In this document: one piece after another, positions 1 through 64,000 of the stretch | Layout of the letters: each line of letters opens with the position of its first letter | How positions within the stretch are numbered: position 1 is the stretch's first letter | Source of the DNA: Planctomycetota bacterium | GTDB lineage: Bacteria > Planctomycetota > Phycisphaerae > UBA1845 > UTPLA1 | Direction: 5' to 3' | Assembly: GCA_015654675.1 (NCBI GenBank) | Contig: JAATGM010000020.1 | Coordinates: 62,001-126,000, forward strand | DNA length: 64,000 nt | Translations under genes and position numbers: made by a program | Notes under the pieces: generated by a model | What the model was told of the DNA's origin: nothing | What the model saw: the letters and a program-made list of their open reading frames with translations, nothing else | The model's database searches: none

Positions 1-208
1 GCAGGCGGCGTTCGAGACAGCCGGGTTTGTCGGCGATGAAGGCCGTTTGGGTGGAGCCGTCGGTGCGTGGAATGCTGAACTGGCGGAAGCCCTTGGGCAG
101 TTTGGGATTGTCTGAAAAATCGAGCTTCCAGCTGGCGGGGGTGGAGGGCTGGCTAGTTGGCGAAGCAGCCAGGAAGGCGGACAGGGCGCAGAACAGTATC
201 GCGGGCAT
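1..208 (-). CDS. Secreted protein of unknown function (N-terminal part only)
   Basis: The first 69 codons of a minus-strand gene that runs off the left edge of the window. Translation begins MPAILFCALSAFLAAS, a short hydrophobic stretch that looks like a Sec signal peptide, and a GAGGA ribosome binding site lies just upstream of the ATG at 208. The mature part visible is polar and proline-rich (PTSQPSTPASWKLDFSDNP) and I do not recognise it. A plus-strand frame over the same bases is much less convincing because it has no signal or recognisable domain. The gene is divergent from the zinc peptidase gene that starts at 387. Function unknown. Confidence 0.6.
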   Translation of the reverse strand, partial: MPAILFCALSAFLAASPTSQPSTPASWKLDFSDNPKLPKGFRQFSIPRTDGSTQTAFIADKPGCLERRL

Positions 209-386
209 GGGTCTTCCTCATTCCAGAGAATTGCGCCCCCGAATGCGGGGCTTGCTCGAATAATCTGACGTAATCGGCGGCGAATTCCTGTCAGGAAATC
301 GCGAAAAAGACGCTTGGGTACGCGAGGATGGACAGCGAGGATGGGCGGGTAGAATGCGGAGGCCTATCCGCACAGGAGATCTAAAC

Positions 387-1247
387 ATGCGTTGGGAAGG
401 GATGCGCGAGAGCGAAAACGTCGAAGACCGGCGACGTAGCGGCACGAAGATGGTGGTGGGCGGGGGCGTCGGCACGCTGGTGATCATCATCCTTGGATTG
501 ATCTTCGGCGTAGACCCGTCTGCGCTGCTGCAGTCGCAGCCCGGGGCGGGCGTGTCGGCGCCGTCGGCGCACGAAGGCGTCGATCAGACGAATGATCCGC
601 GCGAGGACCGGCAGGCGAAGTTCAGCTCGGTGGTGCTGGCGAACACGGAGGACGTCTGGACGAAGCTGTTTTCGCAGAGCGGGAAGCGGTATGTCCCGCC
701 GAAGCTGGTGTTGTTTCGCGGGCAGGTGGAATCGGCGTGCGGGTTTGCGAGCGCGGCAGTCGGACCATTTTATTGTCCGGGTGATTCGAACGTGTATCTC
801 GACCTTGGGTTTTTCGATGAACTGGCGCAGCGGTTCAAGGCACCGGGGGAGTTTGCGGAGGCGTATGTCGTCGCGCACGAAGTGGGGCATCATGTTCAGA
901 ATCTGCTGGGGATCAGCGATCGCGTGCACGCGCAGCGGCGGAGGATGAGCGAGAAGGAATACAACGCGCTGTCGGTGCGGATGGAGCTTCAGGCGGATTT
1001 TCTGGCGGGAGTCTGGGCGCATCATGCACAGTCGATGAACAATATTCTGGAGCCGGGAGATCTCGAGTCGGGATTGCGGGCGGCGAGCGCCATCGGGGAT
1101 GACAAGATTCAGATGCAGTCGCGCGGGTATGTCGTGCCGGATTCGTTCACGCATGGGTCGAGTGCGCAACGCGTGAAATGGTTTCGGCGCGGGTTGGAGA
1201 CTGGGGACATCAAGTATGGGGATACGTTTAATAGCCCCGATCCATGA
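387..1247 (+). CDS. YpfJ-family putative neutral zinc metallopeptidase
   Basis: A 286-residue protein matching the neutral zinc metallopeptidase family of E. coli YpfJ. The family's typical N-terminus (MRWEGMRESENVEDRR) starts exactly at the ATG at 387, 9 bases after an AGGAG ribosome binding site, so the longer frame starting at 354 is rejected. Residues 22-41 form a single membrane anchor, followed by a low-complexity linker and the catalytic domain. The zinc motif HEVGH is at residues 164-168 and a conserved ELQADFLAGVWAHHA segment follows, probably giving the third zinc ligand. Two cysteines (about 118 and 130) may form a disulfide, fitting a periplasmic domain. The substrate is not known for this family. 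Confidence 0.9.
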   Translation: MRWEGMRESENVEDRRRSGTKMVVGGGVGTLVIIILGLIFGVDPSALLQSQPGAGVSAPSAHEGVDQTNDPREDRQAKFSSVVLANTEDVWTKLFSQSGKRYVPPKLVLFRGQVESACGFASAAVGPFYCPGDSNVYLDLGFFDELAQRFKAPGEFAEAYVVAHEVGHHVQNLLGISDRVHAQRRRMSEKEYNALSVRMELQADFLAGVWAHHAQSMNNILEPGDLESGLRAASAIGDDKIQMQSRGYVVPDSFTHGSSAQRVKWFRRGLETGDIKYGDTFNSPDP

Positions 1248-1411
1248 GGGTTTTTCCTAAGAATGGGCCCCTTGGCTGACGATGCGCGCGATTGTTCGCA
1301 CGCTCGCGGGCTATTTTCTCTGTTTTTCCTTGTGGCGGCGGTTTGCGATGGCTAGCGTGCGCGAGTACGTGGTGTCACGCATCTCTTCCTCTTTTCACAG
1401 GAGGCAACGCC

Positions 1412-1711
1412 ATGAATCTCGTCAATCTTCTGATCAGTCTGGTGAGCGGCGCCGTCGGCGGAAATGTGGCCGGTGCGGCCATGAAGGACAAGAGTCTCGG
1501 AACGGCGGGCAATTCGGCGGCCGGAATTCTGGGAGGTGGCATCGGTGGGCTGCTTCTGAAGCTGCTCGGGATCGGGGGCGGCGCCGCGGCGGCCGGGTCG
1601 GGACTCGATCTGGGGGCGGTGATTTCAGACGTCGCGGGTGGCGGCGTGGGCGGCGCGGTGCTGCTGGCGATCATCGCGATGATCAAGAACTCGATGGCGA
1701 AGAAGGCGTAG
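1412..1711 (+). CDS. Small glycine-rich membrane protein
   Basis: A 99-residue very hydrophobic protein with glycine-zipper-like runs (SAAGILGGGIGGLLLKLLGI) and a C-terminal membrane helix ending in lysines. The ATG at 1412 sits 8 bases after a GGAGG-like site, which fixes the start and rules out longer in-frame extensions. It resembles small conserved integral membrane proteins of unknown function found in many bacteria. It is 165 bases downstream of the zinc peptidase gene and convergent with the repeat lipoprotein gene, from which it is separated by only 29 bases. No role can be assigned. Confidence 0.75.
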   Translation: MNLVNLLISLVSGAVGGNVAGAAMKDKSLGTAGNSAAGILGGGIGGLLLKLLGIGGGAAAAGSGLDLGAVISDVAGGGVGGAVLLAIIAMIKNSMAKKA

Positions 1712-1740
1712 CGATCGATTATTGATCGCGCGTCATCCTT

Positions 1741-4338
1741 CTAATTGTTGACCGGGACTTCCTGGACCGGAGGCGCTGCGGGCTGCTGCGGCGCGGGCGG
1801 CGTGGTCGTGGTCTGCGCGGCGTTGGGAAGCGCCTCGACGCGGATCGTCTGGTCGACGGCCGACTTTGCGGCGTCTTGAAGTTGTGCGGGGGTTGGGGCG
1901 TTTTTGATCGCGTTGCTGAAAGCGGGGGCGTAGGTTGAGACGGACTCGGGAAGGATCTGCTGAATCGAGCCGGGGAGTGCGCTGGTTGGCGCGAGTTGAT
2001 TGGCGGCGCCGCCAGTTGCGGGCGTCGTCGGCGTAATTGCGCCGGTGGCCGATCCGGGAATGGTGTTGGCGGCAGCGGCTGCCGCGGCCGGGGCTGGGTC
2101 GGGGTCTATCGCAACGGTTGGAATGATATTGTTAAACGCGGCGGCATTTTGCGGAATCATGCCGGGGAACGCGGTGGCGTAATTCGCGGCGTTTGGAATT
2201 GCGCCGTTTTGGAGCGCGGCGAAGTAAGCGGCCTGGTTGGGGAAGGTCATTCCCTGTGGGTAATACGCTGGGGCTTGGCCGGGGAACGCGGCGTTGTTGA
2301 AGTTGGCGGGGATGCCGGTGGCTCCGGGTACGGAACCGGCTGGGAAATTGCCGGCGTAGGCGGCAGCGTTTTGCGGAAATGCACCGGCCATGGTTGCGGA
2401 GTTGGGGACGCCGGATGGGTAGGCCATGCCCTGCGGAAGATTCATACCTGGCTGGCCGTAGGCCGTGGGATTGAAGTTCGTGGGCATTGCGGTCTGGTTG
2501 GGAATAAATCCGGCGGGCAGCGACGACATTGTTTGCATCGCGGGGTTCATCGAGCCGGCCGGGAGGTTTCCGGCGAACGCGGCTGGGTTTTGGGGAATCG
2601 CGCCGGACATCATGGCGGCGTTGGGCATTCCGTTGGTGGGCATCGCGCCCATGGCGGCCTGCTGATTGGGAAACGGCATGCCCTGCGGGAGCGACATGCC
2701 GGGCTGTTGGCCGGGGATGGCTGCAGCGGTGAAGTTGGTAGGCATGGCTGCCTGATTGGGCATGTAACCGGCGGGCAGTGAGGACATCGATTGCATGGCG
2801 GGGTTCATCGTCGCGCCCGGAATGCCTCCGGCAAATGCGGCGGGGTTTTGAGGAATTGCGCCGGACATCATGGCGGCGTTTGGCACTCCGTTGGCCGGGA
2901 ACGTGCCCATGGCTGCCTGCTGTGTCGGCATGGACATGCCTTGCGGGAGGGCCATTCCGGTTTGTCCGGGCATTGCGGCTGCGCCGGGCACCATGCCGGC
3001 AGGCAGCGAGGGCATCGACTGCATGGCGGGGTTCATCGTGGTGCCCGGAATGCCTCCGGCAAATGCGGCGGGGTTCTGAGGAATTGCGCCGGACAGCATG
3101 GCGGCGTTTGGCATTGCGTTGGCTGGGAGCGCGCCCATGGCTGCCTGCTGTGTCGGCATGGACATGCCTTGCGGGAGGGCCATTCCGGTTTGTCCGGGCA
3201 TTGCGGTTGCGCCGGGCACCATGCCGGCAGGCAGCGAGGACATCGCCTGCATGGCGGGATTCATCGTTCCGACGGGAAGGTTGCCGGCGAAGGCGGCGGG
3301 GTTTTGTGGCATGCCGCCGGGGTATGCGGCGGCCATTCCGGCGGCGTTGGGCATTCCGTACGCACCGTATGCGCTCATGGCTGCTTGTTGATTTGGGTAT
3401 CCCATACCGGCCGGAAAGTTCATCGCGGGTTGGCCGGGAATGGCGGCGGCGTTGGGCATCGCGCCGGTTGGCATATTGGCGGCGGTCATTGCGCCGGGCA
3501 TCGCGGGGTAGCCGGGCATTGCACCGGTTGGCATTGCGGCAGCGCCTGGCCATGCGGCCATTCCGGGCATGGCCGCGGTGTTCGGCATCGCAGCCATACC
3601 GGGCATTGCAGATGCACCCGAAAATCCGGCCGGAATTGCTGCGCCGGCCAGCGCGCCGGTGGCTGCGCTCGCGCCCGCGCCCCCGGTCGTGCCGGTGAGT
3701 GCGGTTGCACCCGGGAGTGCGCCGGCGATCGAACCCGCACCGGCGGTGAGTGCGCCGGTCGGGTTGGCGGCGAGATTTGTATATGAGCTGGCGGTCTTTT
3801 TCACGGGGACGCCGCTGTCGCCGAGCCATTGGAGGAGGGCCTTACTCGAACCGTCGGCGAGGCCGTCGGGCGATCCGGAGGCGATGGAGGTGGAGCGACC
3901 GATGAGATTCGCGGAGCGGAGGGGTTGCTGCGTCGCAACGTCGATGAGCGTGGCGTGGATGATGATCTGGGTGAAGGGACCGGCGGCGGCATCGGCGAGC
4001 GACGCGCCTTCGTAGTGGACGATTTCGGCTTTGACGACAGCGTTGGGCGATTCGGTCGCGGCGACTTCGCCTGCATGGAGGGCTGCGGCCCACTTTGTCT
4101 TGACAACCTCAGCGAGGTCGGCCGGGGCAACCAGGTCGGGGGAGATTGAGATGGAGTCAATCTGGAATGACTTATAGTTCGTGAGTGCGGCGGCGCCGGG
4201 TTGGGCGGGCAGGGCGACGACCTTGCCTTCGGCGCCGAGGGCTGCGCCGGAGACTTCCTTGAGGGCGCGCTCTGCGCAACCGCTGTGAACCATGAGTAAC
4301 GGAATGGCGAGCAGCGCGAGGATTGATTTGCGAGCCAC
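1741..4338 (-). CDS. Met/Pro/Ala/Gly-rich repeat lipoprotein
   Basis: An 865-residue protein starting at a GTG preceded by AGGAG. Residues 1-21 form a signal peptide with a Cys at 21 (MVHSGC), suggesting a lipoprotein. Residues about 50-180 are a compact alpha/beta-looking domain containing TNYKSFQIDSISISPDL and a segment on toxin- or stress-type DUF4410-like lines, but this match is tentative. Residues about 230-740 are a long low-complexity array of AMPG, AMPN, PQNPAAFAG and MPTQQAAMG motifs, with methionine about every four to six residues. The tail is Ala/Pro-rich. The array contains near-identical tandem units of 228 and 258 bp, so it has expanded by duplication. Possible roles are surface adhesion, scaffolding or soft-metal binding by methionine; none is shown. 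Confidence 0.8.
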   Translation of the reverse strand: MARKSILALLAIPLLMVHSGCAERALKEVSGAALGAEGKVVALPAQPGAAALTNYKSFQIDSISISPDLVAPADLAEVVKTKWAAALHAGEVAATESPNAVVKAEIVHYEGASLADAAAGPFTQIIIHATLIDVATQQPLRSANLIGRSTSIASGSPDGLADGSSKALLQWLGDSGVPVKKTASSYTNLAANPTGALTAGAGSIAGALPGATALTGTTGGAGASAATGALAGAAIPAGFSGASAMPGMAAMPNTAAMPGMAAWPGAAAMPTGAMPGYPAMPGAMTAANMPTGAMPNAAAIPGQPAMNFPAGMGYPNQQAAMSAYGAYGMPNAAGMAAAYPGGMPQNPAAFAGNLPVGTMNPAMQAMSSLPAGMVPGATAMPGQTGMALPQGMSMPTQQAAMGALPANAMPNAAMLSGAIPQNPAAFAGGIPGTTMNPAMQSMPSLPAGMVPGAAAMPGQTGMALPQGMSMPTQQAAMGTFPANGVPNAAMMSGAIPQNPAAFAGGIPGATMNPAMQSMSSLPAGYMPNQAAMPTNFTAAAIPGQQPGMSLPQGMPFPNQQAAMGAMPTNGMPNAAMMSGAIPQNPAAFAGNLPAGSMNPAMQTMSSLPAGFIPNQTAMPTNFNPTAYGQPGMNLPQGMAYPSGVPNSATMAGAFPQNAAAYAGNFPAGSVPGATGIPANFNNAAFPGQAPAYYPQGMTFPNQAAYFAALQNGAIPNAANYATAFPGMIPQNAAAFNNIIPTVAIDPDPAPAAAAAAANTIPGSATGAITPTTPATGGAANQLAPTSALPGSIQQILPESVSTYAPAFSNAIKNAPTPAQLQDAAKSAVDQTIRVEALPNAAQTTTTPPAPQQPAAPPVQEVPVNN
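2546..3259 (-). repeat. Tandem coding repeat, units of 258, 228 and 228 bp
   Basis: The landmark TTCATCG recurs at 2546, 2804, 3032 and 3260, giving units of 258, 228 and 228 bases (86, 76 and 76 codons). The last two units are close to identical over most of their length, while more diverged copies flank them on both sides (about 2130-2545 and 3260-3480). All unit lengths are multiples of three, so the reading frame of the lipoprotein gene is kept. The similarity between units indicates recent duplication or gene conversion. Confidence 0.85.
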
Positions 4339-4435
4339 GGCGAGTCTCCTGTTGATTTGCGGCGCGACGGATTGCGAGCGTTGAAGTTCGGTTCGCCGGC
4401 CAGATTCAAAATGATAATACGAAGGCGTCAGCTCG

Positions 4436-5164
4436 TCATGCGACGAGGGCGACCCTGCCAGCGCGGAGGTCGTAGGTCGCGCCCACGACGCGAAGGCGGC
4501 CCTCGCGAATGGCCGGGGCGACGATGGGGTCGAGCTTCTTGAGGGTTTCGACGCCGGCCGCGACGTTGGCGCGAATCGCGTTTTCGAGCAGGTCGCCCGG
4601 CTTGTTTCTGATCGTTGCGACGGTGGGCTTGATGTTTAGAACGAGGGATTCGATCGCTCCGGGCAGCGTGTCGTTTGCGTCGAGATGTTTGATGGCGGCT
4701 TTCACGGCACCGCAGTTGGCATGGCCGAGCACGACAATGAGCGGGACGCCGAGTTCGAGCACCGCGTATTCGATGCTGCCCTTCACCGTGGCGCCGGCTC
4801 CGTTGATGATGTTTCCGGCAACGCGGACGACGAAAAGATCGCCGACGCCCTGATCAAAGAGGACCTCAGGGGGTACGCGGGCATCGGCGCAACCGACGAT
4901 GACGGCCTGGGGCAGATGAGTATCTGCACCCGCGGCGAAGTCCTTTGGACTGCGGCGCGGATTTTCGGCGCGGCCGTCGGCAAATCGGGCGTTGCCTTCG
5001 AGGAGATCGCGCAGGGACTCTTCAGCGGTGAGTTGTTTTTCGCCGGTGGCTTGCGCGGGGGGCGCGGCGTTCGCGTCGTGTTCGGCGGCCCAGGCGAAGC
5101 AGCCGGTCAGGACCGCGGCATCGCGGACGAATTCGCGGCGAGAGAGTGGATTGTGGTTGGGCAT
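4436..5164 (-). CDS. Exported beta-class carbonic anhydrase
   Basis: A 242-residue beta carbonic anhydrase that interconverts CO2 and bicarbonate. The zinc site is visible: the CADAR motif gives Cys92, Asp94 and Arg96, and GHANCGA gives His148 and Cys151. The N-terminus has SRREFVRDAAVLTG, a twin-arginine-like signal with a hydrophobic segment, so the enzyme is probably exported folded with its zinc. Length is usual for the family plus the leader. It lies 97 bases downstream of the start side of the repeat lipoprotein gene and 27 bases after the deaminase gene, both on the same strand, so deaminase and carbonic anhydrase may be co-transcribed. Confidence 0.92.
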   Translation of the reverse strand: MPNHNPLSRREFVRDAAVLTGCFAWAAEHDANAAPPAQATGEKQLTAEESLRDLLEGNARFADGRAENPRRSPKDFAAGADTHLPQAVIVGCADARVPPEVLFDQGVGDLFVVRVAGNIINGAGATVKGSIEYAVLELGVPLIVVLGHANCGAVKAAIKHLDANDTLPGAIESLVLNIKPTVATIRNKPGDLLENAIRANVAAGVETLKKLDPIVAPAIREGRLRVVGATYDLRAGRVALVA

Positions 5165-5191
5165 TTCGATGTGCTCCTTTGGCGGCGCGGT

Positions 5192-5629
5192 TCAGACGCC
5201 GATGTCTTCGTTCCAGAGGGCGGGATTGGCCGCGATGAAGTCGGTCATGAGCTTGATGCATTCGGGGTCGTTGACGATTTCGAGCTTGACGCCTCGGCCA
5301 CGGACATAGTCTTCGGGACCCTTAAAGGTCTTGTTCTCGCCGATCACGATGCGGGGGATGTTGTACAGGAGGGCCGTGCCGCTACACATGTCGCAGGGGG
5401 AGAGAGTCGAGTAGAGCGTGGCGCGGCGGTAGTCCTGGGCGGTGAGGCGGCCGGCGTTTTCGAGGGCATCCATTTCGGCGTGGAGGATGGCGCTGCGTTT
5501 CTGGACGCGCTGGTTGTGACCGCGGCCGACGATCTTATCTTCGATGACCAGCACGGAGCCGATGGGGATACCGCCGGCGCGGAGGCCTTTTTTCGCTTCT
5601 TCGAGGGCTGCCTGGAGGAATTGGTCCAC
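5192..5629 (-). CDS. Cytosine deaminase, fungal FCY1 type
   Basis: A 145-residue zinc-dependent deaminase of the cytidine deaminase-like fold. HAE at residues 50-52 and PCDMC at 78-82 supply the zinc ligands (His50, Cys79, Cys82) and the catalytic Glu52. The surrounding residues, including GRGHNQR, TLYSTLSPCDMC and the ending NPALWNEDIG, closely follow yeast cytosine deaminase FCY1, which converts cytosine to uracil, rather than the unrelated bacterial CodA or tRNA adenosine deaminase. The GTG start at 5629 follows an AGGAG site. Substrate is inferred from similarity; other small purine or pyrimidine bases are possible. Confidence 0.85.
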   Translation of the reverse strand: MDQFLQAALEEAKKGLRAGGIPIGSVLVIEDKIVGRGHNQRVQKRSAILHAEMDALENAGRLTAQDYRRATLYSTLSPCDMCSGTALLYNIPRIVIGENKTFKGPEDYVRGRGVKLEIVNDPECIKLMTDFIAANPALWNEDIGV

Positions 5630-5668
5630 GGGGGTCTCCTGGGTTTGGCGTGCATGGTAGCGGCGGAA

Positions 5669-5696
5669 TTGACGGTCGGCGACTCGCGGCGATACT
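5669..5696 (+). promoter_or_regulatory. Putative sigma-70-type promoter of the TPR lipoprotein gene
   Basis: TTGACG at 5669-5674 and GATACT at 5691-5696 are separated by 16 bases, close to sigma-70 consensus, in the 98-base divergent gap between the deaminase and the TPR lipoprotein. The lipoprotein ATG lies 32 bases after the -10 element. Seen in sequence only. Confidence 0.45.
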
Positions 5697-5727
5697 GCGC
5701 GGGTTGAAGTTGGAGGATCGAAAAATC

Positions 5728-7404
5728 ATGTGTCGGTTCCTCATCGTCGGTTTGTCAACTCTGTTCGTTTCGGGATGCAGTCAGGCGGGTAAGCGTACGA
5801 CACCTGCGGGGGCGAAGACTCCTCTATTCGACGGGATGGGGAGTCACCAGCGGAAGGTGAGCACTTCGTCGGCGGATGCGCAGGCGTACTTCGACCAGGG
5901 GCTGGTGTGGATGTATTCGTTTAATCACGACGAGGCGATCCGATCGTTTTCAGAGGTAGTGCGGATCGATCCGGATTGCGCGATGGGGTATTGGGGGATC
6001 GCACTTTGCAACGGGCCGCATATCAACAATCCCATCGTGGATGCGGATCATGCGCGGGCGGCTTACGACGCTTCGCAGCAGGCGACGGCGCGGATCGGGA
6101 AGTGCAGCGCGACTGAGCAGGGATTGATTCGGGCAGTGGCGAAGCGCTATGCATGGCCGGCGCCAACGGATCGACGGCCTCTGGATGAGGCGTATGCGAC
6201 GGCGATGGGAGAGCTAAATCGCGCAAATCCGAACGACAATGACGTGGCGACGCTGTATGCGGAGTCGCTGATGGATTTGCAGCCCTGGGATTTGTGGACG
6301 AAGGAGGGGGCGGCGAAAGGGAAGGCGGACGAGATTGTCGCGGTGCTCGAAGAAGTGATCAGCCGCGATCCGAATCATCCGGGGGCGAACCACCTTTACA
6401 TCCACGCAGTCGAGGCGTCGGCAAAGCCCGAGCGCGGGATCGCATCGGCGGACCGGTTGCGCACGGCAGTTCCGGCGTCGGGCCACATGGCGCATATGCC
6501 CGCGCACATTGATGTGCAAGTCGGCAATTGGCAGAAGGCGTCGGACCAGAATGTTGCCGCGATGGAGTCGGACCGGAAGTATCGGGAGATTTCGCCGAAG
6601 CAGGGGTTCTATCGGATGTACATGGCGCACAATCCGCACTTTCTGGCCTTTTCATCGATGATGGAGGGACGAAAGGCGGCGGCGCTCACGGCTGCGCGGC
6701 AGGTGGTTGACGGCGTGCCGGCGGAATTTGGAAAGTCACATGCGGCGCTGATGGATCCGTTCATGTCGATCGTGTACGAGGTCGAGATGCGGTTTGGGAT
6801 GTGGGATGAGTTGCTGGCGGAAAAGGCGCCGCCGGCGTACTGGCCGATCACGACGGCGATGTGGCACTTTGCGCGTGGGACGGCCTATGCGGCGAAGGGG
6901 GAGATTCAGGACGCGGAGCGCGAGCAGACCGAGTTCGCGGCGGCGGTGAAGCGGGTTCCGGAGGGTGCGATGATGTCGATCAATCCGGCGCACAAGATTC
7001 TTTCGATCGCGGATCATGTGTTGGCCGGAGAGATCGCGTTTCGCCGCGGAGACGTCGATGTCGCGGTGCGCGAGCTGCGGGCCGGCGTGGCGATTGAGGA
7101 TGACCTGCTCTACATGGAGCCGCCGGAGTGGGTGCAGCCGGTGCGGCACGCTCTGGGGGCGGTGCTGGAGAGCTCGGGGCGGTGCAAGGAAGCGGAGGCG
7201 GTGTATCGCGAGGACCTGGTGATCTGGCCGGAGAACGGGTGGGCTCTGTATGGGCTTTCGCATTGCCTGCGGGAGCGCGGGGCGACGGCCGAAGCGGATT
7301 CGGTCGAGAAGCGGTTCAAGGCGACGTGGTCGCGGGCGGATACGAAGATCGGGGCGAGTTGCGTCTGCGTGCGGACGGCGTCGGCCGCGGGCGCGCACGA
7401 TTGA
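5728..7404 (+). CDS. TPR-repeat lipoprotein
   Basis: A 558-residue protein beginning MCRFLIVGLSTLFVSGC, a lipoprotein signal peptide with Cys17 as the likely lipid attachment site. A GGAGG site lies 11 bases before the ATG at 5728, so this start is preferred to the longer frame from 5650. The body is helical with tetratricopeptide-like repeats: an early pair around AYFDQGLVWMYSFNHDEAIR, and further helices to the C-terminus. His-rich stretches such as NHLYIHAVEAS and SGHMAHMPAHI recur in this TPR family. It probably mediates protein-protein contacts in the periplasm or outer membrane. The next gene overlaps it by four bases. Confidence 0.85.
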   Translation: MCRFLIVGLSTLFVSGCSQAGKRTTPAGAKTPLFDGMGSHQRKVSTSSADAQAYFDQGLVWMYSFNHDEAIRSFSEVVRIDPDCAMGYWGIALCNGPHINNPIVDADHARAAYDASQQATARIGKCSATEQGLIRAVAKRYAWPAPTDRRPLDEAYATAMGELNRANPNDNDVATLYAESLMDLQPWDLWTKEGAAKGKADEIVAVLEEVISRDPNHPGANHLYIHAVEASAKPERGIASADRLRTAVPASGHMAHMPAHIDVQVGNWQKASDQNVAAMESDRKYREISPKQGFYRMYMAHNPHFLAFSSMMEGRKAAALTAARQVVDGVPAEFGKSHAALMDPFMSIVYEVEMRFGMWDELLAEKAPPAYWPITTAMWHFARGTAYAAKGEIQDAEREQTEFAAAVKRVPEGAMMSINPAHKILSIADHVLAGEIAFRRGDVDVAVRELRAGVAIEDDLLYMEPPEWVQPVRHALGAVLESSGRCKEAEAVYREDLVIWPENGWALYGLSHCLRERGATAEADSVEKRFKATWSRADTKIGASCVCVRTASAAGAHD

Positions 7405-8150
7405 GCGCATTTTACGGGCGGGACCTGGCCTACATTCACGATGCGGGGTTTGGCGCATTCGCGCGCAAGGCGGCGCCGTGGCTGCTGGCGGAGATGCGGC
7501 GGTGCGGGATTCGGCGCGGGCAGGTGATTGATCTGGGGTGCGGGAGCGGGATCTGGGCGGCGCGTCTGGTGAGCGCGGGCTACGACGTGTTGGGGGTAGA
7601 CATTTCGGAAGATATGGTGGCGATTTCGCGGCGGCGCGCGCCGCGGGCCAGATTTGTTCGAGGGTCAGCATTGGGGATGGCAATTCCGACCTGCGATGCG
7701 GTGACGGCAATCAGCGAGGTGGTCAGTTACGCGGCTGACCGGCGGGCAGGAAAGTTGGCGCTCGCGCGGATGTTTGCTCGCGTGATTCGGGCGCTGCGGC
7801 CGGGCGGGCTCTTTGTTTTTGATGTTGCGACGCATGGCCGGGTGAGCGGGACTGTTTTGGGGAGCCGTTCGGGGAGCGGATGGATGACGGTTGTGAGGGC
7901 GAAGGAGGATGTGCGGACGCAGATTCTGACGCGCGAGATTGTGACTGTTCGACGCGTCGGCGGGGCGTGGCGACAACGCGGGGAGGTGCATCGGCTGCGG
8001 CTTTATGATCCGAAGTGGGTTGGGCGAGCATTGCGTGATGTTGGTTTTCGGGTGCGGACGGTGCGCGGATATGGCCGGCTTCGTTTCGGAAGCGGGTGGC
8101 TGGGATTTGTAGCGCGAAAGCCGCTGGGTCGTGCGGTCAGGGGTGCATGA
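7401..8150 (+). CDS. Class I SAM-dependent methyltransferase
   Basis: A 249-residue methyltransferase with the SAM-binding motif I VIDLGCGSG near residue 38, an acidic ribose-binding position in LGVDISEDM, and a post-motif RPGGLFVFDV. The TTG at 7401 overlaps the TGA of the TPR lipoprotein gene (TTGA), so translational coupling is likely; reading further upstream would overlap that gene extensively in another frame. Its substrate cannot be deduced. The 3' end overlaps by 14 bases the convergent DUF1569 gene. Confidence 0.82.
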   Translation: MSAFYGRDLAYIHDAGFGAFARKAAPWLLAEMRRCGIRRGQVIDLGCGSGIWAARLVSAGYDVLGVDISEDMVAISRRRAPRARFVRGSALGMAIPTCDAVTAISEVVSYAADRRAGKLALARMFARVIRALRPGGLFVFDVATHGRVSGTVLGSRSGSGWMTVVRAKEDVRTQILTREIVTVRRVGGAWRQRGEVHRLRLYDPKWVGRALRDVGFRVRTVRGYGRLRFGSGWLGFVARKPLGRAVRGA

Positions 8151-8622
8151 AGCTCAGGTGAAGCTGGGCGTGACGCAGGGTGAGTTTGATGCGATTGGCC
8201 TCGCTCATGAAGCCGAGGCCGGGGCTGTCAAACTTTGCGGGCTCGCCGTTTTTCAGACGCATCAGCGCGGTGCGGAGGTGGGCAGCGCCTTCGTCGATTG
8301 AGAGTTGCTCGGTTCCGTAGGTTCCTTCCTTTGCGCCGGGGATTTTCACGCCGGGTCGCAAGCCATTTTTCAGAAAACCCTTCACGAGGACCTTTAGAAT
8401 GATCCGAATGGGCCAGGGCGGGGGCTTCATCGGGAATCCGTCGTAGCCGTAATTGATCCATGCGGCGACGTGGCCCATGGCCTGGCCGGGGGTCCAGTTG
8501 CCGGTGTGGCGGAGCGTGCCGGCTTTGCCAGACGCGACGATGCGATCGACATCGGCGAGGACTTCGTCGATGGAGTTGAAGCGGAGTTGGCGGCGGTCGG
8601 TGACTTTAGCGGTGTCGATCAT
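8137..8622 (-). CDS. DUF1569 family protein (DinB-like fold)
   Basis: A 161-residue protein resembling the DUF1569 family: an N-terminal RRQLRFNSIDEVLADVDR helix, the conserved TGNWTPGQAMGHVAAWI segment, and a histidine-bearing C-terminal LRHAQLHLSFMHP. This family has the DinB four-helix fold with potential metal-binding histidines; biochemical function is unknown. It is encoded convergently with the methyltransferase gene and overlaps its end by 14 bases, and it lies 31 bases downstream of the membrane protein gene on the same strand. Confidence 0.8.
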   Translation of the reverse strand: MIDTAKVTDRRQLRFNSIDEVLADVDRIVASGKAGTLRHTGNWTPGQAMGHVAAWINYGYDGFPMKPPPWPIRIILKVLVKGFLKNGLRPGVKIPGAKEGTYGTEQLSIDEGAAHLRTALMRLKNGEPAKFDSPGLGFMSEANRIKLTLRHAQLHLSFMHP

Positions 8623-8653
8623 CGTAGCGGGTTCCGGTGAATGCCTTCGAAAC

Positions 8654-9235
8654 TCATGACATTGTTGGGGAGGCTCGATGGCGGCCGAGAATGAGACTCA
8701 TGACGAAGCCCGCGAGCATCCAACCGCCGGCCTGCTCCAGGAGCGACGCCTGCAGCATCGTCGTCGGGAAACCATACCAATTCCAGTAAGACGCATCGAT
8801 CGAGATCCAGGCGAAGATTCCGAGCAATAGGCCGCAGCATGCGGCCTGCGGTTTTGTCGCCCGGATCCAGATGAGAATGATGGCAAGCACGAGTGCACCG
8901 AGGGCATTGGTGATGTACTCGATAACCAGTTGGCGTGGGCTCATGCCCTGACCTGGGCCGGGTGTGATGATCAGAACGCCGCTCGGGCCGGATTTGATCT
9001 TTTCTTCCCAGATGGCGTCGGTTTCCTTCGTTCTGTTTTTCATTTCCATTGGAGGAAACATGTAGAAGCCGCGTTCAGTAATCGTCGTTCGCATGGCGGG
9101 AACGAGCACATCCTCACCGGGCAGGTTGCGAATGCCCTGCCATTCGTGGGGAAGTCCCATGTGAACTGCCGCACCCCAGATGAACATGGTGAGACCGCCG
9201 ACGATGGCTGCGAGGATGATTCTGCCGGGGTTCAT
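8654..9235 (-). CDS. Four-helix membrane protein of unknown function
   Basis: A 193-residue protein with four predicted membrane segments: residues about 5-25 (IILAAIVGGLTMFIWGAAVH), 105-125, 132-155 and 168-186. Between the first two is a soluble loop of about 80 residues with the distinctive FYMFPPMEMKNRTKE and SGVLIITPGPGQGMSP. Similar small membrane proteins occur in several phyla without known role. The ATG at 9235 is preceded by a GGAG-like site. It may be co-transcribed with the DUF1569 gene. Confidence 0.75.
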   Translation of the reverse strand: MNPGRIILAAIVGGLTMFIWGAAVHMGLPHEWQGIRNLPGEDVLVPAMRTTITERGFYMFPPMEMKNRTKETDAIWEEKIKSGPSGVLIITPGPGQGMSPRQLVIEYITNALGALVLAIILIWIRATKPQAACCGLLLGIFAWISIDASYWNWYGFPTTMLQASLLEQAGGWMLAGFVMSLILGRHRASPTMS

Positions 9236-9350
9236 GCGAGGGCTCCTGTATTCTTGGCGGCGATGTGCGGCTCTTGATGGGCTAGAGCCGGAATGGCGGA
9301 ATTGGATGGCGGAGCGGGTGGGGTGTCAATGATCGGCCGCCGACCATTGG

Positions 9351-10139
9351 TCAGGCGTTATTGGGGAGATCGAGGCGCGCGCTGAGCGGCGGAAGGGTGA
9401 GGTTGGTGTCTAGCAGGCGCTGGTCGTAAATGAAGTCTTCTGTGGGCTCAATTTTCCAAGGCAAGTTCGCGCGATGGTTGAGGGACGTGGCGATTTCAAA
9501 GAAGTTCCAGTGCTTGTTGCTGTCGAGGTGGTAGAGGCCGGGGGGCATGGTCGCAAGTTTGATGAGGGCGGCGGCCGTGTCTTCCAGAAATGAACAGGCG
9601 GGGAGCCATTTCCTGCTGGCGCGGACGACGCCATCTCTCTGCATGTGATCCTGGAAAAATGTGAGCATGTTATTTCCGCCGGGGCTGCGGCCGATCTGCC
9701 AACCGAGACGGACGATGGTGGCGGCGGGGTTGGCTTCACGAACGCGCTGCTCGGCGGTTCGCTTTTCGAGGCCGTAGCCGTGAGATGCGTCGGGCTCCGA
9801 ATTGATCGTGAAAGGGCCGCGGGCATTGTCGGAGAAAACCATGGCGGTGCTGGTGAAAATGAAGCGGACGCCGGCGAGGGCGCAGGTGGCGGCGAGGCCG
9901 GCCGGCCAGTCAACATTGATGCGACGGCCTTCGTTTTCCAGGCCGGTGGATTTTGAGGCGATCGCGAGATGAAAAAGCACATCGGGCTTTGTGCCGGCCA
10001 GCTGGGCGCTGATATTGCGTGGGTCGTCGAGAGGTCGGCCGTCACGCGTGTATGGAATCGGCTCGTCGCCGCTTGCTCGGAGCGCATCGGCCAAGACTCG
10101 GCCGACAGTGCCGTTCATGCCAGTAATGAGCGCATGCAT
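9351..10139 (-). CDS. NAD(P)-dependent sugar epimerase/reductase (RmlD-like SDR)
   Basis: A 262-residue extended short-chain dehydrogenase/reductase. The Rossmann start MHALITGMNGTVGRVLADAL carries the GxxGxxG-type nucleotide motif, and the catalytic pair is seen as TSTAMVFS (Ser/Thr) and YGLEK (Tyr-x-x-x-Lys). The sequence following the active site (RLGWQIG) and the overall length fit the dTDP-4-dehydrorhamnose reductase-like branch. The substrate is probably a nucleotide sugar or a related ketone, but no sugar pathway genes are adjacent. It lies 42 bases downstream of the VOC gene on the same strand. Confidence 0.82.
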   Translation of the reverse strand: MHALITGMNGTVGRVLADALRASGDEPIPYTRDGRPLDDPRNISAQLAGTKPDVLFHLAIASKSTGLENEGRRINVDWPAGLAATCALAGVRFIFTSTAMVFSDNARGPFTINSEPDASHGYGLEKRTAEQRVREANPAATIVRLGWQIGRSPGGNNMLTFFQDHMQRDGVVRASRKWLPACSFLEDTAAALIKLATMPPGLYHLDSNKHWNFFEIATSLNHRANLPWKIEPTEDFIYDQRLLDTNLTLPPLSARLDLPNNA

Positions 10140-10181
10140 CGCGGGCGATTGTAGCGAACTGCTTGTTATTGCGCGCGACAG

Positions 10182-10646
10182 CTATTGCGGTTTCCAACTC
10201 GCGGCTCGGCGGGCGCACTCTTCAGGAGAGACATCTTCGATGTGGGTTGCCAAGCCCCACTGATGGCCGGAGGAATCGAGCACTTTTGAGTAGCGGTCGC
10301 CCCAGAACATATTGGCCGGGGGCATGATGGAAGTGCAGCCAGCATCGAGGGCGCGCTGGTAGGCCCGGTCGGTATCGGGGACGTAGAGGTGCAGTCCGCC
10401 GGACAAGTGATTGGCGAGCGGGGCCTTCATGCCATGATCGGGCCATTCGCCGCTGAGCATGAAGATGGAGTCGCCGATCTTCATCTCGGCGTGCATGACT
10501 CCGCCGGTTGGAGATCGCATGCACATGACTTCTTCGGCGCCGAAGGCCTTCTTGTAGAGGGCCATTGCGGCGTCGGCATCTCTTACGATGAGTGACGGCG
10601 TGATGGTATGAAATCCGGGGGGAACGGGGGACAGTTTGGCTGACAT
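10182..10646 (-). CDS. VOC family protein, PhnB/glyoxalase-like
   Basis: A 154-residue protein of the vicinal oxygen chelate fold with two beta-alpha-beta-beta-beta modules. It starts MSAKLSPVPPGFHTITPSL, and a GAGGAGA site seven bases upstream of the ATG at 10646 supports that start over the one seven codons earlier. Motifs GGVMHAEMKIGD and SGHQWGLATHIEDVS are typical of PhnB-like proteins. Metal ligands and substrate are not certain. A paralogue lies at 24906-25337, sharing the HTITP start, the HAE..IGDS core and the ATH.EDVS ending. Confidence 0.85.
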   Translation of the reverse strand: MSAKLSPVPPGFHTITPSLIVRDADAAMALYKKAFGAEEVMCMRSPTGGVMHAEMKIGDSIFMLSGEWPDHGMKAPLANHLSGGLHLYVPDTDRAYQRALDAGCTSIMPPANMFWGDRYSKVLDSSGHQWGLATHIEDVSPEECARRAASWKPQ

Positions 10647-10757
10647 GTATGTCTCCTCAAACGGCAAGGCCGCGTGAATGGAAATACCATACAGAAGCCG
10701 AACTTATTTGTCAAGCGCAAAACGCAACGAGCTAAGCGCACTCAGGGGAATCCCGGA

Positions 10758-11900
10758 TTACGGACCGGGCGGCGCGGGCTGCGGTTCGTAGGGCTCGAAC
10801 GGGAATTGCGGGGCGGCGTTATCTTTCGGATCGCCAACGCCGAGGATCGAAGCGAGGCGGTCGCCCGAATTGATGATGATCGCGAAGAGATCGAGCATGG
10901 GGTTGAAGAGATTGGGCCGGAGCGTGGCGGGCTTGCGGAGGGCGCTGAGCCAACGGCGCGATCCGCCTTGTTCGAGCAGGCCATCGAGCGAGTAGATGCT
11001 GATGCGGTCGACGCCGGACATTGCGACGGCGGTGGCGTCTTCGACGAGCGGCGACGGGATTAGGTAGCCGGGTTGGACGAGGAGCCCCGGCGTTCCGACG
11101 TGGCCGATGGCGACTTCGGCGCGGTCGCCGTAGAAGCGTTTGGCCTGGGCGGCGTAGCGGGCAACAAAGGCGGGTGTAAATGGCAGGCGGAACAGGTCGG
11201 ACCAGGCGGGGCGATAGGCCATGACGGAGACCTCGTCCCACGGGATGTCGGCGAGGGGCGTGTTGAAGAGGTCCTGTAGATCGGGGTCGCCGTCGCCGAG
11301 GTCGTCAATGATCCAGGGAAGGGTGGCGGCCATGACCTTGATCTTGCGATTGTGGAGCTTGTCCACGAGCAGCTGGAGGCGCGTGCGGGCAACGATGAAC
11401 GAGGTATGGTTGGCCTGGTCGGCGAGATAGGTGAACAGGTCGGCCTGATTGTCGGCTTCCTGGGTGAGATTGATGGCGAGATCGATCGACGGTTCGAGAT
11501 CGAAGATAATCCAGTCGACCTGAACGCCCGCGGACGCGGCCTGGTTAAGAAAATCGTCGGCGAAAGCATCGAAGTCCTGGATGTTTTGCTCGTGCATCCA
11601 GACGCCCTTGTCAGGGAGCAGGAGCCAGGGTCGGACTGAGACGCCGAGGTCGGACGCCGCGCGCATCAGGGACCAAAGCGGATCGCCAACGCCGTCAGGC
11701 CGCACAGCGACGTAGAGCGATGCACCGAAGTCGGCGAGCTCGGGGAGTTCCTGCTGGACGCGGTCGTAGGGGAGGAACTCGCTCCAGACAGCGATGTTGC
11801 GCGGCGGTGGCGCCGAGCAGCCGGCTAGCAGGGAAAGCAGCGCGCCGACGACGCCGGCGGCGAGCGTGCTTTGCATCATTCTGGAAGGGCGGCGAAACAT
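10758..11900 (-). CDS. Secreted lipoprotein, putative TIM-barrel hydrolase-like
   Basis: A 380-residue protein with a signal peptide and a clear lipobox (LLSLLAGC). The body alternates hydrophobic strands and helices in a way that suggests a TIM barrel; the strand VDWIIFDLEPS carries an Asp-x-Glu pair reminiscent of glycoside hydrolase family 18-like active sites, and ISIYSLDGLLEQGG may be the last strand. This reading is inference from pattern only; it could instead be a non-catalytic member. The C-terminus is Pro-rich. It is transcribed alone, 111 bases upstream of the VOC gene. Confidence 0.7.
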   Translation of the reverse strand: MFRRPSRMMQSTLAAGVVGALLSLLAGCSAPPPRNIAVWSEFLPYDRVQQELPELADFGASLYVAVRPDGVGDPLWSLMRAASDLGVSVRPWLLLPDKGVWMHEQNIQDFDAFADDFLNQAASAGVQVDWIIFDLEPSIDLAINLTQEADNQADLFTYLADQANHTSFIVARTRLQLLVDKLHNRKIKVMAATLPWIIDDLGDGDPDLQDLFNTPLADIPWDEVSVMAYRPAWSDLFRLPFTPAFVARYAAQAKRFYGDRAEVAIGHVGTPGLLVQPGYLIPSPLVEDATAVAMSGVDRISIYSLDGLLEQGGSRRWLSALRKPATLRPNLFNPMLDLFAIIINSGDRLASILGVGDPKDNAAPQFPFEPYEPQPAPPGP

Positions 11901-12089
11901 CAATCCGTCCGATATTAGCAGATTTGCGTCAGTTTCGTAGGGGACGCCTTTGGTTCACGCCGACGCATATCGTCCCAATGGGGTTGTACGTCGAGTTGAA
12001 ATGTGGCTGGCGTCGAAAGGGCGAGGCCGAGAATTATCGGTTGATAAGTGGCGGTCCGGCTGTTGAATTGAGGAATGCATCGCTCGGCG

Positions 12090-12889
12090 TCATGCGGGGA
12101 GTTCGGTCAGTTCGTCGAGTTCAGGCGGCGGATGCGGACATTGCCAGGCGGCGAGGACGCTGACGGCCTCGCGCTGCGTGACTGCTCGCATCCGTCGCTT
12201 CGATGGTTCGGAGAGTAGTTCGAGCGCGAGGACGACGGTTTTGCCGGCGTTGACGTAGCGAATGATGGCGCAGGTGTTGAAGCGGGTGTGCAGCTTGAGC
12301 GGCGGTTTTTCGCGGCGGTCGATGACGGCGATTGAGGACGGTAGCAGATACCATCGGCCGCGCCACCTGGCGACCCAGCGGACCGCGGAGGCGACGAGGG
12401 CGACGCCGATGGCGAGCATGATGAAGATCGGCATCATCGCCTGGATTTGAGCGCGGGCGCGAATGAATGCAGCGATGAGACCCGCGATTGCGAGCAGAGC
12501 GGCGCCGGGAAGCACGACCCACAAGGTGCGGCGGGTCAGCAGTTCCTGGCGGGTGGGCGTATCGCCAGACAAGACCTTCAGCCGTTCGTCGCCTGCGCCG
12601 AGTTCTATCGGCTCGAAGGCCTCGGTGAAGGGTGGCGGCGGCTCAAAGGGCATGCCGGGGCCGAGGACGACGAGGCCGGCAGGGGCGTCGGTGCGGAGCG
12701 TTCCGAGGAGGGCTGCGCGAAAGGTGCGGTGCGACCAGCGGTCGCGGTACCAGGGGATGGATTTGAAGACGGCGGCGAGGCGGTTGATGGCGGCGATGGG
12801 GAGAGTTGGGCTGGAGAATTGTTTCTTTTTGTCGACGAGGACGATGTGAGGGAGAGCAGAAGACGGCTCATTCCCTGGCCGCACAGGAG

Positions 12890-12893
<4 letters not shown>
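12090..12893 (-). CDS. Membrane protein of unknown function in the thiC operon
   Basis: A 267-residue protein with two central membrane helices ([20 protein letters not shown] and [15 protein letters not shown], about residues 128-175). The N-terminal half is soluble and the C-terminal half after the helices looks like a PH-like beta domain ([19 protein letters not shown]). Its ATG overlaps the TGA of thiC by four bases (ATGA), so it is translationally coupled to thiC. No known thiamine function fits; I do not recognise the family. Confidence 0.7.
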
Positions 12894-14535
<1,642 letters not shown>

Positions 14536-14539
<4 letters not shown>

Positions 14540-14979
14540 TTCACGCCTCCAATCCGGCGAGTCTGTTTGCGTTGTGAATGAGTTAGCCGCGCTTCCACGA
14601 TCTTCCGCGCCGGTGCGGAAATCTCGCGCTTTAGAAAGGACTCAAGTGTTCGGCGTCCGATTCGGCGATCGGCAGCGCGAAAAATGTCGAGGAGGCCCCA
14701 TTCGTCGTGCTTCGAGTGAAGGCCTGTGATTTCGCGTCGAGACGCGCTGAGATAGTGCTTAATAACAATGGTCACGTTTGTTGCGGAGCCACCGTATGGG
14801 CCTTTCATGCGCTCGTCATTAAAGTCAGCTGGCAAATCCCAGATCGTCTCACCATGCAGTGTTATCCAATATCGGCCGACTCCGATACTGACGCTTCGAT
14901 ATCGGGTGCAGTGGATGCGTAAGGTTATGCGCTGATCCCAAATGGCATTGATGCTTTTTTGCAATGCGCTCCAACGCAT
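14536..14979 (-). CDS. Hypothetical protein, first gene of the thiC operon
   Basis: A 147-residue mostly soluble protein beginning [14 protein letters not shown]. The stretch [18 protein letters not shown] resembles the start of the small SF0329-type family as I remember it, but this is a weak match. The C-terminal 50 residues are rich in Arg/Lys and end in RRIGGVK. Its stop overlaps the thiC ATG (ATGA), and the GGAGG site for thiC lies inside its last codons, so coupling is likely. The codon content is less GC-rich than that of thiC. Function unknown. Confidence 0.65.
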
Positions 14980-15088
14980 AACGCACGCTCAAATTGGTTT
15001 TGGAAGGGTGAATCGATAGGACATGGCATCGCTTCCCTACGCACCTCTTGGCCGAGTTTCGGTCGTGAAGGTTTCACCCTCACCCTAG

Positions 15089-15111
15089 CCCTCTCCCTTT
15101 GAGGGAGAGGG
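15089..15111. repeat. REP-like palindrome
   Basis: The 10-base arms CCCTCTCCCT (15089-15098) and AGGGAGAGGG (15102-15111) are perfect inverted repeats around TTG, preceded by TCACCCTCACCCTAG. This is the well-known intergenic motif scattered through many bacterial genomes. It sits in the 274-base gap (14980-15253) between the thiC operon and the desaturase gene; nothing else was recognised in that gap. Confidence 0.7.
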
Positions 15112-15253
15112 GACGCGGCCCATTGGTGATCAGGTTCGGAGGGTTTCGGCTCTTGCCGAATCTCAGTCCCGATTCGACGGGACACCCCTAGCGAACATCG
15201 GTAGCGTAGTCGGCGAGGGCGGGGGAGGCAACGGCGTCGCGCCGTCGTCTACG

Positions 15254-16387
15254 CTAGGCAGCGGTCGGCATTCCCATTCGGCGGAGCCAGCGGAAGTGGG
15301 AGGCGAGACCGGCGCGGAATGTGTCGTGCGCGGTGTAGCGGAGGCCGAATTTTTTGCAGGTGGATTCGACCAGGCGCGCTAATGCGGCGTAGTGGACGTG
15401 GCAGATTTGGGGGAAGAGGTGGTGCTCGATCTGGTAATTGAGGCCGCCGACGAGCCAGGCGAGAAGCGGATTTCGGCGGGCGAAGTCGACGGTTGTGTGG
15501 ACCTGATGGACTGCCCAGGCGGACTCGATGCGATCGGTCGGTGGCTGTGGCATTGGGAATTCGGCTTCTTCGACGCAGTGGGCCAGTTGGAATACCACGC
15601 TCAATGAGACACCTTGGACGAACGAAGTGAGGGCGAAGAGCAGCAGCACCGCCAAAATAGGATGGAGCAGCATGGGGAGGACGAAGGCAAGCGAGACGAA
15701 AATGATCTTGCCGCCGGCGAAGGTGGCAAGGTCCCAGCCCTTCGGGCGCGGGAAGCGATGGCCGCCGATCCGACCGGAGACGACGTCGCGGAAGTCGTCG
15801 TACAACTGCCACTTGACCGGGAGGAATCCGTAGAGGACCCACATGTAGAAGTGTTGCAGGCGGTGGAATTTCCAGCGGGGCTGGTGCGGGGAGAGGCGGC
15901 CGAAGATGCCGACGTTGATATCGTCGTCGTGGCCGGTGACGTTGGTGTAGCTGTGATGGATGGCGTTGTGCTTGCGCGCCCAGACGTAGGAGCTTCCGCC
16001 GAGGAGGTCGAGGGTCATGGCGGTGAGTTTGTTGATCCAGCGATGGTTGGAGTAGGCGTTGTGGTTGCCGTCGTGCTGGACGTTGAAGCCGACGGCGGCC
16101 ATTGCGAGACCGAGCGAGACGGCGAGGGGCAGGGCGATCCACCAAGTTGCGGCGAAGCAGAGGAGCAGGACGTATGAGGCGGCGCACCAGGCGAGAATGA
16201 CGCCGGTCTTGGCGTACATTTGCGGGCAATCGCGCTGCTTGCGGCCGGTGATGGCGAAGTAGCGTTCGACTCTTTGTCGGAGGGCTTGTTGGAATCCGTC
16301 GCTGGGGCCGAACTTAAGCGAGTTGCGCGAGACGACCGGGCGCCTGTCGGCGGCGGGCGAACTCGCATCGATTGCGGCGATTGACAC
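15254..16387 (-). CDS. Membrane fatty acid desaturase (front-end/acyl-lipid type)
   Basis: A membrane di-iron fatty acid desaturase introducing a double bond in an acyl chain. The three histidine boxes are present: HDGNHNAYS (HxxxH), HNAIHHSYTNVTGHDDD (HxxHH) and QIEHHLFP (QxxHH), the last with Gln as in delta-5/delta-6 front-end desaturases. Two pairs of hydrophobic segments separate the boxes. There is no fused cytochrome b5 domain, so an external electron donor such as ferredoxin is needed. The start is uncertain: GTG at 16387 is chosen because upstream codons up to 16513 look unlike protein, but no strong ribosome binding site is seen. Confidence 0.88.
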   Translation of the reverse strand: MSIAAIDASSPAADRRPVVSRNSLKFGPSDGFQQALRQRVERYFAITGRKQRDCPQMYAKTGVILAWCAASYVLLLCFAATWWIALPLAVSLGLAMAAVGFNVQHDGNHNAYSNHRWINKLTAMTLDLLGGSSYVWARKHNAIHHSYTNVTGHDDDINVGIFGRLSPHQPRWKFHRLQHFYMWVLYGFLPVKWQLYDDFRDVVSGRIGGHRFPRPKGWDLATFAGGKIIFVSLAFVLPMLLHPILAVLLLFALTSFVQGVSLSVVFQLAHCVEEAEFPMPQPPTDRIESAWAVHQVHTTVDFARRNPLLAWLVGGLNYQIEHHLFPQICHVHYAALARLVESTCKKFGLRYTAHDTFRAGLASHFRWLRRMGMPTAA

Positions 16388-16633
16388 GTGATTCGGCTTT
16401 CTAACGCCATCGGTCGCGATGATGGCGTTGATTTTACTGCGGGGACGATCTAGTCGTGATCCCGTGATCTCGCGACGTCCTGCTTTTGTGGGCTGCCATA
16501 GCCGGCGGGCCAAGGCCTGTCCTGACCGGTGGGCCGTATCGCGGCGATTGTTGGACTGGAGCGCTCTGAAAGCGAAGGAATCTTAGCTTGGATGGCCGAT
16601 CGCGGCAACTTCGGCGCTGGTCACGGATTCGCC

Positions 16634-17041
16634 TTATGCTTGCAATTGCTTCATTAGTGCGGTTGTGTCGCCGATGACGAAGCCGTTTGTGATCCGACCA
16701 TCGTGGAGGGTGAACAGCGCCAGGCCGCTGTAGGTGATGGGGCGGTTGGTGGGGGCGAGGTCGATGAGGGGGCCTTGGTGTGTGCCGCGATAGGTGAGGC
16801 GGGCGGCGACCTGGTCGCCTTCGGCGATGAGGTCTTCGATGGTGTTGTGGAAGTCGGGGAAGGCGGTGCGGACGAGCTGCATGTAAGCGAGAAAGGCGGC
16901 GCGGGTGGTGACGGTGATTGCGAGGGAGCCGCGAAAGGTGATGTTGTCGGCGATGATTTCGTTGGCGAGGTTGAGGGACCAGCGATTCCAGAGGTGTTCG
17001 TAGTAGCGGCGGATGATTTGTTTGTTGTCCAAAGACGTCAT
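16634..17041 (-). CDS. SnoaL-like/ester cyclase family protein
   Basis: A 135-residue cystatin-like alpha+beta barrel protein of the SnoaL/NTF2-like superfamily. The N-terminal helix (NKQIIRRYYEHLWNRWSLNL) and the HDGRITNGFVIGDTTALMKQL ending are typical of the group annotated as ester cyclase. Such proteins act on polyketide-like or other small hydrophobic substrates, but many are uncharacterised. Its ATG overlaps the end of the preceding gene by four bases, and it is the last gene of a six-gene minus-strand cluster. Confidence 0.8.
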   Translation of the reverse strand: MTSLDNKQIIRRYYEHLWNRWSLNLANEIIADNITFRGSLAITVTTRAAFLAYMQLVRTAFPDFHNTIEDLIAEGDQVAARLTYRGTHQGPLIDLAPTNRPITYSGLALFTLHDGRITNGFVIGDTTALMKQLQA

Positions 17042-17451
17042 TGTGAACTCTGCGAGGATTCCTGGTCTTCAAGCTCCAAAAGTCTGGCATACGCGGTGCG
17101 GATTGCATCGCGGGTAATTTCCTGAAACTCTACAAATTGACTCAGCCAGACCCAATGGGAAGTCATTGCGAATCCATCGAGACGCTTAATGATCATTACT
17201 TCCGGGCTGCCTTCGTCTGTCATGAATGCGGACTTTGCGCAAGAGTCGAGGAGGGCCGTCCAATCGGGCTCGGTGAATTCAGAATCGGGGATGACTAGCT
17301 GCATTCGATCGCGCTCGACGCGATACTCGGCTTTGCTGCGCGAGTTAAGGCGGTGCCACGCGCCATCGGTGATGAGGTTCGAATCGTGCTTGTACACCCA
17401 CAATTCGGAGAGCGGCGATTCCTCGTATTCGATTTGCCAGATCGGCTCCAT
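17038..17451 (-). CDS. Hypothetical protein
   Basis: A 137-residue acidic protein (MEPIWQIEYEESPLSELWVY) with no signal peptide or membrane segment. Aromatic-rich strands near the start and a C-terminal helix (IRTAYARLLELEDQE) suggest a small alpha/beta fold. It overlaps the SnoaL-like gene by four bases (ATGA) and follows the previous gene by 21 bases, so it belongs to the same operon. I do not recognise the family. Confidence 0.65.
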   Translation of the reverse strand: MEPIWQIEYEESPLSELWVYKHDSNLITDGAWHRLNSRSKAEYRVERDRMQLVIPDSEFTEPDWTALLDSCAKSAFMTDEGSPEVMIIKRLDGFAMTSHWVWLSQFVEFQEITRDAIRTAYARLLELEDQESSQSSQ

Positions 17452-17472
17452 CGGTGGCTCCGCAATTGGGCA

Positions 17473-17886
17473 CTACGTGCCCGCAGTAATCGGGACTTTC
17501 AATTGGGTTTGCAATTGATCGCCGGCGTGCGGGCCGACGGGCCAGATATGGAAGCGGCCGGTGTCGATGGTTTTGTCGGGGTAGGTGATTCGCCAAAGGC
17601 CGCGGATGCCGTCGGTGGCGGCGTGGCCGTCGTATTCGACGTGGTGATGGCCGAGGTAGGTTTTGAGCATGGTGCAGAGGCCGGTGTCGATGTCGTAGCT
17701 GCCGCTGATGGTGAAGTCGCCGACGAGATCGCGGCCTTCGCCGAAGAGCATTCGGTCGGCGAAGTGGAGGCCGAGTTCCATCTTTCCGCGAAGCGTGAGT
17801 TGTTGCCAGAAGCCGGTCCAGAAGCAGGAGGGGAAGCGGGCGTCGGCTTCACGGATGGAATCGTCTTGCCAGGGGCGGACGGGCAT
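17473..17886 (-). CDS. Hypothetical beta-rich protein
   Basis: A 137-residue protein starting MPVRPWQDDSIREADARFP; an upstream in-frame start at 17931 would overlap the peroxiredoxin gene by eight bases and add only low-complexity residues. Short strands (GDFTISGSYDIDTGLCTM, YLGHHHVEYDGHAATDGI, LWRITYP) and the C-terminal FHIWPVG resemble a planctomycete family in which a repeated G.F.I.G.YD pattern forms a small beta barrel. Function unknown. It sits between the peroxiredoxin and another hypothetical in one operon. Confidence 0.65.
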   Translation of the reverse strand: MPVRPWQDDSIREADARFPSCFWTGFWQQLTLRGKMELGLHFADRMLFGEGRDLVGDFTISGSYDIDTGLCTMLKTYLGHHHVEYDGHAATDGIRGLWRITYPDKTIDTGRFHIWPVGPHAGDQLQTQLKVPITAGT

Positions 17887-17923
17887 TGCTTCTTCTTTGC
17901 TCGTTCGGGTTGACGAGGGCATT

Positions 17924-18505
17924 TTAGCCATTGGGAATAGTCCGCAGCCATGTCAGCACTTGGGCTGCGTTTTCGTTCGGGGGGAAGACGGGGTACCAGA
18001 CCTTTTCGATCTTTCCGTTGGCGAGGTACCAGGACATGCGCTTGATGAGGGTGGGTGGGCCGCCGGAGGGGGCTTGCCAGTGCATTGTTGGGAGTTGGAG
18101 CGCGGTTGTTAGCTTGAGGTCGTTGTCGCTCAGGAGTTCGAAGGGGATGTGCATGCGCGTGGCGAACTCGCGCTGGTAATCGGTGGCCTGGGTGCTTACG
18201 CCGAAGACCTGTACGCCGAGGGTGGTGAAGTCGGCGTATTGGTCGCGGAAGCCGCAGGACTGGGGTGTGCAGCCGCGTGCACCGGGGACGCGGTCCCAGT
18301 CGATGGGGGCGGGCTCGTCGGGGCGGCCGGTGCGGGGGTAGAAGAAGAGGACGGCGCGGTTGCGGGCCAGGTCGGCGAGATTGACGTTGCGGCCGGCGAT
18401 GGAGGGGAGGGAGATGGGCGGGGCTGTGTGGCCGGTGAGGTGGGCGGCTGCGCCGTCGTCGGTGGGGATGGGAAGGTCGTCGGGGAGTTTCGTGAGGTCG
18501 CGCAT
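17924..18505 (-). CDS. Peroxiredoxin, AhpC/TSA (BCP-like)
   Basis: A 193-residue thioredoxin-fold protein of the peroxiredoxin superfamily, which reduces peroxides. The core VLFFYPRTGRPDEP and the segment ARGCTPQSCGFRDQY carry Cys residues; the spacing (YPRTGRP... GCTPQSCGFRD) matches an atypical BCP-like group with Cys in the helix after the strand. The usual PxxxTxxC signature is altered to PRTGRPDEP plus CTPQSC, so which Cys is peroxidatic is uncertain. It has no signal peptide. It follows the cupin gene by 20 bases on the same strand. Confidence 0.82.
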   Translation of the reverse strand: MRDLTKLPDDLPIPTDDGAAAHLTGHTAPPISLPSIAGRNVNLADLARNRAVLFFYPRTGRPDEPAPIDWDRVPGARGCTPQSCGFRDQYADFTTLGVQVFGVSTQATDYQREFATRMHIPFELLSDNDLKLTTALQLPTMHWQAPSGGPPTLIKRMSWYLANGKIEKVWYPVFPPNENAAQVLTWLRTIPNG

Positions 18506-18525
18506 CGTAGCTTCGAGCTCGTTAA

Positions 18526-18888
18526 TCAGACGCGGCCCAGCGAGTCGAGCGTTCTTTCGTTTCTGATGTTGCCGGTGTTCAGGGTGGAGCTGGGTTCGAT
18601 GAGCATGACCTGAACTTCTTCGGGGGCTACGGGGCAGTGTTCTACGCCGCGGGGGATGATGACGAACTCGCCTTCATTGATCTGGAGATCGCGGTCGCGG
18701 AGGCGCATGGTGAAGCGGCCTTTTACGACGAGGAACATTTCGTCTTCGTGGTCGTGATGGTGCCACACGAAGTCGCCTTTGAACTTCACCAGCTTGATGG
18801 CGGTGTCGTTGACCTGGCCGGCGATTTTGGGGGACCAGTGTTCGCGGATCTGCTGGAACTTTTCGTCGAGGTTAATGGACTCGATCAT
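18526..18888 (-). CDS. Cupin domain protein
   Basis: A 120-residue single-domain cupin. The start MIESINLDEKFQQIREHW at 18888 has a GAGGAG site in front, and an upstream extension is not supported. The metal-binding cupin motif 1 is seen as GDFVWHHHDHEDEMFLVVKG with clustered histidines and Glu, and motif 2 as EGEFVIIPRGVEHCPVA. Small cupins of this type often act as dioxygenase-like or isomerase proteins, but the substrate is unknown. Its start overlaps the membrane protein gene by four bases. Confidence 0.85.
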   Translation of the reverse strand: MIESINLDEKFQQIREHWSPKIAGQVNDTAIKLVKFKGDFVWHHHDHEDEMFLVVKGRFTMRLRDRDLQINEGEFVIIPRGVEHCPVAPEEVQVMLIEPSSTLNTGNIRNERTLDSLGRV

Positions 18889-19400
18889 CGCGGGCGCTCC
18901 TCGGGATAGACGGACGAGCCGGCGAGGATTCCGGTGGGTTGGGCAGAAATCTGGCGGATGAGGGACATGGTAAAGCAGAACCATGCTGCGCCGGCGAACA
19001 AGAGGGGCGGGGGGAACTGGAAGGCGAGACAGATTGCGGCGATGAGAAAGGTGAAGATGACGTTGGCGAGCGTCAGCGGGCGGAGCTTGTGGGCGGCGAT
19101 GACGGGCGTGAGCGTGAGCAGGTTAATGACGCCGGCGAAGATGAGGAGGAGTGAATAGCTGTTGCTCAGGATGTTGGTGGTGTGCCAGGCGGTGGGCTTG
19201 AAGGGGCCCATTGGGCCCGGCACTTGAAAGGACTTCAGGTTCTGGGTGAGGCGGGCTTCCGCGGGCGTCTCATGGCCGACGAGCAGGGATTTATATACGA
19301 CGAGCTGGTGAAACGCGCCGAAGATGATGAGCACAATGGCGCCGGCTTTGAACCAGCGGCGGCCGGGAGATGAGGAACGGTGATGAGCGTGGTCAGTCAT
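18885..19400 (-). CDS. Four-helix membrane protein
   Basis: A 171-residue protein with about four membrane helices (AGAIVLIIFGAFHQLVVY, TNILSNSYSLLLIFAGVINL, LANVIFTFLIAAICLAF, LLFAGAAWFCFTMSLI). A His-rich cytoplasmic N-terminus (MTDHAHHRSSS) precedes the first. It resembles small LIC_13387-like membrane proteins of unknown role, tentatively. It heads the six-gene cluster that runs to 16634 and is coupled by ATGA overlap to the cupin gene. Confidence 0.7.
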   Translation of the reverse strand: MTDHAHHRSSSPGRRWFKAGAIVLIIFGAFHQLVVYKSLLVGHETPAEARLTQNLKSFQVPGPMGPFKPTAWHTTNILSNSYSLLLIFAGVINLLTLTPVIAAHKLRPLTLANVIFTFLIAAICLAFQFPPPLLFAGAAWFCFTMSLIRQISAQPTGILAGSSVYPEERPR

Positions 19401-20236
19401 GGTGAGTGGGAGTTTAGCGGCGGGGGGGCGGGGGACAATGGACGGTTGATAGCGGATAACGGAGAACGGAGAACGGGAAAACCTTCACGAGAATTAAACG
19501 GCCGTGGTCAGCGCGGGATGCCCCCATGGCCGAGGCGAGCCCGAGGCGGTGAGTCGCAGATTTAGGATGCCGGTCGATCGGGGCCCGGTTGCGGCAATCC
19601 AGATTTGCAATCGCCTATCTTGCAGGCGTTTGCAGTATCGCGTGGGATTCGTGGGGCGATATTGGATGTCGGAAGTGGGCGAGTCGTGGGGCGTGAGTCT
19701 TGGGTCTTGAGAATCGTGCGGGCGACTCGTCGCGCTGCGACGGCGGTGAGATTCTTGAGATTTGGGGCGGTCCGGGTTGTTTGGTAGAAGTTTTGTAGCC
19801 GGGGCGTCCGCCGCGGCGGGTCCAGTGCGGTATTGAGGCATAGGGGGAATTGAGACTTTCGAGGCCGGTGAGATTCGTGAGATTCGCAAGACGACCGCCG
19901 TTTGGTGAATAGAAACGGGGATCGGGCGTGAGATTGATGAGACGGCGAATTGAGATCGGTGAGATTTGGGGCGGTCCGGTTTGGGGGAGTCTGCAGACCG
20001 CTGACGACAATTGATAATGGTGACCCTTCGACAAGCTCAGGGCAGGTAATCGGCTTCTGACCTTTGGATTCACTTTTCAAAGAGCGGGTGGGGAGTCGGC
20101 GCTGAGCCCCCGTTCTGGGCTTTGCGCAGTTTGACCCCGGATTGCTCCCCCCTTTGTTACGTGGGAGCTTGTTCGGGTAGTGTTTAGTCTGACACAAATG
20201 GGAAGTCAAGGAAGATTTTTGGCTCCAGATCAATCG
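19401..20236. other. Non-coding 0.84-kb region with dispersed short repeats
   Basis: No convincing gene is present. A minus-strand open frame of 223 codons exists at 19562-20233 but its product is Ser/Pro/Arg/Thr-rich without any domain, and it includes the CPELVEG translation of a known dispersed repeat. Visible structure: the 19-base direct repeat GAGATTTGGGGCGGTCCGG at 19757-19775 and 19961-19979, several GTGAGATT variants between them, and a short tandem GGAGAACGGAGAACGG near 19460. The region separates the six-gene operon from the Kelch-repeat gene. Confidence 0.7.
20024..20046. repeat. Dispersed CCCTTCGACAAGCTCAGGGC-type repeat
   Basis: CCCTTCGACAAGCTCAGGGC followed by AGG is a short semi-palindromic element seen widely scattered in genomes of several phyla, often detected by its translation (ELVEG or LSLSKG). 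One copy is present here in non-coding DNA. Its function is not established. Confidence 0.7.
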
Positions 20237-23200
20237 TTATGGGCAGTTGGTATCGGGGTCGGTGAGGAGTTTGTTGATAAAGAGGGTGGCGTCGGCGGCG
20301 TTGAGTCTTAGGTCGCTGTTGAGGTCGGCGCAGCCGCAGTCGTTGGTGGCCAGGTTGCCGGACGCTATGCAGGCGATGAAAGGTTGGATGTCGCGGCCGT
20401 CGACGGCGTAATCGAGATCGAGATCGCCCTGGCAGAAGGCATTGCAGGCGCATTCGTCGGGGCGGTTGTCCTGATCGAAGTCGGATAGTAAGCCGTTGGC
20501 GATGTCGCAACTGTCGGGGACCCCGTTGGCGTTGCAATCGGTGGCGGTGCCGGCGGCGAGTTCGCAGGCGTCGAGAATCTGGTTGGCGTTGCAGTCGCCG
20601 ATTGCGGCGGAGTACTGGACTTTGACGGATATATAGGTTGCGCCGCCGCAGGGGTTGTCGACCAGGATGTTTGGCGTCATGTGGATGATGGCGTCGCCGC
20701 CCGGGACGGCGGCGTTCCAGGTTGCGGCCGGGATGGTGAGGATGTCCTGGTTGGGTGCGGGGCAACTGAATCCTGAGAAGGCGAAGGCGTTGCCGAGCGA
20801 GACGTTGTTGACGTCGATGGCGACGAATTCGGAGATCGAGTCGATATCGCCAACGCCGCGGAAGGTGAGGGTGACATCGGACGTGGCCGGTGGTGGGGCG
20901 GTGAGGGTAAAGGACTGCACGGTTGGGGCGAGGAGCGGGCTGAGGTTGGGGGATTGTTGTTCGTAGGTTCCGTTCAACTGGCAGGCGTCGGGGGTGAGGT
21001 TGTGAGCGCAGTCGGGGAGGCAGTTGGCGCCGCAGAGCAGGGGATTGGTCTGGCAGGCGTCGAGAATGCCGTCGTTGTTGCAGTCGTTTGCTGCGAGTTC
21101 GCAGCTATCGGGGATTGAATTGTGATTGCAGTCGACGCAATTCGGGCAGAGGGGCGGGACCTGGCATTCGTCGGGAATGAAGTCGAAATTGCAGTCGCCG
21201 GCGGCGAGTTCGCAGGTGTCGGGAACCAAATTGGCGTTGCAGTCCGCGCAGCTCGGGCAGAGCGGTGGGACCTGGCACTCGTCGGGGTTACCGTCGGTAT
21301 TACAGTCGAGACTTGAGCCCGAAAGGACGTCGCAGAGATCGGGTCGGCCATTGTTGTTGCAGTCGATGTCGCAGGCGTCCGGAATGTGGTTCTGATTGCA
21401 GTCCGCGCATGACGGACAAATTGGGGGAACCTGGCAATTGTCGGGGATGCCATCGTTCTGGCAGTCGGTGCAGGTGGGGCAGAGCGGAGGGACCTGGCAT
21501 TCGTCCGGACTGCCGTCGGCGTTGCAGTCGAGACTGAAGCCGGAACTGATGTCGCAGAGGTCAGGTTGACCGCTGTTGTTACAGTCGATGTCGCATATAT
21601 CCGGGATGTGATTCTGATTGCAATCGGAACAGGCGGGGCAGATCGGCGGAACCTGGCAGATGTCAGGGATGCCATCGTTTTGGCAATCGGCGCACGTGAC
21701 GCAGATGGGTGGAACCTGGCACTCGTCGGGAATTCCGTCCTGGGCGCAGTCGAGACTCGACCCACTCGCGATGTCACAGCTGTCCGGCTGACCGTTGCTG
21801 TTGCAGTCGATTTCACATTCGTCGGGTATCTGGTTGTGATTGCAATCGGGGCAAGTGGGGCAAATGGGCGGGACCTGGCAGAGATCGGGGATTGCGTCGC
21901 CCTGGCAATCGGAACAGGTCGGGCAGTATGGCGGGCGTTGGCATTCGTCGGGCACGCCGTTCGCATCGCAATCGAGACTTGAACCGTCGGCAATATCGAG
22001 TGCATCGTCGGTGCGGTTTTCGTTGCAATCGACGGCGGCAAAAGCGCCGTATTCCCATGTGTCGCCCAAGGGCTCGAACGAAAAATCGAGTCCTCCGAAA
22101 AGGACGACTGTACTACGCGCAGAATCGTAGACTAGCGTGTGCGCTGAGCGAGCGGCGGGGCGATTGAGAGGATTGGACTGCGTCCAAACCGCGCCATTCC
22201 ACACCCAAGTTTCGTTTCCGACGCCGGAACCGAGTCCCCCGAACAGCACCGATTCGGCGCGAGCGGCGTTGAATGCCATCGCGTGTTGAGTCCGCGCCGG
22301 CGGGCTGCCTGGCGGAGTCCGCTGAGCCCAATTCGAACCATTCCATTCCCACGTGTCGCCGAGTGATAAGCCAGAACTGCCGGTTCCACCAAAGAGAACG
22401 GTTACGCCGCGGGTGCTGTCAAATGCCATTGCATGAAAGTAGCGTGCGGGCGGGCTATTTGATGGAGCGCGCTGCAACCAATCGGCGCCGTTCCACTCCC
22501 ACGTATCGCCAAGCGCCGTATTGCCGGCGTTGCCGGAGGCGCCTCCAAAGAGCACGGTCAAGCCACGGACAGAGTCGAATGCCATCGCGTGATCAGAGCG
22601 AGCAGTCGGACTGTGAGTGGGAATGCGCTTGGACCAATTGTTGCCGTTCCATTCCCAAGTATCCCCGATTCGCCCGACCACCGGACTGACACCGCCGAAG
22701 AGAACGCTGACGCCTCTGGCGCTGTCATACGCGAGTATGGGGTCCCAGCGCGGCGGTGGGCTGGTCGGAGGGGTTCGCTGAACCCAGGTTGCGCCGTTCC
22801 ATTCCCACGTATCCGCCAAACCGAGGAAGGAAACGGGCATGCCGCCGAAGAGAACCGATCGATTGCGGCCACTGTCGAAGGCCATACCGTGGCGGGATCG
22901 CGCAACTGGGGTCGATTCCAGTTCTGGATGCAGCCAGTTCGTACCGTTCCATTCCCATGTCTGGCTTCCGACGACCGAGGGCTCACCGCCGCGGAGCACG
23001 ACCACGCCACGCGCGCTATCAAACGCCATTTTGTGGCCTGAGCCGACCGAAACCTGAGTAGCGGGAAAACGCCGAGTCCAATCACTTCCGTTCCATTCCC
23101 AGGTTTGGCCACCTTCGAATAGCAATACAACTCCAGCGGGCTCGAAATATGCCATGTCGCTGCCGAAACCGGGATTTGCTTGCGGGAATCGCTGCGTCCA

Positions 23201-23890
23201 AGTCGTCCCGTTCCATTCCCATGTGTCGGAGAAAAAACCTGTACTGGAAGTTCCGCCGTAGAGTACGGTTACTGCTCGGGCTGCGTCGTACGCCATCGGG
23301 GCATACTGCCGGCCGGGCGGATTGGTCGTGGGGTGGCGCTCCGTCCAGGCGGTTCCATTCCATTCCCATGTGTCCGAGCGAAAACCAACTCCGGCCGCGC
23401 CGCCAAAGAGCACTGCCACTCCGCGGGCGCGATCGAAAGCCATTGAATGTCTGGAGCGAGTTGGGGGCCGCACCGCCGGTGCGCGCTCGGTCCAATTTGT
23501 CCCGTCCCATTCCCACGTGTCATTGCCTCCGCTGCTACCGCCAAACAGGACGCAAACGCCGCGGGCTGAATCGAAGACCATGGCGCTGTCGTAGCGGGCT
23601 GAAGGGCTGTTGGCCGGAAAGCGCTGTCTCCAGAACTTTCCGTTCCACTCCCAAGTATCGCCAAGCGGGCCGCCGTTATACCCTCCGAATACGACGGTTA
23701 CGCCGCGAGTGCCGTCATAGGCCATGGCGTGATTGGCGCGAGGATTCAAGAGGGGAGGCCGCGTCCAGTTTGGTTGTTGTCCGAGTGCTGAGTCGGACAT
23801 GGTCGACATGAGCATCGCTGTTGCGAAGGCCCCATGCAGGCAGGCAGTTGATAGGCGTTTTGATGGCTGGACCTGGTATTGGCGACACAT
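20237..23890 (-). CDS. Large secreted Kelch-type beta-propeller protein with calcium-type repeats and dockerin-like C-terminus
   Basis: A 1217-residue protein. Residues about 10-38 look like a signal sequence (ATAMLMSTMSDSALGQ). Residues about 40-610 carry around twelve Kelch-like units, each with RSRH.MAFDSARGVTVLFGG followed by DTWEWNG. Residues about 612-970 are a Cys-rich array of DCNxNxxPDxC motifs, as in thrombospondin type 3-like calcium repeats, with a 74-residue higher-order period. Residues about 976-1095 form a separate beta domain (QSPNLSP to YISVKV). The end (GDLDLDYAVDGRDI ... LLTDPDTNCP) is a dockerin-like pair of Asp/Asn loops shared with other secreted proteins here. Cysteines imply export. 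A conserved 36-base element lies 107-142 bases upstream. Confidence 0.9.
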   Translation of the reverse strand: MCRQYQVQPSKRLSTACLHGAFATAMLMSTMSDSALGQQPNWTRPPLLNPRANHAMAYDGTRGVTVVFGGYNGGPLGDTWEWNGKFWRQRFPANSPSARYDSAMVFDSARGVCVLFGGSSGGNDTWEWDGTNWTERAPAVRPPTRSRHSMAFDRARGVAVLFGGAAGVGFRSDTWEWNGTAWTERHPTTNPPGRQYAPMAYDAARAVTVLYGGTSSTGFFSDTWEWNGTTWTQRFPQANPGFGSDMAYFEPAGVVLLFEGGQTWEWNGSDWTRRFPATQVSVGSGHKMAFDSARGVVVLRGGEPSVVGSQTWEWNGTNWLHPELESTPVARSRHGMAFDSGRNRSVLFGGMPVSFLGLADTWEWNGATWVQRTPPTSPPPRWDPILAYDSARGVSVLFGGVSPVVGRIGDTWEWNGNNWSKRIPTHSPTARSDHAMAFDSVRGLTVLFGGASGNAGNTALGDTWEWNGADWLQRAPSNSPPARYFHAMAFDSTRGVTVLFGGTGSSGLSLGDTWEWNGSNWAQRTPPGSPPARTQHAMAFNAARAESVLFGGLGSGVGNETWVWNGAVWTQSNPLNRPAARSAHTLVYDSARSTVVLFGGLDFSFEPLGDTWEYGAFAAVDCNENRTDDALDIADGSSLDCDANGVPDECQRPPYCPTCSDCQGDAIPDLCQVPPICPTCPDCNHNQIPDECEIDCNSNGQPDSCDIASGSSLDCAQDGIPDECQVPPICVTCADCQNDGIPDICQVPPICPACSDCNQNHIPDICDIDCNNSGQPDLCDISSGFSLDCNADGSPDECQVPPLCPTCTDCQNDGIPDNCQVPPICPSCADCNQNHIPDACDIDCNNNGRPDLCDVLSGSSLDCNTDGNPDECQVPPLCPSCADCNANLVPDTCELAAGDCNFDFIPDECQVPPLCPNCVDCNHNSIPDSCELAANDCNNDGILDACQTNPLLCGANCLPDCAHNLTPDACQLNGTYEQQSPNLSPLLAPTVQSFTLTAPPPATSDVTLTFRGVGDIDSISEFVAIDVNNVSLGNAFAFSGFSCPAPNQDILTIPAATWNAAVPGGDAIIHMTPNILVDNPCGGATYISVKVQYSAAIGDCNANQILDACELAAGTATDCNANGVPDSCDIANGLLSDFDQDNRPDECACNAFCQGDLDLDYAVDGRDIQPFIACIASGNLATNDCGCADLNSDLRLNAADATLFINKLLTDPDTNCP
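21303..21968 (-). repeat. Three 222-bp tandem coding repeats
   Basis: The codons for SSLDC recur at about 21303, 21525, 21747 and 21969, an exact spacing of 222 bases (74 codons). Each unit encodes two DCQNDGIPD/QVPPICP segments and two DCN loops, one followed by CDIDCNN.G.PDLCD. The fixed spacing shows the calcium-repeat array grew by duplication of a 74-residue block, not of the single motif. Confidence 0.85.
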
Positions 23891-24406
23891 GACTAATCCA
23901 ATCGTAACCGGCCGGGCCGGCTGGTTTTGGGCATTTTGGCGTGCGTGGGAGAGCGCTTTCGCGCTGCCGTCAAAGACCCCAGCTCGCTCGCGGGAGTAGT
24001 CGTAGACGGGGCGGATTCGTAACAGGGAAAATTTGGAAATCCTGGGAGCACTGTTACCGGGCGAAGAGGCGACAGTCTATTGGTTCGGGATTGAATCGCG
24101 GTGGCGGACCGCGCTGGAGGATGGTTTCTTGGTGGGAGTTCAATCTGTTTGTAAATCAGCTGCCCGGCCTGGGTCGCCTCACATCACCAATGCGGGTCCC
24201 CGAAACGGCGAGTCCCAGACATGTTGACTCGCGTTCATGCGAAATGGCAGGGCGGTGCCTGGACTGGCTGTGGAGCGATGGCGAGGAAACGGCGGGGTAA
24301 TGACGTGCGCGGCAGTCATTGAGTGGGGGTATCGGCTCTTAGCGTGCGTCACCCGCCCGGCCGGGGGCGGCCGGGTTGGCCCCGCGTCGGCTGTGGAGCG
24401 CTTACG
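23891..24406. other. Gene-free intergenic region upstream of the Kelch-repeat gene
   Basis: This 516-base stretch has no convincing gene. It holds the 36-base upstream element described separately. Near 24351-24376 a very GC-rich inverted repeat (ACCCGCCCGGCC then GGGGGCGGCCGGGT) lies just past the end of the VOC gene; with no T-run it is not a clear intrinsic terminator. The rest shows nothing recognised. Confidence 0.6.
23997..24032 (-). promoter_or_regulatory. 36-bp upstream element, copy 1
   Basis: Read towards the Kelch gene, the element begins ATTTTCCCTGTTACGAAT and ends CCGTCTACGACTA. It matches the copy at 49402-49437 at 34 of 36 positions. It lies 107-142 bases upstream of the Kelch gene start. 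TGTTACGAA and CGTCTA could be promoter or activator contacts, but their spacing is shorter than for usual ECF promoters, so a transcription factor site or conserved leader is also possible. Confidence 0.65.
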
Positions 24407-24850
24407 CTACGGAGTGTTTGGGGCGGAGAGGCGGATGGTGTGGCCGTCGGGGGAGACTATGCGGCATTCCCTGGCGCCCCAGGGCTCGTCGGTGGGGGGC
24501 CAGGTGATGGTCATATTGTGCTTTAGCGCGAGGGCGTGGATTTCGTCTACTTCGGCGGGGGTTTTGAACCACCAGCTCATCCAGACGCCGGGGGTGTTGC
24601 CGTCTGTTTCGTATTTCTGATTGGGGTTGCCGCGGCTGCCCTGGCTGTCGTGGCAGAGGAAGATTTCGAAGTCGCCGCAGCCGACGGCGGCGAATGCGGC
24701 CGGGCCGTGGGTGTTTTTGTCGGCGGCGTTGTCGATGAGGCCGGCGTCGTTAAAGGTCCAGCAGCGCTTCCAGCCGAGCTTTTCGAACCAGGCGATGGCG
24801 ACGGGGACGTCGGCGACGTTGAGGATGGGGGTGATGCCGGTGAGGTTCAT
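24407..24850 (-). CDS. VOC family protein (bleomycin resistance/glyoxalase-like)
   Basis: A 147-residue vicinal oxygen chelate protein starting MNLTGITPILNVADVPVAIA. The first module ends in DFEIFLCHD and the second in RECRIVSPDGHTIRLSAP, the usual paired pattern. Aromatic residues WMSWWF in the middle may line a hydrophobic pocket. It could bind or modify a small molecule; family assignment alone does not define this. It is 55 bases downstream of another VOC gene on the same strand. Confidence 0.82.
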   Translation of the reverse strand: MNLTGITPILNVADVPVAIAWFEKLGWKRCWTFNDAGLIDNAADKNTHGPAAFAAVGCGDFEIFLCHDSQGSRGNPNQKYETDGNTPGVWMSWWFKTPAEVDEIHALALKHNMTITWPPTDEPWGARECRIVSPDGHTIRLSAPNTP

Positions 24851-24905
24851 AGGAGTTCAACGCAAGGGGGCGTAACGGCTCACGTGGGGGCGGTCGGTCG
24901 GGCGA

Positions 24906-25337
24906 CTATTTTCTGGCCATTGCGCGGCGATGGATTTCCTGTTCGGAGACGTCTTCGACGTGGGTGGCGAACCACCACTGGTTTCCGAAGGGGTCCATGA
25001 CGCCGCTGCTGCGGTCGCCGTAGAACTGGTTGGTGGGCTCCATGATTGAGACTGCGCCGGCGGCGATGGCGCGTTGGTAGAGCGCGTCGGCGTCGGGGAC
25101 GTAGAGGTAGAGCATGGCGGGGAATGGTTTCCGGTCGCCGCGGGTCTGGCCGATCATGAGGCGTGAGTCGCCGATGCGGATTTCGGCGTGCATGACGGCG
25201 CCATCGGGGCCGGAGAGGCATCCGATTTGTTCGGCGGCGAGGACCTGCTGGGCGAAGTTGATGAGGGCGCGGGCGTCGGCGACGACGAGGTAGGGGGTGA
25301 TGGTGTGGTAGCCGTCGGGGATTGGTTTGACGGGCAT
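24906..25337 (-). CDS. VOC family protein, PhnB-like (paralogue)
   Basis: A 143-residue PhnB-like VOC protein starting MPVKPIPDGYHTITPYLVV; an AAAGGAG site six bases before the ATG at 25337 supports this start. It shares HTITP, GAVMHAEIRIGDSRLM and FGNQWWFATHVEDVS with the VOC protein encoded at 10182-10646, so the two are paralogues. Upstream codons to 25460 are Arg/Ser-rich and rejected. Function of this family is largely unknown. Confidence 0.85.
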   Translation of the reverse strand: MPVKPIPDGYHTITPYLVVADARALINFAQQVLAAEQIGCLSGPDGAVMHAEIRIGDSRLMIGQTRGDRKPFPAMLYLYVPDADALYQRAIAAGAVSIMEPTNQFYGDRSSGVMDPFGNQWWFATHVEDVSEQEIHRRAMARK

Positions 25338-25480
25338 GATGTGCTCCTTTGCGCGGATTGTAGGTGAATCGGGCGCGCGGGTGGAAAGAAGACGGGATTC
25401 GCGTTTGGGACGCGAATCCCGGTTGGGGACGTTAGAGCGTGCGAGAAGGGATTCTCGCACGCGCGGGGAACACTCGTTTT

Positions 25481-26305
25481 CTATTCGTAGATATGCGAGC
25501 TTTCGGTTTCGAATACGGGGGAAGTTGTCTGGTCACTCGTTAAGACGACTTTGAAGCGGCTATCGCCGGGTTTGGTGCCCTTCACGGTGACGGTCCAAGT
25601 GGCGCGGGCCTTGGGGGCGAGGGTGGGGAGCGGCGTGAAGTTGACGTCGCTGCCGGAATTGGTGGCGTTGGTCGCGCCGCCGGCTCGGACGAACTGCTGC
25701 TCGGGGGGGAGGGTGCATTTGATGGTGACGTTGCTGTCGGTCTGCGAGCCCTGGTTGGTGACGATGATGGTGTAGGTGAGGTCGGCGCCCACTTCGATGG
25801 GGTCGTTGTCGTCAACGCACTCGAGGAGGATGGCGGGGATGCCCTTGATTTCCATGGTGCATTCGGCGGAGGCCTGCGAGCACCAGGTGACGGTGGCGGT
25901 GTTTTTCACGGTGCTGATGCGCGAGCAGCGAGCATTGATTTTGAGGACTTTGGACTGGCCGGCGTCGAGACTGGCGAGGGCCCAGACGACGCGGTCGCCC
26001 TGGCGATTGCCGCCGTTGTCGGCGGAGATGAAGTCGGTTCCGCCGGTGAGAGTGTCGGTGACGGTGAGGTTGGAGGCGGGGGCATTGCCTTTGTTGGCGA
26101 CGGTGATTTCGAAGGTGGCTTCGCGGGTGAGGTAGCGGAGCCGCGGGCAGGTTTTTGTAATTTCGATCATGGGCGTGCCGCCACCGGATTGGGCGGTCGC
26201 GGCGGCTGCAGCGGCCGGGGCGGCGACTGCGGCCGGGTTCTGTGCGGCGGCGATGGACGATGCGAGGAAGAATGTTGCGAGGGATAGTGCGATTGCGCGC
26301 GACAT
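25481..26305 (-). CDS. Secreted DUF11-like repeat protein
   Basis: A 274-residue protein starting at ATG 26305 with an AGGAG site. A signal peptide (MSRAIALSLATFFLASSIAA) is followed by an Ala-rich linker and two DUF11-type Ig-like modules. Each has the pattern of a conserved-repeat domain: FEITVANKGNAPASNLTVTD, then TYTIIVTNQGSQTDSNVTIK, with terms such as TATVTW. The second module ends near residue 270. Four or more Cys may form disulfides. Such domains are common in planctomycete surface proteins and are non-catalytic. Ends SSHIYE. Confidence 0.85.
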   Translation of the reverse strand: MSRAIALSLATFFLASSIAAAQNPAAVAAPAAAAAATAQSGGGTPMIEITKTCPRLRYLTREATFEITVANKGNAPASNLTVTDTLTGGTDFISADNGGNRQGDRVVWALASLDAGQSKVLKINARCSRISTVKNTATVTWCSQASAECTMEIKGIPAILLECVDDNDPIEVGADLTYTIIVTNQGSQTDSNVTIKCTLPPEQQFVRAGGATNATNSGSDVNFTPLPTLAPKARATWTVTVKGTKPGDSRFKVVLTSDQTTSPVFETESSHIYE

Positions 26306-26400
26306 TGCGATGACTCCTTTTGGGTTAGAGGAACATTGATTTTTTTGGACGGCGCGAAGCGTATTGCGGGGTCGGCGGGGCGTCAATCGGGGCGGGGCGG

Positions 26401-28800
26401 CTAGAACGTGGTGCCGAAGGAGAAGCTGAATACCTGGGTGTCGTCGTCGCTCTGCTTGGCGATGGGGAAGGCGAGGTCGAAGGCGAGCGGCACGGGGCCG
26501 AAGGGCTTGAGATAGATGCGTGCGCCGACGCCGACGGCGGCGCGCCAGCCGGTGATTTCGGTGGCTTCCTCGATGGTGCCCATGTCGAGGAAGGTGACGC
26601 CGCGGACCATTTTTTCCACGATGGGGAAGGAGTATTCGGCGTTGGTCAGCAATTCGAAATCGCCGCCGACCTTTTTGGTGGAGATGAAGCGCTGTTCGGG
26701 CGAGACGCCGCGGAAGGCAAAGCCGCGGATGGAGCCGATGCCGCCGCCGTAGAATTTTTCGAAGACGGGGGCGTCGCCAAAGATCTGGCCGATGGTTGCG
26801 CCGATCGAGAGGACGTGCTTGCGGTCGGAGGAATCGGTCAGAAGCGTGAAGTGTTGAGCGGTGTCGGCGATGAGCTTACCGAAGAACCAATCGCCACCGA
26901 AGATGCCGACCTGCTCATAGGCGATGCTGGTGCGGTTGCCGCGAGTGGGGAGCCAGCGGCTGTCGGTCATGTCGCGGACGAATGTTTCCTTGACGGAGGT
27001 GAGCCAGTTTCCGCCTTCGGCCTTTCTGATTTCCTCGGGCTCTTTCCATGAGACGTCGCTGATCTGGACGTGCTCGAAGCGGAAGGCGGTTTCGGCGGCC
27101 CAATTCTTGAGGATGCCTTCGCGCCAGCGCTTGTCGAAGCTGACGTTGAAGCCGATGCGGGTTTCGTCCCACTCGTCGCGGTTGCGCTGGAAGACATAGA
27201 AGCTGGCACCGAAGCCGAGGTCCTGGTCGAGCAGGTAGGGCTCGCGGAAGTCGACTCGGCCGCGCATGAGTTCGGTGCCGGGTTCGAGCTGGATGCGGAA
27301 GGTCTGGCCGGCGCCGCGGAAGGACTTGCCTTTGAAAAGCTCGGTGGCGTTGCGCGGGTAGTCGAAGAGGTCGAAGTTTCGGTTTTCGAGGGTGATCGAT
27401 CCGACGAGGCCGCTGTTGCTGGTGACGCCGACGCCGAAGAGGACGATGTTGGCGTCGGCTTCCTCGACGCGGACGAGGGCGTCGCGGACGCCGGGTTGGG
27501 TTCCGGCGGGGGTGATGACGGCGGTGTTGAAGAGGCGGGTTTCGACGAGGCGGGACTCGGCCGAGCGGACGGAGACGGTGTTGTAGAGTTCTTCGGGGAA
27601 GAAGCGGAGCTCGCGGCGGACGACCTTGTCTTTGGTGGTGGCGTTGCCGCGGACGATGATGCGGCCGAAGCGGAATTGTTCGCGCTCGGTGATGGTGAAG
27701 GTCAGGTCTACCTGGGCTTCCTCTTTTGCGTAGACCCAATCGGCCCGGACCTCGGCGTAGATGTAGCCCTGCTCGCCGTATTTGTCGGAGATGGATTTGA
27801 TGTCGGCCTGGAGCTTTTCGTTGAGGATGAAATCGCCGGGCTTGAGTTTGATGTGGGCCTGCAGGTCATCCGATGAGAAAACGTGATTGCCTTTGAAGGC
27901 GATGGATTTGATGGAGTAGCGCACGCCCTCGTCGATGACGAAGATGAGCGTCAGGTCGGTTTCATTTTTGAATTCGATCTTGTAGCCGACGCGGGCGTCG
28001 AGGAAGCCCTGATCTTTATAGAAGTTCTGCAGGCCGGCTGAGTCGCGTTCGGCGCGGTCGGCGTCGAAGTCTCCGGTGCGGAAGATCCAGATGTAGGTTT
28101 TGGATTCGATCTGGTCCTTGAGCTGGCCGGGGCGGAAGGTGTTGTTTCCCTGGAAGAGGATTTTTCGGATTTTGACGCGCGGGCCTTCGCGGATGTCGAA
28201 GACGACCACGTGGTCCTGCATGAGGCGCTCGCGGTTGACGTCTACTTTGACGTAGTAGTAACCGGCGTCCTTGTATTTGCGCTCGATATTGGTGATGCCC
28301 TGCTTGACGGAGAACTCGCTGATGGGGCTGCCGGGCGAGAGGTCGGCGTCGGGGAGCAGGTCCTTGGTTTTGAACTTGCGATTGCCGGAGAATTCGACGG
28401 CCTCGACAAAGGGGCGCTCGACGAAGCGGAAGGTGAGGACGAGTTCGCCATCGACGACGGATGGTTCGGCGCGGGCGGCGTCGAACTTGTTGGTTTTGAC
28501 GAGGCGGGTGACGTCTTCCTCGACGGCGCGGGCGTTGAAGGGCTGGCCGACTTCGGTCTTGATGATGGAACGGACGTAGCCGTCGGCGACGTTTTTGAGG
28601 CCGACGAATTCGATTTTTCGGATGACCTGGCCGTCGCGGGGCTGGACGTCTTCGGGGGGCGGGGGGGCCTGCTGCATCATTCCGGCGGCGGCGAGGAGGG
28701 CGGCGACGGCGAGCGCGGCGAGAGCGATAGCAGCGGCGGGCGAGAACCGCCGTGCGAGTCGACGCGACGCAAACTTTGCCCCTTCCGTCATCCGATCCAT
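26401..28800 (-). CDS. bamA: Outer membrane protein assembly factor BamA
   Basis: An Omp85-family protein of about 799 residues, the core of the beta-barrel assembly machine. Residues up to about 40 contain a signal or anchor (FSPAAAIALAALAVAALLAA). Five POTRA modules follow, each opening with a beta strand such as IRKIEFVGLKNV, FVEAVEFSGNRKF, RKILFQGNNTF, IKSIAFKGNHVF and FGRIIVRGNATT. The barrel contains the conserved GSIRGFAFRG motif and the chain ends in Phe, as outer membrane proteins do. The codons from 28801 to 29010 are excluded because they overlap the promoter region and the divergent gene; the ATG at 28800 has no strong ribosome site, so the start is approximate. Confidence 0.93.
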   Translation of the reverse strand: MDRMTEGAKFASRRLARRFSPAAAIALAALAVAALLAAAGMMQQAPPPPEDVQPRDGQVIRKIEFVGLKNVADGYVRSIIKTEVGQPFNARAVEEDVTRLVKTNKFDAARAEPSVVDGELVLTFRFVERPFVEAVEFSGNRKFKTKDLLPDADLSPGSPISEFSVKQGITNIERKYKDAGYYYVKVDVNRERLMQDHVVVFDIREGPRVKIRKILFQGNNTFRPGQLKDQIESKTYIWIFRTGDFDADRAERDSAGLQNFYKDQGFLDARVGYKIEFKNETDLTLIFVIDEGVRYSIKSIAFKGNHVFSSDDLQAHIKLKPGDFILNEKLQADIKSISDKYGEQGYIYAEVRADWVYAKEEAQVDLTFTITEREQFRFGRIIVRGNATTKDKVVRRELRFFPEELYNTVSVRSAESRLVETRLFNTAVITPAGTQPGVRDALVRVEEADANIVLFGVGVTSNSGLVGSITLENRNFDLFDYPRNATELFKGKSFRGAGQTFRIQLEPGTELMRGRVDFREPYLLDQDLGFGASFYVFQRNRDEWDETRIGFNVSFDKRWREGILKNWAAETAFRFEHVQISDVSWKEPEEIRKAEGGNWLTSVKETFVRDMTDSRWLPTRGNRTSIAYEQVGIFGGDWFFGKLIADTAQHFTLLTDSSDRKHVLSIGATIGQIFGDAPVFEKFYGGGIGSIRGFAFRGVSPEQRFISTKKVGGDFELLTNAEYSFPIVEKMVRGVTFLDMGTIEEATEITGWRAAVGVGARIYLKPFGPVPLAFDLAFPIAKQSDDDTQVFSFSFGTTF

Positions 28801-28843
28801 CCAATGGCGGAGGTGAGAGAAAGACCGTGCCGTTGCGGGGCGG

Positions 28844-28871
28844 AGTATATAGGTCGTTGGACGGGTGTAAA
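28844..28871 (-). promoter_or_regulatory. Putative sigma-70 promoter of bamA
   Basis: On the minus strand TTTACA (28871-28866) and TATACT (28849-28844) are separated by 16 bases. The transcription start would fall about 35 bases before the bamA ATG. The site lies in the 191-base divergent region between bamA and the coiled-coil gene. Confidence 0.55.
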
Positions 28872-28991
28872 CCCCGACGGGCCGAGAAAATCGAATCGGA
28901 GAGGCGCGGATTCGTTGTCGGTGGCGCGGCGCGCAGATAAGATAGGAAGAGTGCATCGGCGGGGCGGCGAACTGGTGATCGGAGCCGAGCG

Positions 28992-30857
28992 ATGAATCCA
29001 CTGACGACAAAGATTCGGGCGGCGCAGCGGCGCTTGTGGGTCAACCGATGGTTGGGCCAACTGGGTTGGGCTCTGACCATTGCGGCATGCGCGTGGATCG
29101 CCGTGCTGCTTGTCGCGAGATTGTGCGCATTGACGTGGCCGCTGGCGTGGATGGCGCTGGGGGCATTGGGCGCGGCGGTGATTGCTTCGGCGATCTGGAC
29201 CGCGATGCGGCGCGACACGACGCTCGACGCGGCGGTGGCGCTGGACAAGGCGGCCGGACTTAAGGAACGGGTGTCGAGCGGGCTGGTTTGCGCGGGGCGG
29301 ACGGATCCTTTTTCACAGGCAGTGGTCGCGGACGCGGCGGAGACGGCCGGACCCATCAGCGTTCGAAAATTTGTTCCCATTCGCGGGGCGCGCTCGCTGG
29401 TATATGGCGGAGTTGTCGGATTTCTCGGGCTCCTGTTGCTGTGGTTGTTTCCTGAGTTTGACCTGCTCGGCAAGGCACAGGCGCGGGAGCGCGTGCAGCA
29501 GAAGCTGACGGCGTCGAACCAGGCGCGGGCGACGCTGGCGCAGCCGGTCGAGGCGGTCAAGAACCTGGTGGAGTCGAGCCCGGCGCTGAAAGACATGAAG
29601 GAGATGCAGGAGCTCGAGGCGCTGGCGAAGCCGAACGACAAGCCGGTTGATCCGTCGGACCTGCGTCGTGAGGCCATCAAGAAGCTGGACAAGTTGGGGG
29701 ACGAACTGAAGAAGCAGGCGGCGGCGGAGCGATTCAAGGATCTGCAGGAAACGAAGAACCGGCTGAAGGAGATGGGGAAGCCGCAGGACGCGAAGTCGCC
29801 GCCGAGCAAGCTGATGCAGGCGCTGACGGACGGGGACTTCAAGCAGGCACAGGAAGAGCTGTCGAAGATGAAGGAGCAGCTCGCCAAGAAGAAGCACGAT
29901 GCGAAGAGCCAGGAAGAAGTGAAGAAGATGTCGGAGCAGCTCGACCAACTGGCGAAGAAGCTGAACGACGCGGCGGGCGACAAAAATCTGCAGGAGCAAC
30001 TGAAGCAGTCGGGGCTGAACGCGGAGCAGATGAAGCGAATTCTCGATGCGTTGAACAAAAAGGACCCGCAGCAGCTTTCGAAGATGATGGAAGACCTGGA
30101 GAAGAAGCTGAAGAAAGAGGGGATGTCGCAGCAGCAGATAGACAAGATGAAGAAGCAGGTGCAACAGGCGCAGAAGCAACAGGGCAGCAAGCAGCAGATG
30201 AACAAGCTGGCGGAGTCGATGAAGAAGGCGGGGCAGAAGTGCCAGACGGGCGATAAGCAGGGCGCGGGGCAGCAGATGGACGAGGCGGGGGAGCAGTTGT
30301 CCCAGATGGAGATGATGGAACAGCAGATGGGGGAAATCGACTCGAAGATGTCGCAACTGGACGATCTCAAGGATGAGATGGGCGATCAGAACAAGGACCA
30401 GGGTGACAAGCAGTGCAAGCAATGCAACGGTACCGGGATGCGGAAGGATGGCTCGCCGTGTCCGCATTGCAACGGGACGGGGCAGTGCAACGGCGGCGGC
30501 GCAGATGGCCAGAAGCCCGGCCCGGGCGGCCGCGGTCGCGGGGCGGGACAGCGCGGGCAGAAGGATATCGATGTCGCTTTTCAGAAGAGGCGGGCCAAAG
30601 TGGAGCAGCGGCAGGGGGCCGTGATCGGGCAGTGGTTCGTCAAGGGCGACCAGATCAAGGGCGAGTCGAAGGCGCAGTATCTCGAAGCTGTGCAATCGGC
30701 GGTGCGCGACGCGAGCGATGCGCTGGAGAAGGACCAGGTTCCGCGGGCTTACCAGAAGGCGGTCAAGAATTACTTTGATCGGCTGGGGGAAGAGAAGCCG
30801 GCGAGCGGGACGAACGGTGGCACGGCGGGCGGCGACAAGAAGCCGGAGAAGCCGTGA
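28992..30857 (+). CDS. Membrane-anchored coiled-coil protein with DnaJ-type CxxCxGxG motifs
   Basis: A 621-residue protein. Two membrane helices near residues 18-68 and one near 134-155 (SLVYGGVVGFLGLLLLWLFP) enclose a conserved soluble stretch (LDKAAGLKERVSSGLV) that resembles planctomycete proteins with a DUF4175-like N-terminus. From about residue 160 to 470 the chain is almost all Lys/Gln/Met/Glu/Asp heptad-type helix. At about 472-500 are two CxxCNGTG units (CKQCNGTG and CPHCNGTG), as in DnaJ zinc fingers but only two rather than four. A basic helix ends the protein. Divergent from bamA; its stop overlaps the next GTG (GTGA), so it is coupled to the ABC binding protein. Confidence 0.8.
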   Translation: MNPLTTKIRAAQRRLWVNRWLGQLGWALTIAACAWIAVLLVARLCALTWPLAWMALGALGAAVIASAIWTAMRRDTTLDAAVALDKAAGLKERVSSGLVCAGRTDPFSQAVVADAAETAGPISVRKFVPIRGARSLVYGGVVGFLGLLLLWLFPEFDLLGKAQARERVQQKLTASNQARATLAQPVEAVKNLVESSPALKDMKEMQELEALAKPNDKPVDPSDLRREAIKKLDKLGDELKKQAAAERFKDLQETKNRLKEMGKPQDAKSPPSKLMQALTDGDFKQAQEELSKMKEQLAKKKHDAKSQEEVKKMSEQLDQLAKKLNDAAGDKNLQEQLKQSGLNAEQMKRILDALNKKDPQQLSKMMEDLEKKLKKEGMSQQQIDKMKKQVQQAQKQQGSKQQMNKLAESMKKAGQKCQTGDKQGAGQQMDEAGEQLSQMEMMEQQMGEIDSKMSQLDDLKDEMGDQNKDQGDKQCKQCNGTGMRKDGSPCPHCNGTGQCNGGGADGQKPGPGGRGRGAGQRGQKDIDVAFQKRRAKVEQRQGAVIGQWFVKGDQIKGESKAQYLEAVQSAVRDASDALEKDQVPRAYQKAVKNYFDRLGEEKPASGTNGGTAGGDKKPEKP

Positions 30858-31909
30858 CGAGCACAGTGTCGCGGGTCTTCATTCATTTCTCTTTCATTCT
30901 TGTGTTTGCCATGACTGGGTCGGCGCGCGCTGAGACGCCCGGGCCGGTGACGATTTATTGTTCGGCGGACGAGGCCATCGCGCGGCCGATTCTGGCGGAG
31001 TTCACAAAGCAGACCGGGATCGAAGTGCGACCGATGTTCGATACGGAGGCGGGGAAGACGACGGGGCTGGTGCATCGGCTGCTGGCGGAGAAGGGGCGGC
31101 CGCGCGCGGATGTGTGGTGGTCGAGCGAGATATTCGGGACGATTCAATTGGCAGACGCGGGGGTGCTTGCGGCGTTTGTGCCGGAGTCGGCGAAGGATAT
31201 TCCTTCTGAGTATCGTGATCCGAAGCAGCGCTGGACGGCATTCGGGCTGCGCGGGCGAGTGCTGGCGTATAACCCGGAGAAGACCCCGAAAGACAAGCTG
31301 CCGAAGACGTGGGCCGAGCTGGCGCGGCCGGAGTACAAGGGTCGCATCGCGCTGGCGAATCCGATCTTTGGGACGACGCGCGGGCACATGGCGGCGCTTG
31401 GGACGCTGTGGGGCGAAGATGAACTAAGAAAGTACCTGGTGGGATTGCGGAATAATAATGTGCGGGTTGCGGATGGGAATTCGCAATCGGTGATGCTGGT
31501 GGCGCGGGGCGACATTGAGTTTGGGGCGACGGATACGGACGATGTGATTGCGGCCATGGCGCGGGGCGACAAGGTCGAAATGTGCTTTCCCGCGCTGGAT
31601 GCGCCGGGTGGAAAGTCAATTCCCGGGACGCTCTGGATACCGAACTCGATTGCGATCGTTGCGGGCGGACCGGACGATGCGGCGGCCAAGAAACTTGCCG
31701 CGTACCTCACTTCGGCCGAGGTTGAGCAAACGCTTGCCAAGAGTGAGTCTGCGAACCTGCCGGTCCGGGCAGGCGCGCTGCGCGAGGCGAATGCGTCATT
31801 CGCGAGAATGGTCAAAGCGCATCGGCTGAGCCAGCCGGTGGATTATGGCGCAGTCGCGGCCCGGCTGCGGGCGACGGATGCGCTGGTCAAAGAGACACTG
31901 CTTCGTTAG
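30854..31909 (+). CDS. Iron(III)-type ABC transporter substrate-binding protein
   Basis: A 351-residue periplasmic binding protein with an N-terminal signal sequence (FIHFSFILVFAMTGSARA). The mature part starts VTIYCSADEAIARPI, the standard opening of FbpA-like iron(III) or related binding proteins, and includes KGRPRADVWWSSEIF, GIVHRL-type helices and LANPIFGTTRGHMAAL. It probably delivers ferric iron, phosphonate or a similar anion-bound ligand to a permease. It is coupled to the upstream coiled-coil gene by GTGA overlap. Its permease is encoded 0.5 kb downstream, beyond a gene of opposite strand; no ATPase gene is visible. Confidence 0.88.
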   Translation: MTSTVSRVFIHFSFILVFAMTGSARAETPGPVTIYCSADEAIARPILAEFTKQTGIEVRPMFDTEAGKTTGLVHRLLAEKGRPRADVWWSSEIFGTIQLADAGVLAAFVPESAKDIPSEYRDPKQRWTAFGLRGRVLAYNPEKTPKDKLPKTWAELARPEYKGRIALANPIFGTTRGHMAALGTLWGEDELRKYLVGLRNNNVRVADGNSQSVMLVARGDIEFGATDTDDVIAAMARGDKVEMCFPALDAPGGKSIPGTLWIPNSIAIVAGGPDDAAAKKLAAYLTSAEVEQTLAKSESANLPVRAGALREANASFARMVKAHRLSQPVDYGAVAARLRATDALVKETLLR

Positions 31910-32323
31910 CTAGTTGATTCGTTTGATCGTGCAGGTTTGCGAGTATTGCGCGTCGTCGCGATTGACCGCGCGTACCTGGACGATGCCGCTGAAGCTGCCG
32001 TCGGACTGCTTCTGCCCGAGGAGTATGATTTCGGTCAACTCTACAGCGCCCTGGCCGAAGAGATCGGCGTCTACACGAAAACCCGTTTGAAGGTTCGACT
32101 TGGACGTGTCAAAGGCGGCGGGTTGAGGCAGATCGCGGACACCGCCGGCTTCGCCAAGCGATTTGACCTGCCCGTTTTCGACACCCAATGTGAAAATGTT
32201 GTTGTCGCCGGCGATGGTGACCTGCCAGACTTCGAGTCCGGGTGGAATTTCTGAACCTGCGGGCGCTGCAGTACCGCAACCGGCTGCATAGAGCAGCGAC
32301 GCGAGAAGCACGAATCTTTTCAT
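31910..32323 (-). CDS. Small lipoprotein inserted between the transporter genes
   Basis: A 137-residue protein starting MKRFVLLASLLYAAGCG, a clear lipoprotein signal with Cys16. The mature domain is beta-rich (LEVWQVTIAGDNNIFTLGVE, GTVELTEIILLG-type strands) and ends QYSQTCTIKRIN with one Cys. An ATG at 32323 with a CAGGGG-like site fixes the start; a much longer upstream open frame to 33343 is antisense to the permease gene and rejected. It ends immediately next to the stop of the binding protein gene, opposite strand. Unknown function. Confidence 0.75.
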   Translation of the reverse strand: MKRFVLLASLLYAAGCGTAAPAGSEIPPGLEVWQVTIAGDNNIFTLGVENGQVKSLGEAGGVRDLPQPAAFDTSKSNLQTGFRVDADLFGQGAVELTEIILLGQKQSDGSFSGIVQVRAVNRDDAQYSQTCTIKRIN

Positions 32324-32447
32324 GAGACCCCTGAGCAAGAGTAATCCGCGAGGATAAAGACGTCGGATTATTACGCGCAGTTGTCGGCGTGTCCAGCAAG
32401 AAGTGATCGACAGGGGCGGCATCCGTTCGCACAATGGCGGCGTGGGC

Positions 32448-34118
32448 ATGATGTTGCGAGCGATGCGCTGGGTCGGCTGGATGATTCTGGCGGCAGCGAC
32501 GGTCGCGCCGCTGGCGATGTTGTTTTTCGATTTGCGAGGCGGGCCGCCGGCGTGGTCTGAACTGCGGGTGGGCGGCCGACTGGCCGGAATTCTTTTGCGA
32601 ACTGTGGTGATCGCGGCGGCGGCGGGGGTTCTGGCGACGGGATTGTCGCTTCCGGCTTTGTACGCGGCGGCGCATGCACGCGGGGAACGCGTGCGGGTGC
32701 TTTTGTTCGGGATGGCGGCGGCGCCGCTGTTGTCGCCGGCGTGCGTGTTTGGATATTCATGGATGCTGGCGGCCTCGCAGCGCGGGAGACTGGGGCGGCT
32801 GCTGAGCTTGGTCGGCTTCAATGATGATAATGCGGGGCCGGCGCGGGCCGCGGTCGCATTGGCGACCTGGCTTTGGCCGATTCCAGCCATGTTGCTGGCG
32901 ACGTCGTATCTGCATGGTGGGCGAGCGGCGTATCGGATGGCGCGACTGGACGCGGGCGCGGTGAGCGCGTTCGTTCGCGGGGCGTTGCCGGCGATGGCCG
33001 GGGCTGCGGCGGCCGCGTTTGCGATCGTATTTGTTCTGTCGATGAATGAGTCCACGATCGCGCCGCTGGTGCTGACGCGGACGTGGCCGGCGGAAATGGC
33101 GCCGGAGGTGCTTGATTCGGCGATGTATGGATCGCCGGCGGCGGCGCTGGCGTGGAAGTCGTGGCCTGTCGTCGGGCTGGTTGGCGTTGCGGCGCTGGTT
33201 GCCTGGCCGGGATTGCGGCGGGTGTGGGATTCGGTGGAACAGGAGACCGCGCTCGACCTAGGTGGGGCGGCGTTGTCGGGCGGCGGAGGGACGGCGCTGG
33301 CGGTTGCCGTGACAGCGCTGATCGCGTTGGCGCCGATCTGCATTTTTGTGAGTGAGCTTTATTCGGCGCGCATTTCGCTGGGCGAGGCGATTCATCGGGT
33401 TTGGACGCTTTATGGTGCGGAGCGGCGGGCTTCGTTGATTGTCGCGGGCTTGGCGGGGATGGCCGGCATGGCGATCGCGTGGTCGACGTGCGATTTGCGG
33501 CTGGGGCGCGAGCGTTCCATCGGACGAGTGTTTCGGGCCGTGCTGCTGGGGAGCGCGCTTCTGTCGGCGTTGCTGCCGGCGGAGTTGATGGCGCAGCTTC
33601 TGGTGCAGCTCTTCAATCGACGCGGAATTGCCGGGCGGCTGTATGACGATACGCCGGTGGTGTGGGTGCTGGGGATTGTGGCACGCTATGGGTTTTTCGC
33701 GGCGGCGATGGGATGGTACGCGGCGCGGCGAGTTCCGGTTGAAGTCCTGCGGCAGGCGCGGATCGACGGGGTGAACGATGCGGGCGCGGGCTTTGCGGTC
33801 GCGCGGCCGTGGGTGATCTGGCCGATCGTGGCGGCCGCCATTCTGATGGCGTGTCTTTCACTTTCGGAAGTGGCGGCGTCGTTGGTGCTGATTCCGCCGC
33901 GATTCGGCGGGAGCCTGGCGGTGGCGCTGGACAACCAGATGCATTACGGGCGAAATCTTGACGTGATCGTGACGACGCTGATGCTGCTGGTTCCGTTGGC
34001 GGTTTTTGCGATGGGATTGGCGATTGGATGGGGCGGGGCGGAGGCGCGACGGCGCAAGGGTGCAGCGGGTGTGGTGGCTGCAGGGAACGAACGGGGTCCA
34101 TTGGGGAGTGGCGGCTGA
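32448..34118 (+). CDS. ABC transporter permease, iron(III)/FbpB-ThiP type
   Basis: A 556-residue inner membrane permease with about twelve helices in two homologous halves, as in FbpB or ThiP. The first half includes VLATGLSLPALYAAAHARGE and the second GYGFFAAAMGWYAARRVPVE; EAA-like loops are seen near ARLDAGAVSAFVRGALPAM and ARIDGVNDAGAGFAVARPW, which contact the ATPase. The substrate is probably that of the adjacent binding protein. Starts at 32448 (ATGATG) is preferred to a GTG at 32403. The stop overlaps the ATG of the NHL gene by one base. No ATP-binding subunit gene lies in the window. Confidence 0.85.
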   Translation: MMLRAMRWVGWMILAAATVAPLAMLFFDLRGGPPAWSELRVGGRLAGILLRTVVIAAAAGVLATGLSLPALYAAAHARGERVRVLLFGMAAAPLLSPACVFGYSWMLAASQRGRLGRLLSLVGFNDDNAGPARAAVALATWLWPIPAMLLATSYLHGGRAAYRMARLDAGAVSAFVRGALPAMAGAAAAAFAIVFVLSMNESTIAPLVLTRTWPAEMAPEVLDSAMYGSPAAALAWKSWPVVGLVGVAALVAWPGLRRVWDSVEQETALDLGGAALSGGGGTALAVAVTALIALAPICIFVSELYSARISLGEAIHRVWTLYGAERRASLIVAGLAGMAGMAIAWSTCDLRLGRERSIGRVFRAVLLGSALLSALLPAELMAQLLVQLFNRRGIAGRLYDDTPVVWVLGIVARYGFFAAAMGWYAARRVPVEVLRQARIDGVNDAGAGFAVARPWVIWPIVAAAILMACLSLSEVAASLVLIPPRFGGSLAVALDNQMHYGRNLDVIVTTLMLLVPLAVFAMGLAIGWGGAEARRRKGAAGVVAAGNERGPLGSGG

Positions 34119-35038
34119 TGGTTGGGCGGGTGGTAGTCGCGATTGGGCTCCTGGCTGGTTTGGTTGGCGGGTGCAGCCACGAGCCGCCGACGGATGAGTC
34201 GCGGGTGGTCGTTGTCATCGGTGAGACGGGGCTGGGGAACGGGCAGTTTTCATATCCGCGTTGTGTGGCGGTATCGCCGATCGATGGACGGGTGTTCATT
34301 TGCGACAAGACGGCGCGGATACAGCGATTTGATACCGAGGGACATTTCGAGACGGGATGGCGGATGCCGGCGTGGGAGAACGGGAAGCCGACGGGGATGG
34401 CTTTTGACAAGGAGGGGCGGCTGTGGGTGGCGGACACGCATTACGCGCGGGTGATGGTGTACGACCGGGATGGGAAGGAGTTGTTTCAGTTCGGGTCGCG
34501 CGGGGAGGGACCGGGGCAATTTATCTTTCCGACATGCATCGCATGGGACAATGATGGGAATATCTATGTCGGCGAGTACGGCGGGAATGATCGGATCAAC
34601 AAGTTTTCGAAGGATCGCAAGTGGCTGCTTTCGTTTGGTGGGAGGGACGCAGGGGAGGCGTCGCTGGAGCGACCGACGCAGATCAAGTTTGATCCGGCTG
34701 GGTTCTTGTGGGTGTCGGACGGGTGCCATCATCGCATCTGCAAGTTCAGTCTGGACGGCAAGTTGTTGGCGAGTTTCGGGAAGCCCGGAAACGGGCCGGG
34801 GGAGTTGAGCTATCCGTATGACCTGGAGAAGACCAAGAGCGGTGGCGTGATCGTGACGGAACATGGGAACAACCGCGTGAGCGAGTTCGATTCGCAGGGA
34901 AAGTTTTTGCGTTCGTGGGGTTCGCCGGGACGTGAGAACGGGCAACTCATGCAGCCGTGGAAGGCGGAGTTTGGGCGCGACGGGATTCTGTACGTGGTGG
35001 ACGCGTGGAACAATCGCATCCAGGCGGTGCGGTGGTGA
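34118..35038 (+). CDS. NHL-repeat lipoprotein
   Basis: A 306-residue protein starting MVGRVVVAIGLLAGLVGGC, a lipoprotein signal peptide with Cys19. The mature part is a six-bladed NHL-type beta-propeller: repeated units such as GQFSYPRCVAVSPIDGRVFI, GKPTGMAFDKEGRLWVADTH, GQFIFPTCIAWDNDGNIYVG and GELSYPYDLEKTKSGGVIVT each contain the NR[IV] turn. The propeller probably binds a protein or glycan outside the inner membrane. Its ATG overlaps the permease stop (TGATG), so it belongs to the transporter operon. Role in uptake is inferred only. Confidence 0.87.
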   Translation: MVGRVVVAIGLLAGLVGGCSHEPPTDESRVVVVIGETGLGNGQFSYPRCVAVSPIDGRVFICDKTARIQRFDTEGHFETGWRMPAWENGKPTGMAFDKEGRLWVADTHYARVMVYDRDGKELFQFGSRGEGPGQFIFPTCIAWDNDGNIYVGEYGGNDRINKFSKDRKWLLSFGGRDAGEASLERPTQIKFDPAGFLWVSDGCHHRICKFSLDGKLLASFGKPGNGPGELSYPYDLEKTKSGGVIVTEHGNNRVSEFDSQGKFLRSWGSPGRENGQLMQPWKAEFGRDGILYVVDAWNNRIQAVRW

Positions 35039-35057
35039 GTGGGCGGGCGGGCTGGGG

Positions 35058-35963
35058 TCAGTCTTCCTTTGTGAGGGAGGTCTTGGCGAGATCCAGCTCG
35101 GCGCGCTTGACCTTGTCCACTTCGGGGTATTGGAGGTTCAAAGAGTCGAGGGCGTCGATGATGGCCGCCGCCACGACGATGCGCGTGAACCATTTATTGT
35201 CGGCGGGGACGACGTACCACGGGGCGTATTCGGTGGCGGTATTGCGAATGGCCTCCTCGTAGGCCTCGGCGTAGTCCTTCCAGAAGCCGCGCTCTTTCAG
35301 GTCGGCGGATGAGAATTTCCAGTTCTTGTCGGGGTTGTCGAGGCGGGCGAGAAAGCGCTTCTTCTGCTCCTTCTTTGAGAGGTTCAAAAAGAATTTGCGA
35401 ATGATGACTCCGTTGCGCGTGAGGTAGCGTTCGAGATGGCGGATGTCTTTGCAGCGGTCGTCCCAGATGCCTTTGTGGACGAGTTCCTGCGGCAGGCGCT
35501 GGGCTTCGAGGATTTGCTTGTGGACGCGGACGACGAGGACTTCCTCGTAATAGCTGCGATTGAAGATACCGATGCGGCCGCGCTCGGGCATGTGCTTCAT
35601 GCAGCGCCACATGAAATCGTGATCGAGGTCTTCAGATGACGGCGATTTAAATGAAACCACCTGGCATCCCTGCGGATTGACGCCGGACATGACGTGTTTG
35701 ATCGCGCCGTCCTTTCCGGCGGCGTCCATGGCCTGGAAGATGAGCAGCACCGCCCAGCGATCCTGGGCGTAGAGCACGTCCTGCAGTTTGGCGAGGACCT
35801 CGACGCCGGTCTGGAGGGCTTCCTTGGCGCGGGGTTTGTCTTCATCCCCGAATTCGGCGGTGTCGCCGGGATCGAAGTCTTTCATGTTGAATTTGCCGCC
35901 GTCGTCGACGCGGTATGGGCGGGAAACCTTGCGGGCGGCCTTGATAACCTGGTCTGTATCCAT
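35058..35963 (-). CDS. Polyphosphate kinase 2 family protein
   Basis: A 301-residue PPK2-type enzyme that transfers phosphate between polyphosphate and nucleotides. The P-loop FQAMDAAGKDGAIKH (residues 77-90) and the Walker B-like GIFNRSYYEEVLVVRVH (132-148) are complete, and the lid and basic helix (KKFFLN... KKEQKKRFLARL) are present. The start at 35963 (MDTDQVIKAA) has a GGAG-like site. The single-domain length fits class I PPK2 enzymes that usually phosphorylate nucleoside di- or monophosphates. Convergent with the NHL gene and divergent from the MOSC gene. Confidence 0.93.
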   Translation of the reverse strand: MDTDQVIKAARKVSRPYRVDDGGKFNMKDFDPGDTAEFGDEDKPRAKEALQTGVEVLAKLQDVLYAQDRWAVLLIFQAMDAAGKDGAIKHVMSGVNPQGCQVVSFKSPSSEDLDHDFMWRCMKHMPERGRIGIFNRSYYEEVLVVRVHKQILEAQRLPQELVHKGIWDDRCKDIRHLERYLTRNGVIIRKFFLNLSKKEQKKRFLARLDNPDKNWKFSSADLKERGFWKDYAEAYEEAIRNTATEYAPWYVVPADNKWFTRIVVAAAIIDALDSLNLQYPEVDKVKRAELDLAKTSLTKED

Positions 35964-36036
35964 GAGGAACTCCGTGTGGCTAAGTTGGATGATACCCGCT
36001 ACCGGGGAAGAGATTCGAGGTATACACTGACAGGGG

Positions 36037-36498
36037 ATGACTTTGGCGGAGACGAGAATCGGGTCGGTGGCGGGGATAGCCGTGCGGACGGCGGTTCGTG
36101 GTGAAATGCGCGAAATGGGTGAGGCATTTGCGAGCGTGAACGGCGGGCTTGATGGCGACCTGGAGTCGCAGCGGGATCGCGGCGTCACGTTTCTTTCGCT
36201 ACGGCAGTGGTCGGAGGTTGAACGTGAACTGGGCGTATCGCTGCCGTGGCATACGCGGCGGGCGAATGTGGCGATTGATGGCGGCGGGCTGGGAGAACTG
36301 ATCGGACGGCGGTTGAGGATCGGCGAGGTCGTACTGAAGATTGAAGATGAAACTCGGCCATGCGTGCTGATGGATCGACTGCATCCCGGGCTGAAAGCTG
36401 CGCTTGCGCGTGATTGTCGTGGTGGGGTTCATGGCTCGGTGGAGCAGGCGGGGCGGATCAGAATTGGGGACGTGGTGGAGGTATTGGAATCGGCTTGA
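36037..36498 (+). CDS. MOSC domain protein
   Basis: A 153-residue protein of the MOSC fold, which is found in molybdenum cofactor sulfurases and related sulfur-transfer proteins. Core segments are RRANVAIDGGGLGELIGRRL, CVLMDRLHPGLKAAL and GSVEQAGRIRIGDVVEVLES. The conserved cysteine of MOSC sulfur carriers is probably Cys in RPCVLMD. The family is broad, so a molybdenum role is possible but not shown. A TTGACA promoter element for the next operon overlaps its stop. Confidence 0.82.
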   Translation: MTLAETRIGSVAGIAVRTAVRGEMREMGEAFASVNGGLDGDLESQRDRGVTFLSLRQWSEVERELGVSLPWHTRRANVAIDGGGLGELIGRRLRIGEVVLKIEDETRPCVLMDRLHPGLKAALARDCRGGVHGSVEQAGRIRIGDVVEVLESA

Positions 36499-36523
36499 CA
36501 GGGGGGTAATGCGGCCGTAAGTT
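36495..36523 (+). promoter_or_regulatory. Sigma-70 promoter of the rpmF-plsX-fab operon
   Basis: TTGACA (36495-36500) and TAAGTT (36518-36523) are separated by 17 bases. The consensus -35 overlaps the last codons of the MOSC gene. The transcription start would be about 75 bases before rpmF. Confidence 0.6.
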
Positions 36524-36607
36524 TATCGTTTCTGTGGTTTTAGGGAATCGCCGAGGGTCGGCGCCCGGCACGGAGCGGGCGTTTTGGCCGTCAGCAGCAG
36601 GTGAGAC

Positions 36608-36796
36608 ATGGTTCCAGCAAGGCGAAAGTCGAAGGCCACCACGCGATCTCGGCGGAATTCGCACACAGCGTTGAAGCCGATGAATCTGGTGGCGTGCCCC
36701 CGATGCAATGCGGCGAAGCTGCCGCACCGGGCGTGCGCGAACTGCGGTTACGTCAATTCGAAGGTCTCGCTCAAGATCAAGGGCGAGGAAGCATAG
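36608..36796 (+). CDS. rpmF: 50S ribosomal protein L32
   Basis: A 62-residue L32 with MVPARRKSKATTRSRRNSH at the start and zinc-ribbon pairs CPRCNAA and CANCG. L32 genes commonly lie just before plsX in bacteria, and here plsX follows by 10 bases. It is a structural component of the large ribosomal subunit. The upstream partner YceD is absent from this position. Length is within the family's range. Confidence 0.95.
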   Translation: MVPARRKSKATTRSRRNSHTALKPMNLVACPRCNAAKLPHRACANCGYVNSKVSLKIKGEEA

Positions 36797-36806
36797 GACG
36801 CACAGC

Positions 36807-37808
36807 ATGCGACTCGCGATCGATGCGATGGGTGGCGATTACGCGCCCCGCGAAATCGTTCCCGGCGCGCTAGAGGGATTGAGTTTCCTCGGGCCGACGG
36901 ACGAGATCGTCCTGATCGGCCGCGAGGAGGCGATCCGTCCGCTGCTTCCGGCAACGGGGCTGGATGCGCGGGTGCGGATTGAGCCGGCATCGCAGGTGAT
37001 CGAGATGGACGACAGCCCGGTTGACGCGTTGCGTCAGAAGCGGGATTCGTCGATCGTGAAGATGGCAAAGCTGGCGGCGGACAAGCAGGTGGACGCGGTG
37101 ATCAGCGCGGGCAATACCGGGGCTTGCGTGGCTGCGTGCCAACTGAGAATGCGGACACTAGGAGTTGTGTCGCGGCCGGGGATCGCGGTGGCGATTCCGA
37201 GTTTTCATGGTCCGGTGACGATCTGCGACGTGGGCGCGAACCCTGAGCCGAAGGCGTTTCATCTGCTGCAATATGCGCAGATGGCGTCGATCTACGCGGA
37301 GCGGATCCTGGGGATCAAGAAACCGCGTGTGGGGCTGCTTTCGATCGGCGGGGAGGAAAGCAAGGGCAACTCGCTGGTGAAAGAGGCGCGCGAACTGATC
37401 AAGGCCGAGGGGATGGTAAACCTGGTCGGAAACGTCGAGGGGAGAGACGTGCTGACGGGCGCCTGCGACGTTGCGATTTGCGACGGGTTTGTGGGAAACA
37501 TCGTTCTCAAAGTCACAGAGGGGCTTTCGCACGGGCTCTTTCAGACGATTGAAAAGGAACTGGCCGCGGAAGCGCCTGATCTGGTCGAGCGATTCAAGCC
37601 GGTGGTGCGGAAGATCTGGGCGCGGCACGATTACAGCGAGTATGGCGGGGCGCCGTTGCTGGGCGTGGATGGGGTTTGCATTATCTGTCATGGGAGCAGC
37701 GACCGGCGTGCGATCAAGAATGCGGTACGCGTGGCGCGGGATTACGTGCGGAGCAACTTGAACGCAGAGTTTGAATCGCGGCTGTCGCAGGAGACGGCCA
37801 ATGCCTAA
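36807..37808 (+). CDS. plsX: Phosphate acyltransferase PlsX
   Basis: A 333-residue PlsX that makes acyl-phosphate from acyl-ACP for phospholipid synthesis. The family start MRLAIDAMGGDYAPREIVPG begins at ATG 36807. Characteristic stretches are VISAGNTGACVA, ISFHGPVTICDVGANPE-type, and NVEGRDVLTGACDVAICDGFVGN. The gene overlaps the end of fabH's start by eight bases, in the usual rpmF-plsX-fabH order. Its product is expected to be peripheral to the inner membrane. Confidence 0.96.
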   Translation: MRLAIDAMGGDYAPREIVPGALEGLSFLGPTDEIVLIGREEAIRPLLPATGLDARVRIEPASQVIEMDDSPVDALRQKRDSSIVKMAKLAADKQVDAVISAGNTGACVAACQLRMRTLGVVSRPGIAVAIPSFHGPVTICDVGANPEPKAFHLLQYAQMASIYAERILGIKKPRVGLLSIGGEESKGNSLVKEARELIKAEGMVNLVGNVEGRDVLTGACDVAICDGFVGNIVLKVTEGLSHGLFQTIEKELAAEAPDLVERFKPVVRKIWARHDYSEYGGAPLLGVDGVCIICHGSSDRRAIKNAVRVARDYVRSNLNAEFESRLSQETANA

Positions 37809-38802
37809 GGTTCTGGGCGTGCGGATCGCGGGCACGGGTAGCGCGACGCCGCCACGGGTTCTCGACAATCAGTGGTTCGTTTCGAAGCTGGACACGACGG
37901 ACGAGTGGATCCGCGAGCGGACGGGAATTCTTGAACGTCGGGCGGTGGTTGAGGGGGAATCGACGGCGACGCTTTCGATCGAGGCGGCGAATAACGCGCT
38001 GGCCAACGCCAAGATGTCGCCGAAGGACATTGATGCGATCATCGTGGCGACGATCACGCCAGAGTGCCAGTTTCCGGCGACGGCGAGCTTTGTTCAGGAC
38101 GCGATTGGCGCGCGGACGGTTGCTTCATTTGACATCGCGGCGGCTTGCAGCGGGTTTATCTATGCGTTCGTGACGGCGGCGCACATGCTGCAGGCCGGGA
38201 CGTTTCGCAACATCATGGTGATCGGCGCGGAGACGCTGACGCGGATCACGGATTACGAGGACCGCACGAGCTGTATTCTCTTTGGGGATGGGGCCGGAGC
38301 GGTGATTCTGTCTCCGTCGGAAGGGAACGCGTCGTCGGGCTCGGCGATGCTGAATTTCCACCTGCATAGTGACGGCAGCGGATCGACGATGCTATGGGTG
38401 CCGGCAGGCGGTTCGCGACTTCCGGCGTCAAACATGACGGTGAACGAGCGGCTGCATTTCATGAAGATGCAGGGGCGCGAGGTTTACAAGTTCGCCGTGA
38501 AGAAGATGCTCGAGATGGTCGAGGAGACGCTGGGCGAGGCGGGACTCAGGTCGGAAGACATCGCGATGGTCGTGCCGCATCAGTCGAATAAGCGGATCAT
38601 CGAATCGGCGCGGGAGAAACTCGGGCTGCCCGAATCGAAGATGTACACAAACATTGAGCGATACGGAAACACTTCGTCGGCGTCCATTCCGCTGGGACTG
38701 GACGACATCCGTCGCAGCGGCCGGGTGAAGAACGGGGATTACATCCTGATGGCGGCGTTTGGCGCGGGCCTGACGTGGGCATCGGCCTTAATTCGATTGT
38801 AG
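37801..38802 (+). CDS. fabH: Beta-ketoacyl-ACP synthase III
   Basis: A 333-residue FabH, which condenses acetyl-CoA with malonyl-ACP to start fatty acid synthesis. The catalytic Cys116 lies in AAACSGF, His260 in VVPHQSNKRI and Asn290 in RYGNTSSASIP. The N-terminus (MPKVLGVRIAGTGSATPP) begins at ATG 37801, eight bases inside plsX, showing coupling. Normal length. Confidence 0.97.
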   Translation: MPKVLGVRIAGTGSATPPRVLDNQWFVSKLDTTDEWIRERTGILERRAVVEGESTATLSIEAANNALANAKMSPKDIDAIIVATITPECQFPATASFVQDAIGARTVASFDIAAACSGFIYAFVTAAHMLQAGTFRNIMVIGAETLTRITDYEDRTSCILFGDGAGAVILSPSEGNASSGSAMLNFHLHSDGSGSTMLWVPAGGSRLPASNMTVNERLHFMKMQGREVYKFAVKKMLEMVEETLGEAGLRSEDIAMVVPHQSNKRIIESAREKLGLPESKMYTNIERYGNTSSASIPLGLDDIRRSGRVKNGDYILMAAFGAGLTWASALIRL

Positions 38803-38814
38803 GGACGAGCAGGC

Positions 38815-39759
38815 GTGGGCAAGACAGCGATCGTTTTTCCGGGGCAGGGTGCCCAGGTCGTCGGCATGGGCAAAGACGTGGCGTCGGCGTTTACGAACGC
38901 GCGGCGGACGTTCGACCAGGCGAATGAAATTCTCGGGTTTGATCTGGCGCGAATTTGCTTTGAGGGGCCGCAAGAGCGGCTCGACGCGACGGACGTTTCG
39001 CAGCCGGCGATTTTTGTCACGTCGGTCGCGATGTGGCGAGCGCTGGAGGAAGCCGGCGCGGCGACCGAACTGCGTCCGCAGGCGACGGCCGGATTGAGTC
39101 TTGGCGAGTACACGGCACTGTGGCTGGCGGGGGCGATGAGCTTCGAGGACGGCGTGCGGCTGGTTCGCCAGCGCGGCCAATTCATGCAGGACGCGGCGAC
39201 GGCTGTTCCGAGCGGCATGGTTTCGGTTATGGGGCTTTCGCCGGAGCAGGTGAACGGACTTTGTAGTGAAGCGGCCGGCGTAGAGGTGCTCGGGCCGGCT
39301 AATTTCAACTGTCCGGGTCAGATCGTAATATCAGGTGCCAAAGGGGCTTGTGAGCGGGCCGTCGGGCTGGTCGAGAAGTATGGCGGTCGCGGGACGGCCT
39401 TGCGTGTGGCGGGTGCGTTCCACTCGCCCCTGATGGACCCGGCCGCCGAGAAGCTCAAATCGGAGCTTGGAAAGGTGACTTTCATCGCTCCGCGAATACC
39501 GGTGGTGTCGTCGGTGACCAGCGACTATTATCGTGGCCCGGATGACATCCGCGAGCTGCTTTATCAGCAGGTCGCGCGGCCCATTCGCTGGCAGGAGTCG
39601 GTGGAGCGGCTGGCGTCGGATGGATTTGATCGATTCGCGGAGGTTGGTCCCGGTCGCGTACTGACGGGTCTGCTCCGCAAGATAAACCGTGCATTGACCG
39701 GTCTGAATTATTCGACGGTCGAGTCGTTCGGCGGCGTGGCAGCCGGTCGCGGCGCCTAA
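38815..39759 (+). CDS. fabD: Malonyl-CoA:ACP transacylase
   Basis: A 314-residue FabD that loads malonyl from CoA onto ACP. The GQGAQ start (FPGQGAQVVGMG), the nucleophile Ser95 in GLSLGEY, and His203 in AFHSPLM are present. The gene starts at GTG 38815, 12 bases after fabH. Length and motifs are normal. The product works in the cytosol with AcpP encoded at 40719. Confidence 0.96.
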   Translation: MGKTAIVFPGQGAQVVGMGKDVASAFTNARRTFDQANEILGFDLARICFEGPQERLDATDVSQPAIFVTSVAMWRALEEAGAATELRPQATAGLSLGEYTALWLAGAMSFEDGVRLVRQRGQFMQDAATAVPSGMVSVMGLSPEQVNGLCSEAAGVEVLGPANFNCPGQIVISGAKGACERAVGLVEKYGGRGTALRVAGAFHSPLMDPAAEKLKSELGKVTFIAPRIPVVSSVTSDYYRGPDDIRELLYQQVARPIRWQESVERLASDGFDRFAEVGPGRVLTGLLRKINRALTGLNYSTVESFGGVAAGRGA

Positions 39760-39803
39760 CGGCGGCATTTTCGCATACGAGGCACTTGAGGCGGATTGGG
39801 TTC

Positions 39804-40553
39804 ATGGCAGAACTGCAGGACCGGGTAGCGATTGTGACAGGCGCGTCGCGCGGGATCGGGCGTTCAACAGCGCTCGCGCTTGCGAAGATGGGCGCGACGG
39901 TCGTTGCCGCGGCGCGAAACAGCGACAAGCTGGGATCGCTGGCTTCGGAGGCGGCGGACCTGCGTTGCCCGGGGCGGATTGTTTCGCGTGTGCTGGATGT
40001 GACGGACGCGGCGACGGTCGAAAAATGGATCGACGAGATCGCCACGGAATTCGGCCGTATCGACGTGGTGGTGAACAACGCGGGCATCACGCGCGACGGC
40101 CTGCTGATGAACATGACGGACGCGCAGTTCGACGAGGTTCTCACGACGAACCTGCGATCAGTATTCTGGATGACGCGGGCTGTGGCGAAGTACATGGTTC
40201 GTGCGCGGTTCGGCCGGATCATCAACATTGCGAGCGTGTCGGGTTTGATGGGTAATCCGGGTCAGGCGAACTATGCGGCGGCCAAAGCGGGCGTTATCGG
40301 CTTCACCAAGACGGTCGCCAAGGAGCTGGGTCGGCGCGGAGTGACCTGCAACGCGGTAGCGCCGGGATTCATCCGGACGGACATGACGAATGTGTTGCCG
40401 GAGAAGGTGAAAGAACAGGTCTTGACGATCATCCCGCTGCAGCGGTTTGGCGAGCCGGAAGAAGTGGCCTCGGTGGTCGCGTTTCTGGCGTCGTCGTCAG
40501 CCGCATACGTGAACGGGCAGGTGGTCACGGTAGACGGCGGTCTGCACATGTGA
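39804..40553 (+). CDS. fabG: 3-oxoacyl-ACP reductase
   Basis: A 249-residue FabG that reduces beta-ketoacyl-ACP with NADPH. GASRGIG (13-19), NNAG (91-94), catalytic Ser144, Tyr157 and Lys161 (YAAAK) are all visible, and the ending FLASSSAAYVNGQ-VTVDGG is typical. The ATG at 39804 (MAELQDRVAIVTG) is preferred over an earlier TTG. It lies 44 bases downstream of fabD. Confidence 0.96.
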   Translation: MAELQDRVAIVTGASRGIGRSTALALAKMGATVVAAARNSDKLGSLASEAADLRCPGRIVSRVLDVTDAATVEKWIDEIATEFGRIDVVVNNAGITRDGLLMNMTDAQFDEVLTTNLRSVFWMTRAVAKYMVRARFGRIINIASVSGLMGNPGQANYAAAKAGVIGFTKTVAKELGRRGVTCNAVAPGFIRTDMTNVLPEKVKEQVLTIIPLQRFGEPEEVASVVAFLASSSAAYVNGQVVTVDGGLHM

Positions 40554-40582
40554 GCGCGGTCGTAGCGACCCGCGGCGTCGTG

Positions 40583-40611
40583 TTGTCAAGCACGGCGTGA
40601 ACCGGTATAAG
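40583..40611 (+). promoter_or_regulatory. Sigma-70 promoter of acpP
   Basis: TTGTCA (40583-40588) and TATAAG (40606-40611) are separated by 17 bases, close to the consensus. The start of transcription would be about 100 bases before the acpP GTG, leaving a long leader. This gives acpP and fabF their own promoter inside the gene cluster, as seen for the abundant acyl carrier protein elsewhere. Confidence 0.65.
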
Positions 40612-40718
40612 TTTTTGGAATCCGGGACGGCCTATTTTCATCAAAGGGCCGATGGACGGCCTGCGACGGTCCCGGACAGGACAACTGTTTAATCGATCCG
40701 CCTGCGGAGGATTCTTGC

Positions 40719-40973
40719 GTGCCAACCCGTGAGGAGATTCAGGAAAAGGTCGTCTCGATCGTGAGCGAGCAGATGGGCGTAGACAAAAAAGAGATCACGA
40801 TGGAGACATCCTTCGTCCGCGATCTGAACGCCGACTCGCTTGATACGGTCGAATTGGTCATGGAGTTCGAGGACGAGTTTGAGCTTTCCATCCCGGACGA
40901 CGAGGCCGAGAAGATCCAGACGGTGGGTCAGGCGGTCGAGCACATCCACAAGGCCCTGGAAAGCAAGAAATAG
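40719..40973 (+). CDS. acpP: Acyl carrier protein
   Basis: An 84-residue acidic acyl carrier protein. The phosphopantetheine attachment site is Ser40 in [12 protein letters not shown]. The GTG at 40719 is preceded by GGAGG. It carries the growing chain for the enzymes encoded around it. Normal length. Confidence 0.97.
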
Positions 40974-41009
40974 GGCGGAGCCCGAATTGTGATCATCGAG
41001 GATCGATGA

Positions 41010-42251
41010 ATGTCTCGCCGGCGCATCGTCATCACCGGAATGGGGCTTGTCAGCCCGCTCGGGAACGTCGTAGACGTCTTCTGGGGGCGGCTGCTGGCGG
41101 GCGAGAGCGGCGTCGCGCGAATACAGCGATTTGATCCAAGCCGTTTTCCGACCACATTTGGCGGCGAGTGCCGCGAATTCGACCCGGAGCGGAGCATCGA
41201 CAAGCGTCAGGCAAAGCGGCTCGACCGCTTCGCGCAGATGGCGCTAGTGGCGGCCGATCTGGCAGCCAAGGACAGTGGATTCGATTTCAAGGCCGCGGCG
41301 CGGCCGGACCGGATCGGCGTGATCATCGGTTCGGGCATCGGCGGTCTGACCGAACTTGAAGAGCAGCATCACCGACTGATCGAGAAGGGCCCTGAGCGGG
41401 TCAGCGCCTTCACGATTCCGAAGTTGATGGTCAATGCGGCGAGCGGGAATATTTCCATCCTGCTGGGCGCTCAAGGGCCCAATACGGCGGTCGCGACAGC
41501 GTGTGCGTCGGCAACGAACGCCATGGGCGACGCGTGGCACGCACTGCTTCGCGACGAATGCGACATCATGATTACGGGCGGGTCGGAGGCGGCACTGACG
41601 CCGTTGGGTCTGGCCGCCTTTTCCGCGATGAAGGCGCTCTCGGAGCGGAATGACGCTCCGGCGAAGGCCAGCCGGCCGTTTGATAAGGCGCGCGACGGTT
41701 TCGTGATGGGCGAAGGGGCGGCAATCTTCCTGTTCGAGGAACTTGAGCACGCGAAAAAGCGCGGGGCCAAGATTTACGCCGAGGTGCTGGGATATGGCAT
41801 GAGCGGCGACGCTTGCCACATCACGCAGCCGGACGAGTGCGGTCGCGGCGCGGCGCGGGCGATGAGTCTGGCGCTGACGGATGCACGACTGAACCCGGGG
41901 CAGATCGACTATATCAACGCGCACGGGACCGGGACGCCGCTGGGAGACGTGGCTGAGACGACCGCAATCAAGTCGGTCTATGGCGCGCACGCGAAGAAGC
42001 TGGCGGTCAGCAGCACGAAGAGCGCGATCGGACATTTGTTGGGCGCGAGCGGAGCGGTCGAGCTGGTGGCGACGGTGCAGGGTCTGCGGCACGGCGTCGC
42101 GCCGCCGACGATCAACCTGGACGACCCCGATCCGCTGTGCGACCTCGACTACGTGCCGAACAAACCACGCGACCTTCGCATCGAGCGGGCGATGAGCAAT
42201 TCTTTCGGATTCGGCGGGCACAACGCCTGCATCATTATTGGAAAGATCTAG
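41010..42251 (+). CDS. fabF: Beta-ketoacyl-ACP synthase II
   Basis: A 413-residue FabF elongating acyl-ACP with malonyl-ACP. The catalytic triad is Cys165 (ATACASATNAMG), His305 (INAHGTGTPLGD) and His342 (KSAIGHLLGASG). It follows acpP by 36 bases. Length and motifs are normal. Confidence 0.97.
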   Translation: MSRRRIVITGMGLVSPLGNVVDVFWGRLLAGESGVARIQRFDPSRFPTTFGGECREFDPERSIDKRQAKRLDRFAQMALVAADLAAKDSGFDFKAAARPDRIGVIIGSGIGGLTELEEQHHRLIEKGPERVSAFTIPKLMVNAASGNISILLGAQGPNTAVATACASATNAMGDAWHALLRDECDIMITGGSEAALTPLGLAAFSAMKALSERNDAPAKASRPFDKARDGFVMGEGAAIFLFEELEHAKKRGAKIYAEVLGYGMSGDACHITQPDECGRGAARAMSLALTDARLNPGQIDYINAHGTGTPLGDVAETTAIKSVYGAHAKKLAVSSTKSAIGHLLGASGAVELVATVQGLRHGVAPPTINLDDPDPLCDLDYVPNKPRDLRIERAMSNSFGFGGHNACIIIGKI

Positions 42252-42373
42252 ATTCTTTCCGCGCGGCGCGGCCTTCTTTGCCGCTGAGCAGTTCTTGCCG
42301 GTTGGGGTCTCAAGTGCATATCAGGCAGGTCCGATAGAGCTAGTGCGGTCCGGCTGCGCGCGATGAACGCGGG

Positions 42374-42847
42374 GTGGACCGTGATCGAGCGTCAAACGTG
42401 ATTAAAGAAGGCGACATCGACGCGGCACTGAGCGAGGCGCAACAGGCCGTTGAGCAGCTCGCCGAGGCGACCGGCGCGACGCTGGCCGGGCAACCGGAAA
42501 CTCGGAGCGCGGAGCGGGCGCCCACTGGGCCGGCCCCGACTGCCTCCGCACCGGCGGCGATCGACCTTTCGAGTCTGCCAGCGGCGTTACATCGGATTTT
42601 CAAGGTGCGGGTGGCGGTGCGCGTGCGACTGGCGGAGCGGCGGATGTCGGTCGGTGATATTCTGCAGCTTTCGAACGGTGCAATTCTTGAATTTGAGACT
42701 CCCGTGCAATCGCCGTTGAAGCTGCTGGTGAACAATAAGTGCGTCGGGACGGGGGAGGCGGTCAAGGTAGGCGAGAATTTCGGATTACGCGTGAGTTACA
42801 TCGGGGACGCGGCCGAACGGATCGCGATGTTGGGCGGCGCCGCGTGA
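42374..42847 (+). CDS. FliN-like flagellar motor switch/SpoA-domain protein
   Basis: A 157-residue protein with a variable acidic and Pro/Ala-rich first half and a C-terminal SpoA (surface presentation) domain, residues about 70-150. The motif VRVRLAERRMSVGDILQLSNG, FETPVQSPLKLLVNNKCVGTG and GENFGLRVSYIG follows FliN, which forms the flagellar C-ring. No other flagellar or type III secretion gene is visible in the window. The start is uncertain; GTG at 42374 is used, with another GTG eight codons later. Confidence 0.85.
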   Translation: MDRDRASNVIKEGDIDAALSEAQQAVEQLAEATGATLAGQPETRSAERAPTGPAPTASAPAAIDLSSLPAALHRIFKVRVAVRVRLAERRMSVGDILQLSNGAILEFETPVQSPLKLLVNNKCVGTGEAVKVGENFGLRVSYIGDAAERIAMLGGAA

Positions 42848-42905
42848 GGCGGGATCGGCCAGTGTGAAGTTGAGCGGGGAAGGGGTTTGGCCTATCGTGC
42901 GGTCG

Positions 42906-43835
42906 ATGCGGATACTGGTTGCGGGCGCTGCGGGGTTCATCGGACACCACCTGGCGAAGCGGTTGCTTGGGGACGGCCATTCGGTCGTGGGACTGGATAG
43001 TCTGACGACCGGGCAGCCGCGAAACGTGAAGGCCCTGGCCGAGAACGGCAAGTTCGAGTTCGTTCGCGGTGATATCGCTGAGCCGATCAGCGTGACGGGC
43101 GGCAAGTTCGACCAAATATATAACATGGCATGTCCGGCATCGCCGGTGGACTTCAAGCATAAGGCCATCGAGATCATGACAACATGCAGCGCCGGGGTGC
43201 GGAACCTGCTCGATCTGGCGCACCGGGACGGGGCGGTTTTCCTGCAGGCGTCGACGAGCGAATGCTATGGCGATCCGCAGGTCCATCCGCAGCCGGAGAC
43301 ATATTGGGGCAACGTGAACCCGATCGGGCCGCGCTCTCCGTACGATGAGGGGAAGCGCTTTGCCGAGGCGCTGACGACCAGCTATCGGCGGCTGCATGGA
43401 GTCTCGACGCGGATTGTGCGTATTTTCAATACGTATGGTCCGGCCATGCGGGCGGATGACGGGCGGGCGCTGCCGACTTTCATCATGCAAGCGCTGAAGA
43501 ATGAACCCATCACGGTGCATGGCGACGGGTCGCAGACGCGAAGCTTTTGCTATGTCGACGACCTGGTCGATGGAATCGTCCGGCTTGCAGCGAGCGACTA
43601 TTCGGAGCCGGTCAATATCGGCAACGACCAGGAAGTCACGATTCTTCAAGCCGCGAAGGATGTGGTGAAACTGATCGGCAGCCGCAGCGAGATTCGCTGT
43701 GTCGAGCGGCCGGCGGATGATCCGGAGCGCCGGCGGCCGGACTTGGCGCGGGCCCGGCAGGTGCTGGGATGGAGTCCGAAAGTCGCGCGCGACATCGGCT
43801 TCGCGCGGACGATTGAGTATTTCAAGTCGCTGTAG
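42906..43835 (+). CDS. UDP-glucuronate decarboxylase (UDP-xylose synthase)-like
   Basis: A 309-residue extended SDR. MRILVAGAAGFIGHHLAKRL gives the Rossmann GxxGxxG; TSECYGDPQVHPQPETYWGN and GPRSPYDEGKRFAE give the YxxxK catalytic pair (Tyr, Lys) and the stretch conserved in UDP-glucuronate decarboxylases, which make UDP-xylose. The ATG at 42906 is chosen; a GTG 42 bases earlier with a GAGGCGGG site is possible. A plain UDP-glucose 4-epimerase is less likely because of the PE.YWGNVNPIGPRS.YDE pattern. Confidence 0.88.
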   Translation: MRILVAGAAGFIGHHLAKRLLGDGHSVVGLDSLTTGQPRNVKALAENGKFEFVRGDIAEPISVTGGKFDQIYNMACPASPVDFKHKAIEIMTTCSAGVRNLLDLAHRDGAVFLQASTSECYGDPQVHPQPETYWGNVNPIGPRSPYDEGKRFAEALTTSYRRLHGVSTRIVRIFNTYGPAMRADDGRALPTFIMQALKNEPITVHGDGSQTRSFCYVDDLVDGIVRLAASDYSEPVNIGNDQEVTILQAAKDVVKLIGSRSEIRCVERPADDPERRRPDLARARQVLGWSPKVARDIGFARTIEYFKSL

Positions 43836-43853
43836 CCGGCGGCATTCAATTCA

Positions 43854-44396
43854 TCAGGCGACAAGCTTTCGCAAAACGCCGTTCACGCGCTTAAGGCCTT
43901 TGGGGCCGAGGCGCAGGAACAGGTCCACGATGCGCGCTACTGCCGTGAGAAACTCGAGCATGTCGTCGAGGCGTTGTCGGTAGGCGCGGAGGTCGGCGGC
44001 CTCATCGCCCTTGAGCCGGGGGAGTTCTTCGTCGACCAGATCGCGGCAGCGGCGGACGGTGTCGAGGATGGGCTCGACTTCGCGACGCTGGCGCTGGCGG
44101 GTGATGTTGGCGAAGAGAGCCCAGACGTCGGCGTTGGCGACGAAGTATTCCTTGCGATCGCCGCGGTGGTGGACGCGTTCAATCAGGCCCCAGTCGACCA
44201 GGGAGCGGAGGGACATGCTGGTATTGCCGCGGGAGATGGCGAGCTGAGCCATGATGTCGTCGGTGCAGAGCGGGGTGGGGGTGGCGTAAAGCAGGGCGTG
44301 GATTTCGGCCATGGTGCGGGAGATGCCCCAGTAGGCGGCCATTTCGCCCCAGCGGCGGACGAAGAGGGATTTTGATTGTTCGACGGCGGTCGGCAT
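43854..44396 (-). CDS. GbsR/MarR-type winged-helix regulator
   Basis: A 180-residue regulator of the GbsR branch of the MarR superfamily. Residues about 22-95 are a winged helix: WGISRTMAEIHALLYATPTP, then the recognition part SRGNTSMSLRSLVDWGLIERV and wing VHHRGDRKEYFV. The rest is helical (RDLVDEELPRL and the end). The ATG at 44396 follows an AGGCAGG site. The gene is directly downstream of cstA on the same strand and carries a consensus promoter with an operator-like palindrome in its own upstream region, suggesting autoregulation. Effector unknown. Confidence 0.85.
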   Translation of the reverse strand: MPTAVEQSKSLFVRRWGEMAAYWGISRTMAEIHALLYATPTPLCTDDIMAQLAISRGNTSMSLRSLVDWGLIERVHHRGDRKEYFVANADVWALFANITRQRQRREVEPILDTVRRCRDLVDEELPRLKGDEAADLRAYRQRLDDMLEFLTAVARIVDLFLRLGPKGLKRVNGVLRKLVA

Positions 44397-44419
44397 GCGA
44401 GCACCTGCCTTTCTGATAC

Positions 44420-44452
44420 TTTCAGTATATATTGAAATTACAGTAATGTCAA
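44420..44452 (-). promoter_or_regulatory. Promoter and palindromic operator of the GbsR-type regulator
   Basis: On the minus strand TTGACA (44452-44447) and TATACT (44429-44424) are 17 bases apart, near perfect sigma-70 consensus. The 18-base palindrome TTTCAGTATATATTGAAA (44420-44437, 16 of 18 positions symmetrical) overlaps the -10 box. It is an AT-rich site in high-GC surroundings and probably binds the regulator encoded just downstream. Confidence 0.65.
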
Positions 44453-44462
44453 GCAAGGCGGG

Positions 44463-46316
44463 TCAGGCGGTCGCGGGGGCACTGACGACGGCGGGGATGC
44501 GGTCGGGCAGGTTGGCGCGCAGTGCGGCGATCCAGCGGCGGGCGCAGAGCACGACGATGAAGGCGGCGCAGGCGATCATCAGAATGATGAGGGCCGTGTT
44601 GAGGCCGCCCTTGAGCGCGTCCTCGGCGCGGCCGGATTTGAGCATGGGCCAGAGTTGCAGGCGAATCTGGGTGATGCCGCCGGCGGTGGTGGTGACGAGG
44701 ACCCAACACATCGGAATCAGTGTGACCCAGACATAGCGGGCGCGGCCTGCGTTCATGAGCAGGGTGGAGATGATGGCCAGGGCGATGGCGGCGAGCATCT
44801 GATTGGCGATGCCGAACATGGGCCAGATGGTCTGAATGTTTCCGCTCCAGAGGAAGCTTGCCCAGGCGGCGACGATGGCCGAGGTGCTGATGATGACACC
44901 GGGCCACCAGCCGGGGCGCTCGAAGTTCTTGGTCCACGGGCCGAGGAAGCGCAGGCGAGAGAGAAACTCCTGAAGGAGGAAGCGGGCGATGCGCGTTCCG
45001 GTGTCTATTGTGGTGAGGATGAAGAGGGCTTCGAACATGATGGCGAAGTGGTACCAGATGGCCATGAAGTTTGAGAGGAAGGGGATGCGCGAGAAGATTT
45101 TGGCCATGCCGACGGCGAGGGTGGGGGCACCGCCGGTGCGGCCTTCGAGTTTTTCCTCGACGGCGTGTTCGAGGTCGTGCAGGTCGACCGCCTTGAAGTT
45201 GTATTTCGCGACTTTGTCGGGCGGCGTGTTGATGAGGTAGTAATCGCCGGGTTCGAGGCCGGCGACGGCGATGAGGGCGATGATGCCGACCAAGCTTTCG
45301 ATGAGCATGCAGCCAAAGCCGATGGGGCGGGCATGGGATTCTTTTGAAATCATTTTGGGGGTGGTGCCGCTCGCGACGAGGGCGTGAAAGCCGCTGATCG
45401 CGCCGCACATGATGGTGATGAAGACCATGGGGAAGACGGTGCCGGGGACGATGGGGCCACCGCCAACCCTGGCGAACTGTGAGACGGCGGGGAGTTTGAC
45501 GGTGGGCTGGACGATCAGGACGCCGGCGACGAGGAGGGAGATGGTGCCGATTTTCATGAAGGCGCTGAGGTAGTCGCGCGGGCAGAGGAGGAGCCAGACG
45601 GGCAGGACGCTGGCGATGAATCCGTAGGCGGCCATGGCGATGATGATCTGGTTGCGGGTGAGCAGGAAGAGCTTGCCCCATTCGCTGGTCTGGGCGAACT
45701 GGCCGCCCCAGACGGCGATGAGGAGCAGAACGACGCCGATGACGGAGGCCTCGACGATTGCGCCTTTGCGGAAGATGTACATGTACCAGCCCATGAAGAG
45801 CGCGATGGGGATGGTGCAGAAGATGGTGAAGGAGCCCCAGGGGCTTTCGGCGAGGGCGTTGACGACGGCGGCGCCGAGGCCGGCCAGGGCGATGACGACG
45901 ATGAAGAGAATGGCGACCGCGGTGACGAAGCCGCCGACGGGACCGAGTTCCTGGCGGGCCAATTCGGCGAGGGAGCGGCCGTTGCGGCGGGTCGAGGCGA
46001 CGAGGACGACGAAGTCCTGGACTGCGCCGCCGATGACGACGCCGATGAGGAGCCAGAAGAAACCGGGGGCCCAGCCGAACTGGGCGGCGAGTACGGGGCC
46101 GATGAGCGGGCCGGCGCCGGAGATCGCGGCGAAGTGATGGCCGAAGAGGACCCACTTGTTGGTGGGGTGGTAGTTGTGGCCGTCGTTGAGAATGTGGGCG
46201 GGAGTGGTTCGCCGGTCGTCGAGGACCATGATTTTGGCGGCGATGAAGGCGGAGTAGTAACGATAGGCGATGGCGAAGACGGCGAGGGCGGAGAGGATGA
46301 GCCAGAGGGAGTTCAC
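44463..46316 (-). CDS. cstA: Carbon starvation protein CstA
   Basis: A 617-residue inner membrane transporter of the CstA family, linked to peptide or pyruvate uptake in starvation. About 16 to 18 helices are seen. Family stretches include GHHFAAISGAGPLIGPVLAAQ, VASTRRNGRSLAE, CGAISGFHALVASGTTPK and FEALFILTTIDTGTRIARF. The GTG at 46316 (VNSLWLILSAL) follows GGAGG, and the Ala/Pro/Arg-rich residues further upstream in frame are rejected as non-native. Length is a little short of E. coli CstA (701), as in many shorter homologues. Confidence 0.95.
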   Translation of the reverse strand: MNSLWLILSALAVFAIAYRYYSAFIAAKIMVLDDRRTTPAHILNDGHNYHPTNKWVLFGHHFAAISGAGPLIGPVLAAQFGWAPGFFWLLIGVVIGGAVQDFVVLVASTRRNGRSLAELARQELGPVGGFVTAVAILFIVVIALAGLGAAVVNALAESPWGSFTIFCTIPIALFMGWYMYIFRKGAIVEASVIGVVLLLIAVWGGQFAQTSEWGKLFLLTRNQIIIAMAAYGFIASVLPVWLLLCPRDYLSAFMKIGTISLLVAGVLIVQPTVKLPAVSQFARVGGGPIVPGTVFPMVFITIMCGAISGFHALVASGTTPKMISKESHARPIGFGCMLIESLVGIIALIAVAGLEPGDYYLINTPPDKVAKYNFKAVDLHDLEHAVEEKLEGRTGGAPTLAVGMAKIFSRIPFLSNFMAIWYHFAIMFEALFILTTIDTGTRIARFLLQEFLSRLRFLGPWTKNFERPGWWPGVIISTSAIVAAWASFLWSGNIQTIWPMFGIANQMLAAIALAIISTLLMNAGRARYVWVTLIPMCWVLVTTTAGGITQIRLQLWPMLKSGRAEDALKGGLNTALIILMIACAAFIVVLCARRWIAALRANLPDRIPAVVSAPATA

Positions 46317-46417
46317 AGGGTCGGAGCCTCCGGGGCGGTCGGCGTTGTCGGTTGCGGAAAGACTACAGACTGTGGCGTGCGGAGGTAAGGGCGCGACGAC
46401 TTGAAGCGCTGGAGCGG

Positions 46418-47170
46418 CTAGCTGCCGAGGAGGGTCAGGGCGTGGCGCATGGGGGCTTCGGAGATCTGGATCAGGCCGTCGAAGGGGTGGTCCATTTCGA
46501 GGATGAGGTAGAGGGCGCCGGAGACGGCGACGGCGCAGAGGAAGAGTGCGGCCAGGACGGTGGGGTTGCGCGGGGCGAAGAGGCCGAAGCTGATGAAGAT
46601 GACGGTGAGCCAGAAGACGAGCGTGCAGAGGAGCGGGCGCGAGATGGCGGAGCCGGACTGCTGAAGGAGCAGGAGGCGCGTGCGGCCGATGTCGTTCATG
46701 ACGCTCTCGGCCTGGGACTGAAGTTTGTGCTGCATTGGGGTGGTGGGCTGGAGCTGGAGGATGCCTTCGTAGGCGGCCTCGCCGCCGACGGAGAGCGGGT
46801 TGGCGCCGGCCGGGGGCGCGGTGTGATGCCACAGGCGGCCGATGAAAGTTTCGACGGCCTTGCGCATGGCGGCGCGGATGGGCTGGGTTTCGGGGCCGTA
46901 AAATTCAAGCGTGCGGTCGAGGCGGAGGACGTTGGCGGACATTTCGGTGACTTCGTCCTTCTGGCGGTCGTAGGCGGACTTGGCCGAGCTGACGAGGAGG
47001 CCAAGGACGAGGGCGGCCATGGTGCTGATGAGGCCGGTGCCAAGCTTGACGGCGTCCTGCGATTCCTTGCTGAGGTGGTGGTCGGGCAGGAGATAGCGGA
47101 GGAGGAATCCGAGGAGAGTTCCGCCGAAGACGCAGGCGAGGATGATGAGGCCGATGGCGAGGGAGGACAT
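46418..47170 (-). CDS. DUF4239-type membrane protein
   Basis: A 250-residue protein with two N-terminal membrane helices (AIGLIILACVFGGTLLGFLL and LISTMAALVLGLLVSSAKSA) and two C-terminal ones (LVFWLTVIFISFGLF, LAALFLCAVAVSGALYLILE). Between is a soluble helical part. The pattern VKLGTGLISTMAALVLGLLV and IRLDRTL-like helix fits the bestrophin-like DUF4239 group. Function unknown, possibly channel-like. It lies 101 bases upstream of cstA on the same strand. Confidence 0.8.
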   Translation of the reverse strand: MSSLAIGLIILACVFGGTLLGFLLRYLLPDHHLSKESQDAVKLGTGLISTMAALVLGLLVSSAKSAYDRQKDEVTEMSANVLRLDRTLEFYGPETQPIRAAMRKAVETFIGRLWHHTAPPAGANPLSVGGEAAYEGILQLQPTTPMQHKLQSQAESVMNDIGRTRLLLLQQSGSAISRPLLCTLVFWLTVIFISFGLFAPRNPTVLAALFLCAVAVSGALYLILEMDHPFDGLIQISEAPMRHALTLLGS

Positions 47171-47395
47171 GAGGATCCTTTGTTTAGCGAGCGGTGACCA
47201 GCGACGGGCTGGGTCGCAATGGGGCGTGAGTTTAGCGGGCGGGCCGCGATGAGGCACGGGGGGCAGTGGTGGCGGCGCTGGGGAGCTCCGCGAATGGGCG
47301 GATCAGAGCTTAAGGGCGGGAGTTGGCCTAATGCGATGCCGAAGACGCTCGATGTCGCGGCGAGATGGACTTGCCGAGCATGGACTTGATTCGCC

Positions 47396-49339
47396 TCATG
47401 GACAACTTGGGTCGGGGTCGGTGAGGAGTTTGTCGATGAAGAGGTCGATGTCGGTTGTGTCGAGCCTGAGGTCGTTGTTGAGGTCGGTACAGCCGCAGTC
47501 GTTGACGGCGAGATCGCCGACTGTCACGCAGTTCAGGAATAGCTGAATGTCGCGGCCGTCGACCATGAAGTCCAGATCGAGATCTCCGGGGCAGAAGGCG
47601 CCGCAGCCGCATTGGTCGGGGCGCTGATCCTGGTCGAAGTCGGTTAATAGGCCCGAGTTGAGGTCGCAGTCGTCCGGGACGCCGTTGATGTTGCAATCGG
47701 TCGCTGCGCCAGAGGCGAGCTCGATGGCGTCGTCAATTCCGTTCTGGTTGCAATCGCCGAGAAAAGACAGTGCATCGCGAGCGTTGACCAAGCCCCAGCC
47801 GAAGAATAGGTCGTAGCCGGGAGTGCCGAGGTCGCGACAGGAGACCTGGAGGGCGTGTTCGACCTGGGCCGCGGTCAATTCTGGATTTCGGGAAAGAAGC
47901 AGAGCGGCGATTCCAGCCGTATAAGGGGCGGCGAATGAGGTATCATCGACGGTTGTATAGTCGCCGTTGACGTATCCAGCGTTCCCGGTGCGATCGGTTG
48001 AGACAATTGACTGACCCGGCGCGGAGAAGTCGATGCCGTTGCCGAAATTACTGAAGAACGCGAGAGCTCCGAAGCGGTTCAGGGCAGCGACCGCGTTGAC
48101 GACCGGAATGCTGGCCGGATAGGTGATTGTCGAGCTTGAATCGTTTCCGGCCGAAGCGAAGTGGACGATTCCGTCGGTCCAGGTCTGCTGGTACATGAAC
48201 TCTATCGTACTGGAGCTGAAGCCGTAGCCGTTGCTATTGTTGGTGACGCGGGCACCGATGGTCTCGGCCCAGGCGAGCGCATTAACCGTCCAACTGGTCT
48301 GGGCAGTCCAGTTTCCATTGCATGGGGTCAAGTTTGCGACGAACGTTCGGGCCGACGCGATGCGCGTGTCGGGGGCGATTCCCGCTATTCCGATAAAATT
48401 ATTCATCGTCGCAGAGATGCAGCCGGCGACCGCGGTTCCATGGTTTTCGCAGGCGTTCATCGGGCCCCCGCTGCCGCCCTGGCCGGTGAAGTCTATTCCT
48501 GGAATCTGATTCAGATCGGGATGGTCCTGTTGTACACCGGTGTCCAGGATTACGGTGATGACGGAGGGTGAGCCGGTGGTGATATCCCATGCTTCCGGGG
48601 CGTTCATATCCATATCGGGGGTTCCGCCGGATTGACCAGTATTGTTCAGGCCCCAACAGAACGTGAAGAACTGATCGTTCGGAATGACGTCGCTTTTTCC
48701 GGTGAGGATCATGTCGGGTTCGGCGAAGCGAACCTCCGGGCGAACAGCTAGTGCGTTTGCTGCGGCCAAGACCTGGTCCCCGCGGCGCGACCTCGCCTGA
48801 ACTCGATAGACGCCGCGCATTCCTGCCCAGTCTCGGTCCAGCACGATTCCGGCGCTGAACTGATCCAGAATGGCGCGGGCTCGTTTGTCGTCGATATTGC
48901 TCGCAAACCCGACGAGCAGGTTGGGAGTTACGACGATCGGTCCGCCGTCGCTTCCGATGTAGACTGGAGACGCGAAGTCGATATCCGCCAGCCCGGCGAG
49001 CGCACCTAGTCTGCGACTGATTGCGCCTGACGATCGCTCGGTCGTCGGATTCTCGATAAGGGACCATTGAGCGATGGGGAGGGGCTCGACATTAGAAACG
49101 GAAAGTCCGGCGGGGCTAACGATGGAGGCGATATCGTCGGCAGCGCCTGGGCGCCGTTGAACGGCGATGCGGGTGGAGTCGAGGGGGAGTTCCCGGCGTT
49201 CCTTGAAGTAATAGTAATGTTTAGGGGCTTCGGCGGAGTCTGCCTGGGGGGCGGCCATTGCCCGCGAGACTGACGCGGCTACGAGGAGTGTGCATATCGC
49301 TCGGGCAAAATTTTTCGATTGTCGGGTTATCAAGGCCAT
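47396..49339 (-). CDS. Secreted subtilisin-like serine protease with dockerin-like C-terminus
   Basis: A 647-residue protein with a signal peptide (about residues 1-29), a prodomain, an S8 peptidase and a C-terminal module. The catalytic triad is Asp266 (VITVILDTGVQQDHPDL), His300 (ENHGTAVAGCIS) and Ser468 (DDTSFAAPYTAGIAAL), with Asn about 369 for the oxyanion hole. After about residue 545 come DCNQNGIDDAIELA-type calcium motifs and the ending CPGDLDLDFMVDGRDIQ ... LLTDPDPSCP shared with other secreted proteins here. The element at 49402-49437 lies 63-98 bases upstream. A likely function is extracellular protein degradation. Confidence 0.93.
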   Translation of the reverse strand: MALITRQSKNFARAICTLLVAASVSRAMAAPQADSAEAPKHYYYFKERRELPLDSTRIAVQRRPGAADDIASIVSPAGLSVSNVEPLPIAQWSLIENPTTERSSGAISRRLGALAGLADIDFASPVYIGSDGGPIVVTPNLLVGFASNIDDKRARAILDQFSAGIVLDRDWAGMRGVYRVQARSRRGDQVLAAANALAVRPEVRFAEPDMILTGKSDVIPNDQFFTFCWGLNNTGQSGGTPDMDMNAPEAWDITTGSPSVITVILDTGVQQDHPDLNQIPGIDFTGQGGSGGPMNACENHGTAVAGCISATMNNFIGIAGIAPDTRIASARTFVANLTPCNGNWTAQTSWTVNALAWAETIGARVTNNSNGYGFSSSTIEFMYQQTWTDGIVHFASAGNDSSSTITYPASIPVVNAVAALNRFGALAFFSNFGNGIDFSAPGQSIVSTDRTGNAGYVNGDYTTVDDTSFAAPYTAGIAALLLSRNPELTAAQVEHALQVSCRDLGTPGYDLFFGWGLVNARDALSFLGDCNQNGIDDAIELASGAATDCNINGVPDDCDLNSGLLTDFDQDQRPDQCGCGAFCPGDLDLDFMVDGRDIQLFLNCVTVGDLAVNDCGCTDLNNDLRLDTTDIDLFIDKLLTDPDPSCP

Positions 49340-49689
49340 TCCTACCTCCTGAAGTCAGTTTACCGAGATGCAGACTTCGCCCATTACCGGGGAATAGGAA
49401 ATAGTCGTAGACGGGACGGTTTCGTAACAGGGAAAATGTGAGGTTTTTCGGGAATCTTTGCGCGGCGGGGGTACCGGGTGAGACATTGCATTTCCGGCAC
49501 CGGGGTTGGTCCGGATTCGTCGGGGCGACTCAAGTTCAGGTGAGGCGGCCGGGTGGTTGTAGATTTTTTTCGGAATTGTTGTTGCGCATTTGTGGGTTTT
49601 GCGACTACGGGGGCAGCGGCGTGGTGCCGGCGGGAGATGCCCCCAATTCGGGGTTTTTTCGGCGATGCGGCGTGGGATATCCTTAGGGG
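49340..49689. other. Divergent intergenic region between subtilase and sigma factor
   Basis: 350 bases with no gene. It holds the 36-base element (described separately) for the subtilase and the promoter region of the sigma factor gene. GC-rich runs near 49540 and 49640 show nothing else. No terminator is expected because the flanking genes are divergent. Confidence 0.6.
49402..49437 (-). promoter_or_regulatory. 36-bp upstream element, copy 2
   Basis: Read towards the subtilase gene, the element begins ATTTTCCCTGTTACGAAA and ends CCGTCTACGACTA, differing from copy 1 at only two of 36 positions. It lies 63-98 bases upstream of the subtilase ATG. TGTTACG and CGTCTA are candidate promoter or activator contacts. 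The copies share little similarity outside the element, which argues that it is itself selected. Confidence 0.65.
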
Positions 49690-50328
49690 ATGTTCGAGCC
49701 GGGTTCCGATGAGGTCGCGGATGGGTGGGTGGCCGGCGCCATCGGCGGGTCTGAGCAGGATCGGGAGCGTCTTGTCTCGATTCTGACGCCGCGGGTGCGC
49801 GCGATGGTGTTGGCGCGACTGGCGCCGGCGCCGTCGCAGTTTCATGTCGTGGACGACCTGGTGCAGCAGTCGTTGGTGGATGTGACGGCGAAGCTGCGCG
49901 AGCTGCGGACGCCGACGTTTGTGGCGCTGCGGTCGTTTGCTTCGGTGATCGTGTCGCGGCGGGTGGCAGACTATCTGCGCGACGCGGCCAAGCCGGAAGG
50001 GATGACGTTGCGGTTGTCGGCGGCGGATTCGTCGATCGTCGAGTGGCTGAGCCGGAGCTTGCCGGCGAGCGGGCGGTCTCCGCGAAGCGCGGCGGCGCGA
50101 GCGGAAGAGGCGGAGCGGATGTTGCTGGAGCTTGGCAAGTTGAAGGAGAGTCAGCGGGAGATTCTGACGCTGGCATTTTTCGACCAGCTTTCGCTGGATG
50201 AGATTTCGCAGCGACTGGAGATGAGCCGGCCGGCGACTTCGATGGCGCTGGTCCGGGCGATCCGCGCACTGCGGGCGCGGGTGGAGGGGTCGATGGGGTC
50301 CTGGAGTCCGCATGCGTACGGAGCTTGA
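49690..50328 (+). CDS. RNA polymerase sigma factor, ECF-like
   Basis: A 212-residue ECF-type sigma factor. Region 2 is visible as FHVVDDLVQQSLVDVTAKL, and region 4 as LSLDEISQRLEMSRPATSMALVRAIRALR, an HTH that contacts the -35 box. Its 3' end overlaps the kinase gene by 17 bases. Such sigma-kinase pairs are common in planctomycetes and probably act together as one signalling module. The GGGG immediately before the ATG is too close for a normal site, so leaderless transcription or a later start is possible. Confidence 0.9.
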   Translation: MFEPGSDEVADGWVAGAIGGSEQDRERLVSILTPRVRAMVLARLAPAPSQFHVVDDLVQQSLVDVTAKLRELRTPTFVALRSFASVIVSRRVADYLRDAAKPEGMTLRLSAADSSIVEWLSRSLPASGRSPRSAAARAEEAERMLLELGKLKESQREILTLAFFDQLSLDEISQRLEMSRPATSMALVRAIRALRARVEGSMGSWSPHAYGA

Positions 50329-53242
50329 CGGCGAGCGCGGTGACGAACTCGCGAACGAGATGGACCGGGCGCTGCGGTCTTTCTGGCGCGGGTCGCATGG
50401 GGAGATCGACCGGCTGGTGGGTGAGCCGGGGTCGTCGGCGCTGATGACGTGTCTGGCGGCGGTGACGGGGGAGAGCGCCGCGATTGTGCCGCATGTGCCG
50501 CGGATCGCGGAATATGAGATTGTGCGCGAGATCGGACGCGGGGGGATGGGCGTGGTGTATGAGGCGCGGCACGCGCGGACGCAGCGGCGAGTGGCGCTGA
50601 AGGTATTGCGCACGATTGACAGCGGCGGGCGGGAGGGGCGGTTATTTGCGCGCGAAGTGGGATCGTTGGCGCGGTTCAAGCATCCGAACATTGCGACACT
50701 GTTTGACGCAGGCGAGACGCCGGACGGGCGGTCGTATTTCGCCATGGAGCTGGTGGAGGGGGTGACGCTGGCGGAGTGGGCCCGGAAACGCGAGGCATTT
50801 GGCGGGACGCGCGAGGGGGCGGATCGGCGGCGGCTGGAGCTGTTTGGGCGGATTTGCGCGGCGGTGAATTATGCGCATCAGCGCGGGGTGATTCACCGGG
50901 ATCTGAAGCCGTCGAACATACTGGTGGATGCGAATGATCAGCCGAAGGTGCTGGACTTCGGGATGGCGCGGCTGCTGGATGCGGATGCTGAACTGGCGAC
51001 GCAGACGATGGAGATGAAGAACATCGTCGGGACGCTGGCGTACATGAGCCCCGAGCAGGCGATGGGTCGGCTGGACGACGTGGACATTCGGACGGATGTG
51101 TATGCGCTGGGCGTGATTCTGTATGAGCTGCTGACGGGGCGGCGGCCTTATGAGGTACGCGACAGTGCGCTGGCGGCGGGATTGGCGGCGATCGCGGAGA
51201 CGCCGCCGCGGCGGCCTTCGGTGGTGAACGCGGCTGCGCGGGGCGATCTTGAGGCGATCGTTCTGAAGGCGCTGGAGAAGTCGCCGGATCGGCGGTACGC
51301 GAGCGCGGCGGAGTTTGGGGAGGACGTGGAACGGTATCTGGGCAGCCGGCCGATTCGGGCGCGGCGGCCGAGCGTGGGGTATTTGCTGGCGAAGCTGGTG
51401 GGGCGGCACAGGCTGACAGCGGCACTGATCGGGGTGCTGGCGATTCTGGCGGCGGGGTCTGGCGTCGTTTTTGTGATGCAGGCGGCGGCGGTGCGGCGGC
51501 AGCGCGATGAGGCGAAGGCACAGACGCGGCGAGCAGAGCGGATCAGCGGGTATTTGACGGGGATGTTCGGGACGCTTGATCCGAAGCGATTGGGGCCGAG
51601 CGTGCCGGTTCGGTCGGTGCTGGATCAGGCGTCGGGGAGTCTGGAGAGCGAGCTGGCGGATGACCGGGCCACGCAGGCGGCGGTGCACGACGTGCTGGGG
51701 CGCGGATATATGGGGTTGGGGGTGTTGAATGAGGCGGAGCGGCATCTCAAGGCGGCGCTGGATTTGAGGCGGGAGGTATTTGGCGAGCGAAGCGGGCCTT
51801 ATGCGACATCGCTGCATCAGCTTGGATTGCTGGCGGTGCGGCAGCAACGGCCGGATGACTGGAAGCGACTTCTGACGGAGGCGTATGAGATCCGGCGCGA
51901 ATTGTTCGGCGATGAGAGTGCGGACGTCGCGGAGAGTCTGGACGCGCTGGGGCGGCGGTTCTCGAGCGGGACGGAGATGGCGGACGCCGAACAGATGCAG
52001 CGCCGGGCCCTGGAGATTCGACGAAAGATCGGCACGGATGAGCTGAGCATCGCACAGTCGCTGAGCGGTCTTGGGGTGCTGCTTGTGGCGGCGGGCCGGT
52101 ACGAGGAGGCGGAGCCGATTCTGGTGGAGGCGTTGGGAATCCAGCGGCGCATGCTGGGGCCGAGTCATTTTGACGTGGCGCGGACGTTGACGGATCTGGG
52201 GGAGATTTACTTCTATTGGGGACAGTACGACAAGGCGGAGGAGTGCCATCGCGAGCAGGTGCGGATACTGCGAAAATTATTTCCGCAGGGACAGGTGGAT
52301 CTTGCATTTGCGTTGTCTGACCTGGGCGGGATTCTGGGATTGAAAGGAGAATATCGTGAGGCGGAGCAGTTGATGCGGGAGGGGATCGAGATGGAGGGAC
52401 GATGCGGAGACGAGCCGCATCCGGCCCTGTGCACGAATAACTACGCCAAGTTTTTGCGTTCGCAGGGACGGTACGCGGAGGCGGAGCCGCTGGCGCGGTC
52501 GGTGTATGACTGGTGGCACGGCAACGCACTCGAGGCGCATCGCGCGAAGAGCTATGCGTGCCAGCATCTGGGGTTGATATTGCTGGATCGTGGGGAAGTG
52601 GATGAAGCGGATCGGTTGTTTCGGGCGGCGGAGGAGAACTGGCGGGCGCTGTTTGGGGAGACGCATCCGCGGCTGGCCGTGGCGTTGATCGGAGAGGGCC
52701 GCGTGGCAGAGCTGCGCGGACAAACGGCCGAGGCGGTGCGGTTTTTTGGTGCGGCGGTAGAGATTCGGCGCAAGCGGATCGGTGACGATCATCCGGAGAC
52801 GGCGGAGGCGCGGATCGAATTGGCGCGGGCGATGGCGGCCGCGGGGCAGCGAGTTCAGGCGGCTGCGACGGCACGTGCGGCGTTGGCGCTGCTGCGATCG
52901 CGGATGGGGGAGAAGAGTGCGGATGTTTCGTGGGGGATGTATGAGCTGGCGGGGATGGTTGAGGCGGCGGAGGCGGAGCAGTTGCTGCGCGGGTCGATTG
53001 CGATTGAGCGCGGGCTGGATCGGGAGCGGCATCCGCAGTTGGGATTGTCGCTGAGCCGGCTGGGGGAGGTGCTGGCGGCGCGTGGGGAGCTGGCCGACGC
53101 ATGTAGTGCGGTGGCCGAGGCGGTTGAGATCCTGAAGTCGAGGTTGAGCGCGAGCGACACACGGCTCATGAAGGCCGAGAAGGCGTTGTATTACTGCTCG
53201 TCGAAATCGCAGCCGCAGTCGTACATCAGGAGCATACGCTAG
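50312..53242 (+). CDS. Membrane Ser/Thr protein kinase with TPR repeats
   Basis: A 976-residue protein. The PknB-type kinase domain (about residues 66-340) has the Gly loop IGRGGMGVVYEA, ATP-anchoring Lys97 (RVALKVLR), catalytic Asp197 in HRDLKPSNIL and DFG at 215-217. A membrane helix follows around 366-390 (LTAALIGVLAILAAGSGVVF). The C-terminal part has some ten to twelve TPR helices ending near residue 960 (for example AADERYLKAAL-type, LGEIYFYWGQYDKAEECHRE). The N-terminal 60 residues are an acidic leader. The domain order suggests kinase inside and TPR sensor outside, or the reverse for TPR scaffolds. It is coupled to the sigma factor gene and probably regulates it. Confidence 0.92.
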   Translation: MRTELDGERGDELANEMDRALRSFWRGSHGEIDRLVGEPGSSALMTCLAAVTGESAAIVPHVPRIAEYEIVREIGRGGMGVVYEARHARTQRRVALKVLRTIDSGGREGRLFAREVGSLARFKHPNIATLFDAGETPDGRSYFAMELVEGVTLAEWARKREAFGGTREGADRRRLELFGRICAAVNYAHQRGVIHRDLKPSNILVDANDQPKVLDFGMARLLDADAELATQTMEMKNIVGTLAYMSPEQAMGRLDDVDIRTDVYALGVILYELLTGRRPYEVRDSALAAGLAAIAETPPRRPSVVNAAARGDLEAIVLKALEKSPDRRYASAAEFGEDVERYLGSRPIRARRPSVGYLLAKLVGRHRLTAALIGVLAILAAGSGVVFVMQAAAVRRQRDEAKAQTRRAERISGYLTGMFGTLDPKRLGPSVPVRSVLDQASGSLESELADDRATQAAVHDVLGRGYMGLGVLNEAERHLKAALDLRREVFGERSGPYATSLHQLGLLAVRQQRPDDWKRLLTEAYEIRRELFGDESADVAESLDALGRRFSSGTEMADAEQMQRRALEIRRKIGTDELSIAQSLSGLGVLLVAAGRYEEAEPILVEALGIQRRMLGPSHFDVARTLTDLGEIYFYWGQYDKAEECHREQVRILRKLFPQGQVDLAFALSDLGGILGLKGEYREAEQLMREGIEMEGRCGDEPHPALCTNNYAKFLRSQGRYAEAEPLARSVYDWWHGNALEAHRAKSYACQHLGLILLDRGEVDEADRLFRAAEENWRALFGETHPRLAVALIGEGRVAELRGQTAEAVRFFGAAVEIRRKRIGDDHPETAEARIELARAMAAAGQRVQAAATARAALALLRSRMGEKSADVSWGMYELAGMVEAAEAEQLLRGSIAIERGLDRERHPQLGLSLSRLGEVLAARGELADACSAVAEAVEILKSRLSASDTRLMKAEKALYYCSSKSQPQSYIRSIR

Positions 53243-53273
53243 GCACCCGCGAACGGCGGGCGAGGTCGGAGCG

Positions 53274-54014
53274 ATGCAGGGCGGGAAGATGGCGATGGAA
53301 TTTTCGAGTACAGCAAGCGGAAAATTGTGGCTGTCCCGCGTATTCGTTCGCCGGCATGGCGCAGGAGATTATTTACGCCTCAAGGCGTGTCTCATTCTGA
53401 ACGCCAGTTTTGCATTGGCATTGGGTTTCGAAGAGTTCGGGTGCTCCGCAAATACTTCCATTTGCTCAATCAATGGTGATGGATCGGTGACCCTCACAGA
53501 CAAACGATCGTTTAGGATGGCGGGGATTCGTATGAAACCGGACTCGGAAATCGGAGAAGGCCCTGCGCTCGCACTCGCACTTAAAATTGTCGAGTCAGTG
53601 TCCCGGGACGTACGGATCGTGGTGGACAAGGCATCTGGCGAGGCCACGATCTATTATGAGCAACCAATTTTCTATGAGAAGTACAATCCGATCTGGATCA
53701 TCATGCCGCCGAGCCGCACAAGCATGGTGAACGAACTGCTCATCTACATCGGAATGGCCGAACTCGACGGATCGATCGATGGCGTTTCTCATTCTGAGAA
53801 CGAGGCATTGAGGCGGGCGCAGGCAAAATACCGGCAGTATGAGAGCGGGTGTGTTCCACCGATGAAGCTGTCGTATCTGGCGGCTAAACCGGAACTCCTC
53901 TATTGGCCGACGAAGGGTTTCCTACCTAATCTGGCGCCGAAGGATTATGAAAGGTGTTCAATTCAGCGGAATGGTCGGATGAGTGAGGCGGGCGCGAAGG
54001 GCGCGGACGAGTGA
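53274..54014 (+). CDS. Possible SNase-fold secreted protein
   Basis: A 246-residue protein, AT-richer than its neighbours. Residues about 37-57 are hydrophobic (LKACLILNASFALALGF) and end in a Cys, so a signal or lipoprotein leader is possible, though with a long N-terminal extension. The stretch INGDGSVTLTDKRSFRMAGI fits a staphylococcal nuclease opening (DGDT-L-DG--VRL-GI), and VNELLIYIGMAELDG with EALRRAQAKYRQ resembles its C-terminal helices. The usual catalytic Arg and Asp/Glu positions are not clearly present. It follows the kinase gene by 31 bases. Function unproven; may be inactive. Confidence 0.6.
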   Translation: MQGGKMAMEFSSTASGKLWLSRVFVRRHGAGDYLRLKACLILNASFALALGFEEFGCSANTSICSINGDGSVTLTDKRSFRMAGIRMKPDSEIGEGPALALALKIVESVSRDVRIVVDKASGEATIYYEQPIFYEKYNPIWIIMPPSRTSMVNELLIYIGMAELDGSIDGVSHSENEALRRAQAKYRQYESGCVPPMKLSYLAAKPELLYWPTKGFLPNLAPKDYERCSIQRNGRMSEAGAKGADE

Positions 54015-54099
54015 GCGACTGTTGGCGGCGCGCGGGGTGGGAGCGGTGTGACGCGGAGCGGTAGCGATCCGGATCGGGCGATTTGCGGTGCGGAGAATC

Positions 54100-54567
54100 G
54101 TGTCATCGAATCTTCGAGTGCGAGGTCGGCGAGTCGCGACGAGATGGCTCACAGTCTGCCTTGGTCTGGCATTGGGTGCGAGCGGCCTCTGGTGATATGT
54201 TGGGAAACTCCGGAATGCATGTCGCACATACGCAGAAATTGGCGTATGCGTCTACCGTGATGGGATTCCGGGAAGATTTGCATGTGAGGTGCTCGACACG
54301 TCGGGGCAGCCACTATCGGGAGTGCTGGTCCGAGTGTGAAGCAATTCTGGTTGGACGGCCAGCGACGAGCGTACTGACGAGCATGGTAAGGTGCAGATTC
54401 CAAGTCATGAGGATGATGTGAACGGCGTCGCCGTGAATGATACTGAAATAGCTTTCAATTCAGCCACACCTTGGTTTCCGCCGCTACGCGCGTCCAGTGG
54501 CCTGCGCTTGGTCTTCGTGGTTCCACGTAGTTTCGGGCACGCTTCGACCGAGGCGCTTCCCAATTGA
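54100..54567 (+). pseudogene. Secreted carboxypeptidase-regulatory-like protein with two in-frame TGA codons
   Basis: One reading frame encodes a membrane/signal helix (WLTVCLGLALGASGLW), then TGA at 54193-54195, then a continuation (YVGKLRNACRT, then CEVLDTSGQPLSGVLVRV), TGA at 54337-54339, and a further segment (DERTDEHGKVQIPSHEDD) to a TGA at 54565-54567. The VLDTSGQPLSGVLVRV pattern and TDEHGKVQIP fit the carboxypeptidase regulatory-like or Ig-like fold. No frameshift is needed. The simplest reading is a decayed gene with two nonsense mutations; recoding cannot be excluded from sequence alone. Confidence 0.6.
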
Positions 54568-54612
54568 CTATGGAGGCGATCGTTTCCAGATTCTCTACCC
54601 AGCCTCACTCAC

Positions 54613-54732
54613 GGTCGATGCAGCTGGCGGCGCATTGCGGCGGTTGGGTGTCAGGCGACGGGAGGAGCCGCATTCCGGGTCGACGAAAGAGTCCTGTCAC
54701 CGTACGGGCCTCCGCGGAAGAGCATGCTGCGG
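54613..54732 (-). pseudogene. Decayed copy of the TolB-like gene tail
   Basis: About 120 bases align well with the 3' end of the TolB-like gene at 55870-55994: shared blocks include GTGTCAGGCG, GGAGCCGC.TTCC, GTCGACGA and TGCGGGCCTCCG. The translated remnant FRGGPYGDRT matches YLGGPHGDMG of the intact gene. Shifts and missing bases break the frame. The insertion overlaps the end of the membrane gene at 54697-55179, whose last codons derive from it. Confidence 0.65.
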
Positions 54733-55179
54733 AAATCGGTGCCTGTCCCGGGTATCGCGATACCAGAGGAAGGCGGTGGTGGCCGCCAACGCGATGAAGG
54801 GAAGCCAGAGCGGGACCCGGAGCACGAAGCATCCGCGGGCTTTGAATGGTGTGGGGCAGATATTCTGATACGGTGAGTAAACTCCTTGATCGTGTTCAAG
54901 GATGCAATCGGCCACGGAAAGCCCGCGTGGTGGTGAGATGCCACCGAGGATGCGTTGCAATCTAGCTACATCGGCCTGGGACCAGACGCTTCTGGATATT
55001 GTCACGGCTTGATGAGCGACGCCAATTTCCCATTTCGGCCCGGGGGCGAGTCCATTCGATGCATATCGAATGCCGACGAAGAAGTTTGCTTGCCATGCGA
55101 TAGCAAACGCGCCGGTGGCGGCGAGCATGGTCCATTTCGCGACGGTAAGGCGTTGGCGCGGGGTGCTCATGGCAAGCAA
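54697..55179 (-). CDS. Two-helix membrane protein with altered C-terminus
   Basis: A 160-residue protein with helices at about residues 16-38 (WTMLAATGAFAIAWQANFFV) and 121-139 (LWLPFIALAATTAFLWYRD). The layout of TM, extracytoplasmic loop and final TM with WYRD matches small planctomycete membrane proteins that normally continue into a Cys-x-x-Cys zinc ribbon. Here, after WYRDTRDRH, the last codons come from the TolB-tail remnant and the ribbon is missing. Function unknown. It may be a truncated but expressed gene. Confidence 0.6.
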   Translation of the reverse strand: MLAMSTPRQRLTVAKWTMLAATGAFAIAWQANFFVGIRYASNGLAPGPKWEIGVAHQAVTISRSVWSQADVARLQRILGGISPPRGLSVADCILEHDQGVYSPYQNICPTPFKARGCFVLRVPLWLPFIALAATTAFLWYRDTRDRHRFPQHALPRRPVR

Positions 55180-55196
55180 ACATCGTTTGACGACTC

Positions 55197-55232
55197 TGGC
55201 GGCAGGCGGCGGACGGAGCCGCTTTCCAGGTC
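55197..55232 (-). pseudogene. Short remnant of the TolB-like gene tail
   Basis: A 36-base stretch that closely matches part of the TolB-like gene tail at 55907-55941 (about 28 of the 30 central bases; CAGGCGGCGGA and GGAGCCGCTTTCCA). Its translation on the minus strand contains DLESGSVRRLPPES, next to DLESGSFRRLTPQS in the intact gene. Upstream similarity fades. Second remnant of this family. Confidence 0.6.
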
Positions 55233-55302
55233 CCGCGTATTGCGTGTCCCTCTTTGTCCGCGGACTTGTGCCGATCGGACTAGATCTTGAGAAGCTTTCG
55301 CG

Positions 55303-55812
55303 TCAGTCAAATCGCATTACCAAATTAGTTATCAGAAGTAATACAAGCAGCAGCAAGGCACCGACTAAAGTGGCCCCGATGCATAGTGCGACGCCGTCAT
55401 CCGAAACTCGTTCGCGCACAAGCACTCCGCGTAGGTGTAGTATATGCACCCCGGTGGCGATCGCGTATGCAGAGACTGGGACTATCTGGCAACATGTGAG
55501 ATACCAAATATCATTCCCATTTGTATAAATATACTGACTTCCGGGTGAGGCGACCGCGGTCATCCAAAAAATACGGGAGGCGCATGATAGTACTACGCCC
55601 GATACCAGGATCACACATGCGATCATGATATGGCGTTTCAGCAAGCGGACAGCGAACTCGCGCCGACTGGCAGAGTCGTGGCGAGCAATCAGCTCGCTTC
55701 GATCGAACGTATTTCCACACTCTGGGCATTTCGATCCCACCAATCCGCGAAGATTGTAGTCACAATGCCAGCAGCGAAGATCGCGATGAATCATCTCAGA
55801 GGTCATCGGCAT
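55303..55812 (-). CDS. Zinc-ribbon membrane protein
   Basis: A 169-residue protein. The N-terminal zinc ribbon is CWHCDYNLRGLVGSKCPECG, a motif common in planctomycete small membrane proteins. Three or four hydrophobic helices follow, near 65-85 (HIMIACVILVSGVVLSCASR), 105-125 and 140-165 (ALCIGATLVGALLLLVLLLI). The C-terminal end is membrane. The coding DNA is distinctly AT-richer than the window average. Function unknown. Confidence 0.72.
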   Translation of the reverse strand: MPMTSEMIHRDLRCWHCDYNLRGLVGSKCPECGNTFDRSELIARHDSASRREFAVRLLKRHIMIACVILVSGVVLSCASRIFWMTAVASPGSQYIYTNGNDIWYLTCCQIVPVSAYAIATGVHILHLRGVLVRERVSDDGVALCIGATLVGALLLLVLLLITNLVMRFD

Positions 55813-55861
55813 CCATTTCCAATCCTACGTGCCCGGCGGAAAGCCATCGGGGAGTTGCGCC

Positions 55862-57142
55862 TTATTTAGAGTCGACGCCGCCGGCAGCGCATTTCGGCGA
55901 TTGGGGTGTCAGGCGGCGGAAGGAGCCGCTTTCCAAGTCGACGAGATAGAGTCCCATGTCGCCGTGCGGGCCTCCGAGGTAGAGCAAGCTGCGTCCGTCG
56001 GGAGAAAATTGCATTGCGGTCATCCCGCCGTGCTTGGGGTATTCGCGGATCGAGCGCGATTGAATGTCCGAAATGCAGAGTCCGTTTTGCGTTCGTCGCT
56101 GACCATTGATTTCAGAAGTGTACTTTTTTTGGTATGCGAGCTTGTCGCCGATGGGCGAAAAGCACATGTCGGAGCCATAGGACACCTGTTCATTATCCAA
56201 GAGGCGGCGCCGGTTGCTGCCGTTGAAATCCATCAGATAGACTTCGCTTTGCCCACCAAGCGAACCCAACGCAATTGTACTTCCATCGTCATTGATTCGA
56301 ACGAGAAGACCCCCTCCGAGGTCGTTGACGATTGCTGTCGTGAGATCGACGCTGAATGCCCGGCTCCGGCTGTAAGCAACTTGACCGAAGACGAGCCGAT
56401 TTCCATCTCTGCTCGCGTGAAAATATCCACTTCCAATTGAGCAAATCTGCCTGGGATCACTCGAATCGAGATTGGTCAACCACAGTCCTTTTTCACCTGA
56501 CCAGATCAGTTGCCTTCCGTTCGGGTGAAAACGCGGCGAACCGATGATCCCGGGCGGCCTGGCTATTTGGCGGACGACGTTTCCTTGCAGGTCGACTACC
56601 ACAAATTGATAACCGTAACGATATCCGGTTAGCCAATGGGTTTCGCCGGCTGTCATTCCGGCCAGAAGCGATTTGCTGTCGGGCGACCAGCAGCCGCGGG
56701 TTTCATAACCGGGTAGCACATGGTCTCCCTGATTGCGGATCAGGCAATGCTGGTTTGTACCGTCGGCGTTCATGAGCCAGATGTCCTGGTCGCGTTCGCC
56801 GTTTGCCGCAGGAGCGCGCCTTGAGCAAAAGGCGATTTTTGAGCCGTCTGGCGAGAATGTTCCATTGCAGTCTACCAGTTTGTAATATCCGCCACATGCC
56901 AGGTGCGACGACACAGCAATGACGACGAGCAGCGTGCGCAGCACCTGAGCTGAGCCGATTCGAGCCGTTTGACGCGATGTGGGAGGATCGAGGGAAACGT
57001 CAGGCGAAATTGGGAGACGGCGAAGCGTGTAGTGGCGCTCTAATGTGGGGCGAATGATTTGAGATGATCGGTCGTTCATCATCGGGATTGTGATGCCTTT
57101 CGTTTGCAGCGAGAGGATTGGCTCATGCGAAACGCCGGTCAT
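55862..57142 (-). CDS. TolB-like/PD40 beta-propeller lipoprotein
   Basis: A secreted protein of about 426 residues. A lipoprotein-like leader (TLLVVIAVSSHLACGG) lies unusually far in, at about residue 70, so the true start may be later (a GTG at 56944 is possible). The rest has PD40/WD40-type blades: CNGTFSPDGSKIAFCSRRA, ETRGCWSPDSKSLLAG, SPRFHPNGRQLIWSG, DMCFSPIGDKLAYQKKYTS and AMQFSPDGRSLLYLGGP. It may bind proteins or glycans outside the inner membrane. Decayed copies of its tail lie at 54613-54732 and 55197-55232. It starts two bases after the next gene's stop and may be coupled. Confidence 0.8.
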   Translation of the reverse strand: MTGVSHEPILSLQTKGITIPMMNDRSSQIIRPTLERHYTLRRLPISPDVSLDPPTSRQTARIGSAQVLRTLLVVIAVSSHLACGGYYKLVDCNGTFSPDGSKIAFCSRRAPAANGERDQDIWLMNADGTNQHCLIRNQGDHVLPGYETRGCWSPDSKSLLAGMTAGETHWLTGYRYGYQFVVVDLQGNVVRQIARPPGIIGSPRFHPNGRQLIWSGEKGLWLTNLDSSDPRQICSIGSGYFHASRDGNRLVFGQVAYSRSRAFSVDLTTAIVNDLGGGLLVRINDDGSTIALGSLGGQSEVYLMDFNGSNRRRLLDNEQVSYGSDMCFSPIGDKLAYQKKYTSEINGQRRTQNGLCISDIQSRSIREYPKHGGMTAMQFSPDGRSLLYLGGPHGDMGLYLVDLESGSFRRLTPQSPKCAAGGVDSK

Positions 57143-57147
57143 CAATG

Positions 57148-57858
57148 CTAGGGATCCGTTAGCCTTGCGTTTGTGACGACGCCGTCGGGATCTACATCAA
57201 ACATGACGCACATGCCGGAGCTTGGGCCGACGGGCAATTTGGGGTGGCCGAGGTCGTACTGCAGGTTGTGAAAGACGGTTCGCGGGCTTCCGAACATGGC
57301 CACAATGCGATCTCTCGATTGGCCGTGAAGTGTCTTCCGAGATTGGGCAGTATCGAGCATTGAGAGTCGATCGCAGATCGACGCGGTCTTCCAGGCGACT
57401 TCGTCGAATGGCTTGAAGTCGAGGATACAATCTGCGGGACGCCCCGATATATGAATTCCGTTGACAGACCAGTCCGAGTTAAATGCAAAGCTTGCCTCCG
57501 CCCCGTCGCCCAACGAGTACCCGAGAGTGCGAGACTCATATGAGGGCGGGCCGAGCCTTGCGCGGACTTCAGTGGCGGCCAGCCCGACGATGTGTCCGTC
57601 GCGAAGGAGATTTCTTACCATCGTCCGTCGGGTATCAGGATTCCCGACTCGCCAAGCGGATGCGTCGAAGGATCTTTCGGACGCGAAGGCCGTTCGGCGA
57701 TTGAGATAGCGAGCCCCCGCGCGCATACCGACTGCCAGCAGCGCGATAACACCCGCGATGGCGATCAGTCGCGCAGCGGTATGGCCGGACCGGTATGGGC
57801 CCACTATGAGCGCTTTTGATGATTGATAAACGATCGCGACGAGTTGTCTATTGACCAT
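57148..57858 (-). CDS. Membrane-anchored protein with two BamE/SmpA-like modules (tentative)
   Basis: A 236-residue protein from ATG 57858 (site GGATGG eight bases upstream). A single N-terminal membrane helix (AARLIAIAGVIALLAVGMRA) anchors a soluble part with two similar small modules: IVGLAATEVRARLGPPSYES and DRIVAMFGSPRTVFHNLQYD, each followed by a strand ending in NG or V. This VxxLGxP pattern is that of BamE/SmpA-like domains, but this is a weak assignment. The gene is co-oriented with the TolB-like gene two bases ahead. Function unknown. Confidence 0.65.
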   Translation of the reverse strand: MVNRQLVAIVYQSSKALIVGPYRSGHTAARLIAIAGVIALLAVGMRAGARYLNRRTAFASERSFDASAWRVGNPDTRRTMVRNLLRDGHIVGLAATEVRARLGPPSYESRTLGYSLGDGAEASFAFNSDWSVNGIHISGRPADCILDFKPFDEVAWKTASICDRLSMLDTAQSRKTLHGQSRDRIVAMFGSPRTVFHNLQYDLGHPKLPVGPSSGMCVMFDVDPDGVVTNARLTDP

Positions 57859-58106
57859 GCTGCGTGCCATCCTATGAACGCGCGGTGACGATGACTCTCG
57901 TTCGCAATTCCGCCGGGCCGAATCGCGCGCTGCGGTCATAGTCGTGGAAATCGTCGTCGCGCAACGAGAAAAATCCATCCAATCTGAAAGCTGGCTGGTC
58001 GAGTCGCCACTGATGCTAAGTCGTTTGAATCTGACCGGTTAGGCGTTTGGGCAAAAGAGAACATGACGGCTGCCTGCCGGGCGCGGATGGCCATTTCGCG
58101 CGGGAA

Positions 58107-59189
58107 TTAGGAGAGAGACTCGATGAACGCGCGGGCCTGGGATTCTCCGTCGGTTATGAGGCGATTGATCAGTTCGGGCTGGCGGGAAAGTTTGGAGACG
58201 TAGTCGAGGGAGTCCATCAGTTCTTCGGACATGCGGATGATGCGCACCTTGACGGGTTCGCGGCGGGTGATGCCGAATCGGTTAAGGACCTCGTCGGAAA
58301 GGGCGTTCTCGCTGAGTAGAAAATTGATGAACTCGAGCAATTCGAGACTGTGGTGGAACGAGACGTTGCCGACCATCTGGTTGCGGCGGTCGGCGATCTC
58401 AGCTGGGCGGGTTGGGACTGATTTACAGGTGGTGGAGTTGATCTGGATGATCCAGATTTCGTCGGGAATATGGTCGTCGCCGACGTAGCGCGGGCGGAAG
58501 AGCTCCTGAATCGGCGGGTTGTCGGAGAAGAGGCCGTCCCAGTAGTAGTGGTCTCCGATGCGGACGGCGGGGAAGAGCATGGGGACGGCGGCGGAGGCGA
58601 GGATGGCCTCGACGCAGACTTCATTCTTGTGCGAGTAGAACTTCTTCAGCTCGCCGGTGAGGACATCGGCGGCGCCGACGATGAGGATCGGGCTTTCGGG
58701 GCGGGTGAGCTTTGAGAAATCGGCGAAGTTGATGTGCTTTTCGAGCATGGCCTTGAGGTCGGTGAAGAGATTTCGCGGGAGGAACATGTTCAGCAGGGCG
58801 AAGCCCATCTGCATGGGGAGGTCGCTGGGGCTCAACTCGAACTGCGGGAACCAGCCCTTCTGGACCATGCGGAGGTACTCGGCGCCGCATCGGTCGAGCA
58901 TGAGTTCTTCAGGGTGCTGGGCGGTGAGCTCGCGCCAGAAATCGACGAGGCGATCCTGGATGGGTGTCTTGTCGCCGTGGGCGGCTTTGACGAGGCCGTA
59001 CCAGGCGAGGGTGGCGCAGACCGCGCCGCCCGACGTGCCGCTGAGGGTTGTGATCTGGTGCGAGACGTGCACCCGGTTTTCGAACAGTGTTTTGAGGACG
59101 CCGGCAGTAAAGGCGGTCTGGCTTCCGCCGCCCTGACATGCAATGGCGATTTTCTTGCGGGTCATAGGTTTACTTTCAACGTCGGGCAT
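58107..59189 (-). CDS. Patatin-like phospholipase
   Basis: A 360-residue protein of the patatin-like lipase family. The oxyanion loop is GGGSQTAFTAGVL, the nucleophile Ser lies in GTSGGAV (about residue 49), and the catalytic Asp in WDGLFSDNPP. The C-terminal region is helical. Such enzymes cleave acyl chains from phospholipids or esters. Either of two ATG codons (59189 or 59165) may be the start; neither has a clear site. It has no signal peptide and is probably cytosolic or peripheral. Confidence 0.87.
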   Translation of the reverse strand: MPDVESKPMTRKKIAIACQGGGSQTAFTAGVLKTLFENRVHVSHQITTLSGTSGGAVCATLAWYGLVKAAHGDKTPIQDRLVDFWRELTAQHPEELMLDRCGAEYLRMVQKGWFPQFELSPSDLPMQMGFALLNMFLPRNLFTDLKAMLEKHINFADFSKLTRPESPILIVGAADVLTGELKKFYSHKNEVCVEAILASAAVPMLFPAVRIGDHYYWDGLFSDNPPIQELFRPRYVGDDHIPDEIWIIQINSTTCKSVPTRPAEIADRRNQMVGNVSFHHSLELLEFINFLLSENALSDEVLNRFGITRREPVKVRIIRMSEELMDSLDYVSKLSRQPELINRLITDGESQARAFIESLS

Positions 59190-59385
59190 ATCGCGGCGGG
59201 ATTCGGCCGCGCAATTGACCGGAGTAAGGCAACGTTAGTGGATGGAGGTAATGGGCTCAAGACTCCGGTCTGAGCGGACGATCAGGCGGCCAGGAGTTTA
59301 GAGGTCGTCGTGTTAGCCGCCGCGCGGGTCGTGATTCGACGTTTCCGTCGCGGCCGATCGCTCGCATTCGAGATTTCCAAGTTGC

Positions 59386-62300
59386 CTAAGGGCATTGCAG
59401 AGTCGGATTGGTCAGCAGCTCAGTTACGAAGGCCTGGACGTCGGCGTTGTTGAGGCGGTTGTCGTTGTTCATGTCGGCGCAGCCGCAGTCGTTGATCGAG
59501 AGGTTGTGGCCGGCGATGCAATTCATGAAGGGGGTGATGTCGCGGCCGTCGATCATGGCGTCGAGGTCGAGGTCGCCGTGGCAGAAGGCGCCGCAGCCGC
59601 ACTGGTCGGCGCGGCCGTCGTGGTCGAGGTCCGTGAGGAGGTTGTCCTGAATGTCGCAACTGTCGGGACGGCCATTGGCGTTGCAGTCGTCGACGGTGCC
59701 GGACGCCAGCTCGCAGGCGTCGAGGATGCCGTTGGTGTTGCAGTCGCCTTCGGTGGTGGCGTAATCGACCTTAACGGATATGTAGGACGCGCCGGAGCAG
59801 AGGCCGTCTACCAGGGCGTTGGGCTGCATGGTGATGAGGGCATTGCCGCCGGCGACCGCGGCGTTCCATGTGGCGGCTGCGCAAGTGAGCGTGGTGGTGT
59901 TGGCGAGCGGGCAGGTGAATCCCGAGGTGGTGAAGACATTTCCGAGTCCGATGCCGTTGACGGAGATATTCACGAATTCCGATGCGGAGTCGATGTCGGC
60001 GACGGCCTTGAAGGTGAGGGTGACGTCGCCGGCGGCGGCGACCGGGGGTGAAGTTAGAAGGTAGGTCTGTGGATTGGGCTGCACAAATGGGGAGAGATTG
60101 GGCGACTGGCGGCTGAAGGAGCCGACGAGCTGGCACGAGTCAGGGACGAGATTGTGGTCGCAGTCGGCGAGGCATGATCCGCCGCAGAGGGACGGGTTGG
60201 TCTGGCAGGCGTCGGGGATTCCGTCCTGATTGCAGTCCGGGACTGTGCCGAGGTTGACGTCGCAGCTGTCGGGGACGTTGTTGTGATTGCAGTCTGCGCA
60301 GGTTGGACAGAGCGGCGGGAGCTGGCACTCGTCGGGGATGGAGTCGGCCTGACAGTCGGGGCTGAAGTGGCTGAGGATGTCGCAGGCATCGGGGATGTTG
60401 TTGCTGTTGCAATCGGGGCAGGTGGGGCAGAGGGGCGGCAGTTCACATTCGTCGGGGATGTTGTTGGCCTGGCAATCGAGACTGGTATGGGCGGTGATGT
60501 CGCAGGCGTCGGGAATGTTGTTGTGGTTACAGTCCTTGCAGGTGGGGCAGAGCGGGGGAATCTGGCATTCGTCGGGGACGCCGTCCTGCTGACAATCGGG
60601 GCTGGTGTGGGCCGCGACGTCGCATGCGTCGGGGATGGCGTTGGCGTTGCAGTCGATCTCGCAGGAATCAGGAATGTGGTTGGCGTCGCAATCGAGGCAG
60701 TTGGGGCAAATGGGCGGGACCTGGCAAATGTCCGGGATCATGTCGTGATTGCAGTCGGCGCAGGTGGGGCAGATCGGTGGAACATCGCATTCGTCGGGGA
60801 TGGCGTTGGCGTTGCAGTCGGGGCTGGTGGCGTTGGCGATGTCGGTCGCGTCGGGGATGCCGTTGTTGTTGCAATCGGTGATGGCGCTGAAGGTGACGGG
60901 GTCGGAGGGGATGCCATTGGCGACGACGTAGAGCGAGTAGGTGCCGCCCTGGAGACTTTGTGGCACGCGGAATTCGGTGGTGACGATCGCGGCGCCGGTC
61001 ATGACGCTGGTGCGGCTCCAGCTAAAGGTGCGCGCGTAGTAGACGTTTGTTCCGCTGGTTAGTCGGACGAGCGGGTAGTTGCTATCCATCTGCAAATCGT
61101 CGCCGTAGCCGGCGCCTTCGGAGATGCCGTTGAGGCCGGTGCCGGTGAGGTGGTATGAGCCGTCGAGGTTGGAGGTGATGGTGTTGATGACGGGCTTTCC
61201 GGCCGTGAGCGGCGCGCCGGTTGGCGTGTAGACATAGAGTTGGCTGCCGAAGTGAGAGTACAGCACGCCGCCGTCGGGGAGGACGAGCATGGCGGCTTCG
61301 AACGAGGAGATGTTGTCGGTGGGGCCGGTTGGGCCGTTGACGGCGGTGAATGCGTTGGCGACGTAGTCGTATTCGTAGAAGCTGGTGGGCGAGGGAAAGT
61401 GATTGCCGCTGGTCGGGATGGCGCTGACGGCGCAGAGAATGTTGCCATTGACCATCATGGCGGCGGGGGCGTCGGGCGTTCCGTGGCTGCCGGGGATGTC
61501 GGGGCCGGCGATCCAGGTGCCGGGGCTGGTTGTTCCGGTCGGGGTATAGATGGCGGTGTGTCCGGTGGAGCCGAGGAAGAAGGCCTTGCCGTTGGGGAGG
61601 AGGAAAGCGGCGCCCAGTTCGAAACCGAAGGGATCGTAGAGGGAGACTGGGACAATTCCGTCGTTGATCCAGGTGTTGGTGGCTGGGATGTAGCGCTCGG
61701 AATTGGTGCCAAAGGGATCGATGGTGAGGATGCTGTCGTCCGGGAGTTTGACCCAGCTGGCTTCGTCCTGATAGGAGCCGCGGAAGAGTCTCGGGCCGTT
61801 GGTCCAGGTGTTGGTGTTGGGGTTGTAGAGGACGGTTCCGCCGGAGGTTCGTGGGGCGACCGGGCTAATGAGGACGCTTCCGTTGGCGGTGATTTTGGCC
61901 ATTGAGTCGAGGAAGGCCTGGGCGCCGCCGGTGACCGGCGAGGTTGCGGCCGGGTTGAGCACGGTCGTGGGGATGGGGTTGGCGGTCCAGATGTTTGTGA
62001 GCGGGTCATAGATTTCGGATTTAGAGGCACCGGTTCCGTATTCGCCGCCGGCGACGAAGAGGCGGCCGTCCTGAAGGAGGGCGGAGGAGTAGTAGAGGCG
62101 GCTATCGATCATCGAGCCGAGGACGGACCAGGTGCCGTTGATAAAGCTGCCGTGGATGTCGGGGGTGAGTCGGAACCAGCCGCGGCCGATGGTGGAGCCG
62201 TCGTTCTGAGCGGCGGCGATGGTGCCGTCGGAGAGCTGGATCATGAGATTGACACCGCCGGGGGCGGAGCGGACGAGGGGCGTCCAGGTGCCGGCCATCG

Positions 62301-62403
62301 CGCGGGGCGAAATGCCTGCGACCAGAAGGGCCAGCAGGCCGAGTTGGCGCATGGCGAACAGTCGGAACGCGGGGGAGGACAAATTGAGAGCGCGATCAAT
62401 CAT
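59386..62403 (-). CDS. Secreted Kelch/galactose-oxidase-like protein with calcium-type repeats and dockerin-like end
   Basis: A 1005-residue protein. A signal peptide (LGLLALLVAGISPRAMA) precedes a beta-propeller of about 400 residues with Kelch blades such as SSALLQDGRLFVAGGEYG and GAAFLLPNGKAFFLGSTGH; it resembles galactose oxidase-like repeats, but the copper ligands were not identified. Residues about 505-770 are DCNxNxIPDxC calcium-type repeats. A beta domain (QSPNLSP to YISVKV) and a dockerin-like tail (GDLDLDAMIDGRDI ... LLTNPTLQCP) follow, both shared with the protein at 20237-23890. The ATG follows AGGAAAAA. Extracellular. Confidence 0.88.
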   Translation of the reverse strand: MIDRALNLSSPAFRLFAMRQLGLLALLVAGISPRAMAGTWTPLVRSAPGGVNLMIQLSDGTIAAAQNDGSTIGRGWFRLTPDIHGSFINGTWSVLGSMIDSRLYYSSALLQDGRLFVAGGEYGTGASKSEIYDPLTNIWTANPIPTTVLNPAATSPVTGGAQAFLDSMAKITANGSVLISPVAPRTSGGTVLYNPNTNTWTNGPRLFRGSYQDEASWVKLPDDSILTIDPFGTNSERYIPATNTWINDGIVPVSLYDPFGFELGAAFLLPNGKAFFLGSTGHTAIYTPTGTTSPGTWIAGPDIPGSHGTPDAPAAMMVNGNILCAVSAIPTSGNHFPSPTSFYEYDYVANAFTAVNGPTGPTDNISSFEAAMLVLPDGGVLYSHFGSQLYVYTPTGAPLTAGKPVINTITSNLDGSYHLTGTGLNGISEGAGYGDDLQMDSNYPLVRLTSGTNVYYARTFSWSRTSVMTGAAIVTTEFRVPQSLQGGTYSLYVVANGIPSDPVTFSAITDCNNNGIPDATDIANATSPDCNANAIPDECDVPPICPTCADCNHDMIPDICQVPPICPNCLDCDANHIPDSCEIDCNANAIPDACDVAAHTSPDCQQDGVPDECQIPPLCPTCKDCNHNNIPDACDITAHTSLDCQANNIPDECELPPLCPTCPDCNSNNIPDACDILSHFSPDCQADSIPDECQLPPLCPTCADCNHNNVPDSCDVNLGTVPDCNQDGIPDACQTNPSLCGGSCLADCDHNLVPDSCQLVGSFSRQSPNLSPFVQPNPQTYLLTSPPVAAAGDVTLTFKAVADIDSASEFVNISVNGIGLGNVFTTSGFTCPLANTTTLTCAAATWNAAVAGGNALITMQPNALVDGLCSGASYISVKVDYATTEGDCNTNGILDACELASGTVDDCNANGRPDSCDIQDNLLTDLDHDGRADQCGCGAFCHGDLDLDAMIDGRDITPFMNCIAGHNLSINDCGCADMNNDNRLNNADVQAFVTELLTNPTLQCP

Positions 62404-62451
62404 GGCATTTTTTCCTGCACGGGCGGCGTGGCCTGCCGCGCGAACATTCGT

Positions 62452-64000
62452 TCATTCGTTCAGCAGCGCCGCGACGAACGGCGCGATGTCGTTTGAATCG
62501 ACGTGCGCGTCGCTGTTTAAGTCGAACGCGCAGAATGCTGATCCGGGTTGCGGATTTGAATGAAGAATGCGGAGGAAGAGTTGAATGTCGTCGCCGTCGA
62601 CGTGGCCGTCTTGATTTCCATCGGCTGATCCGGCGACGAAGGCGATCAGCGACGCGTTGCGAGTGATTTCGGTTCCTGCGTTGTTATGGATTACGCAGTT
62701 GTAGTCGGCGGCGGAGTTTTGCGGGCCGACGGGATTGATGGAGAGGACCGGCGTGGCCGCGCCGGAGATTTCGCCGCTGTCGACCAGCAGCGTTGTTCCG
62801 CGGTACCACTGATAGAAAAAGGCCGGTGTACCGGAGACTGTGACCGAGAGGGTCGCGGCGCCGCCGATGCAGGCCGCGGTGTCAGCCGGCTGGACTGAGA
62901 TGGTGGGCGGCTGATTGATGAAGTAGCCGTCCGAGAGTGTTTTGAGGAACTGGACGATGTGATCTTCTTCGGTGGCAGTGAGGCCGAGGTTGCCAACCTG
63001 GCCGCCGTCATCGCTTGTGGCGCCGGTTGGGTTTTCCATTGAATCGGGCGAGGGAAGTTCGGGCGTCGGCCAAAGGGGGACACCTTTCAGGTTCGCGTAG
63101 GGGTCTTCCTGAGTGAAGTCGATGATTTCGCCGGGCTCGGTGGTGAGATTCCTGGTGTTGTAGAAATGGACGACGTCGTGGAGGTTTTTGAAGACGCCGT
63201 TGTGCATGTAGGGTTTGACGAAGTTGGCGTTGGGGCGTTTGTCGACATTTCGAAGCGTTTGCACGCGGAAGGTGCCGTTGACGGCGAGATAGTCGCCGAA
63301 GTTGTTGCTGCCGGGACCCATGTTTCCGGGCGGGAGCCCGTTGAGTGGATAGAGGAAGTCGCCGAGACCGAGGTCGATGAAGTTTTCGCCCTGCGGGTTA
63401 TAGCCGACGGGGTTGGAAGTGGAGTCGGTCTGGGCGTAGAAGGGATTGTCGAGGTTTTTAGGGAGACCGATGTTGGCGTAGGTGAAGTCGGACCAGATGA
63501 AAGGGCCTTCCTCGGGGAAGTCACCGATGACGTGGCAGGCGATGCACTGGGCATTCTTGTAGAAGGGTGGACCGCTGGGGCGGCCGGTGGAGCTGCCGGT
63601 CATGAGGCAGAGGCCGTCGAATTCTTCCGGGGTCAGGGTGGCCTGTCCGATGAGCCATGCGTCGTATTTCGACGAGAAGGGTGAGACTTCGGGGGTGCGT
63701 TCGTACGCGGCGATGGCTTCGACAAGATTTGTGTAAACGATTTCGGTGGGCTGACTGAAAATTTCCTCGCCGTAGACTTCCTGGAAGAGGCGGGCATTGG
63801 GGCCGTTCATGAGTTTCTGCACGACGAGGGCGGGGTCACCGACGTTGTGGACCAGGTTGTTCATTTCGTTCGGATGGAGGAAGGGGAGGCGGGCCTGATT
63901 TTCGAGTCCGTCGGCGTGGCCATCCCAGAAGAGTCCGCCGGCGAATGCGGCTTCGCCGCGAGGACTGATGTCGGCGGCGAAGCCGACTGCGTGAGGGGGA
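62452..64000 (-). CDS. MauG/cytochrome c peroxidase-like protein with Ig and dockerin-like domains (N-terminus missing)
   Basis: A minus-strand gene running off the window end. The visible part begins with the second half of a di-heme cytochrome c peroxidase-like domain: FWDGHADGLENQA, one CxxCH heme motif (CIACH), and MHNGVFKNLHDVVHFYN. The first heme would be outside the window. After the heme domain comes an Ig-like domain (about ISVQPADTAACIGGAATLSV to NAGTEITRN), then a dockerin-like ending with DGNQDGHVDGDDIQLFL and DLNSDAHVDSNDIAPFV. It probably functions outside the inner membrane. It is 48 bases from the next gene, same strand, so co-transcription is likely. Confidence 0.86.
   Translation of the reverse strand, partial: PPHAVGFAADISPRGEAAFAGGLFWDGHADGLENQARLPFLHPNEMNNLVHNVGDPALVVQKLMNGPNARLFQEVYGEEIFSQPTEIVYTNLVEAIAAYERTPEVSPFSSKYDAWLIGQATLTPEEFDGLCLMTGSSTGRPSGPPFYKNAQCIACHVIGDFPEEGPFIWSDFTYANIGLPKNLDNPFYAQTDSTSNPVGYNPQGENFIDLGLGDFLYPLNGLPPGNMGPGSNNFGDYLAVNGTFRVQTLRNVDKRPNANFVKPYMHNGVFKNLHDVVHFYNTRNLTTEPGEIIDFTQEDPYANLKGVPLWPTPELPSPDSMENPTGATSDDGGQVGNLGLTATEEDHIVQFLKTLSDGYFINQPPTISVQPADTAACIGGAATLSVTVSGTPAFFYQWYRGTTLLVDSGEISGAATPVLSINPVGPQNSAADYNCVIHNNAGTEITRNASLIAFVAGSADGNQDGHVDGDDIQLFLRILHSNPQPGSAFCAFDLNSDAHVDSNDIAPFVAALLNE

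Follow-up and report, generated by a model that had tools for sequence, protein, structure and literature searches.

A repeated 36-bp element in a planctomycete genome is a probable promoter of a kinase-linked ECF-type sigma factor

One of the closest described systems is Tt-RpoE1 of Thermoanaerobacter tengcongensis, whose experimentally dissected ECF promoter, tGTTAC-N16-CGTC, is autoregulated (PMC3397946). ECF sigma factors linked to kinases have also been described, among them ECF43 (EcfP/PknT and EcfK/PknS) and the planctomycete groups ECF59, ECF61, ECF62 and ECF217 (PMC8999054, PMC13147305). The criterion for ECF43 is that the acidic, DAED-like sigma2.2 motif is replaced by uncharged residues plus a phosphorylatable Thr (PMC8999054). 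Several planctomycete ECF groups adjoin Ser/Thr kinases, and in the literature that we found these groups are predictions only. With respect to secreted proteins, one source (PMC6461901) outlines a hypothetical 'planctosome' of freshwater Phycisphaerae, in which dockerin-type modules occur in secreted peptidases and repeat proteins that are proposed to work extracellularly.

The DNA analyzed here, which we call the window, is a stretch of 64,000 nucleotides. The initial annotation reported two copies of a 36-bp element within it, and realignment and shuffling bore this out: the copies at 23997-24032 (-) and 49402-49437 (-) are identical at 34 of 36 positions, and both lie 5' of minus-strand genes, in one orientation relative to them. 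The 28-bp core matched twice in the window and never in 100 dinucleotide shuffles. BLAST of the copies extended the conserved stretch to 36 of 39 positions, slightly beyond the 36 bp first described. A search of the genome (4.93 Mb, 62 contigs) located a third copy outside the window, at C5:187555, 5' of a Kelch paralog. Exactly three 36-bp copies exist in this genome; a profile built from them retrieved no fourth or weaker 36-bp copy. The full element was found neither in the 16 other genomes of the family nor in 113 other genomes of the order, where the weak matches were unlike the whole element, nor in 85k species genomes. Viral contigs gave no match, and a viral origin was rejected. The flanks had been said not to align. 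This holds for Kelch copy 1 against the subtilase copy, but the flanks of the third copy are weakly similar to those of each window copy over 73 to 83 bp.

The genes behind the two window copies encode quite different proteins. Copy 1 precedes a Kelch gene (20237-23890, -) for a 1217-aa secreted-type protein with Kelch repeats, DCN repeats and a Dockerin_1 tail (Pfam); its ATG is 106 bp from the 28-bp core. Copy 2 precedes a subtilase gene (47396-49339, -) for a 647-aa protein with a Peptidase_S8 domain (Pfam) and a similar dockerin-type tail, its ATG being 62 bp from the core. The two Kelch genes are 90% identical over their last ~300 codons and ~490 bp of 3' flank (window 19747-21200; L038 10300-11726), compared with about 60% protein identity over the remainder, and we therefore infer recent conversion or segmental duplication in this family. 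Short repeats of the type CGAATCTCACCGATCTCA occur in that 3' flank.

Aligning the three copies over a 36-column core placed all five variable columns between TGTTAC and CGACTA (p = 0.012, a post hoc test, as were several of the motif tests). These two invariant boxes are 16 bases apart, the layout of an ECF sigma-factor promoter, for which a pair of short boxes near -35 and -10 and a varying spacer of 15 to 17 bp are expected. CGTCTA had been proposed as the second contact. We reject it as the -10 box: it reads GGACTA in the third copy and is only 10 bp from TGTTAC, too near for its role. The -10 box is therefore the next hexamer, CGACTA, which is invariant and at ECF spacing. In copy 1 (-), the predicted -35 box TGTTAC lies at 24024-24019 and the predicted -10 box CGACTA at 24002-23997, with a predicted transcript start near 23989; in copy 2 (-), the corresponding predictions are 49429-49424, 49407-49402 and a start near 49394. 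The boxes are numbered by analogy with Tt-RpoE1 (PMC3397946).

Across 15 sites, strong conservation is confined to the two boxes, and the sequence diverges immediately after the -10 box of the three copies. One base of the -35 box differs: it is A in the three 36-bp copies and G in most other sites, including the promoter of the sigma gene itself. In the three copies, TTTTCCC 5' of the -35 box and most of the spacer are conserved as well. This exceeds the need of a plain ECF promoter; a second factor's site or conversion is possible. No housekeeping promoter was found near the element copies. Two features are common to both Kelch genes and absent from the subtilase gene: a CTGTTAC inverted repeat, CGGTAACAG-N25-CTGTTAC, that spans the -35 region (24051-24060 with 24019-24026; L003), and CGGTTACGAT, located 13 bp 5' of the start codon.

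Where else does such a promoter occur? Genome-wide tests were pattern searches, with genes taken as ORF calls. The exact pattern TGTTRC-N16-CGACTA occurs 7 times in the genome against 0.66 expected from hexamer frequencies; this count includes the three seed copies, and the four sites beyond them alone give p = 0.005. All seven exact sites lie 39 to 106 bp 5' of a same-strand gene, whereas about 18 of 20 one-mismatch hits are not so placed, most being inside coding regions (Fisher p = 0.001 for the four sites not used to build the motif). Besides the two Kelch genes, the subtilase gene and the sigma-kinase pair, the exact sites precede three further genes, whose products are a protein of 358 aa that probably has a signal peptide (C14), an FG-GAP/Ig protein (C54) and a zinc-ribbon membrane protein (C54:63107; L134). 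A near-exact site, ending in CGACTC, lies before the gene for a lectin/laminin-G protein of 1756 aa that also has DCN repeats and a dockerin tail (C32). The reading of the element as a promoter, as offered in the initial annotation, is thus well supported by boxes at ECF spacing and by the position of the sites before same-strand genes.

Some of these targets extend beyond this genome. In G001 and G009, the apparent orthologs of the C32 DCN-repeat/dockerin gene are likewise preceded by the site, bringing the number of genera to three, and zinc-ribbon membrane-protein genes with the site are present in this genome, G001 and G009. In three genera, the sigma promoter is followed by genes for membrane proteins whose C-terminus is a zinc ribbon of the CGY(D/N)LTGN...CPECG type (L134, L182, L192, L200). 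Upstream regions of Kelch and subtilase orthologs in relatives contained no element or site; the subtilase homologs of relatives have C-terminal tails of a different type. In the window, CGTTGCG-N15-CGACTA also occurs at 57939-57966 (-), inside the start of ORF 57148-57978; it is a chance match in coding sequence, or the true ORF start is further in.

The element had been proposed to mark a regulon of dockerin proteins, and a genome-wide search of the pattern for enrichment at genes with the shared tail had been suggested. That tail was detected in about 57 ORFs of the genome, with the subtilase tail as the best genome match, and the top three tail scores (E 1e-65 to 1e-72; next 1e-53) belong to exactly the three element-bearing genes. 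Hence the three copies do sit at the three closest-tail genes. However, most tail genes lack the 36-bp element, which stands 5' of only 3 of the ~57; a fourth has the looser promoter. Nothing resembling the element was found in the upstream regions of the next-closest tail genes, including ORF 59386-62403 in the window. Tail genes are enriched among the targets (4/8; p about 2e-6), yet outside the motif-building set they account for only 1 of 5 (p 0.07), and the targets include non-dockerin envelope proteins. Because the element is missing 5' of the other close-tail genes, we conclude that the tail association is real but is not a general dockerin signal, and we reject a general dockerin regulon.

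Beside copy 2 is the gene for an ECF-type sigma factor of 212 aa (49690-50328, +), the predicted reader of the element. Pfam Sigma70_r4 and the NCBIfam sigma70-ECF superfamily score above cut-off and Sigma70_r2 just below it; like group IV sigma-70 factors, the protein has sigma2 and sigma4 domains only. Its orthologs in other genera are 40-47% identical. The 3' end of the sigma gene is overlapped by a gene for a Ser/Thr protein kinase with TPR repeats (50312-53242, +; Pfam Pkinase, TPR), giving the gene order of kinase-linked ECF factors, and a similar kinase gene is also found 3' of the orthologous sigma genes. From this gene order, the kinase presumably controls the activity of the sigma factor. 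The sigma-kinase orthologs of a related genus, G001, also lie divergent from a subtilase gene (L137 6494-6824); that subtilase has a different C-terminal part and no site of its own.

Autoregulation of ECF sigma genes is common, though not universal. A search with TGTTAC-N16-CGWCTA, allowing one mismatch, identified a looser promoter copy, TGTTGC-N16-CGACTA, at 49580-49607 (+), 82 bp 5' of the sigma gene and pointing at it. This site is predicted to be autoregulatory, with a transcript start near 49615. Of the 12 upstream regions of sigma orthologs, this one included, 7 contain GTTGCG-N15/16-CGAC between -104 and -133, whereas 2000 first-order shuffled sets averaged 0.02 and never exceeded 1; the other 5 regions lack the site. 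The motif therefore stands 5' of its predicted cognate sigma gene, as ECF promoters often do. In Bpl_8 (L147), a site faces the opposite way, toward a divergent secreted-type protein. Downstream of the predicted sigma promoter and ahead of the start codon of the sigma gene, at 49639-49661 (+), is a terminator-like hairpin with a T run (GCCCCCAATTCGGGGTTTTTTCGG), which may be an attenuator or may be due to chance (2 found versus 0.8 expected).

Among family genomes, the density of YGTTRCG-N15-CGACTN is higher in those with the sigma factor than in those without it (p = 0.001; 0.003 after omitting this genome), absence being scored at E <= 1e-15 in draft genomes. For the reversed motif, density did not differ between the two groups (p = 0.67). 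The earlier suggestion that the sigma factor encoded at 49690 drives the element is therefore well supported: 7 of the 12 ortholog regions, its own among them, carry the site, exact sites are placed before genes, and sites are denser in genomes that have the sigma factor.

Could a different ECF sigma factor read a promoter of this same type, the neighboring sigma gene being just another target? Planctomycetes usually encode many ECF factors, and the -35 and -10 boxes of different factors can be alike. However, the site precedes sigma gene 49690 and its orthologs in other genera, site density tracks the presence of this factor, and the genome holds no second match to it at E <= 1e-15, that is, no close paralog. 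We regard this explanation as unlikely. We give still less credence to the view that the 36-bp copies are the operator of a separate activator or repressor and resemble the sigma promoter only secondarily. The conservation beyond the two boxes (TTTTCCC and most of the spacer) and the inverted repeat that the two Kelch genes have in common would fit an operator; but the two promoter boxes are precisely the parts that do not vary, the subtilase gene lacks the inverted repeat, and the looser motif precedes other targets without the extra bases. A combination, in which a promoter is joined by a second site, is possible.

The copies might instead be recent duplicates or products of gene conversion with no selected function. 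Such events do occur in the family, as the nearly identical Kelch 3' ends and flank indicate, but the sequences around the element are unalignable or only weakly alike. Identity reaches 92% in the element but only 75-76% in the tail DNA of Kelch and subtilase, and the footprint at the sigma orthologs is independent of the three copies. Moreover, identity at third codon positions in the N-terminal part of the Kelch paralogs is only 31-62%; a simple recent duplication therefore does not explain the extra conservation, and we consider it very improbable that the copies lack function. Least probable of all is a conserved RNA leader element (a riboswitch, attenuator or RNA-binding site): the element, 60-110 bp 5' of start codons, could fall within a leader, but the conserved bases cluster in two short boxes spaced as in a promoter, with divergence right after the -10 box, and a structured RNA was rejected when Rfam gave no match around copy 1, the copy scanned.

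Judging from sequence comparison, we think it very likely that the element is an ECF promoter read by sigma factor 49690, which would be autoregulated and drive a small secreted/envelope regulon. For this promoter reading, the computations show how the sites are conserved, placed and oriented, the footprint, and the enrichment in genomes that have the sigma factor; that transcription occurs, that this sigma factor binds and that the kinase exerts control is what we infer. The promoter would consist of a -35 box YGTTRCG and a -10 box CGACT(A), with CGAC starting 16 bp past YGTTRC, and RNA polymerase with sigma factor 49690-50328 would read it. Through 49580-49607 the sigma factor probably switches on the operon that encodes it and the kinase, and the adjoining kinase presumably sets its activity. 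The predicted regulon would comprise the two Kelch proteins, the subtilase, the lectin/laminin-G protein with DCN repeats and dockerin tail, the FG-GAP/Ig protein, the 358-aa secreted-type protein and the zinc-ribbon membrane protein. More tentatively, this kinase-linked factor may be, in several planctomycete lineages, a dedicated switch for extracellular repeat and dockerin-type proteins, including secreted proteases, with TTTTCCC and the spacer of the 36-bp copies acting as an additional binding site that gives three targets a second input.

No earlier report of this promoter motif was found in the literature searched. For one kinase-adjoining factor there is now a promoter consensus, YGTTRCG-N15-CGACTa, along with evidence from several genera for its autoregulation and a short, testable list of targets that includes secreted dockerin-tailed proteins. 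The element and the Tt-RpoE1 promoter both have GTTAC as -35 core, followed at a distance of 16 bp by a -10 box of the form CGNC, and both belong to an autoregulated ECF type, here by prediction, but the -10 box is CGTC there and CGAC(TA) here, and most sites here have GTTGCG at -35 (PMC3397946). Tt-RpoE1 has an anti-sigma factor, whereas sigma factor 49690 adjoins a Ser/Thr kinase (PMC3397946). That kinase gene lies directly 3' of an ECF-type sigma gene, as in kinase-linked ECF groups of planctomycetes (PMC8999054, PMC13147305). Unlike ECF43, sigma factor 49690 keeps acidic residues in its sigma2.2 motif (VVDD), as do its orthologs, and is therefore not of the ECF43 type (PMC8999054, PMC13147305). 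Finally, as with the 'planctosome', planctomycete secreted peptidases and repeat proteins carry dockerin-type modules, although the domain make-up at this locus (Kelch, subtilase, lectin) is different (PMC6461901).

Follow-up and report, generated by a model that had tools for sequence, protein, structure and literature searches.

Two remnants of one beta-propeller gene end among small genes of a Planctomycetota bacterium

How does the end of a single gene come to lie, in pieces, between and behind its neighbours? The question is raised by a 64,000-nucleotide stretch of the Planctomycetota contig JAATGM010000020.1 (the window, that is, the whole stretch of DNA that was analysed), in which an earlier note had likened two short stretches to the 3′ terminus of a gene at 55862-57142 and had proposed repeated tandem duplication and loss, or recombination using this sequence as a breakpoint. 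In minus-strand order, the locus consists of the propeller gene, ORF A (55812-55303), copy 3, ORF B (55170-54697) and copy 1, and its features are as follows.

55862 to 57145, minus strand: intact PD40 beta-propeller (TolB-like) gene, an ORF of 427 amino acids with PF07676, donor of the tail
55871 to 55993, minus strand: tail segment of the propeller gene matched by the remnants in the alignment
55303 to 55812, minus strand: ORF A, small protein with a CxxCxYxLxG...CPECG ribbon at its N terminus; separates the intact gene from copy 3
55203 to 55232, minus strand: copy 3, short remnant, 28/30 identical to 55910-55939
54697 to 55170, minus strand: ORF B, small membrane-protein gene with its ATG at 55170, family resemblance until 54748
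54614 to 54731, minus strand: copy 1, long remnant, 102/118 ungapped columns identical, with four gaps totalling 5 nt

The product of the propeller gene resembles the PD40/WD40-like beta-propellers, a group that includes TolB of the Tol-Pal system, and at 61.2 bits it is above the PF07676 (PD40) cut-off of 20.9. In contrast, it reaches 83.2 bits against an equivalog cut-off of 343.15 for TIGR02800, so that TolB proper is rejected, the label 'TolB-like' given to it before is correct, and membership in a Tol-Pal system is conjecture only. The gene is rare: in a class-level sample (397 genomes drawn from the larger class, with the best 4 candidates per genome scored), one of the 396 genomes besides its own has a relative at E 1e-15, and in the order relatives at E 1e-7 were found in 8 of 113 others. 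The best relative, in genome G104, shows 34% identity across residues 84-416. It finishes with a strand of a like type (GLYLLTVEGNQWRRLSPD...), which argues that the tail is an original part of the gene. In a comparison of nine window proteins, minus the rows for a kinase and a dockerin-rich protein, ORF A, ORF B, the patatin gene of the right flank and the ORFs at 57148-57978, 53274-54014 and 49690-50328 found no match on the 13.9-kb contig of G104. When genome contigs were scanned with the product of the propeller gene, the one locus obtained was archaeal and distant, with 23% identity.

Copy 1 matches 55871-55993 with 82% identity across 123 columns (E 9e-27), in the orientation of the propeller gene, which copy 3 shares; the low similarity on proper alignment that would have spoken against a common origin was thus not encountered. 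The matched stretch corresponds to 41 codons of the gene and stops two codons short of its stop codon, and nhmmer extends copy 1 to 54604-54738. Its alignment score is 134, while the highest among 2000 Markov sequences is 34. The matched block ends inside the coding sequence, and the flanks of copy 1 and of the gene differ. The gaps, of 1, 1, 1 and 2 nt, break the frame of the gene, and the 16 mismatches in 118 ungapped columns are spread 9/4/3 over codon positions 1/2/3 of that frame, a distribution which, with few counts, is not significant (p 0.14) and in which an excess at third positions is absent. Because of the four gaps and this absence, copy 1, at a divergence from the gene of K2P 0.15, looks like a non-coding remnant in which the reading frame of the gene shows no trace of selection. 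In the first alignment block (55876-55902 vs 54619-54645), 5 of the 6 mismatches are at codon position 1 of the gene, and these are wobble positions of an in-register plus-strand frame (VDAAGSAFRRLG / VDAAGGALRRLG), in numbers too small to be interpreted.

Copy 3 is shorter, and its match to the gene has an E value of 3.9e-6 and a score of 50, compared with 35 for the highest of 500 random 2.8-kb sequences; chance as the source of the copies is therefore rejected, the score of copy 3 being reached by 0/500 random sequences and that of copy 1 by 0/2000 Markov sequences. It translates as DLESGSVRRL, in frame with DLESGSFRRL of the gene, and its frame extends to a TGA at 55167-55169, which overlaps the start codon of ORF B (ATG at 55170). 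Across 107 kb from 34 loci that carry PD40 genes and overlap in part, ungapped matches reach at most 21/30 for the 30-mer of copy 3 and 19/30 for that of the gene, so that a shared PD40 protein motif is rejected as the sole cause of copy 3. Genome-wide, a degenerate pattern built from copy 3 and the gene finds those two sites only at up to 3 mismatches, and the assembly (4.93 Mb) contains the long tail twice, as copy 1 itself and in the propeller gene; a dispersed (REP-like) repeat, which would be present in many copies genome-wide, is rejected as well. A repeat search of the window recovered the same three-member family (copy 1, copy 3 and the gene tail). Of three marks of a pseudogene fragment, DNA homology to an intact parent is found in both pieces, a broken frame with no coding constraint is found in copy 1 but not in copy 3, whose 30 bp stay in frame, and recognisable further parts of the gene or its flanks are found with neither, tblastn and nhmmer having recovered tail segments alone. 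Both E values bear out the earlier view of them as remnants of the same gene end. The 'increasing decay' ascribed to them was not borne out: over the shared 30 bases the shorter copy 3, if anything, agrees with the gene at more positions (28/30) than copy 1 does (25/30), and with a Fisher p of 0.42 a graded series of ages finds no support.

The zinc ribbon type of ORF A has 27 further matches in the same genome. The family of ORF B follows the pattern PLWLP...LWYRDRR and then a CPECG ribbon, and the C-terminal CxxCxY...CPECG zinc ribbon is absent from ORF B. Its relatives lie in ribbon-bearing ORFs in 8/8 tblastn matches in the loci L045, L046 and L047, a count obtained by pairing matches by coordinates with a list of ribbon-bearing ORFs only; in a search of the assembly, 4/4 matches other than ORF B itself are also inside such ORFs, and so is the relative in L081. 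The family likeness of ORF B stops at 54748 and the homology of copy 1 starts at 54731, leaving 16 bases between, and the final 16 codons of ORF B enter copy 1 in another frame. As judged from the sequence, the start of the propeller tail thus marks the place where ORF B lacks its ribbon. One weak tblastn alignment (54687-54809, 36.6%, E 0.003) crosses from copy 1 into ORF B, and we read it as a chance extension. The genome has another A-B pair, at 6037-6867 and 6854-7444 of L045, whose two genes abut and are not separated by a tail copy. For annotation this means that 54614-54731 would be entered as a propeller-gene fragment, and ORF B as a gene cut short next to it.

Small membrane-protein genes whose products end in a CPECG ribbon stand in tandem arrays at 3.6-9.9 kb of L046 (the same genome, C45:42000-56000) and at 3.1-6.9 kb of L047. 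ORF B matches members of these arrays as far as the LWYRD motif, and the CPECG ribbon is common to ORF A and the array members; ORF B differs from them in having no ribbon, and the arrays differ from the present locus in having neither propeller gene nor tails. Within L046, the pairs 7463-7700/9203-9440 and 4414-4656/8343-8585 share 238-243 bp at 93-95%, and the shared sequence spans the ribbon and about 130 bp past the ORF. L046 and L047 have 806 bp in common at 88%. In an order-level relative, four ribbon-bearing small genes stand in a row at 0.4-3.0 kb of L085 (G024:C432), which shows that arrays of such genes are not limited to this genome.

The remnants themselves appear to belong to this lineage. 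When 54600-55000 was compared with 114 genomes of the order, 4 were matched, namely the genome itself and three others, and the three non-self matches fall in the coding part of ORF B (query positions 156-216, 156-200 and 288-317) and outside copy 1, which is absent from the best 6 candidates per genome in the remaining 113 genomes. With the longer query 54000-57200 against 61 genomes (best 4 candidates per genome scored), the matches are the genome itself and two short stretches, one to the ribbon of ORF A and one to the propeller gene. A layout conserved across relatives, which would have pointed away from local debris, was not found in the 61- and 113-genome searches or on the G104 contig.

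Considering these results, we slightly favour, at somewhat better than even chances, an origin of copy 1 and copy 3 from the end of the PD40 gene by local duplication followed by deletion and decay. A segment containing the end of the propeller gene would have been copied nearby, without inversion, into a neighbourhood of ORF A/ORF B-type small genes. Deletions that began inside the upstream small gene or behind it and reached into the next copy would then have spared only the 3′ end of that copy. At ORF B, the zinc ribbon and the main part of the propeller copy downstream might have gone in a single deletion, which would have produced the junction at 54731-54748 and would account for both truncations. 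The local duplication is supported by the fact that the copies are within ~1.4 kb of the gene, share its orientation and have no other long counterpart; supporting context is also found in the local repeats of gene 3′ ends, which are common in the small-gene arrays of this genome, in the abutting A-B pair of L045 and in the likely broken plus-strand gene beside copy 1. We infer that the duplicates were once longer than their present remains and that the junctions were made by deletion. However, no part of the ~1.28-kb propeller gene except the tails was recognised in 53.0-55.86 kb by tblastn and nhmmer (the third nhmmer match is the query overlapping itself). Furthermore, in a post hoc simulation of random survival, the probability that both pieces fall in the last 123 nt is 0.0011, an objection which is weakened, not removed, by the fact that downstream-running deletions favour 3′ ends. 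Of the repeated tandem duplication and loss proposed earlier, the local duplication is supported, and the duplication of the whole gene is plausible with only tails recognised. Bacterial pseudogene remnants can arise by tandem duplication and deletion, and here too the copies are partial, frame-broken, near an intact parent, in the same orientation and lineage-specific; the difference is that the 3′ end alone is left twice, together with a junction to a truncated neighbour.

The same facts can be accommodated, with clearly lower probability, by a templated duplication of the tail only during repair or replication, in which pieces of the gene end were copied into nearby breaks and an extra whole gene never existed. 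One piece would then have gone in behind ORF A and the other where ORF B ends. That the tail is the sole propeller sequence recognised by tblastn and nhmmer, that both pieces derive from the last 123 nt of the gene, and that the matched blocks finish within the coding sequence between unlike flanks is what such copying would leave; on the other side, it requires two separate events of a like kind with the same donor end, and the TGA of copy 3 overlapping the ATG of ORF B resembles the end of a former operon gene more than a random insert. We consider it improbable that copy 3 matches by chance or is the true end of another PD40 gene, since lost, with copy 1 as the sole remnant: the length of copy 3 is just 30 bp and DLESG-RRL is usual for a PD40 strand of this family, but the DNA identity of 28/30, which the 34 PD40 loci do not approach (21/30 at best), and the score that none of the 500 random sequences reached argue otherwise. 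Least probable of all is a functional repeat kept at gene boundaries, such as an RNA element, a recombination site or a regulatory signal. The order tail, ORF A, tail, ORF B, tail would fit it, whereas Rfam gives no match at gathering score in 53240-58110, the folding z-scores (0.97, -0.11 and 0.52) are no better than those of shuffles, a short predicted hairpin of the gene and copy 3 is lost in copy 1, and the long tail has no further copies in the assembly; given the Rfam and folding results, an RNA element in particular is unlikely.

A bolder reading, for which we see little probability, is that gene 3′ ends are recurrent junctions in this lineage, with tails punctuating gene boundaries, as in the series tail, ORF A, tail, ORF B, tail of this locus, and C-terminal domains being swapped, where deletions or unequal exchange would repeatedly link the end of a small gene with the tail of its neighbour. 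It is kept alive by the shared ends of the L046 small genes, and if tail sharing were general in the small-gene arrays of this group, it would offer a view of bacterial C-terminal domain swapping. For the recombination breakpoint suggested earlier, one fact speaks in favour, namely the start of copy 1 at 16 bases from the end of the ORF B family match. Returning to local duplication and deletion, the event is most simply read as one of an ordinary kind that left debris, and the best reading of the remnants is that they are dead leftovers, for which no function is proposed.

The region is AT-richer, as had been noted before, with a GC content of 0.52-0.61 at 53.25-58.25 kb vs 0.61-0.68 in the left-flank windows starting at 50.0-52.75 kb, and the copy-bearing stretch looks like a lineage-specific, eroding interval. 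Adjoining copy 1, a plus-strand reading frame at 54196-54564 has an in-frame TGA at 54337 and a weak Pfam resemblance, under the cut-off, to Big_1 (Ig-like) and CarboxypepD_reg, and it is probably a broken gene. A kinase gene at 50312-53242 lies to the left of the interval. On the right flank, the patatin-like phospholipase gene at 58107-59189 (PF01734, 79.3 bits) has no match in 16 other genomes of the family. Further local direct repeats are present in the window at 2425-3473, 20549-23667 and 59654-60878, the last of which sits within a 1005-aa ORF (59386-62403) with DCN-type repeats.
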